From the NCBI GenBank assembly GCA_021736205.1, contig JAIPGF010000006.1, positions 1-64,000 on the forward strand: a stretch of DNA of 64,000 bases. Direction: 5' to 3'. This DNA is from Candidatus Izemoplasma sp. GTDB lineage: Bacteria > Bacillota_I > Bacilli_A > Izemoplasmatales > Izemoplasmataceae. The translations under genes and the position numbers were made by a program. The notes under the pieces are model-generated. The model made no database searches. It saw only the letters and a list, made by a program, of their open reading frames with translations, and was not told where the DNA came from. Shown in pieces: positions 1 through 64,000 of the stretch. Numbering within the stretch: position 1 is the first letter of the stretch; each line of letters opens with the position of its first letter.

Positions 1-300
1 CTTATTCTCCTTTGTTTTTAGGGGGAGGGCAGGAAAAAAGTATTTTATCAATAACTTTTCACCGGAATGTTTGACAAATCTACACTGTGCATTTACGTGA
101 ATCTGGATGAGATGTCATATATCTATTGTAAATGCACATAATCTATAATAACGGTTCATATATGACCTTTTTGATCTTATCCGTACATGTTATAATATTG
201 TATATCATGGTGAGGGGAGGAAAACATGCTATAGTTATTTTATGTTTTTTACTATATTTATTTCAACTAGTTCAAAAATCGGAAACGGAAAGGGAAAAGA
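1..300 (+). other. Left-edge leader without a convincing gene
   Basis: No supported gene. An inverted repeat TGCATTTAC (88-96) / GTAAATGCA (128-136) lies here, and an extended -10 (ATGTTATAAT, 187-196) is a plausible promoter for the secreted protein starting at 301. A 63-codon frame at 132-323 overlaps that gene and has no clear ribosome binding site. The piece presumably continues a cassette that begins left of the window. Confidence 0.4.
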
Positions 301-1437
301 ATGAAAAAACTTTTAATTATTAGTATTTTGCTTTTAGTATTCTTAGCATTGGGTTCAGTTGATTCAATATCTGCAAGTAATGTTAAATATACTAATAGTG
401 TTGGAGTTGAGTTCAAAAACTCTGAAATAGTACACTTAAAAAAACTAGGTTTGATTGATAGAGAGATTGAGGTTTTAACTTCTAAGGAGAAAGAAAAGTA
501 TTTAGCGATAAAAACTGATTATGTCCATCAATCTGTTGTCTATGAAAAAATTGAGAAAGTGAAAAAAGCAAAAGATGGTAAAATTGTTGAAAAAACTATT
601 GTTACCTTGATTGATGAAGAGGAAACACTTCTCTTTAAAGAGAGTACTGATGGAAATTTTCCAGATGAAACTTTATCAACAACCTTTATGACAGAATCGT
701 GTATTAGTCCTGAGTATTGCTTTGAAGATGGTGGAGGTGATGGTACTGTCGATTATTATTATGCTTATGATGAAAGTGACATAGCTGTTAGAAAACTCAC
801 ATTAACTGGTGCCTACAACTATACTACGGATCATATGTTTGTTAAGGTAACTGTAGAATGGTACAACATGCCAGCTTTACCAAGAGGATGGGAAATCATC
901 AATATTAGGCATACTGAAAATGCATGGTACATAAAAACTAATAACCTTTATAATCCCGATATAGGAGGATACGAACAGACTATTGAATTCACTGGTAAGC
1001 AAATGTATGATTGGACTTATTGGGAAAGGGAAACAACGTATGGACCTTTGACATACGGTCCGACAGTACCAAAAACAATATACTATGATGAGGATATTGA
1101 TAATGGTTATTTTCATTCAGATGTTACAAAAGGTATAGCATTAAAAATGAACTTGAAAAACAATGAACAAGGAGAAACGATGCAGTATGATTATGGATAT
1201 AATGCAACAAATTTTGTATTGTCTCTAGAAGCAGATTTTGAGAATACAGGAAATAATACAAATGGTATTTTTTATGGAGGTTATGTTCATCAAGAGGGTT
1301 ATATTAGTATAGATATCTCTGAGGTCACTTTCACATTAACGCCTCCATTTGTAAATCTACCTACAGCAGGTATCTCATGGGGAGATTTATACGAAGATGA
1401 AGGACTTGGAACTAGTATTAATATTCCGATTTCTTAA
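301..1437 (+). CDS. Secreted protein of unknown function
   Basis: 378 aa. The N-terminus is a clear Sec signal peptide: a Lys-Lys start, a hydrophobic run (about residues 4-20) and a small-residue exit near SISAS. No further membrane segment follows, so the product should be exported. The mature part has a charged N-terminal third (about 40-110) and a beta-rich Tyr/Thr/Asn-rich remainder. A Cys pair (SCISPEYC) is followed by a GGGDG linker near residues 145-150. The overall plan (signal peptide, short propeptide-like segment, Gly run, beta-rich C-terminus) resembles the minus-strand secreted protein at 13730-14524 in the same array. I do not recognise a family. A purine-rich stretch just before the ATG serves as RBS. 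It is cargo of the leftmost cassette visible. Confidence 0.75.
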   Translation: MKKLLIISILLLVFLALGSVDSISASNVKYTNSVGVEFKNSEIVHLKKLGLIDREIEVLTSKEKEKYLAIKTDYVHQSVVYEKIEKVKKAKDGKIVEKTIVTLIDEEETLLFKESTDGNFPDETLSTTFMTESCISPEYCFEDGGGDGTVDYYYAYDESDIAVRKLTLTGAYNYTTDHMFVKVTVEWYNMPALPRGWEIINIRHTENAWYIKTNNLYNPDIGGYEQTIEFTGKQMYDWTYWERETTYGPLTYGPTVPKTIYYDEDIDNGYFHSDVTKGIALKMNLKNNEQGETMQYDYGYNATNFVLSLEADFENTGNNTNGIFYGGYVHQEGYISIDISEVTFTLTPPFVNLPTAGISWGDLYEDEGLGTSINIPIS

Positions 1438-1515
1438 TATAAATAAAAATGCTTTTTTAGAAATAAGAGTATTTTATAATTTTTAATTTATAAAGGAAGA
1501 AAGGATGTACTCGTA

Positions 1516-1734
1516 ATGAAAAAATTTTATGATATAACTTCGAAATTACTATTGGTTGTTGCAGCGATTTTCATAATACTAACTATTGTTATATATTTCA
1601 CTGCAGTTGAAGCTAATCCAAATAACATAGATTACACTGTAGTAATTGTTGATCAAGTATTTTTCGGAATATTTTCAATATTTTCATTGGTATTAGGATG
1701 TTTTTTCTATTGGAAACACTCTACGCTTGAATAA
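1516..1734 (+). CDS. Small two-helix membrane protein
   Basis: 72 aa. Two hydrophobic segments (about residues 9-30 and 45-65) joined by a short polar loop. A purine-rich RBS (AAAGGATG) lies about 9 nt before the ATG. It follows the secreted protein at 301 by 78 nt with no terminator seen between, so both may be co-transcribed within one cassette. Function unknown. Short hydrophobic proteins of this type recur in the array (2059, 5888, 7995, 12742). Confidence 0.6.
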   Translation: MKKFYDITSKLLLVVAAIFIILTIVIYFTAVEANPNNIDYTVVIVDQVFFGIFSIFSLVLGCFFYWKHSTLE

Positions 1735-1909
1735 ACAAGTAGCCGTCAGTATTATTCAATAGAAGTTTTAGGGAGATAATTATTTAGGTCTTAGAGAATA
1801 GAGGAAAAAAACAGGAGTCCTTATCAGTATTTGTGAAACAAGACATGATAAATATAAAAACCACTTAGTATTTCTAGTGTGTAATATGATGATTAGTTCC
1901 GACTATATT
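1735..1909. other. Non-coding tail of the cassette before tRNA copy 1
   Basis: No open frame of note. Its last bases (CCGACTATATT, 1899-1909) are the class II arm that also precedes copies 3, 5, 7 and 10 of the tRNA-derived repeat. Confidence 0.5.
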
Positions 1910-1955
1910 CCTTCTAAGCCGTCGGTCGGGGGTTCGAATCCCTCCCGGAATGCCA
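1910..1955 (+). repeat. tRNA-Arg(UCU) 3'-half repeat, copy 1 (intact)
   Basis: 46 bp. Reading from the anticodon loop, the parts fit canonical tRNA spacing: loop CTTCTAA (anticodon TCT), stem GCCGT, variable CGGTC, T-stem GGGGG, loop TTCGAAT, stem CCCTC, acceptor CCGGAAT, discriminator G and CCA. No D-arm or 5' acceptor strand precedes it, so it is not a functional tRNA but the footprint expected from integration into the anticodon loop. The flanking sequence before CCTT is unrelated to tRNA. Best-preserved copy together with 9947. Confidence 0.9.
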
Positions 1956-1969
1956 TTTGAAAACGTAGT

Positions 1970-2005
1970 AACCAAGCCGTTTACGGTTTGGTTATTTTTG
2001 TTTTT
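1970..2005 (+). terminator. Intrinsic terminator moving with the tRNA 3' half
   Basis: AACCAAGCC / GGTTTGGTT stem followed by T5-G-T5. Near-identical hairpins follow copy 5 (7861) and, with changes, the B repeats at 5800 and 12649. This suggests the native tRNA terminator is part of the duplicated unit. Confidence 0.85.
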
Positions 2006-2038
2006 CCTAGAGTGACGGCCTTTAAGGTATGGTATAAT
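2006..2038 (+). promoter_or_regulatory. tRNA 5'-half fragment joined to an extended -10 promoter (module 1)
   Basis: CCTAGAGTGACGGCC (2006-2020) matches tRNA D-stem 3' side plus anticodon stem 5' strand (TAGAGCAACGGCC) with two changes. It pairs perfectly with the GCCGT of the 3'-half repeats. Homology ends at the anticodon loop. TATGGTATAAT (TATAAT at 2033-2038) follows as an extended -10 for the gene at 2059. Confidence 0.75.
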
Positions 2039-2058
2039 ATCTAAGAAGGAGGCTGAAT

Positions 2059-2397
2059 ATGGAGTTCACATTTCTATTAGATTATGCAATTATCATGGTT
2101 TTCTTTTTAGGATTTTTTATATACTTTGGATATTTTGGATACGTTATTTACTTATTGCTTTTTTCTAAAAATAAGTTTCAAAATCTAAATACTTTGCAAA
2201 AAACTGTATCGATAACATTCTTAGTTTTTTCATTGCTTTATATTTTAACTTATGTAACTCATCAAGTGCAAAGTGGATTGTATCATGATGAGAATGGTAC
2301 AGGTCCTAGTGATGCTGAAAACAACTTCTTATTTATTGAATTAGTGTTTGCATATTTAATGCTATTAATATCGAACATATCTATAAGAACTGAATAA
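2059..2397 (+). CDS. Small multi-pass membrane protein (class I cassette)
   Basis: 112 aa with three hydrophobic segments (about 5-35, 50-72 and 88-108) and a polar stretch (about 75-88). AGAAGGAGG sits 9 nt before the ATG. The gene is flanked on the left by the tRNA 5'-half module (2006-2038) and on the right by 3'-half copy 2 (2404), making a self-contained promoter-gene cassette of about 0.4 kb. No family recognised. Membrane location is the only safe prediction. Confidence 0.65.
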   Translation: MEFTFLLDYAIIMVFFLGFFIYFGYFGYVIYLLLFSKNKFQNLNTLQKTVSITFLVFSLLYILTYVTHQVQSGLYHDENGTGPSDAENNFLFIELVFAYLMLLISNISIRTE

Positions 2398-2403
2398 GAG
2401 AGA

Positions 2404-2449
2404 CTTTCTAAGCCGTCGGTCGGGGATTCGAATCCTTCCCGAAATGCCA
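2404..2449 (+). repeat. tRNA-Arg 3'-half repeat, copy 2
   Basis: Same 46-bp unit with several substitutions (CTTTCTAAG start, GGATTCGAATCC T-arm, CCCGAAATGCCA end). T-arm pairing is mostly kept. Preceded by a GAGAGA arm (class I type). Confidence 0.85.
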
Positions 2450-2460
2450 GTTGAAAGTAA

Positions 2461-2484
2461 AGAGTCCATTTGTGGATTCTTTTT
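2461..2484 (+). terminator. Intrinsic terminator after copy 2
   Basis: AGAGTCCA-TTTG-TGGATTCT stem followed by a T run. It occupies the same place as the AACCAAG hairpin after copy 1 but differs in sequence. Confidence 0.75.
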
Positions 2485-2588
2485 CACTAATGTATCTATA
2501 TATTTATAAAACTAAATTTATTTATATATTATGTTTTCATAACTAAATATACATGATATAATATAGTGAAGGTAATGAGGTGATTTTA

Positions 2589-3524
2589 ATGGGTGTAAAT
2601 TATAACGGATTGTTTGACGTCATAAAGAAAAAAGAATTGTCATTGTCACAAATATCTGAGGATTTAAACATTTCATCTGCAACTAGGGCGAAATTCAAAA
2701 AAGGTGAGTATGTATCACTACAAACGATTGAATCTTTATGTAAGTATTTAGGTGTAAAAGTTAATGATATTCTAATGATTGAGATTGAGAAAAAAGATTC
2801 TGCTTTATTAATCCAACTAAAAGAAGAAATGTTTCATGGTATAAAAGGAAGTATATATCATGAAACTCAAGTACTTATGACATATAATTCAAATCATATC
2901 GAAGGTAGTAGATTAACTGCTGAGCAAACAAGATACATCTTTGAAACTAATACAATTGGTACAAAAAATGATGAATCTATAAATGTTGATGATGTGATTG
3001 AGACACAAAACCATTTCCGATGTATTGATTATGCAATAAAAATGGCTTTTGAACCACTTACAGAAACACTGGTTAAGGATATACATAAAATACTTAAAAC
3101 AGGTACTAGCGATTCTAAATTGGAATGGTTCAATGTAGGGGATTATAAACAGAGACCAAACACCGTAGGAGGTTTAGAAACTTCACAACCAAAAGATGTT
3201 TCTAAAGATATCGAAAAGCTTATTGGTTTATACGAGAACAAACTTCAATACAAGTTTGAAGATATATTAGAGTTTCATTATAATTTTGAAATTATACATC
3301 CATTTCAAGATGGAAATGGACGAGTAGGTAGAATTATTGCATTCAAAGAATGCTTAAGGCACGGTATTGTTCCATTCACAATCGATGAAAGTATTAAGAT
3401 GTTTTATTATAGAGGACTTAAAGAGTGGAAAAATGAAAGAGGATACCTGATAGGAACTTGTGAAACTGGACAAGATAAGTATAAAAAACTTCTAGATATA
3501 TATGGAATAGAATATAGGAAATAA
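2589..3524 (+). CDS. Fic-family enzyme with N-terminal helix-turn-helix
   Basis: 311 aa, starting at the ATG 9 nt inside the longest frame because AATGAGGTGATTTT is a correctly spaced RBS. Residues 1-65 form an XRE-type HTH (LSLSQISEDL...TRAKFKKGEY). The catalytic core has the Fic motif HPFQDGNGRVGR (about residues 239-250), in which His is the catalytic base and the second half binds the nucleotide phosphates. SNHIEG (about residue 100) fits the inhibitory [S/T]xxxE[G/N] motif and lies N-terminal to the Fic motif, as in class II self-inhibited Fic proteins. Fic enzymes usually AMPylate proteins; the target is unknown. A lone gene in its cassette with an extended -10 (TGATATAAT, TATAAT at 2557-2562). 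The HTH may give autoregulation. Confidence 0.9.
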   Translation: MGVNYNGLFDVIKKKELSLSQISEDLNISSATRAKFKKGEYVSLQTIESLCKYLGVKVNDILMIEIEKKDSALLIQLKEEMFHGIKGSIYHETQVLMTYNSNHIEGSRLTAEQTRYIFETNTIGTKNDESINVDDVIETQNHFRCIDYAIKMAFEPLTETLVKDIHKILKTGTSDSKLEWFNVGDYKQRPNTVGGLETSQPKDVSKDIEKLIGLYENKLQYKFEDILEFHYNFEIIHPFQDGNGRVGRIIAFKECLRHGIVPFTIDESIKMFYYRGLKEWKNERGYLIGTCETGQDKYKKLLDIYGIEYRK

Positions 3525-3547
3525 CATCCTTCAACTCCGACGATTTA

Positions 3548-3593
3548 CCTTCTAAGCCGTCGGTCGGTGGCTATAATCCCTCCCGAAATGCCA
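3548..3593 (+). repeat. tRNA-Arg 3'-half repeat, copy 3
   Basis: 46 bp with a damaged T-arm (GGTGGCTATAATCCC) but an intact anticodon loop and stem and CCA end. The preceding arm is CCGACGATTTA (class II). No terminator hairpin follows this copy. Confidence 0.85.
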
Positions 3594-3880
3594 TTTGAGG
3601 GGATACGAATATGACTCAATGCGTGCTTACATTTACAGATTTAGAATTAAAAACGAACAAGATGAATATCTCTAGTTACTTTTATGTTTGTTATTGATAA
3701 AAAGAAGAACATTTCATTTGAGTTAGCATTAAGTGAATCATTGAAAAAAACAAAAATGGAATCAGCAGGTTTTATGATAGTTAATTGATTTCTTGTATAA
3801 TATTGAAAAAAATGCGACATATATGCGCTGTTGATAAAGTTGCATATAGGGTACAATGAACTAAAAAGGAGGAAGATGTA
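3594..3880 (+). other. Decayed open frames and leader of the protease gene
   Basis: No intact gene. Short frames at 3611-3700 and 3678-3788 (for example FELALSESLKKTKMES) read like remnants of one decayed coding sequence split by a frameshift. The last 30 nt hold a TACAAT-like -10 and the strong AAAAAGGAGGAAG RBS for the protease at 3881. Confidence 0.3.
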
Positions 3881-5050
3881 ATGAAACGATTTATGGTATT
3901 TTTTATGATAACTTTCTTGATTGTTTTTACCAATGTTGTCGATGTTAATGCGAACATAGGACTTGGTGAGGCTATTAAGAAACAGGAAAAATTGTTGAGA
4001 GAGTATTCAGTATTTATGTCTCAATCAAAGGGTCACATAGGATTTGAAGATGAATTTGGTGGTGCATACTTTGATGATAATGATGAACTAGTAATTAATG
4101 TTGTTTCGAGTAAAAAAAATCAGTTTCTAAATAAGAATGATATAAGTTCAGAATTTAGAATCAGGGAAGTTAAGTATAGTTTACAAATAATCAATAGCGC
4201 TATTCCTATTGTTGAGAAGTTAATTGATGAGGGAATCGCAAAATCTGTAAGTAGATCTGAAAAAGACAACACACTTATTGTCGGACTATGGGAAAATGAT
4301 GTTAGGATTAAAGAACAGATAATAGAATTAACTGGTTTAGAAAATATGATTTTCAAGATTTCAAAGAGTAATCTCCAAACCGCTTTAACTGTCAGATATG
4401 CAATTAATGGTACAAGTGCACAGATTGATATGTACACATTTGCTACTATAGGTTTTGCAGCTAGAAACTCGAGTGGAGATGATGGTTTTGTTACAACTGG
4501 GCATGGGATACAAGATGGTGATGATGTAAACTGTGATGGACATGTTATTTATACTTGTGGTGATGTTCGCCAAAACTCTTTTGCTGATGGTTCTGATTCG
4601 GATGCTGCATTTGTTGAACTCAGAGATAATTGGTATAATAGATGGGACCCATCTTATAATTTTATGAATGGTGACTTCTATACTAATGTTATAAGTAGCA
4701 CAACTACTTTGGATAGTCTGATTGTTCAAAACATGACTGTAACAGCATATGGAGATGAATCTGGTAGGCAATTTGGGGAAGTATTAGAAACATATTATAC
4801 AGATACAGTAGGAAATGTAGAATTAGTAGGTTTTGTTAAATGCGACTACATTGCAATTTTAGGTGATTCAGGTGCAGCTGTAACTGCTTATGTATATAAT
4901 CCTTCATATGGATATCCAACAAGACATGTTATAGGGTTGCAGAGTTATTCTAATCTAGAAGAGATAACTTTCAATTGGGTATCGGGGTCATATAGTGTAT
5001 TTAGTAGGGCAGACAATATTTATGACGATTTAAACATTACATCTTATTGA
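3881..5050 (+). CDS. Secreted chymotrypsin-fold serine protease
   Basis: 389 aa. A signal peptide covers residues 1-24, followed by a propeptide-like region (about 25-175) and a trypsin-like catalytic domain. The triad is visible: His208 in TTGHGI, Asp241 in SDSDAAF, Ser330 in GDSGAAV. The order and the long N-terminal propeptide resemble the alpha-lytic protease/streptogrisin type (S1 family). Cys218 and Cys226 may form the disulfide next to the catalytic His. The product should be exported and self-processed. A lipoprotein gene follows 43 nt downstream (5094), probably in one operon. The strand-swapped C39-like protease/lipoprotein pair at 10442-12099 has the same arrangement. Confidence 0.85.
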   Translation: MKRFMVFFMITFLIVFTNVVDVNANIGLGEAIKKQEKLLREYSVFMSQSKGHIGFEDEFGGAYFDDNDELVINVVSSKKNQFLNKNDISSEFRIREVKYSLQIINSAIPIVEKLIDEGIAKSVSRSEKDNTLIVGLWENDVRIKEQIIELTGLENMIFKISKSNLQTALTVRYAINGTSAQIDMYTFATIGFAARNSSGDDGFVTTGHGIQDGDDVNCDGHVIYTCGDVRQNSFADGSDSDAAFVELRDNWYNRWDPSYNFMNGDFYTNVISSTTTLDSLIVQNMTVTAYGDESGRQFGEVLETYYTDTVGNVELVGFVKCDYIAILGDSGAAVTAYVYNPSYGYPTRHVIGLQSYSNLEEITFNWVSGSYSVFSRADNIYDDLNITSY

Positions 5051-5093
5051 ATCTAGCATCTTAAAAGGATAGAAATAATGTGGAGGAGAAAAT

Positions 5094-5465
5094 ATGAACA
5101 AAGTAAAAATATTTTTGATGGTTTTAGTGTTGTCATTTGTATTATCATCTTGTAGTGCTTCAGAAGAACGAGTTGTAATAGAAAAATCAATCTCCTATGA
5201 TTTAATTGGTATAAAAGCAATAGAAGTTAATGGAGAGGTTTTCTCAACCTTCTGTTTGCAAGACAAAGAAGGAGAAGGCGTAAATGTTTTTGGTACTAAA
5301 CGAGTTTATACTGATATCGATGGAATAGAATATAGTTCATATGAGAATGGAACTTGCGTTATTGTTTTCAATGATGTAATGTATCATGGATTTGACTTGC
5401 TGGAAGATAAGACACTTACAGTTGAAGAGTTGGAATTACTTGAGTTTCCTTTTGAAAAGGAATGA
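5094..5465 (+). CDS. Small lipoprotein next to the serine protease
   Basis: 123 aa. Lys-rich start, hydrophobic segment, and lipobox LSSC at about residues 17-20, so the mature protein should be lipid-anchored outside the membrane. The rest (about 100 aa) is beta-prone with no known motif and two further Cys residues. GTGGAGGA precedes the ATG by 8 nt. Its position after the exported protease suggests an inhibitor, chaperone or immunity role. This is an inference from context only. Confidence 0.7.
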   Translation: MNKVKIFLMVLVLSFVLSSCSASEERVVIEKSISYDLIGIKAIEVNGEVFSTFCLQDKEGEGVNVFGTKRVYTDIDGIEYSSYENGTCVIVFNDVMYHGFDLLEDKTLTVEELELLEFPFEKE

Positions 5466-5587
5466 AGTCTATTACTCGAAATATATTTATGACTTATCTA
5501 AGTCTAGATTGTACATCCGATTATATATATGAACACTGCTATAAATAGAGAGTTTATAATGAAATAGAATGAGTTATAATGTATTGT

Positions 5588-5785
5588 ACTGTGCGGGAAA
5601 TTAAACTGTGGTTACCATAAGTATGATATACATAAAGAATATTTAGAATAAGTAGTAAATCTTTTTACAAATAAAAGAACTGTTAATTGTAATTGAATGC
5701 AACACATAACGGACAACCTAAGATTTTCAACGCAACACGGTATATAAGTACCAAAAATTGGAATAAAAACATTACGGACAAGACA
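5588..5785 (+). repeat. B-family repeat, copy B1 (long form)
   Basis: About 198 bp starting ACTGTGCGGGAAATTAAAC and ending ACGGACAAGACA. It contains inner echoes ATGCAACACAT, AACGCAACAC and ACGGACAA. It is related to 12496-12635 (also long) and to the shorter pieces at 12220 and 16788. It occupies the slot where a tRNA 3' half would be expected: the tail, terminator and tRNA 5'-half fragment follow directly. No coding potential seen. This and its flanks fill the gap between 5465 and 5888. Confidence 0.65.
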
Positions 5786-5799
5786 TTAGAAAGCTTAAT

Positions 5800-5834
5800 A
5801 ACCAAAACCTCTATGGATTTGGTTATTTTTATTT
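5800..5834 (+). terminator. Terminator of the tRNA-tail type after B1
   Basis: AACCAAA...TTTGGTT stem followed by ATTTTTATTT, homologous to the hairpins at 1970 and 7861. Confidence 0.75.
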
Positions 5835-5835
5835 A

Positions 5836-5868
5836 CCTAAAGCAATGGCCTTTTGGGTATGTTATAAT
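5836..5868 (+). promoter_or_regulatory. tRNA 5'-half fragment plus extended -10 promoter (module 2)
   Basis: CCTAAAGCAATGGCC (5836-5850) is a mutated version of CCTAGAGCAACGGCC. The promoter TATGTTATAAT follows (TATAAT at 5863-5868), serving the gene at 5888. Confidence 0.65.
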
Positions 5869-5887
5869 TATGTAGGGATGTGATTAA

Positions 5888-6133
5888 ATGAAAAACCTTT
5901 ATGTTAAAACTCTACTAGTTTATATACTAATTTTGTTAGTATTTCTTATAACTATTTTAGTATGGAATTTCTTTTTCATTATATTTGTTTTTGTTAGTGC
6001 AATTGTCACAAAAAGAAAGAGCCTTGTTGTAATAAAGAAAGATAAACTCACATTCAAGTATGTACTGTTCAATTTAACATTAATGATTGCTACAATGGGG
6101 TCACTCTTCTTAATAGTTAGTGCTATTTTATAG
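5888..6133 (+). CDS. Small two-helix membrane protein (class I cassette)
   Basis: 81 aa with hydrophobic segments at about residues 8-38 and 58-81, separated by a basic loop (TKRKSL...KKDK), so both ends probably lie on the same side. A GTAGGGATGTGA RBS precedes the ATG. The gene sits alone between module 2 and degenerate 3'-half copy 4, a cassette of about 0.3 kb. Function unknown. Confidence 0.55.
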   Translation: MKNLYVKTLLVYILILLVFLITILVWNFFFIIFVFVSAIVTKRKSLVVIKKDKLTFKYVLFNLTLMIATMGSLFLIVSAIL

Positions 6134-6151
6134 ATGGAAATTTGAGAAGAA

Positions 6152-6195
6152 CCCTCTAAACCGCGATCGGGCTTAGAATCCCTCCTGGAGTCCCA
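6152..6195 (+). repeat. tRNA-Arg 3'-half repeat, copy 4 (degenerate)
   Basis: 44 bp. CCCTCTAAACCGCGATCGG with a broken T-arm and CTGGAGTCCCA end. Recognisable by order and spacing only; among the oldest-looking copies. Confidence 0.65.
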
Positions 6196-6203
6196 AAAAA
6201 ACT

Positions 6204-6234
6204 AATCAAGCGATTTTCCGCTTGATTTTTTTAT
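6204..6234 (+). terminator. Intrinsic terminator after copy 4
   Basis: AATCAAGCG...CGCTTGATT stem followed by T7. Confidence 0.8.
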
Positions 6235-6296
6235 AGGTATGGGTTACTCTAGTTTTTATAAATGGGTAAAAACTGCAATAAATTACCTATGTTATG

Positions 6297-6325
6297 TTGA
6301 CATGGGTAATCATTACCTATATAAT
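6297..6325 (+). promoter_or_regulatory. Consensus promoter with a palindrome in its spacer (Fic gene)
   Basis: TTGACA (6297-6302), 17-bp spacer, TATAAT (6320-6325). The spacer holds the palindrome GGTAATCATTACC (6305-6317), an operator-like arrangement. GGGTAA and TTACCT half-sites also occur just upstream (about 6264-6290). The winged-helix C-terminus of the Fic protein is a candidate binder. Confidence 0.75.
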
Positions 6326-6350
6326 TGAAGTATGGAAAGGATGATCTTGT

Positions 6351-7415
6351 ATGTTTACGTTAAAACAACTACCCCCAAAAGCAGATTTCAATAAGACAGA
6401 GATATTATATAAAACAATTGCTGCTCATAAGGCTTTAGCAGAATTGAAAGGATACTCAGATGTATTACCAAATAAGAATATATTAATCAATGCAGTAACA
6501 ATTAATGAAGCAAAAGATAGTTCAGAAATTGAGAATATTATAACGACACATGATGAGTTGTATAAGGCACTTAGTACATCAAATGCAAGCATTGCTGCAA
6601 AAGAAGTGGTTAATTATCGGACTGCTTTATGGAATGGGTATGAGTTAATTAATGAGCATGGATTTTTATCAATCAACATGATTGTGAAAATCCAATCTAT
6701 CGTGGAGCAAAGTGAAGCGGGAATTAGAAAGGTGCCAGGTACTATATTACGAAATGAGCGAACAAAAGAAACAGTATATACACCACCGGTTGGTTATGAC
6801 GAAATTATCCGACTAATGACAAATTTGGAGCAGTATATTAATAATGATGAAGATCAAATTGATGATTTGATAAAATTAGCAGTGATTCATTATCAATTTG
6901 AGTCTATTCATCCATTTTATGATGGAAACGGAAGAACTGGGCGAATCATCAATGTCATTTATCTGACGTTGAAAGGGTTGCTGGATACACCTATATTGTA
7001 CCTAAGTTCTTACATCAATAATAATAAAGCTGATTATTATCGTCATCTTCAGGAAGTTCGAGACACAGATTCGTGGGATGGTTGGGTAATATATATGCTA
7101 GAAGGTATAGCCGAAACAGCAACTAAAACGTTAAACATTATGAAGAGTATTAATCAACTTATAGAGGAAATGATTGAAGAAATTAAACAAGCTTTACCAA
7201 AAATTTATTCAAAAGAGTTAATTGATGTTATTTTTTATGAGTTTTATACGAAGATATCATTTGTGGTAAAAGGTGTGGGTGTCACTCGTAAAACAGCATC
7301 AAGTTATCTTTCTCAGTTAGAAGATAAAGGATTTTTGCGATCAGAAAAGTTTGGGAGAGAACGAGTTTATGTAAATGAACGTTTATATGAAATGATTAAA
7401 AAAGCCAATTTCTAA
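6351..7415 (+). CDS. Fic-family AMPylase with C-terminal winged helix
   Basis: 354 aa, a usual size for stand-alone Fic proteins of the SoFic type. The N-terminal part carries the inhibitory motif SSEIEN ([S/T]xxxE[G/N], about residue 63). The core has the catalytic motif HPFYDGNGRTGR (about 186-197). The last 80 residues form a winged-helix-like region (VTRKTASSYLSQLEDKGFL). The predicted reaction is transfer of AMP from ATP to a protein hydroxyl, with self-inhibition by the glutamate of the SSEIEN helix. It has a perfect consensus promoter with an internal palindrome and an AAAGGATGAT RBS. Second Fic gene of the array; it differs from the 2589 protein in domain order. Confidence 0.9.
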   Translation: MFTLKQLPPKADFNKTEILYKTIAAHKALAELKGYSDVLPNKNILINAVTINEAKDSSEIENIITTHDELYKALSTSNASIAAKEVVNYRTALWNGYELINEHGFLSINMIVKIQSIVEQSEAGIRKVPGTILRNERTKETVYTPPVGYDEIIRLMTNLEQYINNDEDQIDDLIKLAVIHYQFESIHPFYDGNGRTGRIINVIYLTLKGLLDTPILYLSSYINNNKADYYRHLQEVRDTDSWDGWVIYMLEGIAETATKTLNIMKSINQLIEEMIEEIKQALPKIYSKELIDVIFYEFYTKISFVVKGVGVTRKTASSYLSQLEDKGFLRSEKFGRERVYVNERLYEMIKKANF

Positions 7416-7498
7416 GAATATATGTTCAATATGACGCTATTGAAAATATGAATAGATAAATACTTAGAATTATAACCAGAATGAAGGAGATGATTTGA

Positions 7499-7726
7499 AT
7501 GAGTGATGTATTGGGAGCAATATTATTAGTTTAGATTGCAATACTAAATATTATTGGTATGTTCAAACCAAAACAAGTTCTTAAGTTGAGTGATATGTTT
7601 AGACTCAAAGGAGATAGAGAGTATACTGAATGCGCAGTATCTTGGACCGTATTTGGATGTATGCTTATGGCTATTGCATTTGGAACTATGGCATATTTCT
7701 ATATTGATTACTTGATAAATAGATAA
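7499..7726 (+). pseudogene. Interrupted small membrane protein (DUF6199-like)
   Basis: A 75-codon frame beginning ATG at 7499 after a GAAGGAGATGA RBS has an in-frame TAG at 7532-7534. Beyond it the frame stays open to TAA at 7724-7726 and encodes a small protein with a central polar motif (FKPKQVLKLSDMFRLKG) between hydrophobic segments. This layout resembles small DUF6199-type membrane proteins, a weak assignment from memory. A single-base nonsense change is the simplest reading. A terminator at 7731 closes the unit. Confidence 0.6.
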
Positions 7727-7730
7727 TATG

Positions 7731-7755
7731 AAAGCCTCATTTAAGTGGCTTTTAT
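7731..7755 (+). terminator. Intrinsic terminator after the 7499 pseudogene
   Basis: AAAGCC-TCATTTAAGT-GGCTTTTAT hairpin with a short T run. Confidence 0.65.
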
Positions 7756-7800
7756 AAGTTCTTAAACCTGATAGAAAGGTACTTTCTTTGCGACGATTTA

Positions 7801-7846
7801 CCTTCTAATCCGTCGGTCGGGGGTTCGAATCCCTCCCGGAATGCCA
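7801..7846 (+). repeat. tRNA-Arg 3'-half repeat, copy 5
   Basis: 46 bp, identical to copy 1 except CTAATCCGT for CTAAGCCGT. The preceding arm is GCGACGATTTA (class II). Confidence 0.9.
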
Positions 7847-7860
7847 TTTGAAAGCATAAT

Positions 7861-7890
7861 AACCAAGCCCTTTAAGAGTTTGGTTATTTT
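7861..7890 (+). terminator. Terminator of the tRNA-tail type after copy 5
   Basis: AACCAAG...TTTGGTT stem plus T run, homologous to the one after copy 1. Confidence 0.8.
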
Positions 7891-7896
7891 TATTTT

Positions 7897-7972
7897 CCTA
7901 GAGCAACGGTCTACAGGGTTTGTAATTCATTTAAAATTTATCATATATTTATCCTAATGTTTGTGGTAGAAT
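7897..7972 (+). promoter_or_regulatory. tRNA 5'-half fragment (module 3) and promoter region
   Basis: CCTAGAGCAACGGTC (7897-7911) has one mismatch to the tRNA and is then followed by TACAGGG. The promoter for the 7995 gene lies further down: TTGTGGTAGAAT (TAGAAT at 7967-7972), leading into the same AAGAAGGAG RBS as in other class I cassettes. Confidence 0.65.
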
Positions 7973-7994
7973 TATTTAAGAAGGAGATGGTTTG

Positions 7995-8459
7995 ATGAGT
8001 AAAAAGAAATTATTGAATTTCGGTTTGATAGCTTTAATTTATGGGATATTTCATGGGATTATACTTATTGAAGATTTTCAGCTTGGAATTGTTAGATACA
8101 TTGCATTTCTGTATCCTATAGTTTTAGTAATCACCCTGATTTTTATTAAACTAAAGTTTGATAGTAAAGGGATTAATAATTATGTTTTCCCAATCTTTAC
8201 AATTATTTTGTACATACCTGCAAATGTTTTATCAGGAATATACTTTGGAAATGGAATAAGTTATTACAGCAGTTTTCCAAGATACGGATTCATTGTTTAT
8301 TATGCTTTAATTCTAGTAGGTATATATGTCTTTGCATACTTGATTGACAAGTTGTTGCAAAAGAAATACAGTGATATAGTATTTGTCTTATTTGATCTGA
8401 TAAGTTTGGGTCTGTTACCATATGCTTTTGTCTATACTTACTTTGTTTCCCCACACTAG
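7995..8459 (+). CDS. Four- to five-pass membrane protein (class I cassette)
   Basis: 154 aa, start chosen at the ATG after AAGGAGATGG. Hydrophobic segments at about 8-25, 34-52, 63-82, 95-115 and 128-150 with short basic loops. No catalytic motif. Flanked left by module 3 and right by 3'-half copy 6. Integral membrane protein of unknown function. Confidence 0.65.
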   Translation: MSKKKLLNFGLIALIYGIFHGIILIEDFQLGIVRYIAFLYPIVLVITLIFIKLKFDSKGINNYVFPIFTIILYIPANVLSGIYFGNGISYYSSFPRYGFIVYYALILVGIYVFAYLIDKLLQKKYSDIVFVLFDLISLGLLPYAFVYTYFVSPH

Positions 8460-8519
8460 TATTAGCTACTTAATAGTATGCATTTTAGGTCTCCAACACC
8501 TGAATTTATTGTGGAAAAA

Positions 8520-8564
8520 CCTTCTAAGCCGTCGCCCTAGGTTTAAATCTCTCTCGGAATGCCA
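8520..8564 (+). repeat. tRNA-Arg 3'-half repeat, copy 6 (degenerate T-arm)
   Basis: 45 bp. The anticodon part is intact (CCTTCTAAGCCGTCG) but the T-arm is rearranged (CCCTAGGTTTAAATCTCTC). The GGAATGCCA end is intact. Preceded by GAAAAA (class I arm). A weak terminator-like tail follows (TAGTTTACC...TTTAGTTATTTTT). Confidence 0.8.
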
Positions 8565-8735
8565 TCTGAAAGAATAATAGTTTACCATTAAAGATTTAGT
8601 TATTTTTCAGCTTTATAATTTATGAAATATGCCACAAAATGTTTTCGTATAAAAAAAACAAATGAAAAAAAGTTTACAATGTTTTTATTGAATGAAGTGA
8701 TGAAATATGATATACTGATTTAAAGAGGTGAAACT

Positions 8736-9923
8736 ATGTTGAAAAGAGAAAAATACTTAAGTAAAATTGAACCTTTTTTCGAATCTGAATTGATAAAAGT
8801 TATTGCGGGTATGCGACGATCTGGTAAATCGATATTATTAAACCAGATAAGGGAGCGTGTAGTGGAAAATGGTGTTACTGAAAAACAAATTCAGTTTATA
8901 AATTTTGAATCACTTAAGTACAAATCTTTGTATAATGCTGATACTTTATATGAGTATCTTAGTGATAAATTACTTGTAAATGCAAAAAATTATATCTTTT
9001 TTGACGAGATCCAAATCGTTGAAAATTTTGAGAGCGTATTGAATTCTCTTAGAGTTGATTTTGACGTATCTATTTTTGTTACAGGATCAAATGCTGATTT
9101 ACTGTCAGGTGAGTTAGCTAGTTTACTATCTGGACGATATATAAAGTTTGACATTTTTCCTTTCACATATCAAGAATATGTGAAGTTTTTGAAATTGGAC
9201 CCTGAGAATGATGCCGTTTTTAAAGATTTTTTAATCTATGGGGGGTTACCACAGACCTTTAACTTTCAAAACAAACAAGAAAAAGAAGCATTACTAATAG
9301 ATATCCTCGACTCCATTGTCTATAAAGATATTTTGATGAACTTATCAGCAAAGAATATTGAGACGATAAAGAGGTTTATAAGTTATGTTGTTCAATCCAC
9401 CGGATTAGATTTTAACGCGAGATCAATAGTTAATCATTTAAAGTCAGAAAGAATAAGTACCACTCCCGATACAATATATAGTTATATTGATGCGATACTA
9501 AATAGTTTGATTGTTCGTAAATGCCCTAGATATGATATTAAAGGAAAAAAAATATTAAAGCGAAACGAAAAGTACTATGTTGCTGATTTAGGTCTTAGAA
9601 ATCATACAATTAATCTAGAGAAAATTGATTATGGAGCTTGTTATGAAACAATAGTCTATAACCAATTGGTTTCTGACGGATATGAGGTTACTATTGGAAA
9701 AATCAATGACTTTGAGATTGATTTCATTGCGACAAAACCTGGTGAAAAAATGTATGTACAAGTAACATACCAATTAGCTTCAGAAGAAATCATAGAGAGA
9801 GAGTTTCGTGGGTTAGAAGCTATAAATGATAATTACGATAAATTTGTAATTTCCGGGGATATTCTAGATTTCTCAAGAAATGGAATAAAACACATAAACA
9901 TTATTGAATTTTTAATGAAATAA
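8736..9923 (+). CDS. AAA-type ATPase with DUF4143 domain
   Basis: 395 aa. N-terminal P-loop ATPase: Walker A GMRRSGKS (about 25-32), Walker B YIFFDEIQ (about 89-96), then TGSNADLLSGELASLLSGR, a hallmark of the AAA_14/DUF4143 family. The C-terminal DUF4143 region has the restriction-endonuclease-like pattern FEIDFIATK...YVQVTYQ (about 325-345), possibly a degenerate PD-(D/E)XK fold. Members are common in genomic islands with unsettled function. Extended -10 TGATATACT and AAAGAGGTGAA RBS. Single gene in its cassette, ended by copy 7. Confidence 0.9.
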   Translation: MLKREKYLSKIEPFFESELIKVIAGMRRSGKSILLNQIRERVVENGVTEKQIQFINFESLKYKSLYNADTLYEYLSDKLLVNAKNYIFFDEIQIVENFESVLNSLRVDFDVSIFVTGSNADLLSGELASLLSGRYIKFDIFPFTYQEYVKFLKLDPENDAVFKDFLIYGGLPQTFNFQNKQEKEALLIDILDSIVYKDILMNLSAKNIETIKRFISYVVQSTGLDFNARSIVNHLKSERISTTPDTIYSYIDAILNSLIVRKCPRYDIKGKKILKRNEKYYVADLGLRNHTINLEKIDYGACYETIVYNQLVSDGYEVTIGKINDFEIDFIATKPGEKMYVQVTYQLASEEIIEREFRGLEAINDNYDKFVISGDILDFSRNGIKHINIIEFLMK

Positions 9924-9946
9924 TAACGGTTTAATCCGACGATATT

Positions 9947-9992
9947 CCTTCTAAGCCGTCGGTCGGGGGTTCGAATCCCTCCCGGAATGCCA
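9947..9992 (+). repeat. tRNA-Arg 3'-half repeat, copy 7 (intact)
   Basis: 46 bp, identical to copy 1. The preceding arm CCGACGATATT (9936-9946) creates an inverted repeat CCGACG...CGTCGG around the CCTT crossover. Confidence 0.9.
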
Positions 9993-10002
9993 GTGAATAA
10001 AC

Positions 10003-10039
10003 AAAGCAACTAAGCCTTAATCGGTATTGGTTGCTTTTT
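10003..10039 (+). terminator. Intrinsic terminator after copy 7
   Basis: AAGCAAC...GTTGCTT outer stem with T5. Its sequence differs from the copy 1 tail. Confidence 0.75.
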
Positions 10040-10387
10040 ACATTTTTAACTGAAAAAAAACGCTCCCGACCAAAAATAGAGAAACGGCCGTAAGGCGGGA
10101 GATGTTGAAATAATGAAAGGAATGAAATACATGTATCAATATGAATACTTAACAAGATTATTCAAACAGTAAGCCAGACATACAATGAAAAACTAATGTT
10201 GAAGTATATCACGAATGTATGGAATTATTACTTGATATTGGATCATGATTCATTGTCCTGGATGTGGTGCGAAGTTAGATCCTCATTCTTAGAGTCGAAG
10301 ACAATTACATCCAAAGATATGATTATGCCCACTTATGAGTATGTTTGAAACAAATTCCACCGGTAAGTCTTATAAACGAAATGAAAA
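10040..10387. other. Gene-free stretch with a zinc-ribbon scrap and a possible 5'-half remnant
   Basis: No intact gene. TAGAGAAACGGCC (10077-10089) is a one-mismatch match to the tRNA 5'-half fragment inside a CTCCCG...CGGGAG inverted repeat. A short frame near 10250 reads HCPGCGAKLDPHS and stops, likely the remnant of a zinc-ribbon protein. Confidence 0.4.
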
Positions 10388-10423
10388 AGTTGAGTATATA
10401 AAATATACCCAACTATTTTTTTT
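10388..10423. terminator. Bidirectional terminator
   Basis: AGTTGAGTATAT-AAA-ATATACCCAACT stem with a T8 tract on the + side and an A tract on the other side. It terminates the minus-strand lipoprotein gene. Confidence 0.8.
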
Positions 10424-10441
10424 CAATTACATTCGAAAAGA

Positions 10442-10981
10442 CTAATCAGTTAATAGGATGTTTATGCTATCGTACTGAATATCATCATCTGAATCGTAAT
10501 AATGAAATACATCAACATCATCATTATTTAGAAATCGAAAATCAGATGTTAAAATTTCACCATCTTCAGTTTGGTAGAAACTTATTTTTATCTCAGATGT
10601 TTCAGTAGACAATGTGAATATCACTTTTGGTTTTAATCCAGTTAACTGAATATTAGAATCTACAATATGTTCTTCAGAAATCTGATTTAGGAACTCGTTC
10701 AAAAAAATTATATAATCATTGAAATCCTTTTCATCAATCAGGGTTGTTTCGTGTGGGATTACACCAAAATCAGAAGTAATAACCTCGATTTCATCAATTG
10801 TAAATTCTGTATCAATTCCAATCGAGGTCATATATTCGAAAGTTATATTATCATTGCTAATAACTGTATCATAGTCTTCTAAATAAAGGTGAACACTAAC
10901 TTCCTTGTTTACTTCAGTATTGCAAGCTGAAAGAAGTATAACTATTGATATTAATATTGATGTCAATAAAATCCTTTTCAT
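10442..10981 (-). CDS. Lipoprotein paired with the C39-like protease
   Basis: 179 aa. A signal segment ends in lipobox LSAC (about residues 17-20). The mature part is acidic and rich in Asp, Ile and Thr with no recognised domain. It starts 11 nt after the upstream protease gene (10993-12099), so the two are almost certainly co-transcribed. By position it could be an inhibitor or membrane-anchored partner of the exported protease, like the 5094 lipoprotein next to the serine protease. Function inferred from context only. Confidence 0.7.
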   Translation of the reverse strand: MKRILLTSILISIVILLSACNTEVNKEVSVHLYLEDYDTVISNDNITFEYMTSIGIDTEFTIDEIEVITSDFGVIPHETTLIDEKDFNDYIIFLNEFLNQISEEHIVDSNIQLTGLKPKVIFTLSTETSEIKISFYQTEDGEILTSDFRFLNNDDVDVFHYYDSDDDIQYDSINILLTD

Positions 10982-10992
10982 CTAAACTCTCC

Positions 10993-12099
10993 TTACCAAG
11001 GAATATAACTGTACATGAAGTAATAATCATCTAATTCACTATAATTTAAGAATATTTCTCTAGGTGTAGATGCTGCGTTGTCGTATGCAATTACACCAGC
11101 TACACCATACGCATTTACATAACCGATGCCTGTTAATGAATGTTCATAGTAAGTAGCATGTCCATAAACATTTATTACAACTGGATTTCCTCTGGAAATC
11201 AGTGTTTGATAATCAAATGTATTAGTAACACCAGTCAATCCACCACTATTAAAACTACCAACTAAAATATGATATGTACTGTGATTATAATCATCTAACC
11301 AATCTTCCCATCCTAATGATAAGTCTGGTTGACTAGTTCCCCCGTCAGTTTTTGTATTCAAATATAATGCTAAGTTGTCAATTAAGTTATAACTATAATT
11401 ATTTTCAGAGTTAACAGGATAGTTATATGGTCCATCATAAGGTGATATACTGTTGTGCCATTCATTATCAAAATATGCTATAACGTTCGCTAGAGCTGTA
11501 GGTGTACATCCCTTTCTCCAAGTATAATCTGGCACATCATCAATAGTCTTTCTAGTTGAATAATATGAACTAGTTACAGTAACATTTGAAGATAGATTTG
11601 GATGATATGTTTGACTAATTGTGGTTGATAAAGTAGAGTAACTAAATGTATCATCTCCATTGTCAGCAGTTATTCTTGCTACAGTACCGTAAGTGTAATA
11701 CTTATCTGACTCAATCTCAGGGACATATAGCTCATCAAAATCCTTTTTTGATACATACTGACCTGGAAAAATATAATAAACTTTACCATTGATCTCATTT
11801 GCCAAATCAGTACCTTCCCATGTTGCCTCAATAATACCTTTATTATCAAGGTATAAGATATAACCCTGTTGTGATTGCCCATTAAAGACTCTGTAGATGT
11901 AACCGATTTTAACATCTCCATATCCGTAAATGTCGTCACCTTTCTTTATTTTCGCATTTTCCCATTCTGGAGTAACACTAGACATGGAAATAAAAAACTG
12001 TTCAACTTCATTATATTCTGGACCATTAGCATAAACTTCCATTGTTGAAAATGAAACAAAAATAATGCAAAGCATAAAAAATAAACCTAATTTCTTCAT
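10993..12099 (-). CDS. Secreted papain-fold (C39-like) cysteine peptidase
   Basis: 368 aa from the ATG preceded by AAAGGAGA; an upstream in-frame ATG lacks an RBS. A signal peptide covers residues 1-24. The catalytic domain is C-terminal: Cys198 in RKGCTPTALANVIAYF, His320 in YYEHSLTGIGY and Asp340/Asn341 in VIAYDNAA, the order of the Peptidase_C39_2/papain-like group. The region 25-190 is probably a propeptide. The product should be exported. The gene runs against the direction of the tRNA-derived repeats, as does its downstream lipoprotein. The next region to the right carries two B repeats. Confidence 0.8.
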   Translation of the reverse strand: MKKLGLFFMLCIIFVSFSTMEVYANGPEYNEVEQFFISMSSVTPEWENAKIKKGDDIYGYGDVKIGYIYRVFNGQSQQGYILYLDNKGIIEATWEGTDLANEINGKVYYIFPGQYVSKKDFDELYVPEIESDKYYTYGTVARITADNGDDTFSYSTLSTTISQTYHPNLSSNVTVTSSYYSTRKTIDDVPDYTWRKGCTPTALANVIAYFDNEWHNSISPYDGPYNYPVNSENNYSYNLIDNLALYLNTKTDGGTSQPDLSLGWEDWLDDYNHSTYHILVGSFNSGGLTGVTNTFDYQTLISRGNPVVINVYGHATYYEHSLTGIGYVNAYGVAGVIAYDNAASTPREIFLNYSELDDYYFMYSYIPW

Positions 12100-12219
12100 A
12101 AAAAAATCTCCTTTCATAGCTGAGAGATTTGATATCAAATTTCATCCCCCGTGTATTTATTATATCATGATTATTCATAATACAAAAAAAGTTTCCAAAT
12201 CCGCAATTTATTTTAATGG
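12100..12219 (-). promoter_or_regulatory. Upstream region of the C39-like protease operon
   Basis: AT-rich leader. The minus-strand TATTATATCATG-type segment near 12155-12170 could hold the -10. No gene. The rest of the gap up to 12741 holds repeats B2 and B3, with nothing recognisable between them. Confidence 0.35.
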
Positions 12220-12264
12220 ACTGTGATGTAAGTTAAACAGTGATTACCTGGGTATTATATGCAC
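12220..12264 (+). repeat. B-family repeat, copy B2 (short)
   Basis: Matches the first 45 bp or so of B3 (ACTGTGATG-AA-TTAAACA, then a TATCTG-like and TATATGCA stretch) and then diverges. Confidence 0.55.
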
Positions 12265-12495
12265 ACTTCTATATTTCATATCTTTCTAAATTGTCAATAG
12301 TAAGATTTAAGATTGTCATTTTTTTGAAATATGTCATACTAAAAAAATCACACTTAGTGACTACTATGAAAAATGTGTTAGACTTACATTGTAAACATTT
12401 GTTGATGCTTACATAGGGAGAATATGATTCTAATGAGTTTCGTTGACGTCGAAATCACACACTCTTTAGTTGATTTATTCTCTTTTTTCTTTTGG

Positions 12496-12635
12496 ACTGT
12501 GATGGAAATTAAACAATGGGTATCTGTCGTATCATGTGCATATAAAATGCAACTCATCACAGACAACATATGAATTTGAACGCAACACCATTCAAAAAGG
12601 ATGAAAATTGAAATAAACACGGCACGGACAAGACA
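12496..12635 (+). repeat. B-family repeat, copy B3 (long form)
   Basis: About 140 bp starting ACTGTGATGGAAATTAAAC and ending GCACGGACAAGACA. It shares with B1 the ordered blocks ATGCAAC, ACAGACAAC, AACGCAACAC and ACGGACAAGACA. Like B1 it is followed directly by a tRNA-tail terminator and a tRNA 5'-half module. Confidence 0.65.
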
Positions 12636-12648
12636 GTTAAAAACGAAG

Positions 12649-12684
12649 TAGTTAAGCCATTTAAGGTTTAGCTATTAAATTTTT
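12649..12684 (+). terminator. Weak tRNA-tail terminator after B3
   Basis: AGTTAAGCC...GGTTTAGCT stem followed by an interrupted T run; diverged relative of the 1970 hairpin. Confidence 0.5.
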
Positions 12685-12717
12685 CCTAGAATAACGGCCT
12701 TTTGGTTATGGTATAAT
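12685..12717 (+). promoter_or_regulatory. tRNA 5'-half fragment plus extended -10 promoter (module 4)
   Basis: CCTAGAATAACGGCC (12685-12699) followed by TTATGGTATAAT (TATAAT at 12712-12717), then a GAGAAGGAG RBS for the gene at 12742. Confidence 0.7.
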
Positions 12718-12741
12718 ACATGAGAAGGAGTTGATTCTATT

Positions 12742-13122
12742 ATGACTGGGCAAATAATATTAATTGTGACTATCACATTGTTATCTTTTATGTCAGTGGG
12801 AAGAGTTGTTAGAACTTTTCTAATAATGAAATATGGTCGTGAAATAAAAGGAACTATTGTGAGAAAAGAACTTCATGATGATTTTGATTTGAAAAAGTAT
12901 AGATCAGTAATCCAGTATGTTAATCAAAATGGGGAAATGAAGTATACATATGACACATTTACATCTGGAAACAAAACAAGATCTATTGGAAAAGAAGTAG
13001 ACTTATTAGAATATCAGTATTTTGGTAAGTATAAAGCAGTTCCGAAATATGCTCCTTTGGTACATGCTATTATCTGGTTATCTATTACAATAATTATCAT
13101 AAGTGGTACATTAATTTGGTAA
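12742..13122 (+). CDS. DUF3592-like membrane protein (class I cassette)
   Basis: 126 aa with an N-terminal TM segment (about 4-28), a soluble beta-rich middle (about 35-95: GTIVRKELH...VIQYVNQNGEMKYTY) and a C-terminal TM segment (about 104-124). This hydrophobic-beta-hydrophobic layout with a V.Y....G....Y pattern resembles DUF3592 proteins. Complete class I cassette of about 0.44 kb between module 4 and copy 8. Function of the family unknown. Confidence 0.65.
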   Translation: MTGQIILIVTITLLSFMSVGRVVRTFLIMKYGREIKGTIVRKELHDDFDLKKYRSVIQYVNQNGEMKYTYDTFTSGNKTRSIGKEVDLLEYQYFGKYKAVPKYAPLVHAIIWLSITIIIISGTLIW

Positions 13123-13139
13123 CTGTCTGAGTTTAGAAA

Positions 13140-13184
13140 CCTTCTAAGCCGTCGGTCGGGGTTCGAATCTCTCCCGGAATGCCA
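13140..13184 (+). repeat. tRNA-Arg 3'-half repeat, copy 8
   Basis: 45 bp; one G missing from the T-stem (CGGGGTTCGAATC), otherwise like copy 1. Preceded by TAGAAA (class I arm). Confidence 0.88.
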
Positions 13185-13198
13185 TTTAGTAAGACACT

Positions 13199-13219
13199 AA
13201 GCCCATTAGGGCTTTTTTT
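13199..13219 (+). terminator. Intrinsic terminator after copy 8
   Basis: AAGCCC-ATTA-GGGCTT stem with T7. Confidence 0.8.
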
Positions 13220-13324
13220 ATTGGTTTTATTGATTAAAACATAGTCAAAAAAAGAGCAAATCCATGAAAACAATAGTTTGCTCTTAGTTCAAAATAATTA
13301 GGGAAGCTAGTAAAAATATCTAAA

Positions 13325-13723
13325 TTACTTGTTAATAAATAAGTTAAGTAGGGTATATCCAAATAGTATTTGTATTGGAATTAGACCAATTGAAGGAGAT
13401 ATACCTAGATTTAAAAACAGAATAACAATAAAATCAATTGTAAAAATAAGGGGAATACTAAAAATCAAGTATACTATCAAAAATAATAATAATTCAATTT
13501 TAAAGTTGAACTTCCCTAAATCTTTTTTTAAAAAATCAGTTTTGATAAAGTGAAAAGTAAACCCAATAAAAGTGTAACAAAAGAAGTTAATGATTGCGGT
13601 TTTTTGAGAAGCAAATGGATCAATCTGATTATGCAAACTAAATTGAATCCAAGTAATTACTATAATTAATAATAGGACTGCAAATAGTCTTGCTAGCAAG
13701 CTGTAATCTATCTTTCTTTTCAT
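13325..13723 (-). CDS. Four-helix membrane protein
   Basis: 132 aa with four hydrophobic segments (about 8-27, 38-56, 72-92 and 95-125) and a basic N-terminus. No motif recognised. It starts 6 nt after the stop of the secreted protein gene 13730-14524 on the same strand, implying one transcript and perhaps a shared function (export or anchoring). Unknown family. Confidence 0.55.
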   Translation of the reverse strand: MKRKIDYSLLARLFAVLLLIIVITWIQFSLHNQIDPFASQKTAIINFFCYTFIGFTFHFIKTDFLKKDLGKFNFKIELLLFLIVYLIFSIPLIFTIDFIVILFLNLGISPSIGLIPIQILFGYTLLNLFINK

Positions 13724-13729
13724 CTTTAA

Positions 13730-14524
13730 CTACCCCCAAATGTTATTAGAATATGAGTTGAAAAATTCAAATGACCAGCTAAATCCACCTCTATTTACGG
13801 TACATTTCATATTGACACCAAAACCATAAGATAAACTAGTAAGTGCACCATAAAAATCAAAATGAGTTGGGCTATAGTATTGAAAACTACCAGATGTAGG
13901 ATAAAAATCTACAGTTTTATTATAGTGAATTAAGTAACTATTTATATAGTAATTTCCCATAGCTCTAACTTCAACATTTTTTGATGATATCCATAGTTGT
14001 GGATCGTACACAGTCCACTCACCGTCTACCATAACAAGTTCTATATAATCTTCATACCAGTTAGCACTGTTTGTTTCAGTCCAATATATAGTGGAAACTG
14101 CTTTGACACCTATTGATCCATCCCAATCTGAACGATATTGTGCTGAATCATAATCTGGCAGTGAACTTCCTCCGCCACCGCCACCACCAGGATCAACCAT
14201 AAAAACAGATATAGTTGAATATGTTGTGGTAGTAATACCTTCTGAATCAGTTTCAGATTTTATTCTTTGAGTGTATTGAAAGGCCTTTGCATTTGCGTTA
14301 TCTGGCAGAACCTTTCCATCTTGTTTAATGACGATCTTTTGATAATGTTCATTATTTTGCAATTTTTCACTATTATTCATTGCCATCTCAACAATTTCAT
14401 TTTCAGTTTTAATATTATTATTGATGTAAGTTTTAGATGATGTGGCCGAAATCACAGTAAAATTCAGCATGGAAATAGCACTAAAAAAAAGTACCGAAAT
14501 AATAAATATGAATGATTTCTTCAT
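13730..14524 (-). CDS. Secreted protein with poly-Gly linker, unknown function
   Basis: 264 aa from the ATG after GGGAGGAAAA; the longer frame has no RBS. Signal peptide about residues 1-27, a polar segment with KQDGKVLPDNANAK, then a poly-Gly run (GGGGGGGSS, near residue 115) and a Tyr/Ser/Trp-rich beta-type C-terminal domain (VEVRAMGNYYINSYLIHYNK). The plan resembles the 301-1437 protein. Exported; function not recognised. First gene of a two-gene minus-strand unit in the array. Confidence 0.7.
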   Translation of the reverse strand: MKKSFIFIISVLFFSAISMLNFTVISATSSKTYINNNIKTENEIVEMAMNNSEKLQNNEHYQKIVIKQDGKVLPDNANAKAFQYTQRIKSETDSEGITTTTYSTISVFMVDPGGGGGGGSSLPDYDSAQYRSDWDGSIGVKAVSTIYWTETNSANWYEDYIELVMVDGEWTVYDPQLWISSKNVEVRAMGNYYINSYLIHYNKTVDFYPTSGSFQYYSPTHFDFYGALTSLSYGFGVNMKCTVNRGGFSWSFEFFNSYSNNIWG

Positions 14525-14631
14525 TTTTCCTCCCTTAGTGCCTCCCAACAATTTTATTATTTTAATTTTAACATATATTATTAGCTTTCGCAATTAGTCA
14601 TTATTATCAGATAGTGTAAAATAGTTTTGTG

Positions 14632-14790
14632 TCCCATATTGTATTGGTGTTTAATCTTACGCATCCTATAATCATGAACTCTTGATGTTTCTTCACCACA
14701 TCTAGGGCATTTATGAGCGGTTTATTCCTTTTCAATGTAGATGTGCTTTACACTATTTTCTAAATAATATTTTGTAATAATTGAATCTTA
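14632..14790 (-). pseudogene. N-terminal remnant of an ISL3-family transposase
   Basis: The minus strand encodes, with one stop codon, YYLENSVKHIYIEKE, then HKCPRCGEETSRVHDYRMRK. The second part matches the zinc-ribbon signature of ISL3 transposases (CPxCG followed by HDYR). The rest of the transposase and any terminal repeats are absent, so this is an old fossil. It lies in the 517-nt gap between the minus-strand secreted protein and the methyltransferase cassette. A further 14800-14960 shows nothing recognisable. Confidence 0.65.
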
Positions 14791-14980
14791 GTGTCAAATG
14801 TTTTTGGAACATAATTGATATAATAAAATAAGTAATGATAATAAATGGGTGAACCCCTATGGAGGTTCACCTTTTTATGAGAAGATATGACTTCCATGAG
14901 CTTTATCTTTAAACATTGCATAAAGTGGTCTAACACGGTGCCCAATTACATCAAAGATATTAAGAGTGTAGTTTTTATTT

Positions 14981-15020
14981 TCTAGAGCAACGGCCTACAG
15001 CACCCTAGTTATGGTATAAT
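14981..15020 (+). promoter_or_regulatory. tRNA 5'-half fragment plus extended -10 promoter (module 5)
   Basis: TCTAGAGCAACGGCC (14981-14995) contains an exact match to the tRNA 5'-half piece TAGAGCAACGGCC. It is followed by TACAGCACCC, then TTATGGTATAAT (TATAAT at 15015-15020) and an AGAAGGAGATGA RBS. Confidence 0.75.
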
Positions 15021-15041
15021 ATTTTAGAAGGAGATGATATT

Positions 15042-15711
15042 ATGACTATTAGTAAAGAATGGGATTGGAAAAATGAAAAAAATCCGAGATGGTTGATACC
15101 AAGTGAGGATTCATATTTTTTTTCACAGATCGAAGCGTTTATCTTTCAATAAAGTTATTGATTTGGGCTGTGGAAGAGGTAGACACTCATTACTGTTTGC
15201 AAAAAATGGATATGATGTAACTGCAGTTAATTTATCAAAGTATGCAATAAAAGAGTTAGTGAAAAAAGCAAAGAAGGATAGGCTAAACATTGAATGTAAA
15301 GTAATAGACATGTTAAAACTTTCATTTAAAGATAACTATTATGATTGTTTGTTTACATATCATGTGATTTCACACTCTGTTTCTAAAGAGGTAAAGACTA
15401 TCATTTCTGAAATAAGTAGGATTGTTAAATATAAAGGTGAAGTCTTTGTAACATTTGGTAACATTGAAATCCTATCTATGATTAACTAAGATTTGATTGA
15501 GTTTATTGAGCCGAATGTAATTATTAAGAAGCAAGGTGTTGAAAAAGGAGTTCCACATTATTATATTGATCAGCATATTTTACAGGAATTATTCAGTGAT
15601 TTTAAAGTTATAAGTGTAAGAAAAATTCAGAATGTTAACCTTGATGCAAACAAGAACTATGGTTATCATTATTTTATACATGAACAAGTAAATAAAAAAG
15701 AAACCTTCTAA
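15042..15711 (+). pseudogene. SAM-dependent methyltransferase, frameshifted and interrupted
   Basis: The start ATG at 15042 follows a strong RBS and opens MTISKEWDWKNEKNPRWLIP. A frameshift in a T8 run near 15116-15124 moves the frame to the methyltransferase core VIDLGCGRGRHSLLFAKNGYD (SAM-binding motif I) and YDVTAVNLSKYAI. An in-frame TAA at 15487-15489 interrupts again, with homologous coding continuing to 15711. The natural stop (15709-15711) lies inside 3'-half copy 9: the TAA of the anticodon loop CTTCTAA ends the protein. Class I methyltransferase, acceptor unknown, now probably inactive. Sequencing error in the homopolymer could explain the first lesion but not the TAA. Confidence 0.8.
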
Positions 15712-15748
15712 GCCGTCGGTCGGGGTTCGAATCCCTCCCGGAATGCCT
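15704..15748 (+). repeat. tRNA-Arg 3'-half repeat, copy 9
   Basis: 45 bp; one G missing from the T-stem and the final A changed (GCCT). Preceded by AAGAAA (class I arm). It supplies the stop codon of the methyltransferase frame. Confidence 0.88.
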
Positions 15749-15760
15749 TTTTAAACGAAA

Positions 15761-15790
15761 TAGTTAAGTATTTTAGGGCTTAACTTTTTT
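15761..15790 (+). terminator. Intrinsic terminator after copy 9
   Basis: TAGTTAAG...CTTAACT stem with T6. Confidence 0.8.
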
Positions 15791-15794
15791 ATCG

Positions 15795-16079
15795 CTAAAT
15801 TGATAATAATACAATCATAAGAAAGAATTGATATGATAAAACACCAATAAAATGACCAGATATAAAGATTTTCCGGATTTTTAGGAAAACACATAAAGTA
15901 AAAAAATTAAAGAAAATCATTTCATTCCATCTAAATAGAGTATTTACAAAAAGATAATTATAAAAGGGGTACACTAAAGTTCGAAGGCACTGATTATGTT
16001 TTGTATACTTATCTTTTGAAGTTACTTCATACAAAAAAACTGATGTTCGAAAAATTAGCACAGGCGCATCGAGTGCCAA
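15795..16079 (-). other. Doubtful 94-codon frame
   Basis: A minus-strand frame with aromatic, hydrophobic C-terminus but no clear RBS and no recognisable motif. It may be a decayed membrane protein or chance. The gap 15749-16182 holds nothing else apart from the terminator and the presumable promoter (GATATAATATAG near 16110) of the lipoprotein gene at 16183. Confidence 0.25.
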
Positions 16080-16182
16080 TTATTAGATATTTGTAAAATA
16101 CCAATGGCAATGATATAATATAGTAATTAAAAAGGGTTATTGATGTTTAATAACTTAAATCTATGATATAAGGTGATGAGAT

Positions 16183-16464
16183 TTGAAAACGAAATTAGTT
16201 TTTATAACAGTAATAATATTATTATTAGTTGGTTGTAGTAAAAATATACTAGATGAACCGATATACATTGAAGATACTTGTGACGGAAGAAATAGTGTGT
16301 TATTTTCAATGAGTGATGGGAGCGGTACAGCGAAAATCAACGTAGAATATTATATGCCAATTACAGATAATGAAGATGGTACATTTGATTATGAAGTAAG
16401 TGATGGATATGAAGTTGTGGTTTATGAAAATGTTGAAGATGTAGATATTCGATGCAATGAATAA
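16183..16464 (+). CDS. Small lipoprotein
   Basis: 93 aa starting with TTG after AAGGTGATGAGA. Lipobox LVGC at about residues 15-18, so lipid-anchored at the outer face of the membrane. The mature part is acidic with two further Cys (DTCDG and DIRC). Single-gene cassette ended by copy 10. Unknown family. The 18522 pseudogene is another small lipoprotein in the array without clear similarity. Confidence 0.65.
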   Translation: MKTKLVFITVIILLLVGCSKNILDEPIYIEDTCDGRNSVLFSMSDGSGTAKINVEYYMPITDNEDGTFDYEVSDGYEVVVYENVEDVDIRCNE

Positions 16465-16632
16465 AGTTATCCTCTAGTTGGAAAAAATATTTAGATCGGA
16501 TAATCCAAATTTTAAGGATTGGTGATTGAAAGATTACACATAATTGACACGTGTAAAATGGGATAAGTATTTAAATTACTAGATAAGTATGAAATAGATT
16601 GCAAAAAGAACCTTTTAAATCTAGACGATTTA

Positions 16633-16678
16633 CCTTCTAAGCCGTCGGTCGGGGGTTCGAATCTCTCCCAGAATGCCA
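16633..16678 (+). repeat. tRNA-Arg 3'-half repeat, copy 10
   Basis: 46 bp with two changes from copy 1 (AATCTCTCCCAGAATGCCA). The preceding arm is TAGACGATTTA (class II). Confidence 0.9.
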
Positions 16679-16689
16679 TTTTAACGCAT

Positions 16690-16717
16690 AGGTTAGCCAT
16701 TTAGGCTAACCTTTTTT
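16690..16717 (+). terminator. Intrinsic terminator after copy 10
   Basis: AGGTTAGCC-ATTTA-GGCTAACCT perfect stem with T run. Confidence 0.85.
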
Positions 16718-16787
16718 AAATATTATACAACGTGACTAAAAATACAGGAATACTATCCTTGTTATTATCGATTTGACTAGCAAATTG

Positions 16788-16838
16788 AGTATGGTGGAAA
16801 TTAAACGTTAGTTATCTGTAGTATCATATGCATATAAC
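16788..16838 (+). repeat. B-family repeat, copy B4 (short)
   Basis: TGGTGGAAATTAAACGTTAG then TATCTGTAGTATCATATGCA, matching the first 50 bp of B3, after which similarity ends. No gene in the surrounding gap (16718-16926). Confidence 0.55.
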
Positions 16839-16926
16839 TAAAGGAGAGAAAGACAGATGCTAATTAGATAAATTAATATTCACAAGAAATGAGAGAACAA
16901 GCAGTTATTAAAAAGAAAAAATAAAT

Positions 16927-16955
16927 TTGATTTCCTCCATAAAATTGATTATAAT
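16927..16955 (+). promoter_or_regulatory. Promoter of the AbiE toxin-antitoxin operon
   Basis: TTGATT (16927-16932), 17-bp spacer, TATAAT (16950-16955). TTTCCTCC at 16931-16938 is the inverse of the GGAGGAAA at the RBS (about 16967-16974), an inverted repeat that could be the antitoxin's operator. Confidence 0.7.
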
Positions 16956-16978
16956 ACAATTATAAGGAGGAAATATAC

Positions 16979-17581
16979 ATGATAAAAACAACTGATGAAC
17001 TTGTTGCAGTATATAAAGATTATTCTGATCCCTTAGGAAAAATACACAGAGAAATCAAAAAAGGGAATCTTATTCCACTTAAAAAAGGCATATATGAAAC
17101 TGATAAAACAATTCCTGGTCACTATCTTTCAGGAATAATTTATGGTCCATCTTACTTGTCGTTTGAATTCGCTTTATCCTATCATGGGCTGATTCCCGAA
17201 AGAGTATACACATATACAAGTGCAACGTATAATAAAAACAAATCAAAACGATATAAAAATGCCTTTGGTTTGTATACTTATCGCGATATACCAAATAAAG
17301 CATATCCTTATGGTGTGAAAAGTTATATTGAAAACGGGTACTCATATATAGTTGCGATACCTGAAAAAGCACTTTGTGATAGATTGTATATCGCATCCCC
17401 TCAAACAAGTATGAAAAACTTAAAGTCTTTGCTTTTTGAAGACTTGAGGATTGAAAAGGAAGATTTTTACAATCTAGATTTAAAAAAAGTAATAAAGTTA
17501 TCAGAATTATACCCATCATCTAATATGAAAATACTAAAAAAAATACTATTGAAGGAGGTAAAGAAAAATGACAGTCATTGA
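16979..17581 (+). CDS. abiEi: AbiEi-type antitoxin (type IV toxin-antitoxin)
   Basis: 200 aa. N-terminal winged-helix part (about 1-50: IHREIKKGNLIPLKKGIYE) followed by the AbiEi core YLSGIIYGPSYLSFEFALSY, YGVKSY and IAIPEKALCDRLY-type segments (here VAIPEKALCDRLY). AbiEi proteins neutralise AbiEii indirectly and repress their own promoter. RBS AAGGAGGAAA. It overlaps the toxin gene by 14 nt. The presence of a complete TA operon inside the cassette array fits a stabilising role known for TA cassettes in integrons. Confidence 0.88.
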   Translation: MIKTTDELVAVYKDYSDPLGKIHREIKKGNLIPLKKGIYETDKTIPGHYLSGIIYGPSYLSFEFALSYHGLIPERVYTYTSATYNKNKSKRYKNAFGLYTYRDIPNKAYPYGVKSYIENGYSYIVAIPEKALCDRLYIASPQTSMKNLKSLLFEDLRIEKEDFYNLDLKKVIKLSELYPSSNMKILKKILLKEVKKNDSH

Positions 17582-18434
17582 ACAGATGTTAAACAAATAT
17601 ACTCTGAATAACATTGAAGATGAAAAGAATGCGATAAAAGAGATTATGCAAGAAGTAACACTATCTGGACTAGCAAGAACTGACTTTTTTAAACATGCAG
17701 CTTTTTATGGTGGAACTGCATTGAGGATGTTCTATGGACTCAATCGATTTTCAGAAGATTTAGATTTTACATTGTTATCTCCATCGGAAGACTTTAATTT
17801 TGATAAGTATTTACCAGCAGTTAAAGAAGCGGTGGAATCTCTCGGGTTGGAGTTTGAAGTTGGTAATAAAAAGAAAAATTTTAAAACCAACATTAAATCT
17901 GCATTCTTAAAAGGAAACACGAGAAAACAGTTTTTGATTTTTTATCCAAATACAACTCATTTAAATCAAATCAACAACAATGAGAAGATTAAAATTAAAT
18001 TTGAGATTGATGTGAATCCTCCCTTACATGCAACAACCGAGTTTAAATATAGACTACTTCCAAATACGTATCAAGTTAGAATATATGATAAATCGTCATT
18101 ATTTGCAGGAAAACTACATGCGATAATAGCGAGAAAATGGAAACATAGAACAAAAGGCAGAGATTTCTACGATTTTGTTTTCTACATTGCAAATGAGGTT
18201 CCAGTCAACCTACACCACTTAGAGGCTAGACTAAAACAAACAATGACAATAGATTCAGATTCGATTTTATCATTGGAATCATTAAAAGAACTCCTCTATA
18301 ATCGTTTAAAAGAAATCGATTTTGAGAAAGCCAAACTAGATGTAATTCCATTCATTAAAGACGATGGTGATCTAAATTCATGGAATGAAGAGTTTTTTAA
18401 AAATATAATAAATGACTTGAAAGTTAAAGAATAG
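17568..18434 (+). CDS. abiEii: AbiEii-type nucleotidyltransferase toxin
   Basis: 288 aa. The nucleotidyltransferase signature is visible: YGGTALRMFYGLNRFSEDLD (about 49-68; GG followed by the DLDF carboxylates), then the conserved KFEIDVNP and SSLFAGKLHAIIARKWKHRTKGRDFYDF region (about 180-205). AbiEii toxins modify their RNA or nucleotide targets with NTPs and arrest growth or abort phage infection. RBS AAGGAGGTAAAG lies within the end of the antitoxin gene. Length is usual for the family, no lesions seen. Confidence 0.88.
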   Translation: MTVIEQMLNKYTLNNIEDEKNAIKEIMQEVTLSGLARTDFFKHAAFYGGTALRMFYGLNRFSEDLDFTLLSPSEDFNFDKYLPAVKEAVESLGLEFEVGNKKKNFKTNIKSAFLKGNTRKQFLIFYPNTTHLNQINNNEKIKIKFEIDVNPPLHATTEFKYRLLPNTYQVRIYDKSSLFAGKLHAIIARKWKHRTKGRDFYDFVFYIANEVPVNLHHLEARLKQTMTIDSDSILSLESLKELLYNRLKEIDFEKAKLDVIPFIKDDGDLNSWNEEFFKNIINDLKVKE

Positions 18435-18521
18435 AAAAATGGTATAATCTTTACTTTCTATAGTATTAATTTAGTAAGATGTTTTAATGTGGTATAACAT
18501 TACTACAAAAAGATTGATTAT

Positions 18522-19078
18522 ATGAAGATTAAGTTTATGTTTTTATGGGTATTCTTAATAGCGTTGCTAGGGTGTTCAGAAGAAAATGTTGATTATGAAT
18601 CAATATATGAGGATCATTACAGTAGTGTAGAATATAATGGAAGCAATTTAGAATTCGATTTATGTGCGAATTAAATCGAAAGCACTTCACTTCATATCGA
18701 AATAGAGGTTATTTATCGCTATGATAATTTGAACGATATGATAGAAGATGATTATGCTAATTTTGTTTATGGTGAGGTTTATAGGTAGAAGATTACAACT
18801 GTATTTCTGACAGCGTATACATTATGGTATATGATACTGAGTTTACAAACGATTCATGGAAGTTAATTCGAGTAAATGTAACTGATGATTTAAACATAAG
18901 TGTAGGAAACAGATATATTGTTAATCTTCATTATAATGAAGATAATGATGTCTACTTCATATCACAACAGTCTGATTCAATAATAAGATTTGACTCATCA
19001 AATTCACTATCTGGTGCATTCTTAACAGAAGAGTATCCAAATGATTTAGATAAGTTTATCGATAGTATTTTCAACTAA
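18522..19078 (+). pseudogene. Decayed lipoprotein gene
   Basis: The ATG at 18522 opens a signal segment with lipobox LLGC (about residues 16-19) followed by acidic sequence. An in-frame TAA at 18672-18674 interrupts it, the frame continues, and a frameshift near 18785-18795 moves the rest (VEDYNCISDSVYIMVYDTEF...) into another frame that ends at 19076-19078. At least two lesions, so inactive. The upstream TATAAC at about 18490 may be the old promoter. Confidence 0.7.
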
Positions 19079-19091
19079 CATTGGTTAGAAA

Positions 19092-19136
19092 TCTTCTAAG
19101 CGTCAGTCGGGCAGTCTAATTCCTTTCGGAATGCTA
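19092..19136 (+). repeat. tRNA-Arg 3'-half repeat, copy 11 (degenerate, last)
   Basis: 45 bp with many changes (TCTTCTAAGCGTCAGTCGGG, broken T-arm, CGGAATGCTA end). Last copy in the window; typical chromosome genes follow. Preceded by TAGAAA (class I arm). Confidence 0.7.
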
Positions 19137-19250
19137 TTTGAAAAGAAAAAAGTTAAGCCGAAAATCAGTTCAATTTATCCCCCCACTTATGATCTCTTCA
19201 ATATCCTTGAAGAAGGATTTTTCTTGAATAAACTAGATAAACATATAAAA

Positions 19251-19275
19251 AAAAAGGTGCAACAATGCACCTTTT
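19251..19275. terminator. Terminator of the minus-strand gene 19280
   Basis: AAAAAGGTGC-AACAAT-GCACCTTTT; A and T tracts allow use in both directions. Confidence 0.85.
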
Positions 19276-19279
19276 AGTA

Positions 19280-20023
19280 TTATCTAGGATATAGATCTCC
19301 CATTTCTTTTGTTTCAAGAGCTGCAATTCTTTGTCGTTGTGATTTGATAAGACTAACATAATATTCTTCCTTATCTTTGACCTCCTCAACCATTCCATCA
19401 ACATAATCAACAAATTCTTGTTCAGAAAGCTTTTTATCAACATTTCTAGTTGCAAGAGCAAATAAGTTATCGCCAGTCATTGTAATATGATCATTGTTAG
19501 GTATGTAGTGAAAGTATAGATTTTCATTTATTATTGGAACAAAACGAATTGCTAAGTTCTCAGGATTCTTTTTACGTTCAATTACAGAAACAGATGTGGT
19601 TGCACGTAAGAAGGTGATAGGGTAGGTTTTAACTTCTTTTGGAATTTCAATTTCCTCTGTTAAACTACTTGTATCTAACACAAACATTAGTCTATAATCT
19701 ACTGATAGATTAGCTTCGGTTTCCTCATGTAATTTTGTAAGCTCTTTATGTGCTTTCTCGTACTCTTTCTCTTTAAATGTTTTTAGTTCTTTAACATGAT
19801 TTAACAATTCTGTGGTTTTACGTTTATTGTCTTTATCAAAATGAATTTCTTCTAGAACAATCGTTCCTTTCACGTGAAAGGTTTTTGAGTCCGTTTCCTG
19901 ATATTTTGTATAACTGTGTTTATACTTTTTCTGTAATACATTTCCGTTTTCATATAATCTTACGAGTTCAAATCCTCTTGATGAGTGATTACTTCGTTTC
20001 TTGTAAATAAGTCTTGGTTTCAT
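19280..20023 (-). CDS. Unknown protein with coiled-coil segments
   Basis: 247 aa, soluble, no signal peptide. Basic N-terminus (KPRLIYKKRSN), a Lys/Glu-rich predicted coiled coil at about 85-120 (LKTFKEKEYEKAHKELTKLHEE), a beta-rich centre, and a second helical segment near the C-terminus. ATG preceded by an AGGAGGTT-type RBS (complement of AACCTCCT). No known motif. First gene right of the tRNA-derived array and on the opposite strand, so it may be resident chromosome or the outer end of the island. Confidence 0.7.
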   Translation of the reverse strand: MKPRLIYKKRSNHSSRGFELVRLYENGNVLQKKYKHSYTKYQETDSKTFHVKGTIVLEEIHFDKDNKRKTTELLNHVKELKTFKEKEYEKAHKELTKLHEETEANLSVDYRLMFVLDTSSLTEEIEIPKEVKTYPITFLRATTSVSVIERKKNPENLAIRFVPIINENLYFHYIPNNDHITMTGDNLFALATRNVDKKLSEQEFVDYVDGMVEEVKDKEEYYVSLIKSQRQRIAALETKEMGDLYPR

Positions 20024-20300
20024 ATTAACCTCCTATTTATAATCTTTATTATTACAATAATTATACCATATAAAACAAGCGTTTACATACAATACACATA
20101 ATTTATAACGATGCTTATATATAAGACAAAGCATTAAAACGTATTGTTTGGAAGTTAGCAACATATTGTAATTAACATGTGATATATGTAAAAGGTTGTC
20201 ACTTTGCATTTTAAAAGCAACTAATGCTCACACTTAGATTTGTGTTTTATTTATAGAAAATACGTTTACGTGGTAAAAATAACTTAACAAAGAAAGTTAT
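20024..20300. other. Intergenic, no feature recognised
   Basis: AT-rich. The minus-strand promoter of the 19280 gene probably lies near 20050-20080 (TTATACCATATAAAA). Nothing else seen. Confidence 0.4.
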
Positions 20301-20396
20301 ATGATTATGAAATTTTATAAAAATCCTGTGTTTTGGATTTTATTAATAATCTTTTTTCCTGCAGCTATAATTTATTACTTTGTAGTTTATTATTAA
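20301..20396 (+). CDS. 31-aa hydrophobic small protein
   Basis: MIMKFYKNPVFWILLIIFF opens a 31-codon frame, one transmembrane helix with a short basic N-terminus, ended by TAA and followed 60 nt later by a good intrinsic terminator (20456). The RBS is weak (AGAAAG). The isolated position with a dedicated terminator supports a real small membrane peptide, but it could be chance. Confidence 0.4.
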   Translation: MIMKFYKNPVFWILLIIFFPAAIIYYFVVYY

Positions 20397-20455
20397 ATTG
20401 ATTCCATGTAATGATATCTAAACCTATTTTAGTATGTTAAAATTCCAATCAATTC

Positions 20456-20480
20456 AAAAAAAGACTTTAATGTCTTTTTT
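20456..20480. terminator. Intrinsic terminator
   Basis: AAAAAAAGAC-TTTAAT-GTCTTTTTT, usable in both directions. Confidence 0.8.
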
Positions 20481-20548
20481 AATATACTACTTGTTTTTAT
20501 ATTTTTCATGACATTATATATATTTAAGAATGATACTTGAAAAGAATA

Positions 20549-20574
20549 GGATCTTAGCAAGTTTGCTAAGATCC
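20549..20574. terminator. Long inverted repeat at the 3' end of the OsmC pseudogene
   Basis: GGATCTTAGCAA-GT-TTGCTAAGATCC, a perfect 12-bp stem downstream of the minus-strand OsmC gene. Confidence 0.7.
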
Positions 20575-20584
20575 TAAATACATA

Positions 20585-21010
20585 TTATTCTAATATAATT
20601 CCTGCGTTTTCAAATTTTACTGCATGCTCAATTGAGTCCCCCACTGGACAACTTCGTTCAACAAATTGAACAAACTTCTCCATTTTATTTCGTGGTTCGT
20701 TGGTCTTGAAATGGATTTTATAACGAACTTCTTGAAGCCCTGGTCTTACATCAGATTTCCCCATAAATCCATCTAAATCAATATCCCCCTTAATATCTAC
20801 ATAAAAATCTTCGTAGGTTATTTTATGTGCTTTTGCAAATGCTGCAACAACGATTGCTTGGCATCCACCTAGGGCACTCAATAAAACCTCTCAGGATGTA
20901 TGTGATATGAATCACAACGCATAATCCAAAATACTATTTTACCTTTTTTCTTTTGGAAACCCGCTTGGTTATTTATCGTTTGATTTAATGTTGTAAAAAA
21001 AGTTATCCAT
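20585..21010 (-). pseudogene. OsmC-family peroxidase-like gene, decayed N-terminal half
   Basis: The C-terminal 98 codons (VLLSALGGCQAIVVAAFAKA..., ending with the second conserved Cys in RSCPVGDSIEH) are intact OsmC family sequence, with both thiol cysteines. The family needs about 40 more N-terminal residues. Upstream, the ATG at 21010, a frame TTLNQTINNQAGFQ and the SPEEVLLSALGGC joint are all recognisable but sit in different frames, with stops (TGA) in between and a T7 homopolymer at the first shift. OsmC proteins detoxify organic hydroperoxides. At least two lesions, so probably inactive; a shortened product from the TTG at 20881 is conceivable. Confidence 0.7.
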
Positions 21011-21224
21011 ACAAAGATTAAAAGAAAAGAAGATAGACTATGAATATATAATAGATAAAGAGGCTAGATATATTACAGATATCATTATCCACATGAGATT
21101 ATATAGCACATCATTTTTAGGAGAAAAGGAAAGTATAACAGAACCAGCTATTGTCTATAAAAAGGACGTTCACTTAGCACTATTATACTTATTTATATTC
21201 CAAAAAGAAAACACAACGAGCTAA
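21000..21224 (+). other. 74-codon open frame without a start, likely gene fragment
   Basis: Open from 21000 to TAA at 21222 on the + strand, encoding KLSIQRLKEKKIDYEY...ARYITDIIIHMR and SFLGEKESITEPAIVY. Composition is protein-like but there is no ATG with an RBS at the front. It overlaps the head of the decayed OsmC gene. Probably the C-terminal remnant of a lost gene. Confidence 0.35.
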
Positions 21225-21267
21225 TCATTGCATTTTCTTTGATTGAAAAATTGTTTTCTTTTGAAGT

Positions 21268-21552
21268 TTACATTACAGTACTTAAAACATCAGGGAAGAA
21301 TGTTGAGATGACAACAAAGGCTAAGATAAGGAAAAAGACAAACCGTATGATTCTCTTGCCAGCTACAAACTCCATTCCTGCAAGTCCTGCTAATGCGTAA
21401 ATTAAATATTGTTGTACGAGATTAAAGTAACCAAGAATATCTTGCATACCTTCAAATGAAAAACCAGTTAATGCTTGAATATTTTTTAAACCAAATATTA
21501 AAATAATTATAAAACCTAAAATAGAACCTAAAAGACTATACAACTTTTTCAT
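21268..21552 (-). CDS. Small membrane protein
   Basis: 94 aa with three hydrophobic segments (about 4-22, 42-62 and 68-92), with GLAGMEFVAGKRIIR as the loop. RBS AAGGAGGGTAAC before the ATG is excellent. No family recognised. Single gene, probably integral membrane. Confidence 0.65.
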   Translation of the reverse strand: MKKLYSLLGSILGFIIILIFGLKNIQALTGFSFEGMQDILGYFNLVQQYLIYALAGLAGMEFVAGKRIIRFVFFLILAFVVISTFFPDVLSTVM

Positions 21553-22038
21553 GTTACCCTCCTTGTGATTATTACCCTAATTATAAATAAAAATTATAAA
21601 TTGGTCAAGTATAAGTGTGGTTTCTTAGTGAAGAATGTCTTGGGGAATAAATTATTTATCATGCTACTCAGTATTTAAATATGCTGTTTATCTTTTCCTG
21701 TAGGATAATCCTTTTTAGAAGAACTGCTTTAATTACTGATAAAACTCTTAATTAGAAGCGGTTTATTAAAAATATTACGTTAAAATTATTGATTATGGTT
21801 GGATTTAACACTATAATACTATCGGTAATAATTATAAATGATGATCAATTCGAGTGTACTATACCCATATTAATGAAAACGTATTAATTTGTAGCAACGA
21901 TATTGAATAATATATTTAAAAGTGTATAATAAAAAATATATGTTAAGGGCTTTGCTTGAATTAGTATTCAAAAATAGGTTATTAAAACCAAATTGAATAA
22001 GATATTAATTTAATCTCTAAAAAAGAAGGATGATATTT
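21553..22038. other. Intergenic region upstream of the potassium uptake operon
   Basis: No gene seen. Very AT-rich. A TATAATA-type -10 near 21915-21935 (AGTGTATAATAAAAAATAT) could start the trk/ktr operon, with a leader of about 100 nt. No clear terminator or riboswitch recognised. Confidence 0.35.
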
Positions 22039-22455
22039 ATGAAGAAACAAAAAGCAATTGTGGTTGGCTCAGGTCGTTTAGGATCACATCTTGCATCTGA
22101 TTTATCTTTAAAAGGGCATGATGTAACTATTGTTGATAAAGTTGAAGACTCATTTAGAAAACTAGGTGATCACTATAGTGGTTTTCGATTTATAGGTGAT
22201 GCGATTGATAGTGAAATCTTAGAAAAAGTTGGCATTAAAGAAGCTGATGTTATTATTGTTACAACTAATAATGACAATACAAATTTATTTATTGGACATA
22301 TAGCAAATATGATTTATAACGTAGACAAGGTTTATGTCCGATTAAGTGATGATGAAAAAAGCACCTTAATCGATGATACAGATATAACAGCTATTTATCC
22401 TTTTAAATTATCTACTGAAGCATTTAATACCCATTTTTGGAGTGATGTTGAATGA
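22039..22455 (+). CDS. TrkA-N domain potassium uptake regulator, first subunit
   Basis: 138 aa. The ATG at 22039 is chosen because AGAAGGA is correctly spaced to it, while the earlier in-frame ATG abuts the RBS. A Rossmann RCK domain with intact GxGxxG (VVGSGRLGSHLA) and the acidic VDK end of beta-2, so NAD(H) or nucleotide binding is expected. The C-terminal TrkA-C (RCK_C) domain is lacking. It overlaps the next gene by 4 nt. It probably forms mixed rings with the second subunit to gate the TrkH-type channel at 23123. Confidence 0.85.
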   Translation: MKKQKAIVVGSGRLGSHLASDLSLKGHDVTIVDKVEDSFRKLGDHYSGFRFIGDAIDSEILEKVGIKEADVIIVTTNNDNTNLFIGHIANMIYNVDKVYVRLSDDEKSTLIDDTDITAIYPFKLSTEAFNTHFWSDVE

Positions 22456-23120
22456 AAATTGTAATTAGTGAAGGTTCTTCTCAAGCTGACTTTTTAGTTA
22501 GAATGTTTCAAAATAAGAAACATCAAATTATTTTAATTAATAGTGATAAAAATATTTGCGAATATTTAAAAAATCACGATAATGTGTTTGTTTACTATGG
22601 AGATCCAACAAAAAAATATGTATTAGAAGAAGCCCAAATAAAAAATGCTGATATTTTTATCTCTCTGAGTGAATCAGATGAACTTAATTATGTTGCTTGT
22701 CAATTAGCTAAAAAGAACTTTAATGTCAGTAAAACAATTGCTACTGTTAGCAATCCAAAAGATGTTAATGTTTTTGAACAATTAGGTATTGATTCTGCAC
22801 TATCTTCAACTTATTTAGTTGCCAAAATTATCGAAAATGAATCATTATCAAATGAAATTTATGAATTACTAAATATTGATAATAATAATGTAACGCTCTC
22901 TAAAATAGAATTGAATGAAGAGAGTAAATTTATTGATGAACAACTTAAAAATTTAGAGTTGCCGATTAACATTAATATAAGTTGTATCTTACGAAATGAT
23001 GATATTATTATTCCAAATGGGAATACTGTATTGAAAGCAAATGATGTATTATATATCGTAACTAAATCTGAAACACTAACTGAATTAAACGATATCTTTG
23101 CATTTACCAAGGAGGGATAG
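22452..23120 (+). CDS. TrkA-type regulator with N and C domains, second subunit
   Basis: 222 aa. RCK_N (about 1-130) plus RCK_C (about 140-222: LSKIELNEESKFIDEQLKNL...VLKANDVLYIVTK). The nucleotide-binding loop is ISEGSSQADFL, without the GxGxxG seen in the first subunit, so nucleotide binding here is doubtful. Together with the 22039 product this reconstitutes a split TrkA. The ATG overlaps the preceding stop (ATGA). It is followed 2 nt later by the channel gene. Confidence 0.85.
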   Translation: MKIVISEGSSQADFLVRMFQNKKHQIILINSDKNICEYLKNHDNVFVYYGDPTKKYVLEEAQIKNADIFISLSESDELNYVACQLAKKNFNVSKTIATVSNPKDVNVFEQLGIDSALSSTYLVAKIIENESLSNEIYELLNIDNNNVTLSKIELNEESKFIDEQLKNLELPININISCILRNDDIIIPNGNTVLKANDVLYIVTKSETLTELNDIFAFTKEG

Positions 23121-23122
23121 AG

Positions 23123-24586
23123 ATGTCTTCAAAATCCAGATCTATCATTTCTTATTTAGGTATATTTGTCATCATTATTGGCGTTATCATGCTGCTTCCA
23201 ATAGTTGTTGCATTGTTCTATCCGGCAGAAAACGACCAAATTATATATTTCTTAATACCCGGTATGACCTCTGTCATAATTGGTGGACTATTATACTTTC
23301 TTAATAAAAAATATCACGACTATGTTGTTTTTGATCGGAATTCTTTTTGGTTGATTGTTTTAATTTGGATTCTTGCAATACTTCTAACAGCAATTCCTTT
23401 TGCTATGTTAGATTTGTACAACTTCACACACGCTGTATTTGAAGCAACAAGTGGGTTATCCACAACAGGTCTCAGTGTTATGGATGTTTCAATTACAAGT
23501 AATTTATTTTTATTTTATCGTAGTGAATTACAATTTTTCGGTGGTGTAGGACTTGTATTAGTATTTGTTAGTTTATTATCAAAACAAAATTCATATGCCA
23601 TTTACACTGCTGAGGGACACTCCGATCAACTAAGTCCTAATTTAGTCGCTTCAGCAAGAAGAATTGTTGGTATTTATTTGTTATATATTACAATTGGAAC
23701 AATATTATTATCTGTTTCATCAATGTCTATATTTGATGCGATTAACCATTCTGTAGCAGCAATATCAACAGGCGGGTTTTCTACTCAAGTAACAAGTATT
23801 TTACACTTTAATAATCTATTCGTAGAAATTGTTATTATTGTATTAATGGTTTTAGGTGGAACGAACTTCTTAGTTCATGCACACCTACTAACTGGAAAAA
23901 TAAAAGATGTATTAAAACATAACGAGTTATTTTATATGTTAGGTGTCTTTTTAGTATTAATCCCTGCAATGACACTTTATGTATCACAAACACAAGCAAT
24001 GCCGTTTTTTGAGTCATTGCGAATAACGACATTTCAATTAATATCTGCCTCAACTACAACGGGGTATAGTACTATTAATGACTTTTTAGGATATTCTTCA
24101 ATCTTTGTTATAGTCGTTATAGTATTAATGGTTATAGGTGGAGGAATTGGTTCAACAGCCGGAGGATTTAAACAATTTCGTTTTATTTTATTAATTAAAT
24201 CAATCTATTGGTATTTTTTAGAATCAATCACGAGCAAACGATATATCTACAATAAACGCGTACATAAAGTAGATAAAAAAGAAGATGTCACTGATAAAAT
24301 GTTACGAAACACATTTGTGTTTGGACTTCTTTACTTAATAATGTTATTTGTTGGTGTAGTTATGTTTAGTCATTATGGGTTCACAATGCAAGAGAGTTTA
24401 TTTGAAAGCGCCTCAGCTTTAGGTACAGTTGGGCTTTCTGTTGGTCTATTTGGCTATAGTTCGCCTCCTGTTATTTTATGGATGGGATCAGTTATGATGC
24501 TTCTTGGGCGTTTAGAAATATTAATCGTTTTGATTGTTATTATTAACTTTTTTAGGAAACTAAAGAATAAAAATCAAACCGGATAA
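23123..24586 (+). CDS. TrkH/KtrB-type potassium channel subunit
   Basis: 487 aa integral membrane protein with four M1-P-M2 repeats. Selectivity-filter segments are visible: ATSGLSTTGLS, AAISTGGFST, SASTTTGYST and SALGTVGLSVG. The GIGSTAGGFK stretch (about residue 345) matches the conserved TrkH segment after the third filter. Residues 383-397 are a basic cytosolic loop. It moves K+ inward, gated by the two TrkA-type subunits encoded just upstream. The three genes are translationally coupled (overlap 4 nt, gap 2 nt). Confidence 0.9.
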   Translation: MSSKSRSIISYLGIFVIIIGVIMLLPIVVALFYPAENDQIIYFLIPGMTSVIIGGLLYFLNKKYHDYVVFDRNSFWLIVLIWILAILLTAIPFAMLDLYNFTHAVFEATSGLSTTGLSVMDVSITSNLFLFYRSELQFFGGVGLVLVFVSLLSKQNSYAIYTAEGHSDQLSPNLVASARRIVGIYLLYITIGTILLSVSSMSIFDAINHSVAAISTGGFSTQVTSILHFNNLFVEIVIIVLMVLGGTNFLVHAHLLTGKIKDVLKHNELFYMLGVFLVLIPAMTLYVSQTQAMPFFESLRITTFQLISASTTTGYSTINDFLGYSSIFVIVVIVLMVIGGGIGSTAGGFKQFRFILLIKSIYWYFLESITSKRYIYNKRVHKVDKKEDVTDKMLRNTFVFGLLYLIMLFVGVVMFSHYGFTMQESLFESASALGTVGLSVGLFGYSSPPVILWMGSVMMLLGRLEILIVLIVIINFFRKLKNKNQTG

Positions 24587-24589
24587 AGT

Positions 24590-24724
24590 TTTTTGTTCTC
24601 GAGTTTTATAATAACTAAATTTATCCAATCAGGGTTTAACATTGCAGCAGTATTAACTGTGTCGCAGATGATACTTGGATATACTTTTTTAAGTCTGTTT
24701 TTACATCCTGAGACAAGTAAATAG
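24590..24724 (+). pseudogene. C-terminal remnant of a membrane protein
   Basis: Open without a start: FIITKFIQSGFNIAAVLTVS then MILGYTFLSLFLHPE, ending in TAG at 24722. A hydrophobic tail, probably the last piece of a deleted transporter gene. The rest of the gap to 24922 holds a terminator and the ptsI promoter region (TATGCTATAATTAAC near 24833-24847). Confidence 0.35.
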
Positions 24725-24756
24725 TTTTTAAATTTATTACTACTATGAATCTTATT

Positions 24757-24800
24757 ACTACAATCACACAGAATAATTCTCTGTGATTGTAGTGTTTTTT
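24757..24800. terminator. Long intrinsic terminator
   Basis: ACTACAATCACA ... TGTGATTGTAGT, with AGAATAATTCT continuing the stem, then T7. One of the longest hairpins in the window. Confidence 0.85.
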
Positions 24801-24922
24801 TAAGCAAACTGTGTGATGAAATAAAACTGTAGATATGCTATAATTAACTGTAAATTAACCAGCAGTAAGTATCAACCAAAAAATATGAATTTAATTAATC
24901 AAATGAAAAGAGGCGGACTCAC

Positions 24923-26629
24923 ATGAAAGTAAAAGGTATTATAGCTAGTGAAGGTATTGCCATTGCTAAGGTATTTAAATTCAAAGAAGTTAAACTTGAC
25001 ATACCAGATAAGAAAACAGATGATACCGCAAAAGAAATCGCAAAACTAGACGCAGCAATTAAGGTGAGTGTCGAAGAGTTGAAAACACTAAAAAAACAGA
25101 CATTAAACGCATTTGATGAAGAACATGCTATGGTGTTTGATGCTCATATAGAAATTGCAAATGATCCAGAAATTAAACGCCAAGTTGAAGCGTTAATAAC
25201 GAATCAATCTTTTAATGCTGCTAAAGCATTTAAAGAGGTAACTGATGATTATGAAAAGTTATTTAAAGCGATGGATGATAACTATTTAAAAGAACGACAT
25301 GCAGATGTCAAAGATGTTGCTAGACGTATCATCTCACATCTAATAGATGTCGATATTATGGATCCAAGCAATATTAATGAAGAGGTTATAGTCGTAGCAG
25401 ATGATTTATCACCAAGTGACACTGCCCAATTGAATAAACAGTTTGTGCAAGGCTTTGTTACAAACATTGGTGGTCGTACCTCCCATAGTGCTATTATGGC
25501 TAGAAGCCTAGAATTACCAGCGGTTGTCGGTACTGGAGATATTATGGATAACGTCTCTAATGACGACACGCTAATTATTGATGGCGAAGCCGGTATTGTT
25601 ATTATTAATCCGACAAAAGATGAAATAAACACCTATAAAGAAAAACAAAAGACGTTTAAACAAAGACAAAAACAGTTAGAAAAATATAAAAATAAACCAA
25701 GTGTTACCCAAGATGGTACACATGTTGAAATTGCCGCAAATATCAATAATCCTAGTGATATGGAAATGGTCATTGATAATGGAGCAGATGGGGTTGGGCT
25801 TTTCCGTACAGAATATTTATATATGGATAAAAAACAACTGCCAACTGAAGACATACAATTTAATGCCTATAAGAAAGTACTAGAACACGTTAAAGATCAA
25901 AAAGTGATTATTAGAACACTTGATATAGGTGCCGATAAATCACTTGATTATCTCCCCCTTGTGGATGAATTAAATCCCTTCTTAGGCCAACGTTCACTAC
26001 GTCTTTGTTTAGAAGAACAAGATATGTTTAAAACACAGTTACGCGCATTATTACGCGCCAGTGTGTATGGTGATTTACATGTTATGTTTCCTATGGTAGC
26101 TACATTAGATGAACTTAGAGAGGCGAAACGTTTATTAGAAGAATGTCGTCAAGAACTCAAAGCAGAACAAGTTGATTATGATGAGATTACTTTAGGAATA
26201 ATGGTAGAAATACCAGCAGTAGCGATGCTCGCTGATAAATTTGCTAAAGAAGTTGAGTTCTTTAGTATCGGAACAAACGATCTAATTCAATACACCTTTG
26301 CTGCAGACAGAATGAATCAAAAAGTTGCTTACTTATATCAACCGTATAACCCCGCATTACTTAGGTTAATTAAATCTGTTATTGATGCGGCCCATAAAGC
26401 AGATATCTGGGTCGGTATGTGTGGTGAAATGGCAAGTGATCAACTTGCAGCGCCAATTCTTTTAGGACTTGGATTAGATGAATTTAGTATGAGTGTCACA
26501 TCAATATTAAAAACAAGACGGCTATTTAGCCAACTATCATTTGCTAAAATGAAACAATTTGCGAATGAATGTTTAGACTTAGAAACGCATAACCAGGTAA
26601 AAAAACACATAGAAGACAGGTTAAAATAA
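24923..26629 (+). CDS. ptsI: Phosphoenolpyruvate-protein phosphotransferase (enzyme I of PTS)
   Basis: 568 aa, full family length. Enzyme I takes phosphate from PEP and passes it to HPr. Active-site His188 lies in GGRTSHSAIMARSLELPA. The PEP-binding domain shows GVGLFRTEYLYM, RTLDIGADK, LRLCLEE, FSIGTNDLIQYTFAADR and the catalytic Cys in GMCGEMASD (about residue 498). RBS AAGAGGCGGA. ptsH, normally next door, is not adjacent; HPr must be elsewhere. Transcribed alone or with the 26704 gene. Cytosolic. Confidence 0.97.
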   Translation: MKVKGIIASEGIAIAKVFKFKEVKLDIPDKKTDDTAKEIAKLDAAIKVSVEELKTLKKQTLNAFDEEHAMVFDAHIEIANDPEIKRQVEALITNQSFNAAKAFKEVTDDYEKLFKAMDDNYLKERHADVKDVARRIISHLIDVDIMDPSNINEEVIVVADDLSPSDTAQLNKQFVQGFVTNIGGRTSHSAIMARSLELPAVVGTGDIMDNVSNDDTLIIDGEAGIVIINPTKDEINTYKEKQKTFKQRQKQLEKYKNKPSVTQDGTHVEIAANINNPSDMEMVIDNGADGVGLFRTEYLYMDKKQLPTEDIQFNAYKKVLEHVKDQKVIIRTLDIGADKSLDYLPLVDELNPFLGQRSLRLCLEEQDMFKTQLRALLRASVYGDLHVMFPMVATLDELREAKRLLEECRQELKAEQVDYDEITLGIMVEIPAVAMLADKFAKEVEFFSIGTNDLIQYTFAADRMNQKVAYLYQPYNPALLRLIKSVIDAAHKADIWVGMCGEMASDQLAAPILLGLGLDEFSMSVTSILKTRRLFSQLSFAKMKQFANECLDLETHNQVKKHIEDRLK

Positions 26630-26703
26630 CCACAAAGCAGATAAATCATTGTATTTTTGTGCAATTCTGGTAAAATACAAGTGACACCGAAAGGAGAAAT
26701 AAT

Positions 26704-27213
26704 ATGGAATATGAATTTAATCAAACAGTTGAAGAAGAGGATTATGTTGCATTTGTAAACAACCATTTAAAATCAACATTTTTTAAACCGTTTAATCTAG
26801 TATTGTTTATTGTCAGTATTGGATATCTAATAATTAGCCCATTTGTAACAGGAGAACAAGACTTTACATTTTTATACATAGGTATTGGAATTATTGTTCT
26901 ATTAGTAGGAATGGTTATCTTTGTTAGAAGAAACGCGAAAAAACAATATCAAAAGAACCCCGGTCTTTTTAGAATGAAATATGTCGTTGATGACACATAT
27001 CTTTACTATAAAATCAGTGAAGGTGACATTAAAAAAGAGTGGAAAGATTTTTATAGTATAAATGAAACAGAAAACTACTTATATTTATATTTAAATAAAA
27101 ATAATGGCGTCGTTTTCGTTAAAAATCAAATAAATAATGACATTATAAGATTTATCAAACAAAAAGCAAAAGAAAATATCACTGATAAACGCGTTAAATT
27201 ATTAAGTGAATAA
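26704..27213 (+). CDS. YcxB-like membrane-anchored protein
   Basis: 169 aa. Two adjacent TM segments (about 30-50 and 57-77) followed by RRNAKKQYQKNP and a cytosolic PH-like beta domain (YKISEGDIKKEWKDFYSI...YLYLYLNKNNGVVFVK), the layout of YcxB-like C-terminal domain proteins. CGAAAGGAG RBS. Function of the family unknown. It has its own promoter (TGGTAAAATAC). Confidence 0.65.
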   Translation: MEYEFNQTVEEEDYVAFVNNHLKSTFFKPFNLVLFIVSIGYLIISPFVTGEQDFTFLYIGIGIIVLLVGMVIFVRRNAKKQYQKNPGLFRMKYVVDDTYLYYKISEGDIKKEWKDFYSINETENYLYLYLNKNNGVVFVKNQINNDIIRFIKQKAKENITDKRVKLLSE

Positions 27214-27322
27214 CAGTTTAAGCGTTTATTCTATTTTTTCTGCTGTTCTTAATGGAAACCTTTTAAAATAAAAGGAATTATGATAAAATACGTTTAGATA
27301 AATGTGTTTTAAGGAGGCTAAC

Positions 27323-27697
27323 ATGGCAACTTTACTATGTGTTGATCATTCAGAAACTATTCGGATGATTGTTGAAGATTGTGTCAAGAATTTTTCATTG
27401 GATTTTGAAGAAACAGATAGTGGAAGTAAAGGGATTGAAAAAGCAAAGGAAATATCGGATCTAAAATATCTTTTATTAGATTGGGATACGCCAGGTATGA
27501 CTGGTAGAGAAGTTCTTAAAACCATTCGTGCAGATCAAAAATTTAAGGATGTATACATTTTATTGATGATGAATGTAGATAATAAACATCATGTTGTTGA
27601 TGCACTCGATTTAGGCGCAAACAACTATATACTAAAACCATTTAGCCTACAAGATTTAAGACAAAAGCTTGACGAAATCATGCACGATGCAGTTTAA
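27323..27697 (+). CDS. Stand-alone CheY-like receiver protein
   Basis: 124 aa from the ATG after TTAAGGAGGC. Only a receiver domain: phosphoacceptor Asp in LLLDWDTPGMTG (about residue 52), conserved Lys in LKPFS. The acidic pocket reads VDHSE instead of VDDSE, and the usual Thr/Ser after beta-4 is Met (LLMMNV), so phosphorylation chemistry or signalling may be altered. No output domain and no histidine kinase nearby. It may act like CheY or Spo0F by protein contact. Confidence 0.85.
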   Translation: MATLLCVDHSETIRMIVEDCVKNFSLDFEETDSGSKGIEKAKEISDLKYLLLDWDTPGMTGREVLKTIRADQKFKDVYILLMMNVDNKHHVVDALDLGANNYILKPFSLQDLRQKLDEIMHDAV

Positions 27698-27715
27698 AAC
27701 TGCATCGTTTCTTTT
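27684..27715. terminator. Terminator overlapping the receiver gene's stop codon
   Basis: ACGATGCAGTTT / AAACTGCATCGT stem followed by TTCTTTT. The TAA stop of the receiver gene lies in the loop of the hairpin. Confidence 0.8.
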
Positions 27716-27729
27716 AAGAGGTGACAAAA

Positions 27730-28203
27730 ATGATTGAAATTTATGATAGCAATTTAACAAAAGAAGATATTAAAAATAACACCCAATCAGTTGCATGTAG
27801 AGGACTTGTCATGCAAGAGGATAAGGTATTAGTCGTACATCTAACAGTTACTGATATATACGGCCTTCCAGGCGGTAGACTAGATACAGATGAATTATTA
27901 GAGTCTTGCCTTAAACGAGAAGTTGAAGAAGAGACAGGCTACTTAGTTTCACCTAATAAAAAAACAATAACCATAAAAGAACATTTCGAAGGAGAAACGT
28001 TTATTACTCATTACTATAACTGTGATATAGTGAGTAAAGATGGTAAACAATCTCTAACAAATCTGGAACAAGAACTGGGACTTAAAGCCTTTTGGATGCC
28101 ACTCAGTGCGCTAGTCGATGAATTAAGTCATAATCCAACCAAGTATAAATTTGGCCCCAACATACACCAACGAGAGTTCTTAGGATTGATGTATTCATTG
28201 TAA
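27730..28203 (+). CDS. Nudix hydrolase
   Basis: 157 aa from the ATG at 27730 (AAGAGGTGAC as RBS). The complete Nudix box runs from GGRLDTDE to REVEEETGY (about residues 56-79; pattern Gx5Ex7REUxEExGU), which binds Mg2+ and cleaves nucleoside diphosphate-linked compounds. Substrate not readable from sequence. The DUF2779 gene follows after 10 nt, so both may be one transcript. No membrane segment; cytosolic. Confidence 0.9.
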   Translation: MIEIYDSNLTKEDIKNNTQSVACRGLVMQEDKVLVVHLTVTDIYGLPGGRLDTDELLESCLKREVEEETGYLVSPNKKTITIKEHFEGETFITHYYNCDIVSKDGKQSLTNLEQELGLKAFWMPLSALVDELSHNPTKYKFGPNIHQREFLGLMYSL

Positions 28204-28213
28204 GGAGGAAACT

Positions 28214-30001
28214 ATGGCAAGTATGAACATCACCAAATCAAAGTTTATGGAATATGTGCGATGTGATCGATATCCCGCATTAAATAAAATTCATAAACGC
28301 AAAGATTTAGACGATGCGGAAAATGATCGATTTTATGATTTAATTGATTCACTTGAAGGCAGTTTCGCCCTTGAAGAGGATTTTTTAGAACCAGACACAA
28401 CACATTTGGAAGTTATGATGCCTTATTTTAACGAGGTTGAGATCTTAACTGCACGAAAAGTAATGAGTGACTGGGGAGGAGAAACCAGATATTCCACCAC
28501 ATATGGCCAACAAAAATTATTTTTAAGAGGATATAAATATTATAATTTAATGTGTTATGTAGATATCTATAATAAAATTGATGATCAAATAAATATTGTC
28601 GAAGTAAAAGCCACCACAACCAATAAATTTTTATCAATGACTTATAAAGAAGATGGTGTCGAATACCATGTTTTTTACAAAGACGACAAAGACATCTTAC
28701 ACTTAGCTGAAACACGCGAACCAAGCAGGTTAAAAAGTAAAAAATATCTTAAAAAACGTCGCTATTTAATGGAACGTTTACGTGCAGAAGGTGTGTATGT
28801 ATTTGACCTTGCCTTTCAGCGGTTTGTGATTGAAGAAGACGTTAAAGATGCGAACTACTATCTTGGGGTATTAAACCATGAGTATCGTTACAGTGGTGAA
28901 ATCATTGAAGGAAAACCAGCCTATAATAATGATATCGTTGCTTTTATTGATTTTACGGTGTTAACCAAAGAGATGCAGCCGATGATTGAATCACTTGTTG
29001 ATCGCGTGATAAAACGGATTGAAGAAGACGATCCAACGCGTGTGCCACTAGGAAAACACTGTCAACTCAAGAAAATGCGTGAATGTATTTATAAAGATGT
29101 TTGTTATGATGTGTTTCCTAAAAAAAACAGTATCTTAGAATACTTAAGCAAACATCACGGATTCAAAGATGAGTTTGGAGAAAAACAAGAGACCTTTGAT
29201 TTAATAAATGATGGCTTTAGGACAATGGAAGATGTACCGCATGAGTGGTTAACCAGAACCAATAACCAAATCCAACGAGATGTTGCCCTAACGCATACAC
29301 CCTACATCGACCAAGAAAAAATACAAGATGGTATAAAAGAAATAAGATATCCGATTTACCATCTAGATTTTGAAAGTTTTCCCTGCCCGTTGCCTCGCTT
29401 TGAAGGAGAAACACCCTACACACAAAGTGTTTTTCAGTTTTCATTACACATCGAGCGTGAAGCTGGTATCTGCGATAAAGATAATGATCATTATGAATTC
29501 TTAGCAAAAGACGCATCGGATCATCGATTAGAACTAGTAGAAGCCATGCTAAAGCATATTAAAGATGACGGGGGAAGTGTCATGGTGTATAACCAGGCAT
29601 TTGAAAAAACACGTATAAAGGAATTTGCTGAACTGTTCCCCACTTATAAAACTGAATTGTTAAACCTTAATGAACGCTTGTTTGATTTGATGTATTTGAT
29701 TAAAACAAACACAAAGTTTTATCAAAACATTGGCTACAATAAAGAACGAGCAAAAACCATCAATTATTATCATGAAGCACTTCATGGTTCATATAGTATA
29801 AAAAAAGTATTACCAATTTTTAGCGAACTCAGTTATGATGGTATGACAGTTGGAAACGGGATGGAAGCAGTCTATGCATACGCGGGATATATTCAGTTAA
29901 ATTCCGCTGAATTAAAGGAAACACAAGTTGCCTTAAAAAACTATTGTAAGCAAGATACCTGGGCAATGGTAGAAATATTAAACAACTTACGAAAGATTTA
30001 G
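28214..30001 (+). CDS. DUF2779 protein, putative Cas4-like nuclease with exonuclease-like C-terminus
   Basis: 595 aa. N-terminal PD-(D/E)XK-type region: YVDIYNKIDDQINIVEVKAT gives the D...E-x-K active-site pattern (about 112-131). A Cys cluster (GKHCQLKKMRECIYKDVCY, about 279-297) resembles the Fe-S ligands of Cas4/AddB nucleases. C-terminal half is DUF2779 with YHLDFESFPCPLPRF (about 373-387), like the first DEDD exonuclease motif, and later NQAFEKTRIKEF and QDTWAMVEIL, fitting the remaining motifs. Predicted DNA or RNA nuclease; family uncharacterised in detail. No CRISPR in the window. RBS AAGGAGGAAAC. Confidence 0.75.
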   Translation: MASMNITKSKFMEYVRCDRYPALNKIHKRKDLDDAENDRFYDLIDSLEGSFALEEDFLEPDTTHLEVMMPYFNEVEILTARKVMSDWGGETRYSTTYGQQKLFLRGYKYYNLMCYVDIYNKIDDQINIVEVKATTTNKFLSMTYKEDGVEYHVFYKDDKDILHLAETREPSRLKSKKYLKKRRYLMERLRAEGVYVFDLAFQRFVIEEDVKDANYYLGVLNHEYRYSGEIIEGKPAYNNDIVAFIDFTVLTKEMQPMIESLVDRVIKRIEEDDPTRVPLGKHCQLKKMRECIYKDVCYDVFPKKNSILEYLSKHHGFKDEFGEKQETFDLINDGFRTMEDVPHEWLTRTNNQIQRDVALTHTPYIDQEKIQDGIKEIRYPIYHLDFESFPCPLPRFEGETPYTQSVFQFSLHIEREAGICDKDNDHYEFLAKDASDHRLELVEAMLKHIKDDGGSVMVYNQAFEKTRIKEFAELFPTYKTELLNLNERLFDLMYLIKTNTKFYQNIGYNKERAKTINYYHEALHGSYSIKKVLPIFSELSYDGMTVGNGMEAVYAYAGYIQLNSAELKETQVALKNYCKQDTWAMVEILNNLRKI

Positions 30002-30066
30002 TTATTTAGTTTACAATTACTATCTATATGTTATAATTACTTGTATTTTGAATGAGGAGGAAAATA

Positions 30067-31353
30067 ATGTCAAAATTAGAAAAATTATCAGACAGCAAAG
30101 TAAAATTAGAAGTTGAAGTTTCACCAGAAAGTTTCGAACACGGACTTGATCATGCATTTAATCAGATTAAAGATGATGTAGAAATCAAAGGATTCCGTAA
30201 AGGTAAAGTAACACGTAAAGTTTATGAACAACATAAAGGTGTTGAATCTCTTTACAACGAAGCGATTAATCACGCAATTCAAGAAGCGTATGCAGACGCT
30301 GTACAAGAATATGATGTTGCAGTTGTTGCACAACCAAACATTGATTTAGACGTGACCAAAGTTGAAAAAGGTAAAGGCTTCACATTTACAGCTGAAGTGG
30401 CTGTTAAACCAGATGTACAACTGGGAGATTACAAAGGCTTAAAATTCGAAAAACAAGCTGTCGAAGTGACAGAAGAAGAAATCGATGCAGAAGTCGACAA
30501 ACTATTACAACAAAACGCAGAACTTGTTTTAAAAGAAGAAGGAACACTTGAAGAGAGTGACACAGCAATCTTCGATTTCGAAGGATTTGTCGATGGTGAA
30601 CCATTTGAAGGTGGAAAATCTGAAAATTATGAATTGAAAATTGGTAGTGGCCAATTTATTCCTGGATTTGAAGAGAAAATGATTGGTATGAAAGAAGGGG
30701 AAGAAAAAGAAATAGAAGTTAGTTTCCCAGAAGATTACCAAGCAGAAAACCTTAAAGGGAAAGATGCTACTTTCAAAGTTAAACTACATGAAATGAAAGT
30801 TAAAGAAGTTCCTGAACTATCAGATGAGTTTGTCAAAGAAATGGACAACGATCTTGAAACAGTAAAAGAACTTAAAGAAGACGCAAAAGAACGCTTAACT
30901 AGTCAAAAAGAAGAAGAAAACAAAAACGCACGCGTTGATTTTGCCGTTTCAGAAGCAACAAAAAATGCCACATTTGAATTACCACTAGAAATGATTGAAC
31001 AAGAACAAAAACGCTTAATGGATAACGTGCGCCAACAAGCAAAACAATACAACTTAGAACTTGATCAATACTTACAATTTAGTGGAATGAAAAAAGAAGA
31101 TTTTGAATCAAAACTAATGGATGATGCAGAAAAATCAGTATCATATAACTTAGTTGTTGAACAAATCGGTCTTGAAGAAGGTATTGATGCGACTGAAGAA
31201 GAAATCACTGCTAAGTATAAAGAAATAGCAGATCAATACAACATGGAACTTGAACAAGTTAAACAAGCAGTGAACCCTGCTGCTGTTGCACACGAAGTTA
31301 AATACAGAAAAACAATTGATTTTCTAGTAGATAACTTAGACTTAGAAGCATAA
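30067..31353 (+). CDS. tig: Trigger factor
   Basis: 428 aa from the ATG after GAGGAGGAAAATA. Ribosome-bound chaperone and peptidyl-prolyl isomerase. N-terminal ribosome-binding domain with the signature KGFRKGKVTRK (about 42-52; usual GFRxGKxP), FKBP-type PPIase domain (about 150-245: DFEGFVDGEPFEGGKSENYE, FIPGFEEKMIGMKEGE) and a helical C-terminal domain. Full length. Followed by a strong terminator. The usual Pro after GFRKGK is replaced by Val, a minor deviation. Confidence 0.97.
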   Translation: MSKLEKLSDSKVKLEVEVSPESFEHGLDHAFNQIKDDVEIKGFRKGKVTRKVYEQHKGVESLYNEAINHAIQEAYADAVQEYDVAVVAQPNIDLDVTKVEKGKGFTFTAEVAVKPDVQLGDYKGLKFEKQAVEVTEEEIDAEVDKLLQQNAELVLKEEGTLEESDTAIFDFEGFVDGEPFEGGKSENYELKIGSGQFIPGFEEKMIGMKEGEEKEIEVSFPEDYQAENLKGKDATFKVKLHEMKVKEVPELSDEFVKEMDNDLETVKELKEDAKERLTSQKEEENKNARVDFAVSEATKNATFELPLEMIEQEQKRLMDNVRQQAKQYNLELDQYLQFSGMKKEDFESKLMDDAEKSVSYNLVVEQIGLEEGIDATEEEITAKYKEIADQYNMELEQVKQAVNPAAVAHEVKYRKTIDFLVDNLDLEA

Positions 31354-31367
31354 TAATACGAATAATC

Positions 31368-31398
31368 GGCATAATCGTAAGTGATTATGCCTTTTTTT
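31368..31398 (+). terminator. Terminator of tig
   Basis: GGCATAATC-GTAAGT-GATTATGCC with T7. Confidence 0.9.
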
Positions 31399-31411
31399 AA
31401 AGGTGATAATT

Positions 31412-32218
31412 ATGACAATTGATTTAGTAATCAGTGATATGGATGGGACACTACTCACCGATGATCACACCATTACGGATGAAAACTTAGAAGCAATTGC
31501 GTTACTTAAAACAAAATCTATCCCGTTTATCATCGCAACAGGTAGACCATACCAACTTGTTAAAGCATATATTAATAACTATGGATTAAACACGTTATTC
31601 ATTTTAAACAACGGCGCTGAGATTTATGATGCCAAAACCGATAAAGTACTTTATGAAGCAACGCTTAAAGATACAGTTGTCGAAAAAATCTTGACATATG
31701 CCAAAGATAACAAGTTAGATCGTCTAATTTACACACATGATGCTATCTACTCAAATGATTCAGCAAGAAAAAGACAATTTGAGCAATGGAATCAGGTGTT
31801 AGATGAAAAAAGTAAAATCATTGTTAAAGACATTGCTGCTTATCCAAAAGGTACCCCTGTTAATAAATTAATGCTTGTTGAAGAAGATCCCGTGGCGTAT
31901 CAGACGTTTAAAGAAACAATCAAAACCATGGGAGATTTTGAAGTCGTATCAAGCAAATCAACCTTTATTGATATTAACCCCAAAAATGTGACCAAAGGCA
32001 ATGCCTTAAAGAAATGGCTTAAACAATCAAACGACGTTCCTAAAAATATGCTTGCTCTAGGTGATCAAGAAAATGATTTATCACTACTAAGGGTAGCACA
32101 TAAAAAAGTAGCGATGAAAAATGCCGTACAACCTTTAAAGGATATTGCTGATTTTATCACAGATAGCAACAACAATAGTGGTGTTGCAAAAGGTATTTAT
32201 CATTATTTTAAAAAGTAA
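31412..32218 (+). CDS. HAD-superfamily Cof-type phosphatase
   Basis: 268 aa; ATG at 31412 after AAAGGTGAT. Motif I SDMDGTLLTDD (catalytic Asp pair), motif II IIATGRPY, motif III Lys in KGNALKKWL (about 200), motif IV ALGDQENDLSLL (about 214-225), in the order of the Cof/YidA group (HAD type IIB). These enzymes dephosphorylate sugar or nucleotide phosphates, often with broad specificity. It begins directly after the tig terminator and has its own terminator (32241). Confidence 0.92.
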   Translation: MTIDLVISDMDGTLLTDDHTITDENLEAIALLKTKSIPFIIATGRPYQLVKAYINNYGLNTLFILNNGAEIYDAKTDKVLYEATLKDTVVEKILTYAKDNKLDRLIYTHDAIYSNDSARKRQFEQWNQVLDEKSKIIVKDIAAYPKGTPVNKLMLVEEDPVAYQTFKETIKTMGDFEVVSSKSTFIDINPKNVTKGNALKKWLKQSNDVPKNMLALGDQENDLSLLRVAHKKVAMKNAVQPLKDIADFITDSNNNSGVAKGIYHYFKK

Positions 32219-32240
32219 CAAAAAAATAGAAGACTAAATA

Positions 32241-32273
32241 GAAAACTAAGACACATTGTTTTAGTTTTCTTTT
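32241..32273 (+). terminator. Terminator of the Cof-type phosphatase
   Basis: GAAAACTAA...TTAGTTTTC stem followed by TTTT. Confidence 0.75.
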
Positions 32274-32418
32274 CCATTTTACTTTAAATAACGACCATCC
32301 TATATTATAATTAAAAAGGCTTATAATTAAGTAATCATGAAACTATGCTTATTTATTGATTTAGCCCATTTAAAACAGTATAATATAAGAGTAAGAAGAA
32401 TCTAAAAGAGGTGATTAA

Positions 32419-34752
32419 ATGTTTTCAACAACGAAACAATCAGAAGGAATATTACCAAGTATCGCAGTTCGTGGAATTGTGCCATTTCCTCATACAGATC
32501 TTCGTATTGAAGTAGGACGTAAATTAAGTAAAAAAGCTCTCACTGAAGCAGAAGAGGACTTTGATTCGCATGTTTTATTATTAGTACAAGAAAATCCCAG
32601 TGATAAACTACCCACTCAAGACAATGTCTTAGAGCATGCAGTTGTCGCTAAAATTGGAATAAAAATAAAATTACCGAACGGGAACTTCAAAGTAAAATTT
32701 GATCCGATCATCCGTGCAAATATTATTAAATTTGAACAAACGGACCCGTTCTTCATGACGAAATTCAAGACGCTCCCTACAACTCAAGACGATATTGATC
32801 AAGAACTAGCACTTGTACGTATGCTTTCAAAACAAGTAATGAGTAATGCTAAGAATTTTCTTAAAAATGCTCAAAAAAGTATGGAAGCTATTAAAAAAGG
32901 CGTATCAAGCGATAAATTATGCGATATAATAGCTAGCAATTTAAAAATTAGTGAAACAAAGAAATTCAAGTATTTAAAAACAGAGTCGTTAAACCAACGT
33001 CTCACCTTTTTGCTTGAAGACATTGAAAAGCAAAAGTACATGACAGAAATCGAAAACAAAATTAACATGACTGTTAAAAAGAACATTGACGAAAATCAAA
33101 AAGAGTATTATCTTCGTGAAAAAATGAAAGCCATTCAAGAAGAACTGGGTGACAAAGTAAAGAAAGAATCAGATATTGAATTACTCAAAGAAAAAATTCT
33201 TGAAAAGAAAATGCCAAAACATATTGAAGAAAAAGCACTTTATGAATTACAACGTTATAAATCAATCCCAACATCAAGTGGGGAAAGTGGAGTTATTAGA
33301 ACATATTTAGACTTTCTAATCGACTTACCATGGCATGAAAAAAGTGTGGATGAAACAGATATCAATAAAGCAGAGCAAGCACTTGATTCTACACACTTTG
33401 GACTTAAAAAAGTCAAAGAGCGTATCATTGAATACCTGGCTGTTAAGATACTAACAGGTAAAAACCCACAAACAATTCTTTGTTTAGTTGGACCTCCTGG
33501 TGTCGGAAAAACAACATTGGCACAAAGTATTGGAAAAGCTTTAAACCGAAAATTTGTTAAGCAATCACTCGGTGGGGTAAAAGACGAATCAGAAATTCGT
33601 GGACACCGCCGTACTTATTTAGGCGCACTACCTGGTCGTATCATGCAAGGCATGAAAAAAGCAGGTGTTGTCAATCCGGTATTCTTACTAGATGAGGTTG
33701 ATAAATTAGGCGCAGATTATAAAGGAGACCCAAGTGCAGCATTATTAGAAGTCCTTGATCCCCAACAAAATGCCAACTTTAGTGATCACTACTTAGAAGA
33801 AGAATACGACTTAAGTAAAGTATTGTTTATCGCAACTGCCAACTACCTTGGTAATATCCCAGCGCCACTTCGTGACCGTATGGAAATTATTGAATTAAGT
33901 AGTTATACAGAATTAGAAAAACTAAACATTGCAAAAGAACACCTTGTTGATAAACAACTTAAAACACATGGACTAAAAAAAGAAAAATTTATCATGGATG
34001 ATGAAGCAATCATGGCACTTATCCGTTCTTATACAAGAGAAGCTGGTGTCAGACAACTTGATAGATTATTTGGATCACTCATACGTAAATCGATCAAAAT
34101 GATTTTAGGAGATAAAAAAGATCATGTTGAAATTACAAAAGATAATTTAAACGATCATTTAGGAAAACCTAAATTCTTAGATAAAGATAGTGAAACATCT
34201 GATCAAGTAGGTGTGGTTAACGGTCTAGCGTATACGCAATTTGGTGGAGACACACTACCCGTTGAAGTAACCTATTATAAAGGAACAGGTAAACTTGTGT
34301 TAACAGGTAAACTTGGAGACGTGATGAAAGAAAGTGCACAAGCGGCGCTTAGTTATGTTAAATCACATGCCAAAGAATTTGAAATTGATATGGATCGATT
34401 TAAAGATAATGATATTCATATTCATGTACCAGAAGGTGCAGTTCCTAAAGATGGGCCAAGTGCTGGTGTAACCATCACAACAGCCATTGTTAGTGCCTTA
34501 ACAAATAAAAAAGTTGATCATAACCTAGGTATGACTGGTGAAATTACATTACGAGGACGCGTTCTGCCAATTGGTGGACTTAAAGAAAAGTCAATTGCAG
34601 CGCATCGTATGGGACTTAAAGCAATCATAATCCCGATGAAAAACAAAAAAGATTTAGAAGATATTCCATCAGACGTTAAAAACAATTTAGAAATCATTCC
34701 TGTTGAGAATATGGATGAAATCATTGTTCGTGCTTTTAAACAATCTATCTAA
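32419..34752 (+). CDS. lon: ATP-dependent protease Lon (LonA)
   Basis: 777 aa, usual LonA length. N-terminal substrate-binding domain (1-200), coiled region, AAA+ module with Walker A GPPGVGKTT (about 356-364) and Walker B VFLLDEVDK, and C-terminal serine protease with catalytic Ser in PKDGPSAGVT (about 677-686) and Lys in GGLKEKSIAAHR (about 721). Degrades misfolded and regulatory proteins in the cytosol. Preceded by a promoter (TATAATATAAG near 32378) and AAAGAGGTGA RBS. No HrcA/CIRCE or other stress operator recognised upstream. Confidence 0.98.
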   Translation: MFSTTKQSEGILPSIAVRGIVPFPHTDLRIEVGRKLSKKALTEAEEDFDSHVLLLVQENPSDKLPTQDNVLEHAVVAKIGIKIKLPNGNFKVKFDPIIRANIIKFEQTDPFFMTKFKTLPTTQDDIDQELALVRMLSKQVMSNAKNFLKNAQKSMEAIKKGVSSDKLCDIIASNLKISETKKFKYLKTESLNQRLTFLLEDIEKQKYMTEIENKINMTVKKNIDENQKEYYLREKMKAIQEELGDKVKKESDIELLKEKILEKKMPKHIEEKALYELQRYKSIPTSSGESGVIRTYLDFLIDLPWHEKSVDETDINKAEQALDSTHFGLKKVKERIIEYLAVKILTGKNPQTILCLVGPPGVGKTTLAQSIGKALNRKFVKQSLGGVKDESEIRGHRRTYLGALPGRIMQGMKKAGVVNPVFLLDEVDKLGADYKGDPSAALLEVLDPQQNANFSDHYLEEEYDLSKVLFIATANYLGNIPAPLRDRMEIIELSSYTELEKLNIAKEHLVDKQLKTHGLKKEKFIMDDEAIMALIRSYTREAGVRQLDRLFGSLIRKSIKMILGDKKDHVEITKDNLNDHLGKPKFLDKDSETSDQVGVVNGLAYTQFGGDTLPVEVTYYKGTGKLVLTGKLGDVMKESAQAALSYVKSHAKEFEIDMDRFKDNDIHIHVPEGAVPKDGPSAGVTITTAIVSALTNKKVDHNLGMTGEITLRGRVLPIGGLKEKSIAAHRMGLKAIIIPMKNKKDLEDIPSDVKNNLEIIPVENMDEIIVRAFKQSI

Positions 34753-34778
34753 AGAAGCGTTTCAGACGCTTCTTTTTT
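34752..34778 (+). terminator. Terminator of lon
   Basis: AAGAAGCGT-TTC-AGACGCTTCTTTTTT; stem starts at the stop codon. Confidence 0.85.
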
Positions 34779-34783
34779 ATTAA

Positions 34784-34812
34784 TTGACATATGACCACTG
34801 GTCATATATAAT
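34784..34812 (+). promoter_or_regulatory. Consensus promoter overlapped by a 19-bp operator palindrome
   Basis: TTGACA (34784-34789), 17-bp spacer, TATAAT (34807-34812): perfect consensus. The perfect palindrome ATATGACCACTGGTCATAT (34789-34807) fills the spacer exactly. Binding there would block RNA polymerase, and the next gene is a TetR repressor, so autorepression is very likely. Confidence 0.9.
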
Positions 34813-34843
34813 TAAAACAACCAGATATGAGGATTTGATACCA

Positions 34844-35464
34844 ATGCCCTATAAAACATACCTGCATTTACCCCGTAAGAAAAAAACGCGTATTTTTAAT
34901 GCTGGATTGCGTGAATTTTCCACCAATCCCAAACATGACGCATCTATTAACACAATTGTTAAAACTGCTAAAATATCTAAAGGAAGCTTTTATCAGTACT
35001 TTAAAAACAAAGATGCATTCTATTGGTACATTGTTAGAGCTATTATGCAAGAGAATACCAAAAAGTATCGAACGCTGTTAAAAATTAATGAGGGAAACCT
35101 CTTTGAAACAGAACGCGATATATTTAAATCAATTTTAGACTTATTTAATAATGAACGTTATAAAAATTTTATGATCCACGTTTTTAAAGATTCATTTGTT
35201 GAATTACAACCTGAAATTTCGGCTAAAGCACAAACGATTTATTTTGATATGTATGATATCTTAGTCAAATATGGATTTAAAGGGTACAATATTAAAACTA
35301 AAAATGATTTCCGTGTTGTTTTTAGTATGATTCGTAATATCACAAATTCAACCATCTTAAAATATATTTCAGATGACTTATCAATTGGTTCAGCTATTAG
35401 GTTATATGATAAAAAGTTAGATTATTTAGAGAAAGGCATTTTAAAACGTGGCTTGTTTGGTTAA
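34844..35464 (+). CDS. TetR-family transcriptional regulator
   Basis: 206 aa. Start at 34844 because upstream in-frame codons belong to the promoter; AGGA precedes it. N-terminal HTH (about 24-50: SINTIVKTAKISKGSFYQYFKNKDAFY) with the typical KGSFYQYFxNKD signature. The C-terminal ligand domain is divergent. The operator inside its promoter implies autoregulation. Neighbours are lon (upstream, terminated) and pepF (co-directional), so the regulon is not evident from position; the operator palindrome could be used to find targets. Confidence 0.92.
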   Translation: MPYKTYLHLPRKKKTRIFNAGLREFSTNPKHDASINTIVKTAKISKGSFYQYFKNKDAFYWYIVRAIMQENTKKYRTLLKINEGNLFETERDIFKSILDLFNNERYKNFMIHVFKDSFVELQPEISAKAQTIYFDMYDILVKYGFKGYNIKTKNDFRVVFSMIRNITNSTILKYISDDLSIGSAIRLYDKKLDYLEKGILKRGLFG

Positions 35465-35538
35465 AGTGACACTTTTTACAAGATTATCTATTTCCCTTAG
35501 ATAGTTTATATGGTAATATTTTAACAGGAGGAGATTTT

Positions 35539-37296
35539 ATGAAAACATGGAATTTAGACGCATTATATGAATCATTTGAAGATGAGTCATTTCAAAATGA
35601 TTTACAAGAAACAAAAAAATTAATTGATACATTAAATGAATTTGCAAAAAAAGAATTTTCCAATCTAGAAGATCCTAAACAGAAAATTAAAGCCTATCTT
35701 AAACAAGAAGAAAAATTGGATCATCTTGTTAGAAAATTATATTCTTTTTGCTCATTAACAATGAGTGTTGATGCAAAAAACAAAGATGCCAAGAAATATT
35801 TGAATAATATCCAAGTCGCTCTGAGTAAAACAACGTTTGCTTCAACTAGATTTTCTAAATGGTTACCTGAAGTAAACAATTTAGATAAACTTATTCAATC
35901 AGATGAATTACTAAAAGAAGCAAGGTTTTATTTAAACCGAATTGTTGAAGGGGCTAAATATGTTTTAAGTGATCAAGAAGAAATGGTTATTTCGAAAATG
36001 AAACAAACATCTTCAACTGCCTGGTCACAACTACAAGGCGAACTCACATCGACATTAAAAATTGAATTTGATGGTGAAGAGTTATCTTTAAGTGCTTTAA
36101 GAAACAAGGCATATAGTAAAGATCCAGATATTAGAAAACGAGCACATGATACCTTACTAGATGCATTGCCTGAAATAACGCCTAGTATCGCTTATGCGAT
36201 GAATGGTGTTAAAGGTGAAGTAAATAACTTATCAGAGATGAGAGGCTATGACAGTCCACTTGATGAAGCCGTTTTTAAATCACGAATGAAACGAGAAACA
36301 CTTGATACATTACTTGCTTCAATGCGTGAATATTTACCACATTTCCACCAATACATAAAACGTAAAGCAAAATTATTAGGTCACGAAGATGGAATGCCTT
36401 ATTATGATTTATTCGCACCTCTTGGTGAAAGCAATCGTGAATTTAGTGAAGAAGAAGCAATGACTTATATTTTCAAAAACTTTAAAACGTTTAGTCCCAA
36501 GTTAGAAAATCTTGCCAAACGTGCATGGAAAGAATCATGGATTGATTTTACACCACGCAATGGGAAACGTGGCGGGGCATTTTGTGCTAATTTACATCCC
36601 ATAAAGCAATCACGTATCTTAACGAACTTTACCGGTAGTTTCTCGAATGTTATTACACTTGCACACGAACTAGGTCATGCGTATCATGGAGATAATATTT
36701 TCTCAGAAAAAAGTTTTAATAGTTCTTATACAATGCCTGTGGCAGAAACCGCATCGACATTTTGTGAAACCATTGTGAAAAACGCTGCGATAAATGATGC
36801 AAACAAAGAAGAAAAAATATTTTTACTTGAGCAATCCTTAATGGGCTCAACACAAGTAATTGTTGATATTTTAAGTCGTTTTATTTTCGAAAAAAATGTC
36901 TTTGATAAACGCTTAGAAACACCATTAAACGAAGACATGTTAAATGATTTTATGCTTGATGCGCAAAAAGAAGCTTACGCTGATAGTTTAGATCATGATT
37001 ATTTAATGCCTTATGCTTGGGTCTATAAACCACATTATTATAGTGGTGGCTTATCATATTATAACTTCCCATATGCCTTTGGACTATTATTTGCTAAAGG
37101 TATTTATGCGAAATTTAAAGAAAACGGACCAGCATTCGCCAAAGATATTGACTTACTCTTAGAGAAAACAGGTCAGATGACCGTTGAAGATGTTGCTGAT
37201 TTAGTTGATATAGACTTAAATGATAAAGACTTCTGGCGTAAAAGCTTAGATGTCATCAAAGAAGAAATAGATTTATTCTTAGAACTTACTGAATAA
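35539..37296 (+). CDS. pepF: Oligoendopeptidase F (M3 family)
   Basis: 585 aa. Zinc metallopeptidase with motif HELGHAYHGD (about residue 375; HExxH with E replaced in the family order H-E-L-G-H) and third ligand Glu in VAETASTFCE (about 403). Residues 1-110 match the oligoendopeptidase F N-domain. Degrades short peptides in the cytosol. ACAGGAGGAG RBS. A TATCTA...TAGATA inverted repeat lies in the upstream region (about 35484-35504). It has a terminator at 37301. Confidence 0.95.
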   Translation: MKTWNLDALYESFEDESFQNDLQETKKLIDTLNEFAKKEFSNLEDPKQKIKAYLKQEEKLDHLVRKLYSFCSLTMSVDAKNKDAKKYLNNIQVALSKTTFASTRFSKWLPEVNNLDKLIQSDELLKEARFYLNRIVEGAKYVLSDQEEMVISKMKQTSSTAWSQLQGELTSTLKIEFDGEELSLSALRNKAYSKDPDIRKRAHDTLLDALPEITPSIAYAMNGVKGEVNNLSEMRGYDSPLDEAVFKSRMKRETLDTLLASMREYLPHFHQYIKRKAKLLGHEDGMPYYDLFAPLGESNREFSEEEAMTYIFKNFKTFSPKLENLAKRAWKESWIDFTPRNGKRGGAFCANLHPIKQSRILTNFTGSFSNVITLAHELGHAYHGDNIFSEKSFNSSYTMPVAETASTFCETIVKNAAINDANKEEKIFLLEQSLMGSTQVIVDILSRFIFEKNVFDKRLETPLNEDMLNDFMLDAQKEAYADSLDHDYLMPYAWVYKPHYYSGGLSYYNFPYAFGLLFAKGIYAKFKENGPAFAKDIDLLLEKTGQMTVEDVADLVDIDLNDKDFWRKSLDVIKEEIDLFLELTE

Positions 37297-37300
37297 GTAA

Positions 37301-37335
37301 AAAAGCTAGTAAACATTCCAGTTTACTAGCTTTTT
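37301..37335. terminator. Terminator of pepF
   Basis: AAAAGCTAGTAAAC-ATTCCA-GTTTACTAGCTTTTT perfect stem. Confidence 0.9.
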
Positions 37336-37372
37336 ATTGTATGGTATCATATTACGCGTATGAGGTGATTTT

Positions 37373-38221
37373 ATGACAGACAGAAAAAAAGGTATTATCT
37401 CCCTCATCATCGCAGCCTTTGGATTTGCAATGATGAGCATTATGGTGAAAAACGCAGGTGATTTACCTGCTTATCAAAAAGTATTTTTTAGAAATTTAAT
37501 CTCGATGTTTTTAGCGATCATTATGGTAACGGTTCGTGAAGATCGCTACTATGGCAGAAAAGAAAATCAAAAATTTTTACTTTTAAGAAGTACATTTGGC
37601 ACCATTGGAATGTTGCTTTTCTTTTTTTCCATTGATAATTTAGAAAATATTAGCGATGCGACAATGTTAAATAAATTATCGACCTTCTTTTTAATTTTCT
37701 TTAGTAGTTTTTTCTTACATGAAAAAATTAAGAAGTATCAGTTTATTGCGATTATAATCGCCTTTCTAGGCTCTTTACTGATTATAAAACCAGCATTCAA
37801 CTTTGACATTATCCCCTATTTAACAAGTGTACTTGCTGCGATGTTTGCCGGTGCAGCCTACACGATGTTACGCGTATTAGGAAAAAAAGAAAAATATTAT
37901 ACAGTTGTCCTTTACTTTAGTACCTTCTCCGTTGTTGTATTATTACCGGTTATCTTATTAAATTATCATCCTATGACATCTACACAAATCATCTATCTAA
38001 TCTTAACAGGTGTATTCGCAACAGTCGGACAATTTGGTACCACCATTGCTTATAAGTTTGCTCCCGCTAAACAAATATCGATCTTTAATTATATAAATGT
38101 ATTATTTGTGGCCTTACTGGGCATTCCGTTTTTCAGCACATTTCCCGATATCGTCAGTTTAACTGGATATGTCATTATCTTTGGCGCAAGTTTTTATATG
38201 TTTAAGAAAAAACAAACTTAA
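37373..38221 (+). CDS. DMT-superfamily (EamA) transporter
   Basis: 282 aa with ten hydrophobic segments arranged as two repeats of five, the EamA plan. Typical features: MMSIMVKNAGDLPAYQKVFFRN in the first repeat, ISDATMLNKLSTFF, and AAMFAGAAYTMLRVLGKKE starting the second. Probable exporter of small metabolites; substrate unknown. TATGAGGTGA RBS. Single gene between terminators, plasma membrane. Confidence 0.9.
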   Translation: MTDRKKGIISLIIAAFGFAMMSIMVKNAGDLPAYQKVFFRNLISMFLAIIMVTVREDRYYGRKENQKFLLLRSTFGTIGMLLFFFSIDNLENISDATMLNKLSTFFLIFFSSFFLHEKIKKYQFIAIIIAFLGSLLIIKPAFNFDIIPYLTSVLAAMFAGAAYTMLRVLGKKEKYYTVVLYFSTFSVVVLLPVILLNYHPMTSTQIIYLILTGVFATVGQFGTTIAYKFAPAKQISIFNYINVLFVALLGIPFFSTFPDIVSLTGYVIIFGASFYMFKKKQT

Positions 38222-38279
38222 GTATCCCCCTGAATTAACAACAAAAAAATGATATACTATATCTAACGAGGTGAAACCA

Positions 38280-39305
38280 ATGATTGATTTTAGAAGTGAT
38301 ACAGTTACCAAACCAACGAAAAAAATGCGTGAGTCTATGATGAATGCCACAGTTGGTGATGATGTTTATCAAGACGATCCAACGATTAACAAACTAGAAG
38401 CATTAGCCGCTAAAATGACCGGTAAAGAAGCTGCTTTATTTGTGACAAGTGGTACAATGGGAAATCAACTCGCCATCATGACACATACACAACGCGGGGA
38501 TGAAATCATTCTTGGAAGCCATTCTCATATTAAAACATATGAAGTAGGCGCGTCCGCTGTATTAAGTGGTGTGAGTTTCCATTTACTTAATGAAACGCGT
38601 GGTAAATTACCTATACAAGAACTAAAGACAGCCATTAGAGGAGAAGACATACATTATCCTAACACATCCTTAATCTGTTTAGAAAATGCCCATGGGAGTG
38701 GTGTTGTTTTTGGGCCGGAGTATATGAAAAAAGTTCATGAATTAGCACAACAAAAAGGTGTGTTTGTCCACTTGGATGGGGCCCGTTTATTTAATGCCGC
38801 AACCCATCTAAAGGTTGACCTGAAAGCAATAACTAAGCATGTTGATTCTGTCACATTTTGTTTATCGAAAGGACTTGCTAGTCCTGTAGGTAGTCTTCTT
38901 TGTGGCACCAACGCCTTTATTCAAAAAGCGCGCAAGTATCGAAAGATGCTAGGTGGCGGTATGCGCCAAGCAGGCGTGCTGGCTGCTCCAGGACTTATTT
39001 CCCTTAAAGAAATGACCAAACGACTAAATGACGATCATAAACACGCACAGTACCTTGCTGATAAATTAAATAACTATGATGAATTTGATGTTAATTTTGA
39101 TGTCCTAGATATCAATATGGTTTTTACAAAGAGTAGCTTGGATTTTAAAGATCTAGCGACCTACTTAAAACAACAAAATATCATCATCGGTGGCTACAAA
39201 GGTGAATACTTACGTATAGCGATTCATAACGATATATCAAAAAAAGATATTGATGCCTTATTAGACCACATTGAAGCGTACATAAAAAAAACAAATTCTC
39301 ATTAA
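38280..39305 (+). CDS. ltaE: Low-specificity threonine aldolase
   Basis: 341 aa from ATG 38280 (CGAGGTGAAACC as RBS). PLP enzyme that splits threonine or allo-threonine into glycine and acetaldehyde. Signature start MIDFRSDTVTKPTKKM, then GDDVYQDDPT, VHLDGARLFNAA (Asp binds PLP) and the Schiff-base Lys in VTFCLSKGLASPVGS (about residue 200). Full length. Its stop codon overlaps the stop of the convergent membrane gene 39302-39955 by 4 nt, inside a shared terminator. Confidence 0.95.
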   Translation: MIDFRSDTVTKPTKKMRESMMNATVGDDVYQDDPTINKLEALAAKMTGKEAALFVTSGTMGNQLAIMTHTQRGDEIILGSHSHIKTYEVGASAVLSGVSFHLLNETRGKLPIQELKTAIRGEDIHYPNTSLICLENAHGSGVVFGPEYMKKVHELAQQKGVFVHLDGARLFNAATHLKVDLKAITKHVDSVTFCLSKGLASPVGSLLCGTNAFIQKARKYRKMLGGGMRQAGVLAAPGLISLKEMTKRLNDDHKHAQYLADKLNNYDEFDVNFDVLDINMVFTKSSLDFKDLATYLKQQNIIIGGYKGEYLRIAIHNDISKKDIDALLDHIEAYIKKTNSH

Positions 39306-39324
39306 TCTGAGAATTTGTTTTTTT
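39284..39324. terminator. Bidirectional terminator containing two stop codons
   Basis: A8-CAAATTCTCA-TTAATC-TGAGAATTTG-T7. The loop TTAATC contains the stop codons of both ltaE (+) and the 39302 gene (-), so one compact element ends both genes. Confidence 0.9.
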
Positions 39325-39955
39325 CATAGTATTGATAATTTTGTATTAAAATGTTTTTCTCATATAGAATTAAAGATAGATACAACAAAAACACAATAAA
39401 GGCGATAAAGAACCAGATTTCAAAAATGCCTTTGTTAACAAACATAAAGTAGGATAAGATACTACCAAGCCATATAACAGAAATCCAGATATAGATGACA
39501 CGTTTCAAATGTTTATTTTCATTGGCGATATACATCGCAAAGGGATAAAAACCAAGTGTAATAAACAGTCCGAATAATCCAGCAGCTATTACATGAATCC
39601 AGGACCAAAACAATAAGTCACTGGTTGATGGAATAACAGCTGTTAACACAAGAAATATAACACTAATACTAATATAGGAATAATGGCGTTGATTTTTATA
39701 GTTTTCTAAGTAAAATAAGAAGAATATTGATGAACTTAATGTAAAGCCTGTATAACTAGCCCATACAATAAATAAAATACGGTTTTGAATAGAAAAGCCG
39801 TTCCCAATATTACTCAGATTATATTCAAACGGGCTTTGTAATGTCCCATATATAATAGTAAAGATGAGCGCAATGAGTAAATAGGACATAACAAGGATAC
39901 GTTTTTTACGGTCTTTAATATAACTTATTTCCATTTTTCTCTTTAAATCATCCAT
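39302..39955 (-). CDS. DUF998-like membrane protein
   Basis: 217 aa from the ATG preceded by GGAGGGATTAT (the longer frame has no RBS). Six or so hydrophobic segments (about 20-40, 58-80, 92-112, 118-140, 150-170 and 176-196). LSNIGNG followed by NRILFIVWASYTG resembles DUF998 proteins. Integral membrane protein, function unknown. Convergent to ltaE. Confidence 0.65.
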   Translation of the reverse strand: MDDLKRKMEISYIKDRKKRILVMSYLLIALIFTIIYGTLQSPFEYNLSNIGNGFSIQNRILFIVWASYTGFTLSSSIFFLFYLENYKNQRHYSYISISVIFLVLTAVIPSTSDLLFWSWIHVIAAGLFGLFITLGFYPFAMYIANENKHLKRVIYIWISVIWLGSILSYFMFVNKGIFEIWFFIAFIVFLLYLSLILYEKNILIQNYQYYEKNKFSD

Positions 39956-40052
39956 ATAATCCCTCCAACTCGTATTATAGGCTAAGAAATATTTTTTCAC
40001 AACACTATTTTTAAAGAAATATATATGATAAAATAAAAGAGGAAGTGATACT

Positions 40053-40646
40053 ATGAAAATTAATCAAGTAGAGTTTATAATAAGCGCGGTAAGCCCCAAA
40101 CAATACCCAAAGGATAAATTACCTGAAATTGTTGTAGCGGGGCGCAGTAATGTAGGAAAAAGTAGTTTTATCAATAGTGTACTAAACAGAAACAATATTG
40201 CCTACACTTCTTCGAAGCCAGGACGTACACAAACACTGAATTTCTTCAAAATAAATGAACAATTTTATTTTGTTGATGTGCCAGGCTATGGCTACGCTAA
40301 AGTTAGTAAGACCGATAGACAACGGTTTTCTGAAATTATTGATGAATATTTAAGATTGGGCGATAATATCGAACTCGCCATTCAATTAGTCGATTTCAGA
40401 CATCCACCAAGCAAGAAAGATATCCAAATGTATACATATTTAACAAGTTATGATATCCCCTGTCTAGTTGTCGCAACAAAAGTCGATAAAGTTAGTAAAA
40501 ACAAACGAGAAAAACAAGAAGCATTAATTAAACAAGCATTGAATATGGAAAATCCTAATTTATTTGTTCCATATTCAGCAATCAATCATTTTAATCGAAA
40601 CGTTATTTTAGATGTATTAGACCAAATAGTAGGTGAAGAAAAATGA
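40053..40646 (+). CDS. engB: Ribosome biogenesis GTPase EngB/YsxC
   Basis: 197 aa. Small GTPase for 50S assembly. G1 AGRSNVGKSSFIN (about 29-41), G3 DVPGYGYAKVS (about 75-85), G4 TKVDK (about 146-150), G5 SA in VPYSAIN. TRTQTLNFF-type G2 region present (GRTQTLNFFKI). RBS AAGAGGAAGTGA. In Bacillus it lies next to lon; here lon is 5 kb away. The next gene starts within its stop (ATGA). Confidence 0.95.
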   Translation: MKINQVEFIISAVSPKQYPKDKLPEIVVAGRSNVGKSSFINSVLNRNNIAYTSSKPGRTQTLNFFKINEQFYFVDVPGYGYAKVSKTDRQRFSEIIDEYLRLGDNIELAIQLVDFRHPPSKKDIQMYTYLTSYDIPCLVVATKVDKVSKNKREKQEALIKQALNMENPNLFVPYSAINHFNRNVILDVLDQIVGEEK

Positions 40647-41644
40647 AAGTTTTATTAGTTGGTGGAACCGGTATTATATCAACTGCAGTAAGTCAAGAGA
40701 TAATTGAACGTGAGTATGATCTATATGTATTAAATAGAGGTAATCATCCAGAAAAGTTACCTAATGAGGCAACATTATTAAAAGGCGATATCAATGATAA
40801 AAAACAAGTTAAAGCCTTATTAGAAGACAATTACTTTGATGTAATTGTTGATTTTATTGCCTTTACTGTTGAACATTGCGAGCGTGATTATGAGTTATTT
40901 AATGGTAAAACAGATCAATTCATTTTCATATCAAGTGCCTCAGCGTATAAAAAACCATTACCGTTCACACCTGTAACTGAAGCAATTCCTCTAGGAAATA
41001 AGTATTGGGGTTATAGCGAAAACAAGAAAAAATGTGAAACATATCTTTTTAACACACCAAAAGACTTTAATGTGACAGTGATTAGACCATCACATACATA
41101 CAATGAAAAAATGCTTATTGCTCGCTTAAATAGTCATTCTAACCCCTATACATTACTTAACCGCTTTATCCAAGGAAAAGAAATAATTTTAATCAATGGC
41201 GGATCACAAGTGTGGACAATCACACATAATAGTGATTTTGCGAAAGGCTTTGTTGATGTATTTAAAAATGAAGCAGCGTATAATGATTACTTCCATCTAA
41301 CCAGTGAAAAAGCATATACCTGGAGAGAACTTAACCAACATATCTACGAAGCACTAAATGAGAAGAAAGCTATTCCGAGTCCTAAATTCGTTTCTATTCC
41401 TATAGAAACAGTCATGGAATACTTTCCAGAATTTAAAGCAGAAATTTATGGAGATAAACTTACATCAACAACCTTTGATAATAGTAAAATCAAAGCAATT
41501 GCTCCTAATTATAGCTCAAAAGTCGGGTATGAAGATATCTTACCAAAAGTGATTGATCATTTCTTAAATAATACAGATCAAGCAATTGATGAAGAATTTG
41601 ATAAAAAATATGATGCGTTAATCGCGTATCATAAGAAACAATAA
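40643..41644 (+). CDS. NAD-dependent epimerase/reductase-like protein
   Basis: 333 aa. Extended SDR fold: VLLVGGTGIISTAVSQEI (GxxGxxG-like nucleotide loop), DINDKKQVK, IVDFIAFT, SSASAY with the downstream YWGYSENKKKCE giving the YxxxK active site. Similar to RNA-binding/CSP41-like epimerases; substrate not determinable. Translationally coupled to engB by a 4-nt overlap and followed 14 nt later by the large membrane protein gene. Confidence 0.85.
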   Translation: MKVLLVGGTGIISTAVSQEIIEREYDLYVLNRGNHPEKLPNEATLLKGDINDKKQVKALLEDNYFDVIVDFIAFTVEHCERDYELFNGKTDQFIFISSASAYKKPLPFTPVTEAIPLGNKYWGYSENKKKCETYLFNTPKDFNVTVIRPSHTYNEKMLIARLNSHSNPYTLLNRFIQGKEIILINGGSQVWTITHNSDFAKGFVDVFKNEAAYNDYFHLTSEKAYTWRELNQHIYEALNEKKAIPSPKFVSIPIETVMEYFPEFKAEIYGDKLTSTTFDNSKIKAIAPNYSSKVGYEDILPKVIDHFLNNTDQAIDEEFDKKYDALIAYHKKQ

Positions 41645-41658
41645 GGTAGGGATTATTT

Positions 41659-43551
41659 ATGGCAATACTTGGTATTATAAGTCTGATTGGATTATTCTTC
41701 TTGTTTTTCTGGCAATTTGGTGATCTTGAACGCCTGAAAAACGGTGGATCACACCCTTTTGAAACAGATTATTATAAAGTGGGGTCTTTTTCCAAAAATA
41801 TGAATGTGACCCCCAAACAAAAAGAGATATTTGACTATGTCTCTAAAGCAAAACATGCTACGCAAGAACAAATCGAGTTCGCGTGTGATTGTACACAAGA
41901 TGATTTAGATGAACTGGTCTACTTAAGTGTACTAGACTACATAATTGTTGATACGCAAGTTGAACAAACAAAAAGCATTGTTAAATCTGTTGTTTCAGTA
42001 TTGGGTATCGCTTTAATTTTTTACTTTGCTAATTATTACTTGTTAGTCAAATTAAACCTGCGATACATCGGTATCATTATCTATATGGCATTATTTGTCA
42101 TTATGACGCTTAATTATGTGTTAAAATCACTGAATAAATCCGCTAAACTTTCATTAAAAGTATTCTCGATCACAACCGGTTTTGTTATCTTTATTATATT
42201 CTTTTATATGATCTTTGGTGGACGTGTTTTCTTACATAGTGATGCCTATTCAAAGTTAATAGATGTTTCAGAAGAAGAATTTGGCACCGATGTTAAAACA
42301 GTCGATGTCAACAATTTACCGATTGTTGACAAAGCGTTTGGTGCTAAGTTAGGATCCCTTAAACTTGGAGAATACCCAGGACTCGGTTCAGAATTTGAAA
42401 TTGGGGAATATTCAGACATTATCTATAACGACCAACAATATTTGGTCGCACCCCTTGAATTTCGCGGGATGTTTAAATGGATTAACAACCGTAAATCAGG
42501 AACACCTGGGTATATATTAGTCAATAAAGTCACCAAAGAAACAACATTAATCAATCTTCAAGCCGCAGAAGGGATAGGAATGATCTACACCCCAAGTGCC
42601 TATTTTAATAGTGATTTAACCCGTCACGCTTATTTAAATGGCATGAACCGTTATAATTTAGAATATACCTTCTTTGAAATTGATGAATCAGGGCATCCAC
42701 ATTACATATTACAATATTCTTTACCAACTATTTTTATTAATGGGGGAAAAGATATCACAAAAATAGCGGTTGTAGATGCCGTAACAGGCGAAATGAATGT
42801 CTATGAACCAGGCAACATACCTGATTGGATTGAAAGTGTGTATCCACCACAACTTCTTTTAGAACAACTTAATTATTGGGGACGCTTGCAAGATGGATTT
42901 TTAAATAGTATCTTCACCCAACGTGATGTCTTGCAAACTTCACGTGGCAAACGTACAATCATGAATGATGGAGAATTATTTTACTTCACTGGCTTAACTA
43001 GTGCTGGTGCAGATGAATCAACCATCGGGTTTGTCTATATGAATACAAGAACAAAAGAGTCAAGACTTTTTAAATTTCCTGGCGCAACCGAACAAGCAGC
43101 CATGAGCAAGGTACTTACCTTGTTACCACAAAATAACATCTCAACCACTTTTCCGATTCCGATTAACGTGAATGAGACACCCACTTACTTCATCGCCATA
43201 AAAGGCGAAGATGGCAGAATATTACGCCATGTCTTTATGAATGTCCGGGAACTCGAGGTGTATGGCATCGCCGAAACGAAAAATCGCGCACATACCGATT
43301 ATCTACTGAGTTTAGGAGCCAATGATTCAGATAGTCTAACAGAAATCACTGGCACAATTACTGATTTAGAAAGTTATGTCTCAGAAAGTAACACTATTTA
43401 TTGGATACAAATTGATAATGATCTATATTATATACTAAATATTTCTACAGTAAATATTGAGGAAATAGAAGTATTTATTTCCAAAGAAATTGGGGATACA
43501 ATCAGTTTCAAAGTACAAGATAAAACGATCATAAAAATTAATCTTGAGTAA
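41659..43551 (+). CDS. Large membrane protein of unknown function
   Basis: 630 aa. One N-terminal TM segment (about 2-16), a soluble section (about 20-110, with a winged-helix-like VTPKQKEIFDYVSKAKHATQ), three TM segments (about 110-130, 135-153 and 165-190) and a long C-terminal domain of about 430 residues, probably outside, with two related-looking halves (VNKVTKETTLINL; MNTRTKESRLFKF) that suggest an internal duplication. No catalytic motif seen. GGTAGGGATT RBS. It ends the engB-epimerase operon, before the valS T-box. Confidence 0.75.
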   Translation: MAILGIISLIGLFFLFFWQFGDLERLKNGGSHPFETDYYKVGSFSKNMNVTPKQKEIFDYVSKAKHATQEQIEFACDCTQDDLDELVYLSVLDYIIVDTQVEQTKSIVKSVVSVLGIALIFYFANYYLLVKLNLRYIGIIIYMALFVIMTLNYVLKSLNKSAKLSLKVFSITTGFVIFIIFFYMIFGGRVFLHSDAYSKLIDVSEEEFGTDVKTVDVNNLPIVDKAFGAKLGSLKLGEYPGLGSEFEIGEYSDIIYNDQQYLVAPLEFRGMFKWINNRKSGTPGYILVNKVTKETTLINLQAAEGIGMIYTPSAYFNSDLTRHAYLNGMNRYNLEYTFFEIDESGHPHYILQYSLPTIFINGGKDITKIAVVDAVTGEMNVYEPGNIPDWIESVYPPQLLLEQLNYWGRLQDGFLNSIFTQRDVLQTSRGKRTIMNDGELFYFTGLTSAGADESTIGFVYMNTRTKESRLFKFPGATEQAAMSKVLTLLPQNNISTTFPIPINVNETPTYFIAIKGEDGRILRHVFMNVRELEVYGIAETKNRAHTDYLLSLGANDSDSLTEITGTITDLESYVSESNTIYWIQIDNDLYYILNISTVNIEEIEVFISKEIGDTISFKVQDKTIIKINLE

Positions 43552-43624
43552 TCTAAACTAAAATATCATTTAAAATGAGTTAACACTTTACAACTTAAAA
43601 ATCCTGTGTTAATATACCAGTAAA

Positions 43625-43847
43625 TACAGTGAACTGGAAGAGTAAATAAATCGTGTTATCCAAAAGAGTTAGCGGTGCTGAAAGCTAATATAACATCTTA
43701 TTGAAGGTAGCCAGGAAGTAGTTATAATGAACTTAAGTAATTATAAACGTGCGCTCGCGTTATGAGACAAAGTGTCTAGGTTAACTAGGAACTAAGGTGG
43801 TACCACGGATTTTACAGTTCGTCCTTTCAACAGGACGAACTTTTTTT
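43625..43847 (+). promoter_or_regulatory. T-box leader of valS
   Basis: The conserved T-box AAGGTGGTACCACGG (43793-43807) is followed by a terminator GTTCGTCCT-TTCAACA-GGACGAAC-T7 (about 43817-43847). Upstream stem I: AGTGAACTGGAAGAGTA (AGUA box) and CCAGG pair around an internal loop holding GTA (43707-43709), a Val codon, as the probable specifier. Uncharged tRNA-Val would pair with the specifier and the T-box and disrupt the terminator, switching valS on. Confidence 0.93.
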
Positions 43848-43863
43848 ATGAGGAGGAAACAAA

Positions 43864-46467
43864 ATGGAAAAACTAAGCAAAAAGTATAATCACAAACAAG
43901 TTGAAGACAAAAAGTATGATTTTTGGCTTGAAGGTGGCTATTTCAAAAGCGGAGACACATCAAAAGACCCCTTTTCGATTGTTATCCCACCCCCAAATGT
44001 TACTGGAAAACTGCATTTAGGACACGCTTGGGATAATACCTTACAAGATATGATTATCAGACGTAAACGTATGCAAGGATATGATGCATTATATTTACCT
44101 GGTATGGATCACGCAGGTATTGCCACACAAGCAAAAGTTGATGCAAAACTACGAGACCAAGGAACGAACCGCTATGAAATCGGACGAGAAAAATTTTTGG
44201 AAGTTGCTTGGGATTGGAAAACTGAATACGCTGATACAATTCGAAAACAATGGCGCGCTCTTGGCATTAGTGTCGATTATGATAAAGAACGATTCACACT
44301 TGATAATGGTCTAAATGACGCTGTTACAGAAGTGTTTGTTAAATTGTATGAAAAAGGACTTATTTACCGTGGAGACCGCATTATTAACTGGGATCCTCAA
44401 GCACAAACAGCACTCAGTAACATCGAAGTTGAACATAAAGAAATTGAAGGTGCATTTTATTACTTTAAATATATGTTAGAAGATGGCGAAGATTTTATTG
44501 AAATCGCAACCACAAGACCCGAAACAATGTATGGGGATACCGCTTTAATGGTTCATCCAGAGGATGAACGCTTTACCAAGTATATTGGTAAGAAAGTGTA
44601 TATACCTGGGACAGACCGCTTAATCCCTGTAATCGTAGATGATTATGTTGATATGGAATTTGGTACAGGAGCTGTAAAAGTCACACCCGCTCATGATCCT
44701 AACGATTTTGAAGTTGGACAACGTCACAACTTAGAGATGCCTTCTTGTATTGAAGATGATGGAACAATGAGCGATTATGCTGGAAAATATACCGGTATGG
44801 ATCGTTTTGAATGCCGTAAGGCGTGTGTGAAAGACCTTAAAGAGATAGGTCTTTGTACAAAAGTTGAAACCTTAAAACACAATGTCGGACACAGCGAACG
44901 TACAGGCGTAATTGTTGAACCACGCTTATCAAAACAATGGTTTGTTAAAATGGACCATTTAAGTAAACAAGCACGAAAAGATTCAACTGTAGAGTTTGTT
45001 CCACCACGCTTTAACGACACATTTAAGCGCTGGATGGAAGGCACATATGATTGGTGTATAAGCCGTCAATTATGGTGGGGACACCGTATACCTGCATGGT
45101 ATAAAGGCGATGAAATATATGTCGGAAAAACCCCGCCTGAAGCGACAGGATGGAAACAAGATAAAGATGTATTAGATACATGGTTTAGTAGTGCCCTTTG
45201 GCCATTTAGTACACTTGGTTGGCCCAATGATTTAGAAGAGGTAGAACGTTATTTTCCTAACGACGTTATGGTAACAGGATATGACATTATCTTCTTCTGG
45301 GTTGCTAGAATGATTTTCCAATCGATTGAATTTACAGGCAAATCACCCTTTAAACACTGTTTAATCCATGGATTAATTCGTGATAGTGATGGACGTAAAA
45401 TGTCTAAATCACTTGGTAACGGGGTTGATCCAATGGATATTAAAGAAGAATATGGTATTGATACATTACGTTATTTTCTAACCACTAACAGTGCTCCAGG
45501 TATGGATTTACGGTTTGAAATAGAAAAAGTTGAAAGTGCGTGGAACTTCATTAATAAGTTGTGGAACATCTCCCGTTTTACCTTGATGAACCTCGGTGAC
45601 TTTTCCTATGATGATATTTCTATCACGATTGAAGATCATCCGCTTGAAGACCGCTATATTTTAGCAAAACTACAAGAAACAATTAAAAACATGGACTACA
45701 ACTATGATAAATTTGAGTTTGGTGAAGCAGCACGTAGTATTCATAACTTTAGTTGGGAAGACTTTGCAAGCTGGTATGTAGAACTTGCTAAACCGGCCCT
45801 TAATTCAAACGATGAAAAACGTATTAACCAAGTTAAATCTGTCTTAAGCACTGTCTTGCTACAGATTGTTAAGCTATTACATCCATTTATGCCGTTTGTT
45901 ACAGAAGAAATCTTTCAAAATATACCGCATAAAGCAGAATCAATCATGATTTCAAACTGGCCGCTAGTGAATGATTCGTGGGATAATGAAACAGATATCG
46001 AACATTTTGAAATTATTAAAGATTTAATAAAAGGTGTTAGAAATATTCGCTCAAAATACAATGTATCGTATAAAAAAGCGATTAATATCGCAATTAAACC
46101 AAAAAACAGTGATATAAAAACTGTTATTGAAGATAATATAGCAATTGTTAAACACTTTTTAAATCCAGAAACATTAACAATTAATCTATCGGTAACGCCG
46201 AGTGATAAAGATGTCACAATTGTTCAATCTGCTTGTGATATGTATATTCCCCTTGGGGCACTCGTAGATTTTGAAGAAGAAAAAGAACGCTTAACTGAGG
46301 AATTAAACCGACTTAAACAAGAAATTGCACGCTGCACGGGAATGCTTAACAACAAAAACTTTGTTGATAAAGCACCTAAAGAAAAAGTTGACTCAGAACG
46401 CGAAAAACTCAAAGACTACAAACAACAATACGCGAACGTTGAGGCGCGTCTTGCAAATTTAGATTAA
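43864..46467 (+). CDS. valS: Valyl-tRNA synthetase
   Basis: 867 aa class I synthetase. HIGH motif as KLHLGHAWD (about residue 45), KMSKS in GRKMSKSLGN (about 519-528), CP1 editing domain (ETMYGDTALMVHPED, about 220-235), C-terminal coiled arm (EEEKERLTEELNRLKQEIAR). Full length. Regulated by the T-box leader. Its TAA overlaps the ATG of folC by one base. Confidence 0.98.
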   Translation: MEKLSKKYNHKQVEDKKYDFWLEGGYFKSGDTSKDPFSIVIPPPNVTGKLHLGHAWDNTLQDMIIRRKRMQGYDALYLPGMDHAGIATQAKVDAKLRDQGTNRYEIGREKFLEVAWDWKTEYADTIRKQWRALGISVDYDKERFTLDNGLNDAVTEVFVKLYEKGLIYRGDRIINWDPQAQTALSNIEVEHKEIEGAFYYFKYMLEDGEDFIEIATTRPETMYGDTALMVHPEDERFTKYIGKKVYIPGTDRLIPVIVDDYVDMEFGTGAVKVTPAHDPNDFEVGQRHNLEMPSCIEDDGTMSDYAGKYTGMDRFECRKACVKDLKEIGLCTKVETLKHNVGHSERTGVIVEPRLSKQWFVKMDHLSKQARKDSTVEFVPPRFNDTFKRWMEGTYDWCISRQLWWGHRIPAWYKGDEIYVGKTPPEATGWKQDKDVLDTWFSSALWPFSTLGWPNDLEEVERYFPNDVMVTGYDIIFFWVARMIFQSIEFTGKSPFKHCLIHGLIRDSDGRKMSKSLGNGVDPMDIKEEYGIDTLRYFLTTNSAPGMDLRFEIEKVESAWNFINKLWNISRFTLMNLGDFSYDDISITIEDHPLEDRYILAKLQETIKNMDYNYDKFEFGEAARSIHNFSWEDFASWYVELAKPALNSNDEKRINQVKSVLSTVLLQIVKLLHPFMPFVTEEIFQNIPHKAESIMISNWPLVNDSWDNETDIEHFEIIKDLIKGVRNIRSKYNVSYKKAINIAIKPKNSDIKTVIEDNIAIVKHFLNPETLTINLSVTPSDKDVTIVQSACDMYIPLGALVDFEEEKERLTEELNRLKQEIARCTGMLNNKNFVDKAPKEKVDSEREKLKDYKQQYANVEARLANLD

Positions 46468-47738
46468 TGTTTAAAACGACTGAAAAAGCCATCCAATGGC
46501 TCGAATCTGTTGAACGTTTTACTGAGAAATTTGACCTTTCAAACATAAAGTTAGCGTGCGAACTACTAGACAACCCACAAGATGACTTACGAATTATTCA
46601 TATCGGAGGCACTAATGGGAAAGGCTCAACCGTAACATTTCTTAAACAAATTTTGCTGGCAGATGGGCAAGATGTCGGGACATTTATTAGTCCTTATGTC
46701 ACCCGTTTTCATGAACGCATACAAATCAACGGACAAGACATTAGTGATGCAGATTTATTATTTTATATTAATAAAGTATATAAACTATATCATAAGATTT
46801 TAAAGAAATATAATAAAGGTATCAGCTATTTTGAACTACTAACCGTCATGAGTTTTCTTTACTTTAAAGAAAAGGAACCTGATTTTGTCGTGTATGAAGT
46901 AGGGCTAGGTGGCACACTCGATGCGACGAACATTGTTAATCCTGTTATCACAGGGATTACAAGTATTGGCTATGATCATATGAAAGTACTCGGGGATTCA
47001 CTTGAGGAAATTGCGCAAAACAAATTAGGTATTGCTAAACCCCATATTCCCCTTGTAACAACGGTCTTTAACGAATCATTAAAACCATTGTTTGAAAAAA
47101 CGACACACAAAGCACAAGCAGATCTGATCTGGCTTGATAAAAAAGAAATCTTAGAATCAACGTCTGACTCAAAAGAATTTTTTTATAAAGATGAGATGTA
47201 TACCATATCGTTACTTGGACGTCATCAACACCATAACGCCGCCTGTGCTATTGAGATTATTCAAACATTAAACAGACTAGAAATCACCAACATTAACACC
47301 GAAACAATAAAACAAGGGCTAAAAGAAACCAAGTGGGCGGGACGTCTTGAACCAATCACACCTCAAATTATATTAGATGGGGCACACAACATTGATGCGA
47401 TGAAACAACTGAAAAACACAATTAATAAATTGTATACGAACAAAAATATACATGTCATCTTCACAGCGATGAAGGATAAAGACTATCCAGAAATGATTTC
47501 TATTATAGAATCGTTTGCTGACATAATCACGTTTACAGAATTCCCTTATCCACGTTGTGCCAAGGCAAAGGACCTATATGACACATCTGTTGTAGAGGAC
47601 AAACATATGAATGAAAACTCATATGATATTATCGATAACTTGCACCTTGGTAAGGACACTATTTACCTGTTTACTGGATCCCTTTATTTTATAAGTTATG
47701 TTAGAAACTATGTTTTACAAAAAGGCCTTCAGCAATAA
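46467..47738 (+). CDS. folC: Folylpolyglutamate synthase/dihydrofolate synthase
   Basis: 423 aa. Mur-ligase-like ATP enzyme adding glutamate to folates. P-loop HIGGTNGKGSTV (about 46-57), YVTRFHERIQING omega-loop, YEVGLGGTLDATN, GRHQHHNA, and WAGRLEPI...LDGAHNID. Overlaps valS by 1 nt (TAATG), as in many Firmicutes valS-folC operons. Terminated by the hairpin at its 3' end. Confidence 0.96.
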   Translation: MFKTTEKAIQWLESVERFTEKFDLSNIKLACELLDNPQDDLRIIHIGGTNGKGSTVTFLKQILLADGQDVGTFISPYVTRFHERIQINGQDISDADLLFYINKVYKLYHKILKKYNKGISYFELLTVMSFLYFKEKEPDFVVYEVGLGGTLDATNIVNPVITGITSIGYDHMKVLGDSLEEIAQNKLGIAKPHIPLVTTVFNESLKPLFEKTTHKAQADLIWLDKKEILESTSDSKEFFYKDEMYTISLLGRHQHHNAACAIEIIQTLNRLEITNINTETIKQGLKETKWAGRLEPITPQIILDGAHNIDAMKQLKNTINKLYTNKNIHVIFTAMKDKDYPEMISIIESFADIITFTEFPYPRCAKAKDLYDTSVVEDKHMNENSYDIIDNLHLGKDTIYLFTGSLYFISYVRNYVLQKGLQQ

Positions 47739-47753
47739 AAGGCCTTTTTTTAT
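47719..47753 (+). terminator. Terminator of valS-folC
   Basis: AAAAAGGCCTT...AAGGCC-T7; the stem overlaps the last folC codons. Confidence 0.85.
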
Positions 47754-47807
47754 TAAGTAAAACTGTATGTCTATCATTATTATATAATGAATGGAGTGAT
47801 ACATACG

Positions 47808-48485
47808 ATGCTTAAAATTAAAGAAATACCCAAACAAGAACGACCTAGAGAACGGTTTTTAACCTATCCGATTGAAACAATCCAAACACACGAACTTATT
47901 GCTATTATACTACGTACAGGTTCACGTTCAGAAAGTGTCATTGATTTAGCTAAACGACTTTTATATGACCATGCCTCTTTAAAAGATTTAAGCCAACAAC
48001 CTATTAGTGATTTAACTAAGATAAAAGGAATTGGTAAATCAAAGGCAATTCAACTACTTGCAGCATTTGAACTCGGCATCCGTCTAGAAACAGAAGATTT
48101 TAAAACGGATAAAAAACTATTATCTCCCAAAGACATCTTTCACTTTTTAAAAAACCAACTGGAATTTAAGATGCAAGAACACTTTATTGTTCTATATTTA
48201 AATACCAAAGGTGGACTCATCAAAAAGAAGACACTGTTTATCGGGAGCCTCAATCAATCACTTGTGCATCCACGTGAAATCTTTAAACATGCCGTTTTAA
48301 CTAGCTCAGCGAGTCTTATCTTAGTCCATAATCATCCGAGTGGTGATCCCACCCCCTCAACAAATGACATCGATATTACTAAACTGATTAAGAAAAATGC
48401 TGATATGATGAATATTAAATTATTAGATCATGTTATTATAGGGCGTAACCGCTTTGTCTCGTTTAAAGAAAAAGGCTTATTATAA
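47808..48485 (+). CDS. radC: RadC-family JAB-domain protein
   Basis: 225 aa from ATG 47808 (GGAGTGAT RBS). Helix-hairpin-helix region (LTKIKGIGKSKAIQLLAAFE, about 65-84) and JAMM metal motif LVHNHPSGDPTPSTND (about 172-187: HxHx7-10 D type). The PRERF start is typical (KEIPKQERPRERF). Named for DNA repair in old work, but its function is unsettled. Single gene. Confidence 0.93.
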   Translation: MLKIKEIPKQERPRERFLTYPIETIQTHELIAIILRTGSRSESVIDLAKRLLYDHASLKDLSQQPISDLTKIKGIGKSKAIQLLAAFELGIRLETEDFKTDKKLLSPKDIFHFLKNQLEFKMQEHFIVLYLNTKGGLIKKKTLFIGSLNQSLVHPREIFKHAVLTSSASLILVHNHPSGDPTPSTNDIDITKLIKKNADMMNIKLLDHVIIGRNRFVSFKEKGLL

Positions 48486-48488
48486 CAA

Positions 48489-48512
48489 AATCCAACCATT
48501 ATTGGTTGGATT
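48489..48512. terminator. Bidirectional terminator radC / 48516 gene
   Basis: AATCCAACCATTATTGGTTGGATT, an almost perfect palindrome between convergent genes. Confidence 0.8.
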
Positions 48513-48515
48513 AAC

Positions 48516-49151
48516 TTATTTTTGTAGTTGCTGTTCTTTATATTTTTTTAATGTACCAAATTTCAATTTTTCTTCTCGACTTTTAATAATACGTCTTAAC
48601 TGTCTTGTATATTGCAGGATACCAAAGGTAATTCCACCAAAGATAACGGTCGAAAACAACAGCGTTTTTAATTCTTTTGATTTATCGGTATTACGCATCA
48701 CCAGCTCTAAATCAGTAAATGATGCATCGACACTTGTATAGACATCATACTTATCATCTTCTGCAAAAGTAATGCTAAATAATTGATGATATCCTCCTGC
48801 TGAAACATCGTTTGGTAATTTCGTGATTTCATACTGATGCGGTTTTTCTGTAAAACCAGAAAATCGTATAACTAAGTAATGTTCCTCGTCATTATCAATG
48901 AATCGTAAGAATATATTACCCGATTGTTCATAAAAATGATATTTATCGACCTCGTAATAATTAGCCATTAAAACAACTTCTTCAGATTTATCAAAGGTTG
49001 TCACATATTCTTCTTCAACGGGGATGGTAATGGTGTCTTTAGTGAGTAAGATAATTTGTGATATTGTAATATATAAAAATCCTAACACGGCGGCTAAAAA
49101 CAACACCCCTGGGATGATGAAACGTTTTTTAGATGGAATTATACTTTTCAT
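48516..49151 (-). CDS. Two-TM membrane protein, unknown
   Basis: 211 aa; start at the ATG after GCAGGAGCTGATAC. TM segment near the N-terminus (about 11-33), an extracellular beta-rich region (about 40-165) and a second TM (about 168-190) followed by a basic Lys/Arg tail (RRIIKSREEKLKFGTLKKY). No motif recognised. Divergent from rplU. Confidence 0.65.
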   Translation of the reverse strand: MKSIIPSKKRFIIPGVLFLAAVLGFLYITISQIILLTKDTITIPVEEEYVTTFDKSEEVVLMANYYEVDKYHFYEQSGNIFLRFIDNDEEHYLVIRFSGFTEKPHQYEITKLPNDVSAGGYHQLFSITFAEDDKYDVYTSVDASFTDLELVMRNTDKSKELKTLLFSTVIFGGITFGILQYTRQLRRIIKSREEKLKFGTLKKYKEQQLQK

Positions 49152-49309
49152 TGTATCAGCTCCTGCGACCATATTATATCATTTTTAAAAAAAGTTGTGT
49201 ATCTTTTTCTTGAATTATAATAAATCTTATGTATAATGGATAAGGATTGTGCTCATATTCAGTGAAAGCAATTGACAAAATCACTTTAATTTGTTATTAT
49301 TTTTACGCT

Positions 49310-49390
49310 GAATAAAAGCATACCGCACAGAAAAGGTTTTAAAGCAGAAATGCACCTTAATGGCGAGTCTTAAAAATGAGGAGGTGCTTT
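49310..49390 (+). promoter_or_regulatory. Ribosomal protein L21 leader
   Basis: The leader ends with GCACCTTAATGGCGAG...GAGGAGGTGC, where AGCACCTC-type pairing would hide the rplU RBS. Position and motif resemble the Firmicutes L21 leader, thought to be an autoregulatory RNA. Recognition from memory of the motif, not by covariance search. Confidence 0.65.
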
Positions 49391-49699
49391 ATGTACGCAG
49401 TTATTGAAACAGGTGGAAAACAAGTAAAAGTGTCAGAAGGTAGCGAAATTTATGTAGAAAAACTACCAGGAGACAAAGGAGATACAGTTTCTTTTGACAA
49501 CGTGCTTATGGTTGGTGGAGAGTCGACAAAAATCGGAAATCCATATGTTGATGGTGCGAGTGTTGAAGCGACAATCGATAAACACGGTAAACAAAAGAAA
49601 ATTATTGTATTTAAATACAAAGCAAAAAAGAAATATAGACGTAAACAAGGACATAGACAACCATACACTAAATTAACAATCAATAAAATAAATGGTTAG
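49391..49699 (+). CDS. rplU: 50S ribosomal protein L21
   Basis: 102 aa, [20 protein letters not shown] start, [13 protein letters not shown]-type end ([18 protein letters not shown]). RBS GAGGAGGTGC. Binds 23S rRNA. rpmA follows after 25 nt. The Prp protease gene normally lying between them in Firmicutes is missing here. Confidence 0.98.
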
Positions 49700-49724
49700 A
49701 ATTTAAGAAAAAGAGGTGACTAAA

Positions 49725-50009
49725 ATGTTATTAGATGTAAGAATTCAACAATTCATGGCTTCTAAAAAAGGTGTTGGATCGACTAAAAATGGTCGTGATT
49801 CTGAATCAAAACGCCTAGGAGCTAAATTAGGTGACGGTCAGTTCTGTACTGCTGGTTCTATCATTTATCGCCAACGAGGAACGAAAGTTCATCCTGGAAA
49901 TAATGTCGGAAGAGGCGGAGACGATACGTTATTTAGTAAAATCGATGGAGTTGTAAAATACGAGCGCATCGGTAAGCACAGAAAACAAGCTTCAGTTTAC
50001 CCTGAATAA
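49725..50009 (+). CDS. rpmA: 50S ribosomal protein L27 with cleavable-type N-terminal extension
   Basis: 94 aa; ATG after AAGAGGTGAC. Residues 1-12 ([12 protein letters not shown]) form an extension before the conserved [20 protein letters not shown]. In Firmicutes such an extension is removed by the Prp protease at an FF-A type site; here the site reads QFM-A. Without removal the L27 tail could not reach the peptidyl transferase centre. prp (ysxB) is not between rplU and rpmA and I find no candidate in the window. Confidence 0.97.
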
Positions 50010-50087
50010 ATATCATGGCAAATCACATTGTGGTTTGCCATTTTAATTGAAACCAATTATAATAGAAAGCAGAAAGCGGGTGACATT

Positions 50088-50606
50088 GTGTTAGTAAAAG
50101 CCAACCTACATGATTTAAACGAGATAGATTACTTAGCTGTTAAAGTCATAAAAGACATGCAACAAGCTAATATTCCACAATGGACACTCAGTTATCCAAG
50201 AAGAGATCACTACAAAAAAGATATTATGAAAAATAGATGTTATATTTATAAAGAATTTGATCGTATTCTTGGTGTTATCACAGTTCAAGCTGAAGATGAC
50301 CCCCCTTATAAAACAATTGATACATGGTTAAGCCATAATAGTTTAGTTATTCACCGCTTAATTGTGCATCCTAAACACCAACGAAAAGGAATCGCAAAAA
50401 AACTTCTTTTTTATGCGTTTTATTTGGGAGAATCAACTGGGTATGATTCAATTAAAATTGACACGCACCCAGATAACTATAAAATGGAGCGTTTTCTTGT
50501 AAAACTCGGATTTAAAAGTGTTGGCTATCTCAAGACAATCAACCGTGACGCATATGAAAAACTATTGGAGGAAACAAATGAAACTACTCGTTCTATGGAA
50601 AAGTGA
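50088..50606 (+). CDS. GNAT-family acetyltransferase
   Basis: 172 aa starting with GTG after GCGGGTGAC. Acetyl-CoA-binding motif A: LVIHRLIVHPKHQRKGIAKKLLFYA (about residue 94 onward, Q/RxxGxG/A as HQRKGIA). Substrate unknown. Overlaps the next gene by 29 nt. The stretch before it holds a TATAAT box (50057-50062) and the GGCAAA...TTTGCC hairpin (50018-50040) that may end rpmA. Confidence 0.88.
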   Translation: MLVKANLHDLNEIDYLAVKVIKDMQQANIPQWTLSYPRRDHYKKDIMKNRCYIYKEFDRILGVITVQAEDDPPYKTIDTWLSHNSLVIHRLIVHPKHQRKGIAKKLLFYAFYLGESTGYDSIKIDTHPDNYKMERFLVKLGFKSVGYLKTINRDAYEKLLEETNETTRSMEK

Positions 50607-50910
50607 CTCAGACATTGATATTCATAATTTAATCATTCCATATACACGCAATGCCAAGAAACACCATTGGTTTGATGATGTGGAATTATTAATTTGGGGA
50701 AAAAGCCAAAAGCGAGCTGTTGAATCAACCATACAAGAAACACTCAAAACACTCATGCAAGAAGGTATTTCAATTTATGCTTGTAAAATGTGTGCTGATG
50801 ACTTAGACGTAACACCATCCCTTGAGGCAATCGGTGTTACTGTTAAGTATACAGGTGAGTTTCTCACAAATCGCTTAAAAGATTCTAATTGCAAGGTGAT
50901 TACACTCTAA
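50578..50910 (+). CDS. DsrE-like small protein
   Basis: 110 aa; ATG at 50578 after TTGGAGGAAAC, inside the end of the GNAT gene. MKLLVLWKSDSDIDIHNLII start, LLIWGKSQKRAVES, MQEGISIYACKMCADDLDV and LEAIGVTVKYTG. The latter part (short Cys motif, then xLGVEVxYxGE) resembles the DsrE/DsrF-like sulfur-relay fold. Function unknown. Stop codon overlaps the ATG of the next gene (TAATG). Confidence 0.65.
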   Translation: MKLLVLWKSDSDIDIHNLIIPYTRNAKKHHWFDDVELLIWGKSQKRAVESTIQETLKTLMQEGISIYACKMCADDLDVTPSLEAIGVTVKYTGEFLTNRLKDSNCKVITL

Positions 50911-51431
50911 TGAAGAAAGTAGTAATACTCGGTCCTAGCGGAACAGGAAAGACAACCTTGGCTAGACGATTTCACAGAAAATTTAACATTCCAATGATTC
51001 ATCTAGATTCAATCTACTGGCAGAAAAATTGGAATCATTTAAGCAAACCTAAATTCGATGCATTCATTCGCATGTTTTTAAAAAAGAATCCTGCTTGGGT
51101 AATAGATGGTAATTACTCAAATCATCCGCACCTTAAATACCGTCTTAAACTAGCAACTACTATCATCTTTCTTGATTATGGAACAAAACAAGCGCTTAAA
51201 GGCATTCATGAACGTGCAGAAAGATTTAAACACATTTCACGCCCTGATATGGCTAAAGGCTGTATTGAGGAAATTGATCAAGAATTTTTACAATTTGTCG
51301 CGTTTTATGAAAAACGTGCAAAACGACTTAAAGCAATTATTAGTCGTTATAAATCAACCAAGGACGTTAAAATATTCAAAAGTAGAAAAGCCCTCTATGA
51401 GTGGTTTAACGCACTTAAATCGGAGGAATAA
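50910..51431 (+). CDS. P-loop kinase-like protein (adenylate kinase/FlaR type)
   Basis: 173 aa. Walker A LGPSGTGKTTLARR (about 7-20), HLDSIYWQKNW (substrate-binding region typical of 'topology modulation' FlaR-like proteins), PAWVIDGNYS and lid Arg residues (ERAERFKHISRP). Small nucleotide or metabolite kinase of unknown substrate. Start overlaps the upstream stop by one base; Obg follows 1 nt after its stop. Confidence 0.8.
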   Translation: MKKVVILGPSGTGKTTLARRFHRKFNIPMIHLDSIYWQKNWNHLSKPKFDAFIRMFLKKNPAWVIDGNYSNHPHLKYRLKLATTIIFLDYGTKQALKGIHERAERFKHISRPDMAKGCIEEIDQEFLQFVAFYEKRAKRLKAIISRYKSTKDVKIFKSRKALYEWFNALKSEE

Positions 51432-51432
51432 T

Positions 51433-52716
51433 ATGTTTGTAGATCTCGCAAAAATTACAGTATCATCAGGCAAAGGCGGTGACGGAACCGTTGCTTTTCG
51501 TCGTGAAAAATATGTCCCTAAAGGTGGTCCATCAGGTGGTGACGGAGGCAAAGGTGGCAGCATCTACTTTGAAGGTGATGAAGGGCTATCTACGCTATTA
51601 GAACTGAAGTATTCTAAACAACTTAAAGCAGATGATGGCGAAAATGGTAAACCTAAAAAAATGCATGGTAAAGACGGGGAAGACCGCGTTATTAAAGTCC
51701 CTGTCGGAACAACCATATATAATGAAGAAACCAAAAAAGTTATTGGAGACATTACCACCCACGAACAACGCATTTTAATTTGTAAAGGCGGACGTGGAGG
51801 ACGAGGAAATGTTAAATTCACCACCTCGCGTAATACTGCACCAGAAATCGCAGAACGCGGAGAACCCGCGGAAACAAAAGAAATTCGTGTCGAACTAAAA
51901 GTTCTTGCAGATGTCGGACTTGTAGGACTGCCAAGTGTGGGGAAATCAACCCTTATCGCAACAGTCTCTAATTCCAAACCTAAAATCGCTGCGTATCACT
52001 TTACCACCTTAGCACCTAATTTAGGGGTTGTAAAAGTCGATAATGAACGTAGCTTTGTCATGGCAGACTTACCAGGACTGATTGAAGGAGCCTCTTTAGG
52101 ACAAGGACTTGGACTGCAATTTCTAAGACATATCGAACGTACACGCATTATCTTACATGTCATTGATATGTCTGCCCAAGAAGGACGTGATCCCTTTGAG
52201 GATTACCAAAAAGTTATGAAAGAACTTGAATCTTATAAATACGATTTATTAAAACGTCCACAAATCATTGTGGCCAATAAAATGGACTTACCAAAGGCAC
52301 AAGATGAACTTGAACTGTTTAAAATGCAGTTACAAGAAGATATCCCTATTGTTCCCATCAGTGCTGCAACAACCAATAATATTCAACAACTCTTATATCA
52401 AACGGCTGATTTACTCGATAGTACCCCTCGCTTTGATTTATATGATGTTAAAGATGAAGAGGATGTTGTTGAATATACCCTTGATCCAAAAGAGAAAGAT
52501 TTCGTAATTAATCAAGGGCCAGATGGTGTCTATGAAGTAACAGGAAAAGCGTTGCGTAAAATCTTTGATATGACTGATTTTTCATCAACGCAATCAATTA
52601 GTCGTTTCGCACGACAATTACGTGGTCTTGGTGTGGATCAAGATCTAAGAAAACGCGGTGTTAAGAACGGAGATACCGTAAGAATCTTTGATTATGAATT
52701 TGAATTTCTAGATTAA
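51433..52716 (+). CDS. obg: Obg/CgtA GTPase
   Basis: 427 aa from the ATG after GGAGGAATA. N-terminal glycine-rich Obg fold (SGKGGDGTVAFRREKYVPKG), GTPase domain with G1 GLPSVGKST, DLPGLIEGA (G3), NKMDLPKA (G4), and the Obg C-terminal domain (YEVTGKALRKIFDMTDF). 50S assembly and stringent response factor. Longer in-frame N-termini are not supported. Located downstream of L21-L27, as in many bacteria, with three small genes inserted between. Confidence 0.97.
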   Translation: MFVDLAKITVSSGKGGDGTVAFRREKYVPKGGPSGGDGGKGGSIYFEGDEGLSTLLELKYSKQLKADDGENGKPKKMHGKDGEDRVIKVPVGTTIYNEETKKVIGDITTHEQRILICKGGRGGRGNVKFTTSRNTAPEIAERGEPAETKEIRVELKVLADVGLVGLPSVGKSTLIATVSNSKPKIAAYHFTTLAPNLGVVKVDNERSFVMADLPGLIEGASLGQGLGLQFLRHIERTRIILHVIDMSAQEGRDPFEDYQKVMKELESYKYDLLKRPQIIVANKMDLPKAQDELELFKMQLQEDIPIVPISAATTNNIQQLLYQTADLLDSTPRFDLYDVKDEEDVVEYTLDPKEKDFVINQGPDGVYEVTGKALRKIFDMTDFSSTQSISRFARQLRGLGVDQDLRKRGVKNGDTVRIFDYEFEFLD

Positions 52717-52755
52717 CCAAACTAATTTGTATACAAACTAAAGGATGTGACAATC

Positions 52756-53313
52756 ATGTATGATTATTTAAAAGGTGAAATCACAGCACACGCCTCTAAC
52801 CAAGTAACGATTGAAGTTGGGCAAATCGGCTATTTAATTGACACACCCAATCCATACGAATTTGCCAAAGGAGATCACACAACCATTTATGTACATCATT
52901 ATGTCCGTGAAGATAGTGAATCCCTTTATGGGTTTAAAACTAAAGATCAACGTCGGTTGTTTATTAAACTGCTCAGTGTGAAAGGCATCGGACCTAAAAG
53001 TGCGATGGCCATCTTAGCTACAGGAAACGTGAATGATCTAATTGGTGCCATCGAATTAGGAAATGATAAGTTCTTACGTAAGTTTCCAGGTATTGGTCCA
53101 AAATCCTCACAACAAATAATCCTAGATCTAAAAGGAAAAATCAATTTAAAAGAAGATAGCTTTGTTCAACCCACAAACTTAACGGAAGTTGAAGAGGCAC
53201 TTGATTCGTTAGGTTATAAAAAACGTGAAATTAAAAAAGCACTTAAGCACCTTGATCCATCAAAACCAACAAATCAATTGCTTAAAGATGCTCTAGCTGA
53301 AATTGTAAAGTAA
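52756..53313 (+). CDS. ruvA: Holliday junction branch migration protein RuvA
   Basis: 185 aa. MYDYLKGEITAHASNQVTIE OB-fold, GYLIDTP, YVHHYVREDSESLYGF, two HhH motifs (LSVKGIGPKSAMAILA; LRKFPGIGPKSSQQIILDL) and C-terminal domain III. ATG at 52756. ruvB, usually immediately downstream, is not there: a terminator and the convergent asparaginase gene follow. RarA at 58887 is a different ATPase. The RuvA C-terminus has an otherwise ordinary length. Confidence 0.95.
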   Translation: MYDYLKGEITAHASNQVTIEVGQIGYLIDTPNPYEFAKGDHTTIYVHHYVREDSESLYGFKTKDQRRLFIKLLSVKGIGPKSAMAILATGNVNDLIGAIELGNDKFLRKFPGIGPKSSQQIILDLKGKINLKEDSFVQPTNLTEVEEALDSLGYKKREIKKALKHLDPSKPTNQLLKDALAEIVK

Positions 53314-53317
53314 TATA

Positions 53318-53353
53318 AAACGCTCTACCACAGCCGTGATAGAGCGTTTTTTT
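53318..53353. terminator. Bidirectional terminator ruvA / asparaginase
   Basis: AAACGCTCTA-CCACAGCCGTGA-TAGAGCGTTT-T4 perfect stem between convergent genes. Confidence 0.92.
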
Positions 53354-54329
53354 ATTGGGCAAATAAGTCTTTGATTTCTTCATAGGTATACTCATTACTA
53401 ATCGCCAGCATCAATAATATACGCGCCTTTTGGCCATTAAGTGATCCACCAAGGATACATCCCATCTCAGTTAGCTGTTTCCCCCCGCCTTCATAGCCGT
53501 ATGTATCTAATACACGTCCAGAAGGACACCTAGAAACAATCACAATATACACGCCCATATTAATGGCTTTTCCAATTGTTTCAACAAATTCAGGTGGTAA
53601 ATTACCACGTCCAAGCGCTTCAATCACTATTCCTTGGGCTTGTCGGTCTAATAAATATTCAATAAAAGACCCATCCATCCCCGCATAAGTCTTAATTAAG
53701 TACGTACTATCGTTAATTTCATTGCCTAATTGGTATTTCTTGAAGTTTGCGATCTCTCTGTAGTAGATAACTTCATTGTAGTCGATAATCCCTAGCGGAC
53801 CAAATTCTAGCGATTTAAAGGTATCTAAACTCAATGTATGCGACTTTACAACCTCAAGTGCACTATTGATTGAATCGTTTAAGACAACAAGTGTGCCTTT
53901 TTCTTTGCTTTGTTCACTCAAACAAACTTTAATAGAAGAGACTAAGTTAGTTAAGCCATCATAGCCTAACTCACTTGCATTCTTCATTGATCCCGTAACA
54001 ACAATGGGTTTAAGTGAATCAACCACACAATTTAAGTAAAAGGCTGTTTCTTCTAAAACATCCGTCCCATGAACAACAACAACCCCAGCAACATCATCCC
54101 GGTTTAAATAGGATTGTGTTAGTCTAGCTAAGGCTTTCATGTCACGAGGTGTTATAGCAGGAGACGGTTTTCTAGCAAACTCTTCAACAATAATATTATC
54201 AAATTCTTCGATACCACTAATAGAAGATACAATTTCATTGGGACTTAAACTGGGAATAACTCCGTCATTCGTCTTACTCACTTTCATTGAAATAGTACCA
54301 CCTGTAAAAATCAAGACTACATGCTTCAC
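53352..54329 (-). CDS. ansA: L-asparaginase (type I-like)
   Basis: 325 aa from the GTG that lies 7 nt after GGAG; a GTG 9 nt earlier is also possible. Catalytic Thr in FTGGTISMK (about 8-16) and second motif VVVHGTDVLEETA (about 84-96, the HGTDT-like site with Val for the second Thr-adjacent residue). Lys and the C-terminal active-site part (LGRGNLPP) are present. No signal peptide, so cytosolic. Hydrolyses asparagine to aspartate and ammonia; aspartate could feed nadB nearby. Confidence 0.9.
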   Translation of the reverse strand: MKHVVLIFTGGTISMKVSKTNDGVIPSLSPNEIVSSISGIEEFDNIIVEEFARKPSPAITPRDMKALARLTQSYLNRDDVAGVVVVHGTDVLEETAFYLNCVVDSLKPIVVTGSMKNASELGYDGLTNLVSSIKVCLSEQSKEKGTLVVLNDSINSALEVVKSHTLSLDTFKSLEFGPLGIIDYNEVIYYREIANFKKYQLGNEINDSTYLIKTYAGMDGSFIEYLLDRQAQGIVIEALGRGNLPPEFVETIGKAINMGVYIVIVSRCPSGRVLDTYGYEGGGKQLTEMGCILGGSLNGQKARILLMLAISNEYTYEEIKDLFAQ

Positions 54330-54909
54330 AGTAATCACTCCTAAAAAAAATTATTTAATTCAAATGTATCATACCACATTAATCCGAAAATCAGAATGGT
54401 TTTTTTAAAATGCCCCATATTTAAAAAAGAACCATTATTTAGGGTTATTTCAACTTAAGACTTACAACTTGTTTTAATTTGATTTTAGCATTTATGAAAA
54501 TACGTATAAGAGAGGACAATGAATAACCTAACATCCTTATTAAGTAACTAAAGGTAAACAGCCTTATTCACTATATAACTATTAGTTAACATAACATATA
54601 TTATCGGAACAAATAAACATCAAATTGTATCAGGTCTGTTTTTGTGAAAACCATTGCATTTCTAATACTTAACCATAAAAATCTAAGGATTCTACCCTCT
54701 TCTCCATAAATAAACATAGTCATAAAAAAGTAATGACCTAATTTATTTTTGTATAAATCCCCTCTCTTCACTACTACTTTTAGCACTGTCTGTATTTTGC
54801 CTCTCTTTAATTTTTAACACAACGTCTGTAAAATTATACTTTGTTTTTTAAAAACCGCTTAGAACTCAAATTTGGTATAAAAAAAAGGGGTATTAAATTC
54901 CCCAATTCT
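54330..54909. other. Intergenic, nothing convincing
   Basis: Very AT-rich. A 61-codon minus-strand frame (54601-54786) has no RBS or recognisable motif. A short GGGG...CCCC hairpin (54883-54903) lies right after the PHP gene's 3' end and could be its terminator. No RNA gene recognised. Confidence 0.35.
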
Positions 54910-55698
54910 TTACCACTTCATTGATACTTCTTCTATAATGTTTAATTGCATCTTGTTCGCTATCTCTTTTGCCTGTTTAACGGCCTCATCATTTAATTGT
55001 TTAGGTGCATGACAATCAGATCCAACGATGATTGAGATGTCATACTGCTTGGTAATATCAAAGAATTCTTGTCTAGGATAAGGTGGTATTAATTGTTTAT
55101 TAACCTGTATCTTAGGCTTTCTAAGACCATTTGCGTTGAATTCTAATACGACATTGTTTGTTTCTGCTGCCTGACAGATAGCGTGAGCAACATCTTTAGC
55201 TATTTGATCAAACTGTTTGTATCCCATCAGATATAAGTCTGGGTGAGCCACAATACTGAATAATCCGGTATTGAGTGCTTCTACAATGTATTCTCCATAT
55301 AGTCGTATATCTTCCTTCGTTTGTAGTGCAAAACAGCTCTTAAGGCCTTTATTATCCTTTTTTAGTGCTAGATAGTGCTGTCCTAAGATGAAATAGTCAG
55401 CGTGTGCTTTTAAGTTTGTATAAAACGTCGCTTGCTGATGGAGGTATTCTACTTCAAACCCTATTAACACCTTAAAATCAATCTCAGCGCGGCGCTTCGC
55501 GCTTTTAATATCATTAATATAGGTTTGAATCTCGTTCATTCGCATCCGCACATCACCATCTTTTATAATAGGGGATGGTGCATGATCACTAAAACCGAGT
55601 AAATCAAACCCGTGTTTTTTCGCTTCATTAATGTATTCTAGCGCATTTCCAGTCGCATGGTTGCATAAGTGGTGATGTGTATGGTAATTTGTCTTCAT
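54910..55698 (-). CDS. PHP-domain phosphoesterase (HisK-type histidinol phosphatase family)
   Basis: 262 aa; ATG after GCGAGGCAAAAAC. Metal motifs: YHTHHHLCNHATG (HxH), GFSDHAP, GFEVEY, FILGQHYL, VAHPDLY and VGSDCHAPKQL, all features of PHP histidinol phosphatases. With no his genes nearby, the substrate could be another phosphoester. Single gene on the minus strand. Confidence 0.88.
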   Translation of the reverse strand: MKTNYHTHHHLCNHATGNALEYINEAKKHGFDLLGFSDHAPSPIIKDGDVRMRMNEIQTYINDIKSAKRRAEIDFKVLIGFEVEYLHQQATFYTNLKAHADYFILGQHYLALKKDNKGLKSCFALQTKEDIRLYGEYIVEALNTGLFSIVAHPDLYLMGYKQFDQIAKDVAHAICQAAETNNVVLEFNANGLRKPKIQVNKQLIPPYPRQEFFDITKQYDISIIVGSDCHAPKQLNDEAVKQAKEIANKMQLNIIEEVSMKW

Positions 55699-56090
55699 TT
55701 GTTTTTGCCTCGCTTTTTTAGTTATTATCATAACTTTAGGTCTTAATTTAGGTGTATAATTACTGTTTAACCTGATAGTTAGCTAATTATTCTTTTATCT
55801 GAAAACTATGTTCAAAAAGGACTATACTTATTTCCCTTCAGCTCTATGTCTTGAGTTGATTTTGTAAAATAACAGGGTTTAAGCCTTTTATTCTGGTGTT
55901 TTACGTACAAAAACAGATTTAAAAAACAGCATTACACGACTTGAACTAGCGTTTTACCATCAATGTAAATGAACACTGTAATAAAAATAATAGGTTTTAT
56001 TTTTGATTTAACCGCCTTGTTAAAGTGTTTAAGAACATAATCAAGTATATATATAATAACTATAATTACGTATCGTTTTAAAATGAAAAA
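55699..56090. other. Long intergenic region, no gene seen
   Basis: AT-rich. The minus-strand promoter of the PHP gene should lie about 55730-55800 (TAAACAGTAATTATACACC complement region). No coding or RNA gene recognised up to the hairpin at 56091. Confidence 0.35.
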
Positions 56091-56122
56091 GGGACTTATT
56101 TGCCTTTGGGCAAAGAAATCCC
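56091..56122 (-). terminator. Hairpin, probable terminator of nadA-nadB
   Basis: GGGA-TTATTTGCC / GGCAAAGAAATCCC, 14-bp stem with two mismatches. On the minus strand it is followed by T5, so it can end the nadAB transcript about 190 nt after nadB. Confidence 0.7.
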
Positions 56123-56152
56123 ACTCCTATATTTTAGATTAAATATACTATA

Positions 56153-56177
56153 AAAACCGAAAATGGTGCGGTTTTTA
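56153..56177. terminator. Second hairpin downstream of nadB
   Basis: AAAAACCG...CGGTTTTT stem with A and T tracts, usable in either direction. Confidence 0.7.
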
Positions 56178-56311
56178 AGTGTATGTTAATTCAGTGTTTA
56201 AATGGGTGTCATAATAGCTTAAAAATAAAACTTATTTATAAAAAAACTGAATATTAGTGTTAAACGGGCTATTTTCCTTTTAATAAGTGCTTTTCCTGTT
56301 TGTGATTATTC

Positions 56312-57811
56312 TTAATCAATTCGGTAATGACAGCCAATACTGGTCTTTCTTGCTAGACTATGTTTGATAATGAGTTTGGCAGTTTGTACCATATTGAGTG
56401 CTTCATAGTAATATTTATTATTATTGGGGTAATTTAAAAGTTTCTTTTCCAACGCTATAATTTGTTTTTTAGCAAATGTTAAGCCATCTTTAGATCGCAC
56501 AATCCCTACGTATTCATCCATAATCATCGCTAATTTCTTTTTCATAGGAATATAATTATAGTTTCTTGGGTTATTCACATTGATTGAGGGGTCAAATTCG
56601 TCTTCTAAAGCGGGTTGTTCATTAATTCGCTCACTGATGCGTTTACCAAAGACAATACATTCTAAAAGGGAATTTGACGCGAGTCTATTGGCTCCGTGAA
56701 CACCATTAGAGGCACATTCACCACAGGCATAGAGTCTGTCCATTGATGTTTTACCATCTAAGTTTGTTGTGATGCCCCCAACACTAAAGTGTTCTACGGG
56801 GCTAACAGGTAATAATTCTGTCGCAATATCATAGCCTGCTTCTAAACAGTGTTGATAGATTGTCGGGAAGCGATTTTCTAAAAAGTCTTTCCCTAAGTGT
56901 CTGCAGTCTAAATAGACGTGATCTGTCCAAGTATCATACATTTCACGATAAATAGCTTGCGATACTTTATCTCGAGGTGCCAGTTCTAAACGGTCATCAT
57001 ATTTTTCCATAAAGCGCTCACCATCAGCATTTAAAAGGGTTGCCCCTTCTCCGCGAACGGCTTCACTAATAAGAAATTTTTGACGATACTCACTCACTTC
57101 ATTATGAAATGCTGTGGGATGGAATTGAATAAATTCCATATGTCTAATATCGACATTTGCACGATAACTAAGCCCAATACCATCAGCTGTCGCACTGGTG
57201 GAATTGGTGGTGGCACCATAAATATTGCCAATACCCCCGGTTGCCACTACCGTTTGGTTACTTAAAAGAATCATTGATTCGTTATCTTGGTTAATACTTT
57301 GGACACCGCGGCAGGTATTTGCGTCGTAAATAAGGTCAAGTGCGGTAGTTCGGGTATGAATGTGAATGTTCTTTTGTACTTTAGCACGAGTTCTTAAAGC
57401 TGTCATAATCTCTTTTCCAGTGGAGTCCCCACCAGAATGCAAGACACGTCTTGTTGAGTGTCCACCTTCCTTTGTGAGAAGAATATCACCGGTATCATTG
57501 GTGTCAAACGGCACACCTAAGGTCATTAGATGTTCTATATTTTCTTTGGCTTCAGTTACTAATAGTTCTACTGCTGCTTTTTTATTTAAAAAACTCCCCG
57601 CTGTTAATGTATCATTGATGTGTGATTCGATGTTTTTAGGTGTAATATCTAATTCTCCAGCAATGCCACCTTGAGCTAAACGACTGTTTGTGTCGTTTAG
57701 ATCCTCTTTTACAATGATGTCTACCTGTTTATCGGTGGTGATGTTTAACGCTGTATAAAGACCAGCAAGACCTGCACCAATAATTAAGACATCTGTTTTA
57801 ATAGTGATCAT
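56312..57811 (-). CDS. nadB: L-aspartate oxidase
   Basis: 499 aa flavoprotein, first step of NAD synthesis from aspartate (with nadA). FAD motif [15 protein letters not shown] (about 6-20), [12 protein letters not shown], the active-site region [27 protein letters not shown] and EFIQFHPTA and [23 protein letters not shown], all hallmarks. Starts 4 nt after nadA. nadC is not next to them. Because aspartate supplies the pathway, the neighbouring asparaginase is a natural complement. Confidence 0.95.
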
Positions 57812-57815
57812 ACGA

Positions 57816-58727
57816 TCACTTACTTAGTTCTAACATTTTATCTAGTGCTTGTTTCGCGTTCACTAGAATATCTTCATCGACAGTGATTTCAAATTGTTCT
57901 TCTTTAAGCGCTAAATAAATATCTTCTAGGGTTGTTAGTTTCATATCGAAACACGATAACTCAGGGGTTAATATATGAAATGTCTTATCTGGACATTGTT
58001 GTTGCATGGTATGTAAGATACCTTTTTCTGTTCCAATAATAAATTCCTCATGATCGCTTTCTATGACGTAATTGAGCAATCCTTTGGTACTCCCAACAAA
58101 GTCTGCTTCATTAATGACGTCTAATTTGGTTTCTGGATGGACAATGAACAAAGCGTTAGGATGTGCTTTGCGGCTCTCTTTAACCTGTTCAACAGTTAAA
58201 TCGTTATGAATACAGCAAAATCCTGGCCATAAGTCCATGTCTAAATCAAGTTTTTCTTTAACGTAGGCACCTAAGTTCTTATCTGGTACATAAAGCAGTT
58301 TATCATTTTTGTAGTGCTTTAATATTTTAACGGCACTTGAACTTGTTACACATATATCACTTAAAGCTTTCACTTTAGCGGTTGAATTGACATAACAAAC
58401 GATTGTTCTATCAGGATGTTCGTCTTTGTACTTTTGCAAGCGAATAGGTGTGACCATCTCTGCCATTGGGCACCCGGCTTCTAAAACGGGTAATAAAACT
58501 TTTTTATCTGGTGAAAGAATTTTAGCTGTTTCTGCCATAAAATGCACACCTGCAAACACAATAATATCCGCATCTGTATCTGCGGCTACTTGGCTTAATG
58601 CAAGGCTATCTCCGGTATAATCAGCCACATCTTGCACATCACCAGTTTGATAATAATGGGCTAATATAACCGCATTTTTCTCTTTTTTTAGTTGTTTTAG
58701 TTCTTGAATCATGGTTTTTTTATCCAT
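57816..58727 (-). CDS. nadA: Quinolinate synthase A
   Basis: 303 aa; ATG after AGAGGTGAAG. Condenses iminoaspartate with dihydroxyacetone phosphate to quinolinate, using a 4Fe-4S cluster bound by three Cys: [10 protein letters not shown] (about 84), [10 protein letters not shown] (about 171) and ELSCFDMK (about 258). [12 protein letters not shown] and GDSLALSQ near the N-terminus are typical. First gene of the nadAB unit, divergent from rarA; promoters of both lie in the 160-nt spacer (58728-58886). Confidence 0.95.
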
Positions 58728-58886
58728 TTTCTTCACCTCTGTTTTTCTTCTTCTACATTGTATCACTTAAGCGTATTTCTTTCAATTCAAAAGATTGAGT
58801 GTTTCTATTAAACACTTCTTGGACTATATGTATATATATTATATAATATACTAAAGTAATAATTTAGAAGATTTTAGGAGGCAGTT

Positions 58887-60128
58887 ATGCAATCAAAAAA
58901 ACCCCTAGCATATTTAGCACGTCCAACGTCCCTTGAGGATGTGGTAGGACAAGACCATCTAATTGGGAAAAACGGTCCCATCTATAACATGATTAGCAAA
59001 CAAAAACTTTTTAGTTTGATTTTATATGGCCCACCCGGGATTGGAAAAACAACCATTGCAGAGATTATTGGTAAGGAATATGGGCTGAATACCTATAAAT
59101 TTAACGCCTCTACGGATAATAAAGCAACACTGAAGTCTATTGTTGCTGAGAGTAAAAACTACGGTGCGCTCGTTATAGTGGACGAAATACACCGGATGAA
59201 TAAAAACATCCAAGATTATTTGCTCCCCCATATTGAAAAAGGAACGATTACAATGGTGGGACTGACAACTAACAATCCGTATCATAGTGTAAACCCGGCT
59301 ATTCGCTCTAGAACGCACGTTATGAAGTTAAAACAAATCCTGGTAAAAGATATCATCCATCGTTTAAAAACCGTTGAAATCGCGTTTAAAGACGATTTAA
59401 CAGCACAATTAGATGGTGAGGTCTATGAGTATATTGCGCTTTCCGCTAATAATGAAATTAGAACGGCATTAAACATGTTAGAATTGTTACATATTAGTTT
59501 TGAAAAAGAGACTGTTTCGCTTAAACAAGCTAAACAGGTCTTATTAAGTCCGAGTTTATCACTTGATAAAAACGAAGATAACTACTTTAATATATTGAGT
59601 GCCTTTCAAAAATCGATTCGCGGAAGTGATGTAGATGCGAGTCTACATTATCTAGCGCGTTTGATTGCCATGGAAGATTTATCTAGTATATTAAGACGGA
59701 TGACTGTCATTGCGTATGAAGATGTGGGGTTAGCTAATCCGAATATTGTCTCGCGCATGGATGCTTGTGCTACAGCTTGTGAACGCGTTGGTTTTCCTGA
59801 AGCGCGCATTCCTTTAAGTATGATGACAATTGATCTAGCGTTAAGTCCTAAGTCAAATACCGCAGAAAGTGCGATTGATCAGGCGCTTGCAGACATTAAA
59901 CAAGGGAAAACACCTAAAATACCCAATCATTTGATTAATGTGAGTAATTTTGAGGATAAAACTCCTTATAAGTATCCACATGACTATAACGAAGCACTTG
60001 TTTACCAGCAATATATGCCAACGCGTTTAAAAAATACGACCTATTACACCTCAAAAACAACAGGCAAATATGAACGGGCCTTAAAACAACGTAACACAGC
60101 AATTAAAAAAGTATTAAAAAAAGATTGA
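58887..60128 (+). CDS. rarA: Replication-associated recombination ATPase RarA/MgsA
   Basis: 413 aa. Start MQSKKPLAYLARPTSLEDVVGQDHL (about 1-25 typical of RarA), Walker A YGPPGIGKTT, Walker B ALVIVDEIHRMN, sensor 1 GLTTNNPYHSVN (TATTENP-like), sensor 2 and C-terminal tetramerisation domain (PNHLINVSNF...YKYPHDY). Acts at stalled forks. Terminated by hairpin 60116. Confidence 0.95.
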   Translation: MQSKKPLAYLARPTSLEDVVGQDHLIGKNGPIYNMISKQKLFSLILYGPPGIGKTTIAEIIGKEYGLNTYKFNASTDNKATLKSIVAESKNYGALVIVDEIHRMNKNIQDYLLPHIEKGTITMVGLTTNNPYHSVNPAIRSRTHVMKLKQILVKDIIHRLKTVEIAFKDDLTAQLDGEVYEYIALSANNEIRTALNMLELLHISFEKETVSLKQAKQVLLSPSLSLDKNEDNYFNILSAFQKSIRGSDVDASLHYLARLIAMEDLSSILRRMTVIAYEDVGLANPNIVSRMDACATACERVGFPEARIPLSMMTIDLALSPKSNTAESAIDQALADIKQGKTPKIPNHLINVSNFEDKTPYKYPHDYNEALVYQQYMPTRLKNTTYYTSKTTGKYERALKQRNTAIKKVLKKD

Positions 60129-60153
60129 TTTATTGAATCAATCTTTTTTTTAA
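60116..60153. terminator. Terminator of rarA
   Basis: AAAAAAAGATTGATT-TATTG-AATCAATCTTTTTTTTT, usable both ways. Confidence 0.9.
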
Positions 60154-60452
60154 GCAGTATAGATTGACTTAAAAAAATTATATGCCTTATTAAAGGTTAA
60201 TAAATATTGACCAAGTAAATAGTTTCATGTAGGGAGTGGCTCTTTATAGTGCTTAAGTAGGTATTTTTTAGTGAGCTATTAAGCAATAATGATTTCATCA
60301 GCTTTATTATTTGCATAATGTGTTTTTTTAATGGTTGATGAGACACTAACCGTATTAAATGGGTAAAAATATTATTGACTTAAATTATTTAAGGTTGTTA
60401 GTAAGGTGTATAATTATTGACCAATACATTTGATATACTTGTTGGTGAAAAT
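60154..60452. other. Intergenic between convergent units, nothing recognised
   Basis: No open frame or structured RNA recognised. AT-rich with two TAATAAATATTGACCAAGTA / TAATTATTGACCAATACA-like segments (about 60199-60219 and 60409-60428) that echo each other. Confidence 0.35.
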
Positions 60453-60482
60453 AAAAAAGGAAATGCCGAGCATTTCCTTTTT
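60453..60482. terminator. Terminator of the nucleoside transporter operon
   Basis: AAAAAAGGAAATGC-CGA-GCATTTCCTTTTT just downstream of the minus-strand operon. Confidence 0.9.
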
Positions 60483-60486
60483 GTGT

Positions 60487-61470
60487 TTAGCGTTTTCCTG
60501 GATCATAGGGTTCACCTGCAGCACGTGGTGCAGCAGAGTTTTTAGAAACAATGGCTAAAACAACAAGTGTTGCTAAATAGGGGACCATACGATAAATTGT
60601 ATCATCGAGTTTTAGTTGGTTAAGAATTGGAATTGCAGCACTGGTATTTGCGATAATGCGCATAAAGGCAAAGAATAAGGCAGCAAAGAAGATACGTTTT
60701 GGTTGCCAATTCCCAAAGATTAATACAGCAAGTGCTAAGAATCCAAATCCTGCAACGTTGGCATTAAAGGAGGTTGCAAAGCTTAATACAAAGATGACAC
60801 CACCCATACCAGCTAACGCACCACTAACTAAGACCCCTGCATAACGGACTTTATAAACGTTGATACCAAGAGAGTCTGCTGCGTGGGGATTTTCTCCACA
60901 TGATCTCAATCTAAGACCCCATTTTGTTTTATAAAGAATAATGGTAACGATGATAAATAATATAATCCCAATCAATGTTGAAAGGTACGCCCCTTTAAAG
61001 AATAAATCACCAATAATTGGAATATCACCTAAAAGCGGAACACTTGGTATACGGTAGTTACGTTGCAACAAGACACGTTGTGTTCCTTGTTCACTAAATG
61101 TGCGGTTGACGAAGATTGCAAAGGCAGGCGCAAACATATTCAGTGCTGTTGCACTAATGATTTGGTTTGCTTTCATGTTAATGGATGCAAAGGCATGGAA
61201 GAAACTAAATACAATTCCTGTAATAGCACCAATAGAGAGTCCAATTAAAGCAATCATTTGTGTGGAGGTACCGGTTGGTTCAAATTGTTTCATTACAACA
61301 GCACCCACAAAGGCTCCCATCAACATAATTCCTTCAAGTGCGATATTAACAACACCACTACCTTCTGAATAAAGAGCTCCTGTAGCAACAAGCATTAACG
61401 GTATGGTTGATGCAATAATTAATGGAACGATGAAATATAAGGTATCAAGTGTTTCAGATAGAATGGTCAT
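60487..61470 (-). CDS. BMP-type nucleoside ABC transporter, second permease
   Basis: 327 aa with about eight to ten TM segments of the BPD_transp_2 type. Conserved stretch RSCGENPHAADSLGINVYKVRY (the coupling loop, split over two halves of the typical GxNPxAAxxxGI signature), then ALAGMGGVIFVL. Homologous to NupC/YufQ-type permeases. Partners: the 61467 permease and the 62796 ATPase. Overlaps the upstream gene by 4 nt (ATGA). A lipoprotein (BmpA) is expected upstream, outside the window. Confidence 0.92.
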   Translation of the reverse strand: MTILSETLDTLYFIVPLIIASTIPLMLVATGALYSEGSGVVNIALEGIMLMGAFVGAVVMKQFEPTGTSTQMIALIGLSIGAITGIVFSFFHAFASINMKANQIISATALNMFAPAFAIFVNRTFSEQGTQRVLLQRNYRIPSVPLLGDIPIIGDLFFKGAYLSTLIGIILFIIVTIILYKTKWGLRLRSCGENPHAADSLGINVYKVRYAGVLVSGALAGMGGVIFVLSFATSFNANVAGFGFLALAVLIFGNWQPKRIFFAALFFAFMRIIANTSAAIPILNQLKLDDTIYRMVPYLATLVVLAIVSKNSAAPRAAGEPYDPGKR

Positions 61471-62789
61471 TCGTCATCACTTCCTTCCAACGCTTCATTC
61501 TGTTTACTACGTTCTAACTGCATTTCACGAGCTTTTAACGTATTAATCACAAATTTCTGTAAGAAAAGACCCAAGGCACTCGCATAGATAATAACCGCAA
61601 TAATGATATCAATGATTTCTGGTTTATAGTCTAGGAGTTGTAAGAAATACCCACCTTGTTGTAAGGATCCATAAAAGAGTCCAGCGAGTAAGACACCAAT
61701 TGGACTTGTTAGACCTAGCAAGGCAATCGCAATTCCTGTAAATCCTTCAGGTATTAACACGTTCACGGGTTTTAAGTGTTTTCCAAGATTTAAAAACATT
61801 AATGCTCCAGCAAGACCAGCTACAGCACCACTGATAAGCATCGAATAAACGAGATTACGTTTGGAGTTCATTCCGGCGTATTTACTCGCGTCTCGATTAA
61901 ATCCAACAGATTTAAGTTCATAACCAAAGGTCGTTTTATTTAAGATGATGTGTAAAATAATAACAACAATTAATGCGATAACTATTCCTGCACCAATACT
62001 ACTTCTAGGGAATAATAAGTCTAAATTCCATTTGGGTGTTGCGGCTGTTGTTTTTATATCCATGGCACGGGCATAGTCACTATTGTAAATATAATTAGTG
62101 ATTAATAAGGTGTTTAAATACATTGCTACGTAGTTTAACATGATGGTTGCGACAACTTCATGGACATTTCTGTAGGCTTTTAAGAGTCCGGGTATTGCTC
62201 CCCAAATAGCTCCGGCAACGGCTCCACCTAATAGGGCAACAATCCAGTGTAATGTCGGACTAACCTCGCCAAGTACGCCCCATCTTACCCCGATAAATAC
62301 GGCAGTAAACGCGCCCATGGTGAGTTGCCCGGTTGCTCCAATATTAAACAGACCAGTTCTAAAAGCAAATGCGACACTAAGGCCTGTTAAGATAATAGGG
62401 ACACTAAAGTAAATCATGTTCCCCATTGCTTGAATACTTCTAAATCCACCTGAAACAATTGTTACAATTCCTTGGAATGCTTGTCCTGGGTTTACAATCA
62501 ACATCATCAAAAGACCAAATAATAGTCCTGCAATAATGGCGATAACACTCCCACTAACTTTAATTAACGTCGTTGATTCTGAGGGCTTAAACTCGGGATT
62601 TTCTTTTAAGAATAAATAGGTTTTATATCCTAAGTATCCAAAACCTATCAATCCAATAAACCCTAAAAGAGCAGGTATAAGTGCTGCTGGTAATAGCCCC
62701 GGTAAGATAAATATTGATATAAATAGAATAAAAGAGGTAATGAGTCCAATAAGGTTTTTTTGTGTTAGTAATCGTAATTTAGCTAGCAT
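61467..62789 (-). CDS. BMP-type nucleoside ABC transporter, first permease
   Basis: 440 aa, longer than the other permease by an N-terminal pair of TM segments (about 12-55) and a further TM (about 75-105). BPD_transp_2 core with FRTGLFNIGATGQLTMGAF, KSVGFNRDASKYAGMNSKR and SGAVAGLAGALMFL (NupB/YufP type). GGAGTGATGAC RBS; 6 nt after the ATPase gene's stop. Charged C-terminal tail (ERSKQNEALEGSDDE). Confidence 0.92.
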   Translation of the reverse strand: MLAKLRLLTQKNLIGLITSFILFISIFILPGLLPAALIPALLGFIGLIGFGYLGYKTYLFLKENPEFKPSESTTLIKVSGSVIAIIAGLLFGLLMMLIVNPGQAFQGIVTIVSGGFRSIQAMGNMIYFSVPIILTGLSVAFAFRTGLFNIGATGQLTMGAFTAVFIGVRWGVLGEVSPTLHWIVALLGGAVAGAIWGAIPGLLKAYRNVHEVVATIMLNYVAMYLNTLLITNYIYNSDYARAMDIKTTAATPKWNLDLLFPRSSIGAGIVIALIVVIILHIILNKTTFGYELKSVGFNRDASKYAGMNSKRNLVYSMLISGAVAGLAGALMFLNLGKHLKPVNVLIPEGFTGIAIALLGLTSPIGVLLAGLFYGSLQQGGYFLQLLDYKPEIIDIIIAVIIYASALGLFLQKFVINTLKAREMQLERSKQNEALEGSDDE

Positions 62790-62795
62790 ATGTCA

Positions 62796-64000
62796 TCACT
62801 CCTTTTTCTTTGATCCAGCCATATAAAGACCTAGTTCATTTTCAGTAACTTTTTCTGGATCAAATTCTCCAACATTCTCACCTTCATACATAACGATAAT
62901 ACGATCACTAAGATTCATCACTTCTTCTAATTCTAGAGAAATTAGCAGAATTGCTTTGTCGTTATCACGTTGTTCAATGAGTTGTTTATGGATGTACTCA
63001 ATCGCACCAACATCAAGTCCTCTGGTTGGTTGTACGGCAATTAATAGTTCAGTGTCACGGTCTATTTCTCGTGCAACAATGGCTTTTTGTTGGTTTCCAC
63101 CACTCATACTTCTAGCCATGGTAGTTGCCCCTTTACCACTACGAATATCAAATTGTTTGATTAAGCGTTTCGCATTGTCGCGAATCGCATCAAATTTTAA
63201 AAAACCGTTTTTTTGAAATTTCGGGGTGAAATACGTTTGAAAAATAAGATTTTTCTCTAGTGAATAATCTAAGACAAGGCCATATTTGTGACGGTCCTCA
63301 GGAATATGACTTACGCCTGCTATATTACGTTTTCGTATTGAATTATGTGTAATATCTTCTCCGTTTAAGATAATTTCACCATTTGAGGGTTCAATGAGTC
63401 CTGTAATAGCTTCAACAAGTTGTGTTTGCCCATTACCTTCAATTCCACCAATACAAAGAATTTCGCCTTTTTTCACTTCAAAAGAGATATCTGTGACATC
63501 ATCTTTTTGTAATAATTCGTTAAAGACACTAAGATTTTTTACTTGAAGAACGGTTTCTTTTGGGGTGGCTGCTTCCTTATCAATTTCAAAACTTACTTCA
63601 CGGCCGACCATCATTTCGGCCATTTTTTCAACGGATGTATCAGCCACATCAACTGTTCCAATGTATTTTCCTTTACGGAGGACACTACAACGATCTGCGA
63701 CTTGTTTTATTTCTTTTAATTTATGAGTAATTAAGACAATTGATTTTCCTTCGGCTGCGAGTTCTTTCATAATCCCCATTATTTCTTCAATTTCTTGGGG
63801 AGTTAAAACAGCAGTTGGCTCATCAAAGATGAGAATTTCAGCATCTCTATATAACATTTTTAAAATTTCAACACGTTGTTGTTGTCCAACACTAATATTT
63901 GAGATAAGTGAGTTCACATCAACTTTCAGACTATACTGATTACTGAGTTCTTTAATCTTTTGAATGGGTTCATCAAATTCTAAAAAGCCATAGGTTGTAT
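62796..64000 (-). CDS. BMP-type nucleoside ABC transporter ATPase (truncated by window edge)
   Basis: At least 400 aa are present; the reading frame stays open through position 64000 (GFLEFDEPIQKIKELS...), so the start lies outside. Two ABC modules as in NupA/YufO: the visible first half shows signature ISVGQQQRVEILKML, Walker B EILIFDEPTAVLTP and the H-loop VLITHKL; the second has Walker A-like GGIEGNGQTQLVEA, signature RSMSGGNQQKAIVARE, and LLIAVQPTRGLDVGA in place of a full Walker B. Drives uptake through the two permeases downstream. Confidence 0.93.
   Translation of the reverse strand, partial: TTYGFLEFDEPIQKIKELSNQYSLKVDVNSLISNISVGQQQRVEILKMLYRDAEILIFDEPTAVLTPQEIEEIMGIMKELAAEGKSIVLITHKLKEIKQVADRCSVLRKGKYIGTVDVADTSVEKMAEMMVGREVSFEIDKEAATPKETVLQVKNLSVFNELLQKDDVTDISFEVKKGEILCIGGIEGNGQTQLVEAITGLIEPSNGEIILNGEDITHNSIRKRNIAGVSHIPEDRHKYGLVLDYSLEKNLIFQTYFTPKFQKNGFLKFDAIRDNAKRLIKQFDIRSGKGATTMARSMSGGNQQKAIVAREIDRDTELLIAVQPTRGLDVGAIEYIHKQLIEQRDNDKAILLISLELEEVMNLSDRIIVMYEGENVGEFDPEKVTENELGLYMAGSKKKE

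What the first reader, a model, noticed from the sequence alone, without database searches (positions are those of the whole stretch)
1..300. Prediction: intact tRNA-Arg(UCU) and recombinase just left of the window
Insertion in a tRNA on this strand regenerates the tRNA on the left and displaces older 3' halves to the right. The last copy (19092) is the most worn and borders ordinary chromosome genes. No tyrosine or serine recombinase is encoded in the window, so the platform should lie upstream of position 1.
Basis: inference. Interest (0 to 1): 0.6.

Follow-up and report, generated by a model that had tools for sequence, protein, structure and literature searches.

The report
tRNA-anchored gene cassette array's missing head
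The window starts inside a row of small mobile genes that were inserted one after another into an arginine tRNA gene; the intact tRNA almost certainly lies to the left as predicted, but the assembled contig begins at base 1 with an insertion sequence, and whether an integrase sits there too is about an even bet.

Summary
The prediction is partly supported. It cannot be read directly: window base 1 is the first base of contig C9, and bases 1-139 are one end of a multicopy IS481-type insertion sequence. The premises hold. Eleven 3' halves of tRNA-Arg(UCU) lie on the + strand at 1910-19134. There is no intact tRNA and no tyrosine or serine recombinase in the window. The 19092 copy is the most worn. 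Related Izemoplasmatales genomes supply the test. In 9 of 9 arrays where an intact tRNA-Arg(UCU) and displaced halves share a contig, the intact gene is at the 5' end and no half lies upstream. The block tRNA-Arg(CCG)/607-aa gene/tRNA-Arg(UCU) found in relatives is wholly missing from this assembly, as expected if it lies in the gap. The recombinase part is weaker. A dedicated tyrosine recombinase sits antisense just 3' of the tRNA in 5 of 10 genomes, but not in the two same-genus ones. The system resembles an integron: about 1-kb, mostly single-gene, co-oriented cassettes, one shared with another species at 97.6% identity. Integrase-bearing elements often carry a CRESS-type or Rep_trans rolling-circle Rep. 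It is a new variant of tRNA-targeted additive islands.

The parts
1..139 (-). End of a multicopy IS481-type insertion sequence; the transposase start codon lies a few bases left of base 1, reading leftward. This is also the contig start.
   Evidence: same 138 nt at 97-100% identity at many contig ends. C51 and G027/G025 copies run into a DDE transposase.
301..1437 (+). Secreted protein of unknown family (378 aa), cargo of the leftmost assembled cassette, which is cut off by the IS
   Evidence: no Pfam or PADLOC match.
1910..1955 (+). tRNA-Arg(UCU) 3' half, 46/46
2404..2449 (+). tRNA-Arg(UCU) 3' half, worn (41/46)
2580..3524 (+). Fic protein with HTH (PDC-S04-like), cassette cargo; same cassette at 81% DNA identity in another genus (G015)
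3548..3593 (+). tRNA-Arg(UCU) 3' half, worn (41/46)
6152..6195 (+). tRNA-Arg(UCU) 3' half, strongly worn (36/46); left boundary of the cassette shared with G027
   Evidence: homology with G027 begins exactly here, and in G027 this same stretch is the 3' half of the intact tRNA.
6351..7415 (+). SoFic-type Fic protein; cassette shared with another species (G027) at 96.5-97.6% DNA identity
7801..7846 (+). tRNA-Arg(UCU) 3' half (45/46)
8520..8564 (+). tRNA-Arg(UCU) 3' half, worn (37/46)
8736..9923 (+). AAA_14/DUF4143 ATPase (PADLOC candidate PDC-S01), cassette cargo; related cassette in G015 (74%)
9947..9992 (+). tRNA-Arg(UCU) 3' half, 46/46
10993..12138 (-). Secreted C39-like peptidase, cassette cargo (weak Pfam match)
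13140..13184 (+). tRNA-Arg(UCU) 3' half (44/46)
15704..15747 (+). tRNA-Arg(UCU) 3' half (44/46)
16633..16678 (+). tRNA-Arg(UCU) 3' half (44/46)
16979..18434 (+). AbiEi (16979-17581) and AbiEii (17568-18434): abortive-infection / type IV toxin-antitoxin pair, cassette cargo
19092..19134 (+). Last and most worn tRNA-Arg(UCU) 3' half (34/46); right edge of the array
19280..20023 (-). Chromosomal flank gene (247 aa); its homologue in G027 lies about 4 kb left of tRNA-Arg(UCU)

Best explanation
Window 1-19136 is the distal part of a cassette array anchored on the single-copy tRNA-Arg(UCU) gene. Each cassette begins with its own copy of the tRNA 3' half (from the anticodon loop, CCTTCTAA..., to the CCA end) and a terminator, followed by usually one gene. 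A tRNA-specific tyrosine recombinase inserts a circular cassette at the anticodon loop. The cassette's 3' half rebuilds the tRNA, and the previous 3' half is pushed one step to the right, where it decays. The intact tRNA-Arg(UCU) therefore lies left of base 1 (probability about 0.85), beyond an IS481-type element that broke the assembly there. A tyrosine recombinase gene next to it is about even odds (0.45), because cassettes can outlive or be served in trans by the integrase. Shown: array anatomy, polarity in relatives, cassette sharing between species, tRNA-type-associated integrases next to intact tRNAs, and absence of the tRNA from this assembly. Inferred: the recombination reaction, the circular intermediate, and what the gap holds in this genome.
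For: Eleven co-oriented halves against zero expected. Intact tRNA at the 5' end in 9 of 9 testable arrays, and wear gradients in the long arrays of relatives. The cassette with the Fic gene matches G027 at 96.5% over 1271 bp starting exactly at the core CCTTCTAA, where in G027 it forms the 3' half of the intact tRNA, while three chromosomal genes match at only 67-68%. 62 cassettes have a median of 1008 bp, and the longest ORF is on the tRNA strand in 55 of the 60 that have one. Cassette families recur in other genera at other positions. Tyrosine recombinases with the catalytic residues conserved sit antisense 3' of intact tRNAs for Arg(UCU), Trp, Phe, Arg(ACG) and Cys, and integrase clades follow tRNA type. 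Within the window's own genome, tRNA-Phe on C16 and tRNA-Cys on C55 have this layout, and displaced Cys halves with an integrase fragment lie on C32. The block tRNA-Arg(CCG)/607-aa gene/tRNA-Arg(UCU) of relatives is entirely missing from this assembly.
Against: Nothing left of base 1 is assembled, so neither the tRNA nor the integrase is seen in this genome. Five of ten arrays, including both same-genus ones, lack an adjacent integrase. Wear inside the window is not ordered (rho -0.17, p 0.30), so the window alone does not show the polarity. A flank gene found right of the array here lies left of the tRNA in G027, so the region has been rearranged, and an IS at the edge could have helped.
Confidence: 0.8

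Rival explanations
1. Orphan array: the intact tRNA-Arg(UCU) is to the left, but no recombinase is encoded beside it or anywhere in the genome. Cassettes were put there by an integrase since lost, or supplied in trans by visiting elements.
For: G027 and G026 (same genus), G048, G012 and G015 have the intact tRNA and halves but no adjacent integrase. G027 and G048 are 99% complete and have only Xer-like or distant recombinases.
Against: Five other arrays have the integrase next to the tRNA. This genome has integrases of the same broad kind beside tRNA-Phe and tRNA-Cys.
Confidence: 0.5
2. The array was separated from its tRNA by an IS-mediated rearrangement: left of base 1 is unrelated chromosome, and the intact tRNA-Arg(UCU) sits elsewhere.
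For: An IS481-type element lies exactly at the left edge. The right-flank gene is on the other side of the tRNA in G027.
Against: No array in 9 relatives is detached from its tRNA on a contig that spans both. The tRNA is absent from all 58 contigs, as expected if it lies in a gap.
Confidence: 0.12
3. Ordinary tRNA pseudogenes or tandem duplications: partial tRNA copies made by unequal homologous recombination, not by site-specific insertion.
For: Partial tRNA copies alone could arise by duplication (one search shows them as repeats).
Against: The spacers are unrelated genes. All copies start at the same base in the anticodon loop. The shared cassette begins exactly at that base. A single cassette is shared between species whose chromosomal genes are 67-68% identical.
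Confidence: 0.03
4. A true integron: IntI-type integrase with folded attC sites.
For: Arrays of small, mostly single-gene, co-oriented cassettes added at one end.
Against: The recombinase scores 78 bits against a 265-bit cut-off for the integron-integrase family. The repeats are tRNA 3' halves, not attC. The entry site is a tRNA gene.
Confidence: 0.02

Closest known systems
tRNA/tmRNA-targeted genomic islands (Islander; PMC4383910)
   Same: Tyrosine recombinase, insertion inside a tRNA, tRNA rebuilt by the element, displaced 3' fragment marks the far end.
   Different: Islands there are usually single and carry their own integrase; here up to 12 halves per array, most units about 1 kb with one gene and no integrase.
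Additive flexible genomic islands (Alteromonas, PMC4119200; Methylophilaceae tRNA-Lys repeats, PMC10872708)
   Same: A conserved tRNA is the insertion target for successive gene cassettes; recurring copies of the tRNA 3' end separate them.
   Different: Those papers describe larger or metabolic cassettes, with 20-52 nt repeats. Here the repeat is the 46-nt anticodon-loop-to-CCA half, cassettes are mostly single genes on the tRNA strand, the integrase families follow tRNA type, and integrase elements often carry rolling-circle Reps.
Tycheposons (Prochlorococcus; described via PMC10872708 and PMC11389934, original paper not held)
   Same: tRNA-linked elements with tyrosine recombinases carrying cargo.
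   Different: Reported as 4-200 kb elements; these cassettes have a median of 1 kb, in a different phylum. Homology of the recombinases was not tested.
Integrons
   Same: Ordered array of small, co-oriented, mostly single-gene cassettes entering at one end beside an integrase gene.
   Different: The entry site is a functional tRNA; the integrase is not IntI and the repeats are not attC.
pCRESS integrated plasmids (PMC6668415)
   Same: Viral_Rep plus helicase protein encoded on site-specifically integrated bacterial elements.
   Different: Here the Rep sits directly upstream of a tRNA-targeting tyrosine recombinase at the head of cassette arrays; placement in pCRESS groups 1-9 was not tested.

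Membership tests
tRNA-targeted tyrosine-recombinase genomic islands | Displaced tRNA 3' fragments in direct orientation at element ends | tested here: met
   11 halves, all + strand
tRNA-targeted tyrosine-recombinase genomic islands | Intact tRNA restored at the 5' end of the island | tested here: inconclusive
   Met in 9 of 9 relatives; in this genome the contig ends first
tRNA-targeted tyrosine-recombinase genomic islands | Integrase gene next to the restored tRNA | tested here: inconclusive
   5 of 10 relatives yes, 5 no; not assembled here. Present beside tRNA-Phe and tRNA-Cys in the same genome
Additive flexible genomic island | Several different cassettes stacked at one conserved tRNA, varying between strains or species | tested here: met
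Integron | Integron-type integrase (IntI) | tested here: not met
   TIGR02249 78.5 bits against cut-off 265 for a relative's Arg-type integrase, P0004
Integron | attC sites between cassettes | tested here: inconclusive
   The repeats between cassettes are tRNA-Arg 3' halves; no attC-specific model was run
Tycheposon | Tycheposon-type recombinase and gene set | not tested
   Original paper not held; no reference sequences compared
pCRESS integrated elements (relatives' integrase-bearing units only) | HUH Rep fused to helicase, no capsid genes | tested here: inconclusive
   Viral_Rep PF02407 in L117, L047, L128, L129, L209, with RNA_helicase PF00910 over cut-off in L047 and L209; capsid genes not searched

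The most novel reading that the evidence does not exclude
Izemoplasmatales run an integron-like capture system on tRNA genes. Single-gene passenger cassettes, many carrying defence or toxin-antitoxin genes, are mobilised in trans by tRNA-type-specific tyrosine recombinases that ride on single-stranded-DNA-type rolling-circle elements (CRESS-like or Rep_trans). The tRNA serves as a self-healing entry site and the decaying 3' halves act as a record of arrival order.
Probability: 0.35. Interest if true: 0.75.

Novelty: new variant of a known kind. Interest (0 to 1): 0.52.

Why it matters
If right, wall-less relatives of Mycoplasma have a cassette-stockpiling system with the economy of an integron but built on tRNA genes, which gives a clear place to look for new defence genes and an ordered record of gene arrivals. 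It also explains why many of these assemblies break at or near the 3' end of this tRNA. The specific prediction shows that the head of an array can be inferred from its worn tail, and that the integrase should not be assumed to be there.

Tried and rejected
Looked for the intact tRNA-Arg(UCU) elsewhere in this genome: none within 3 mismatches. Tried to find the other side of the gap from the left-flank genes of relatives: the 607-aa gene and tRNA-Arg(CCG) are missing from this assembly, so no contig could be joined. Rfam on the window gave only sub-threshold or chance matches; tandem-repeat search gave nothing relevant. Relatives of the integrase in plasmid and phage collections are all under 60% identity, about 25-29% among the best rows. 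The one close viral-contig hit (L209) carries a Rep identical to that of L119, a MAG contig, so it adds no independent source. I considered that each displaced half should match the host's stem allele. By a crude count 29 of 48 do and several arrays mix alleles, so this gave no clear support. I considered a second integrase-binding motif in the cassette leaders (CTAGAGCAACGGCCT, 7 matches against 0.3 expected); it is real as a repeat but its role was not tested.

Full report
WHAT WAS CLAIMED.

THE EDGE OF THE WINDOW. The window is bases 1-64000 of contig C9 (73175 nt) of a 58-contig, 91.7%-complete genome. Base 1 is therefore the contig start and nothing upstream is assembled. Bases 1-139 recur at 97-100% identity, mostly at contig ends. 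On C51 the repeat continues into an ORF whose homologues in G027 and G025 are about 340-aa open frames. The G027 copy is a DDE transposase closest to IS481, just under that family's cut-off at 223.7 of 224 bits. The immediate left neighbour is thus a transposase reading away from the window.

THE PREMISES. The window holds eleven 3' halves of tRNA-Arg(UCU), all on +, starting at 1910, 2404, 3548, 6152, 7801, 8520, 9947, 13140, 15704, 16633 and 19092. The core pattern (up to 3 mismatches) occurs 8 times, and 0 times in 100 shuffles. There is no tRNA in the window and no PF00589 or PF00239 hit on C9. The last half is the most worn (34/46), but order and wear are not correlated within the window (rho -0.17, p 0.30). 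The intact tRNA-Arg(UCU) is absent from the whole assembly.

TEST IN RELATIVES. The family is Izemoplasmatales: close integrase relatives are Ca. Izemoplasma and Mycoplasmatota genomes. In nine genomes (G027, G026, G045, G046, G048, G012, G013, G015, G017) an intact tRNA-Arg(UCU) and displaced halves share a contig. In every one the intact gene is first and all halves are downstream on the same strand. In the longest arrays the halves decay away from the tRNA (G045 rho -0.96, G046 -0.84, G013 -0.77, halves only). Several other family assemblies break within a few bases of the tRNA's 3' end, as expected when that half is repeated. In relatives the tRNA follows a 607-aa gene (G026, G027, G045, G048), itself preceded by tRNA-Arg(CCG) in G026 and G027. 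All three are missing from this genome's assembly. One gap just left of C9 explains this simply.

THE RECOMBINASE. Tyrosine recombinases with all catalytic residues conserved (R, K, H-x-x-R, H, Y in the alignment) sit antisense 3' of the tRNA-Arg(UCU) in G045, G046, G013, G017 and G011, and are absent there in G027, G026, G048, G012 and G015. The recombinases of the 99%-complete G027 and G048 match the Arg-type integrases only distantly. In other genomes related integrases lie, mostly 75-140 nt, 3' of tRNA-Trp, tRNA-Phe and tRNA-Arg(ACG). In this genome they lie beside tRNA-Phe (C16) and tRNA-Cys (C55), with displaced Cys halves and an integrase fragment on C32. tRNA type follows the integrase tree (5 changes among named types). 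The integrase to expect left of base 1 is thus well defined, but its presence is about even odds.

HOW IT WORKS (inference from anatomy). The cassette carrying a Fic gene at window 6152-7418 matches G027 at 96.5% over 1271 bp, while three chromosomal genes match at 67-68%. The match begins exactly at CCTTCTAA. In G027 that same stretch is the 3' half of the working tRNA; in the window it is an old displaced half. This shows that cassettes bring their own 3' half and that insertion falls in the anticodon loop. Sixty-two cassettes from twelve arrays have a median of 1008 bp, and the longest ORF is on the tRNA strand in 55 of the 60 that have one. Related cassettes occur at other ranks in other genera (G000_c2 and G015_c2 81%; G000_c6 and G015_c3 74%). 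Window cargo includes two Fic proteins, an AAA_14/DUF4143 ATPase and AbiEi/AbiEii, all matching defence or candidate-defence models. Larger units carry the integrase, often with a Viral_Rep-domain protein just upstream (L117, L047, L128, L129, L209) or a Rep_trans protein (L126, L050). The proposed logic is that these units supply recombinase and single-gene cassettes are passengers. Excision, circles and action in trans are not shown.

KNOWN OR NEW. Insertion into a tRNA with restoration of the gene is textbook (Islander, PMC4383910). Stacked cassettes at a tRNA are known as additive flexible genomic islands (PMC4119200), including recurring tRNA-Lys 3' ends (PMC10872708). New here, as far as the held literature shows, are the integron-like scale and orientation bias, the link of integrase type to tRNA type across Izemoplasmatales, and the pairing with CRESS-type Reps. 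pCRESS elements are known to integrate (PMC6668415), but that paper's main text does not mention tRNA. It is not an integron: the integrase is far below that family's cut-off.

VERDICT. Intact tRNA to the left: about 0.85. Tyrosine recombinase beside it: about 0.45. Both need reads across the IS.

Noticed in passing
L117 5084-5989; L047 16127-16978 (-); L128 3810-4721; L129 5091-6011; L209 5100-6023: CRESS-type Rep (Viral_Rep domain, some with helicase match) encoded directly upstream of the tRNA-targeting tyrosine recombinase; L126 and L050 have Rep_trans proteins in the same place.
   Followed up: partly
G000 contig C32 (L094 306-349, 2093-2137, 530-1681, 2726-3133): A second array in the same genome: displaced tRNA-Cys 3' halves, a Fic gene and an integrase fragment 73% identical to the one beside intact tRNA-Cys on C55.
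   Followed up: partly
window 2007, 5837, 7898, 12686, 14982: Cassette leaders repeat CTAGAGCAACGGCCT, a piece of the tRNA 5' anticodon arm, after the terminator and before the promoter; possibly a recombinase arm site.
   Followed up: partly
window 5784, 12634, 14960: Leader-like sequence without a recognisable complete 3' half in front, suggesting further, more eroded insertions.
   Followed up: no
window 7419-7800: About 380 bp follow the Fic gene that are not in the G027 copy; they hold a broken small ORF, perhaps a remnant of another cassette.
   Followed up: no
window 19280-20023 and L044 1601-2353: The gene right of the array here has its homologue about 4 kb left of tRNA-Arg(UCU) in G027, same strand: a local rearrangement.
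   Followed up: partly
L138-L152: The scan also found more distant tyrosine recombinases (31-36% identity, C-terminal part) in many marine Poseidoniales archaea.
   Followed up: no
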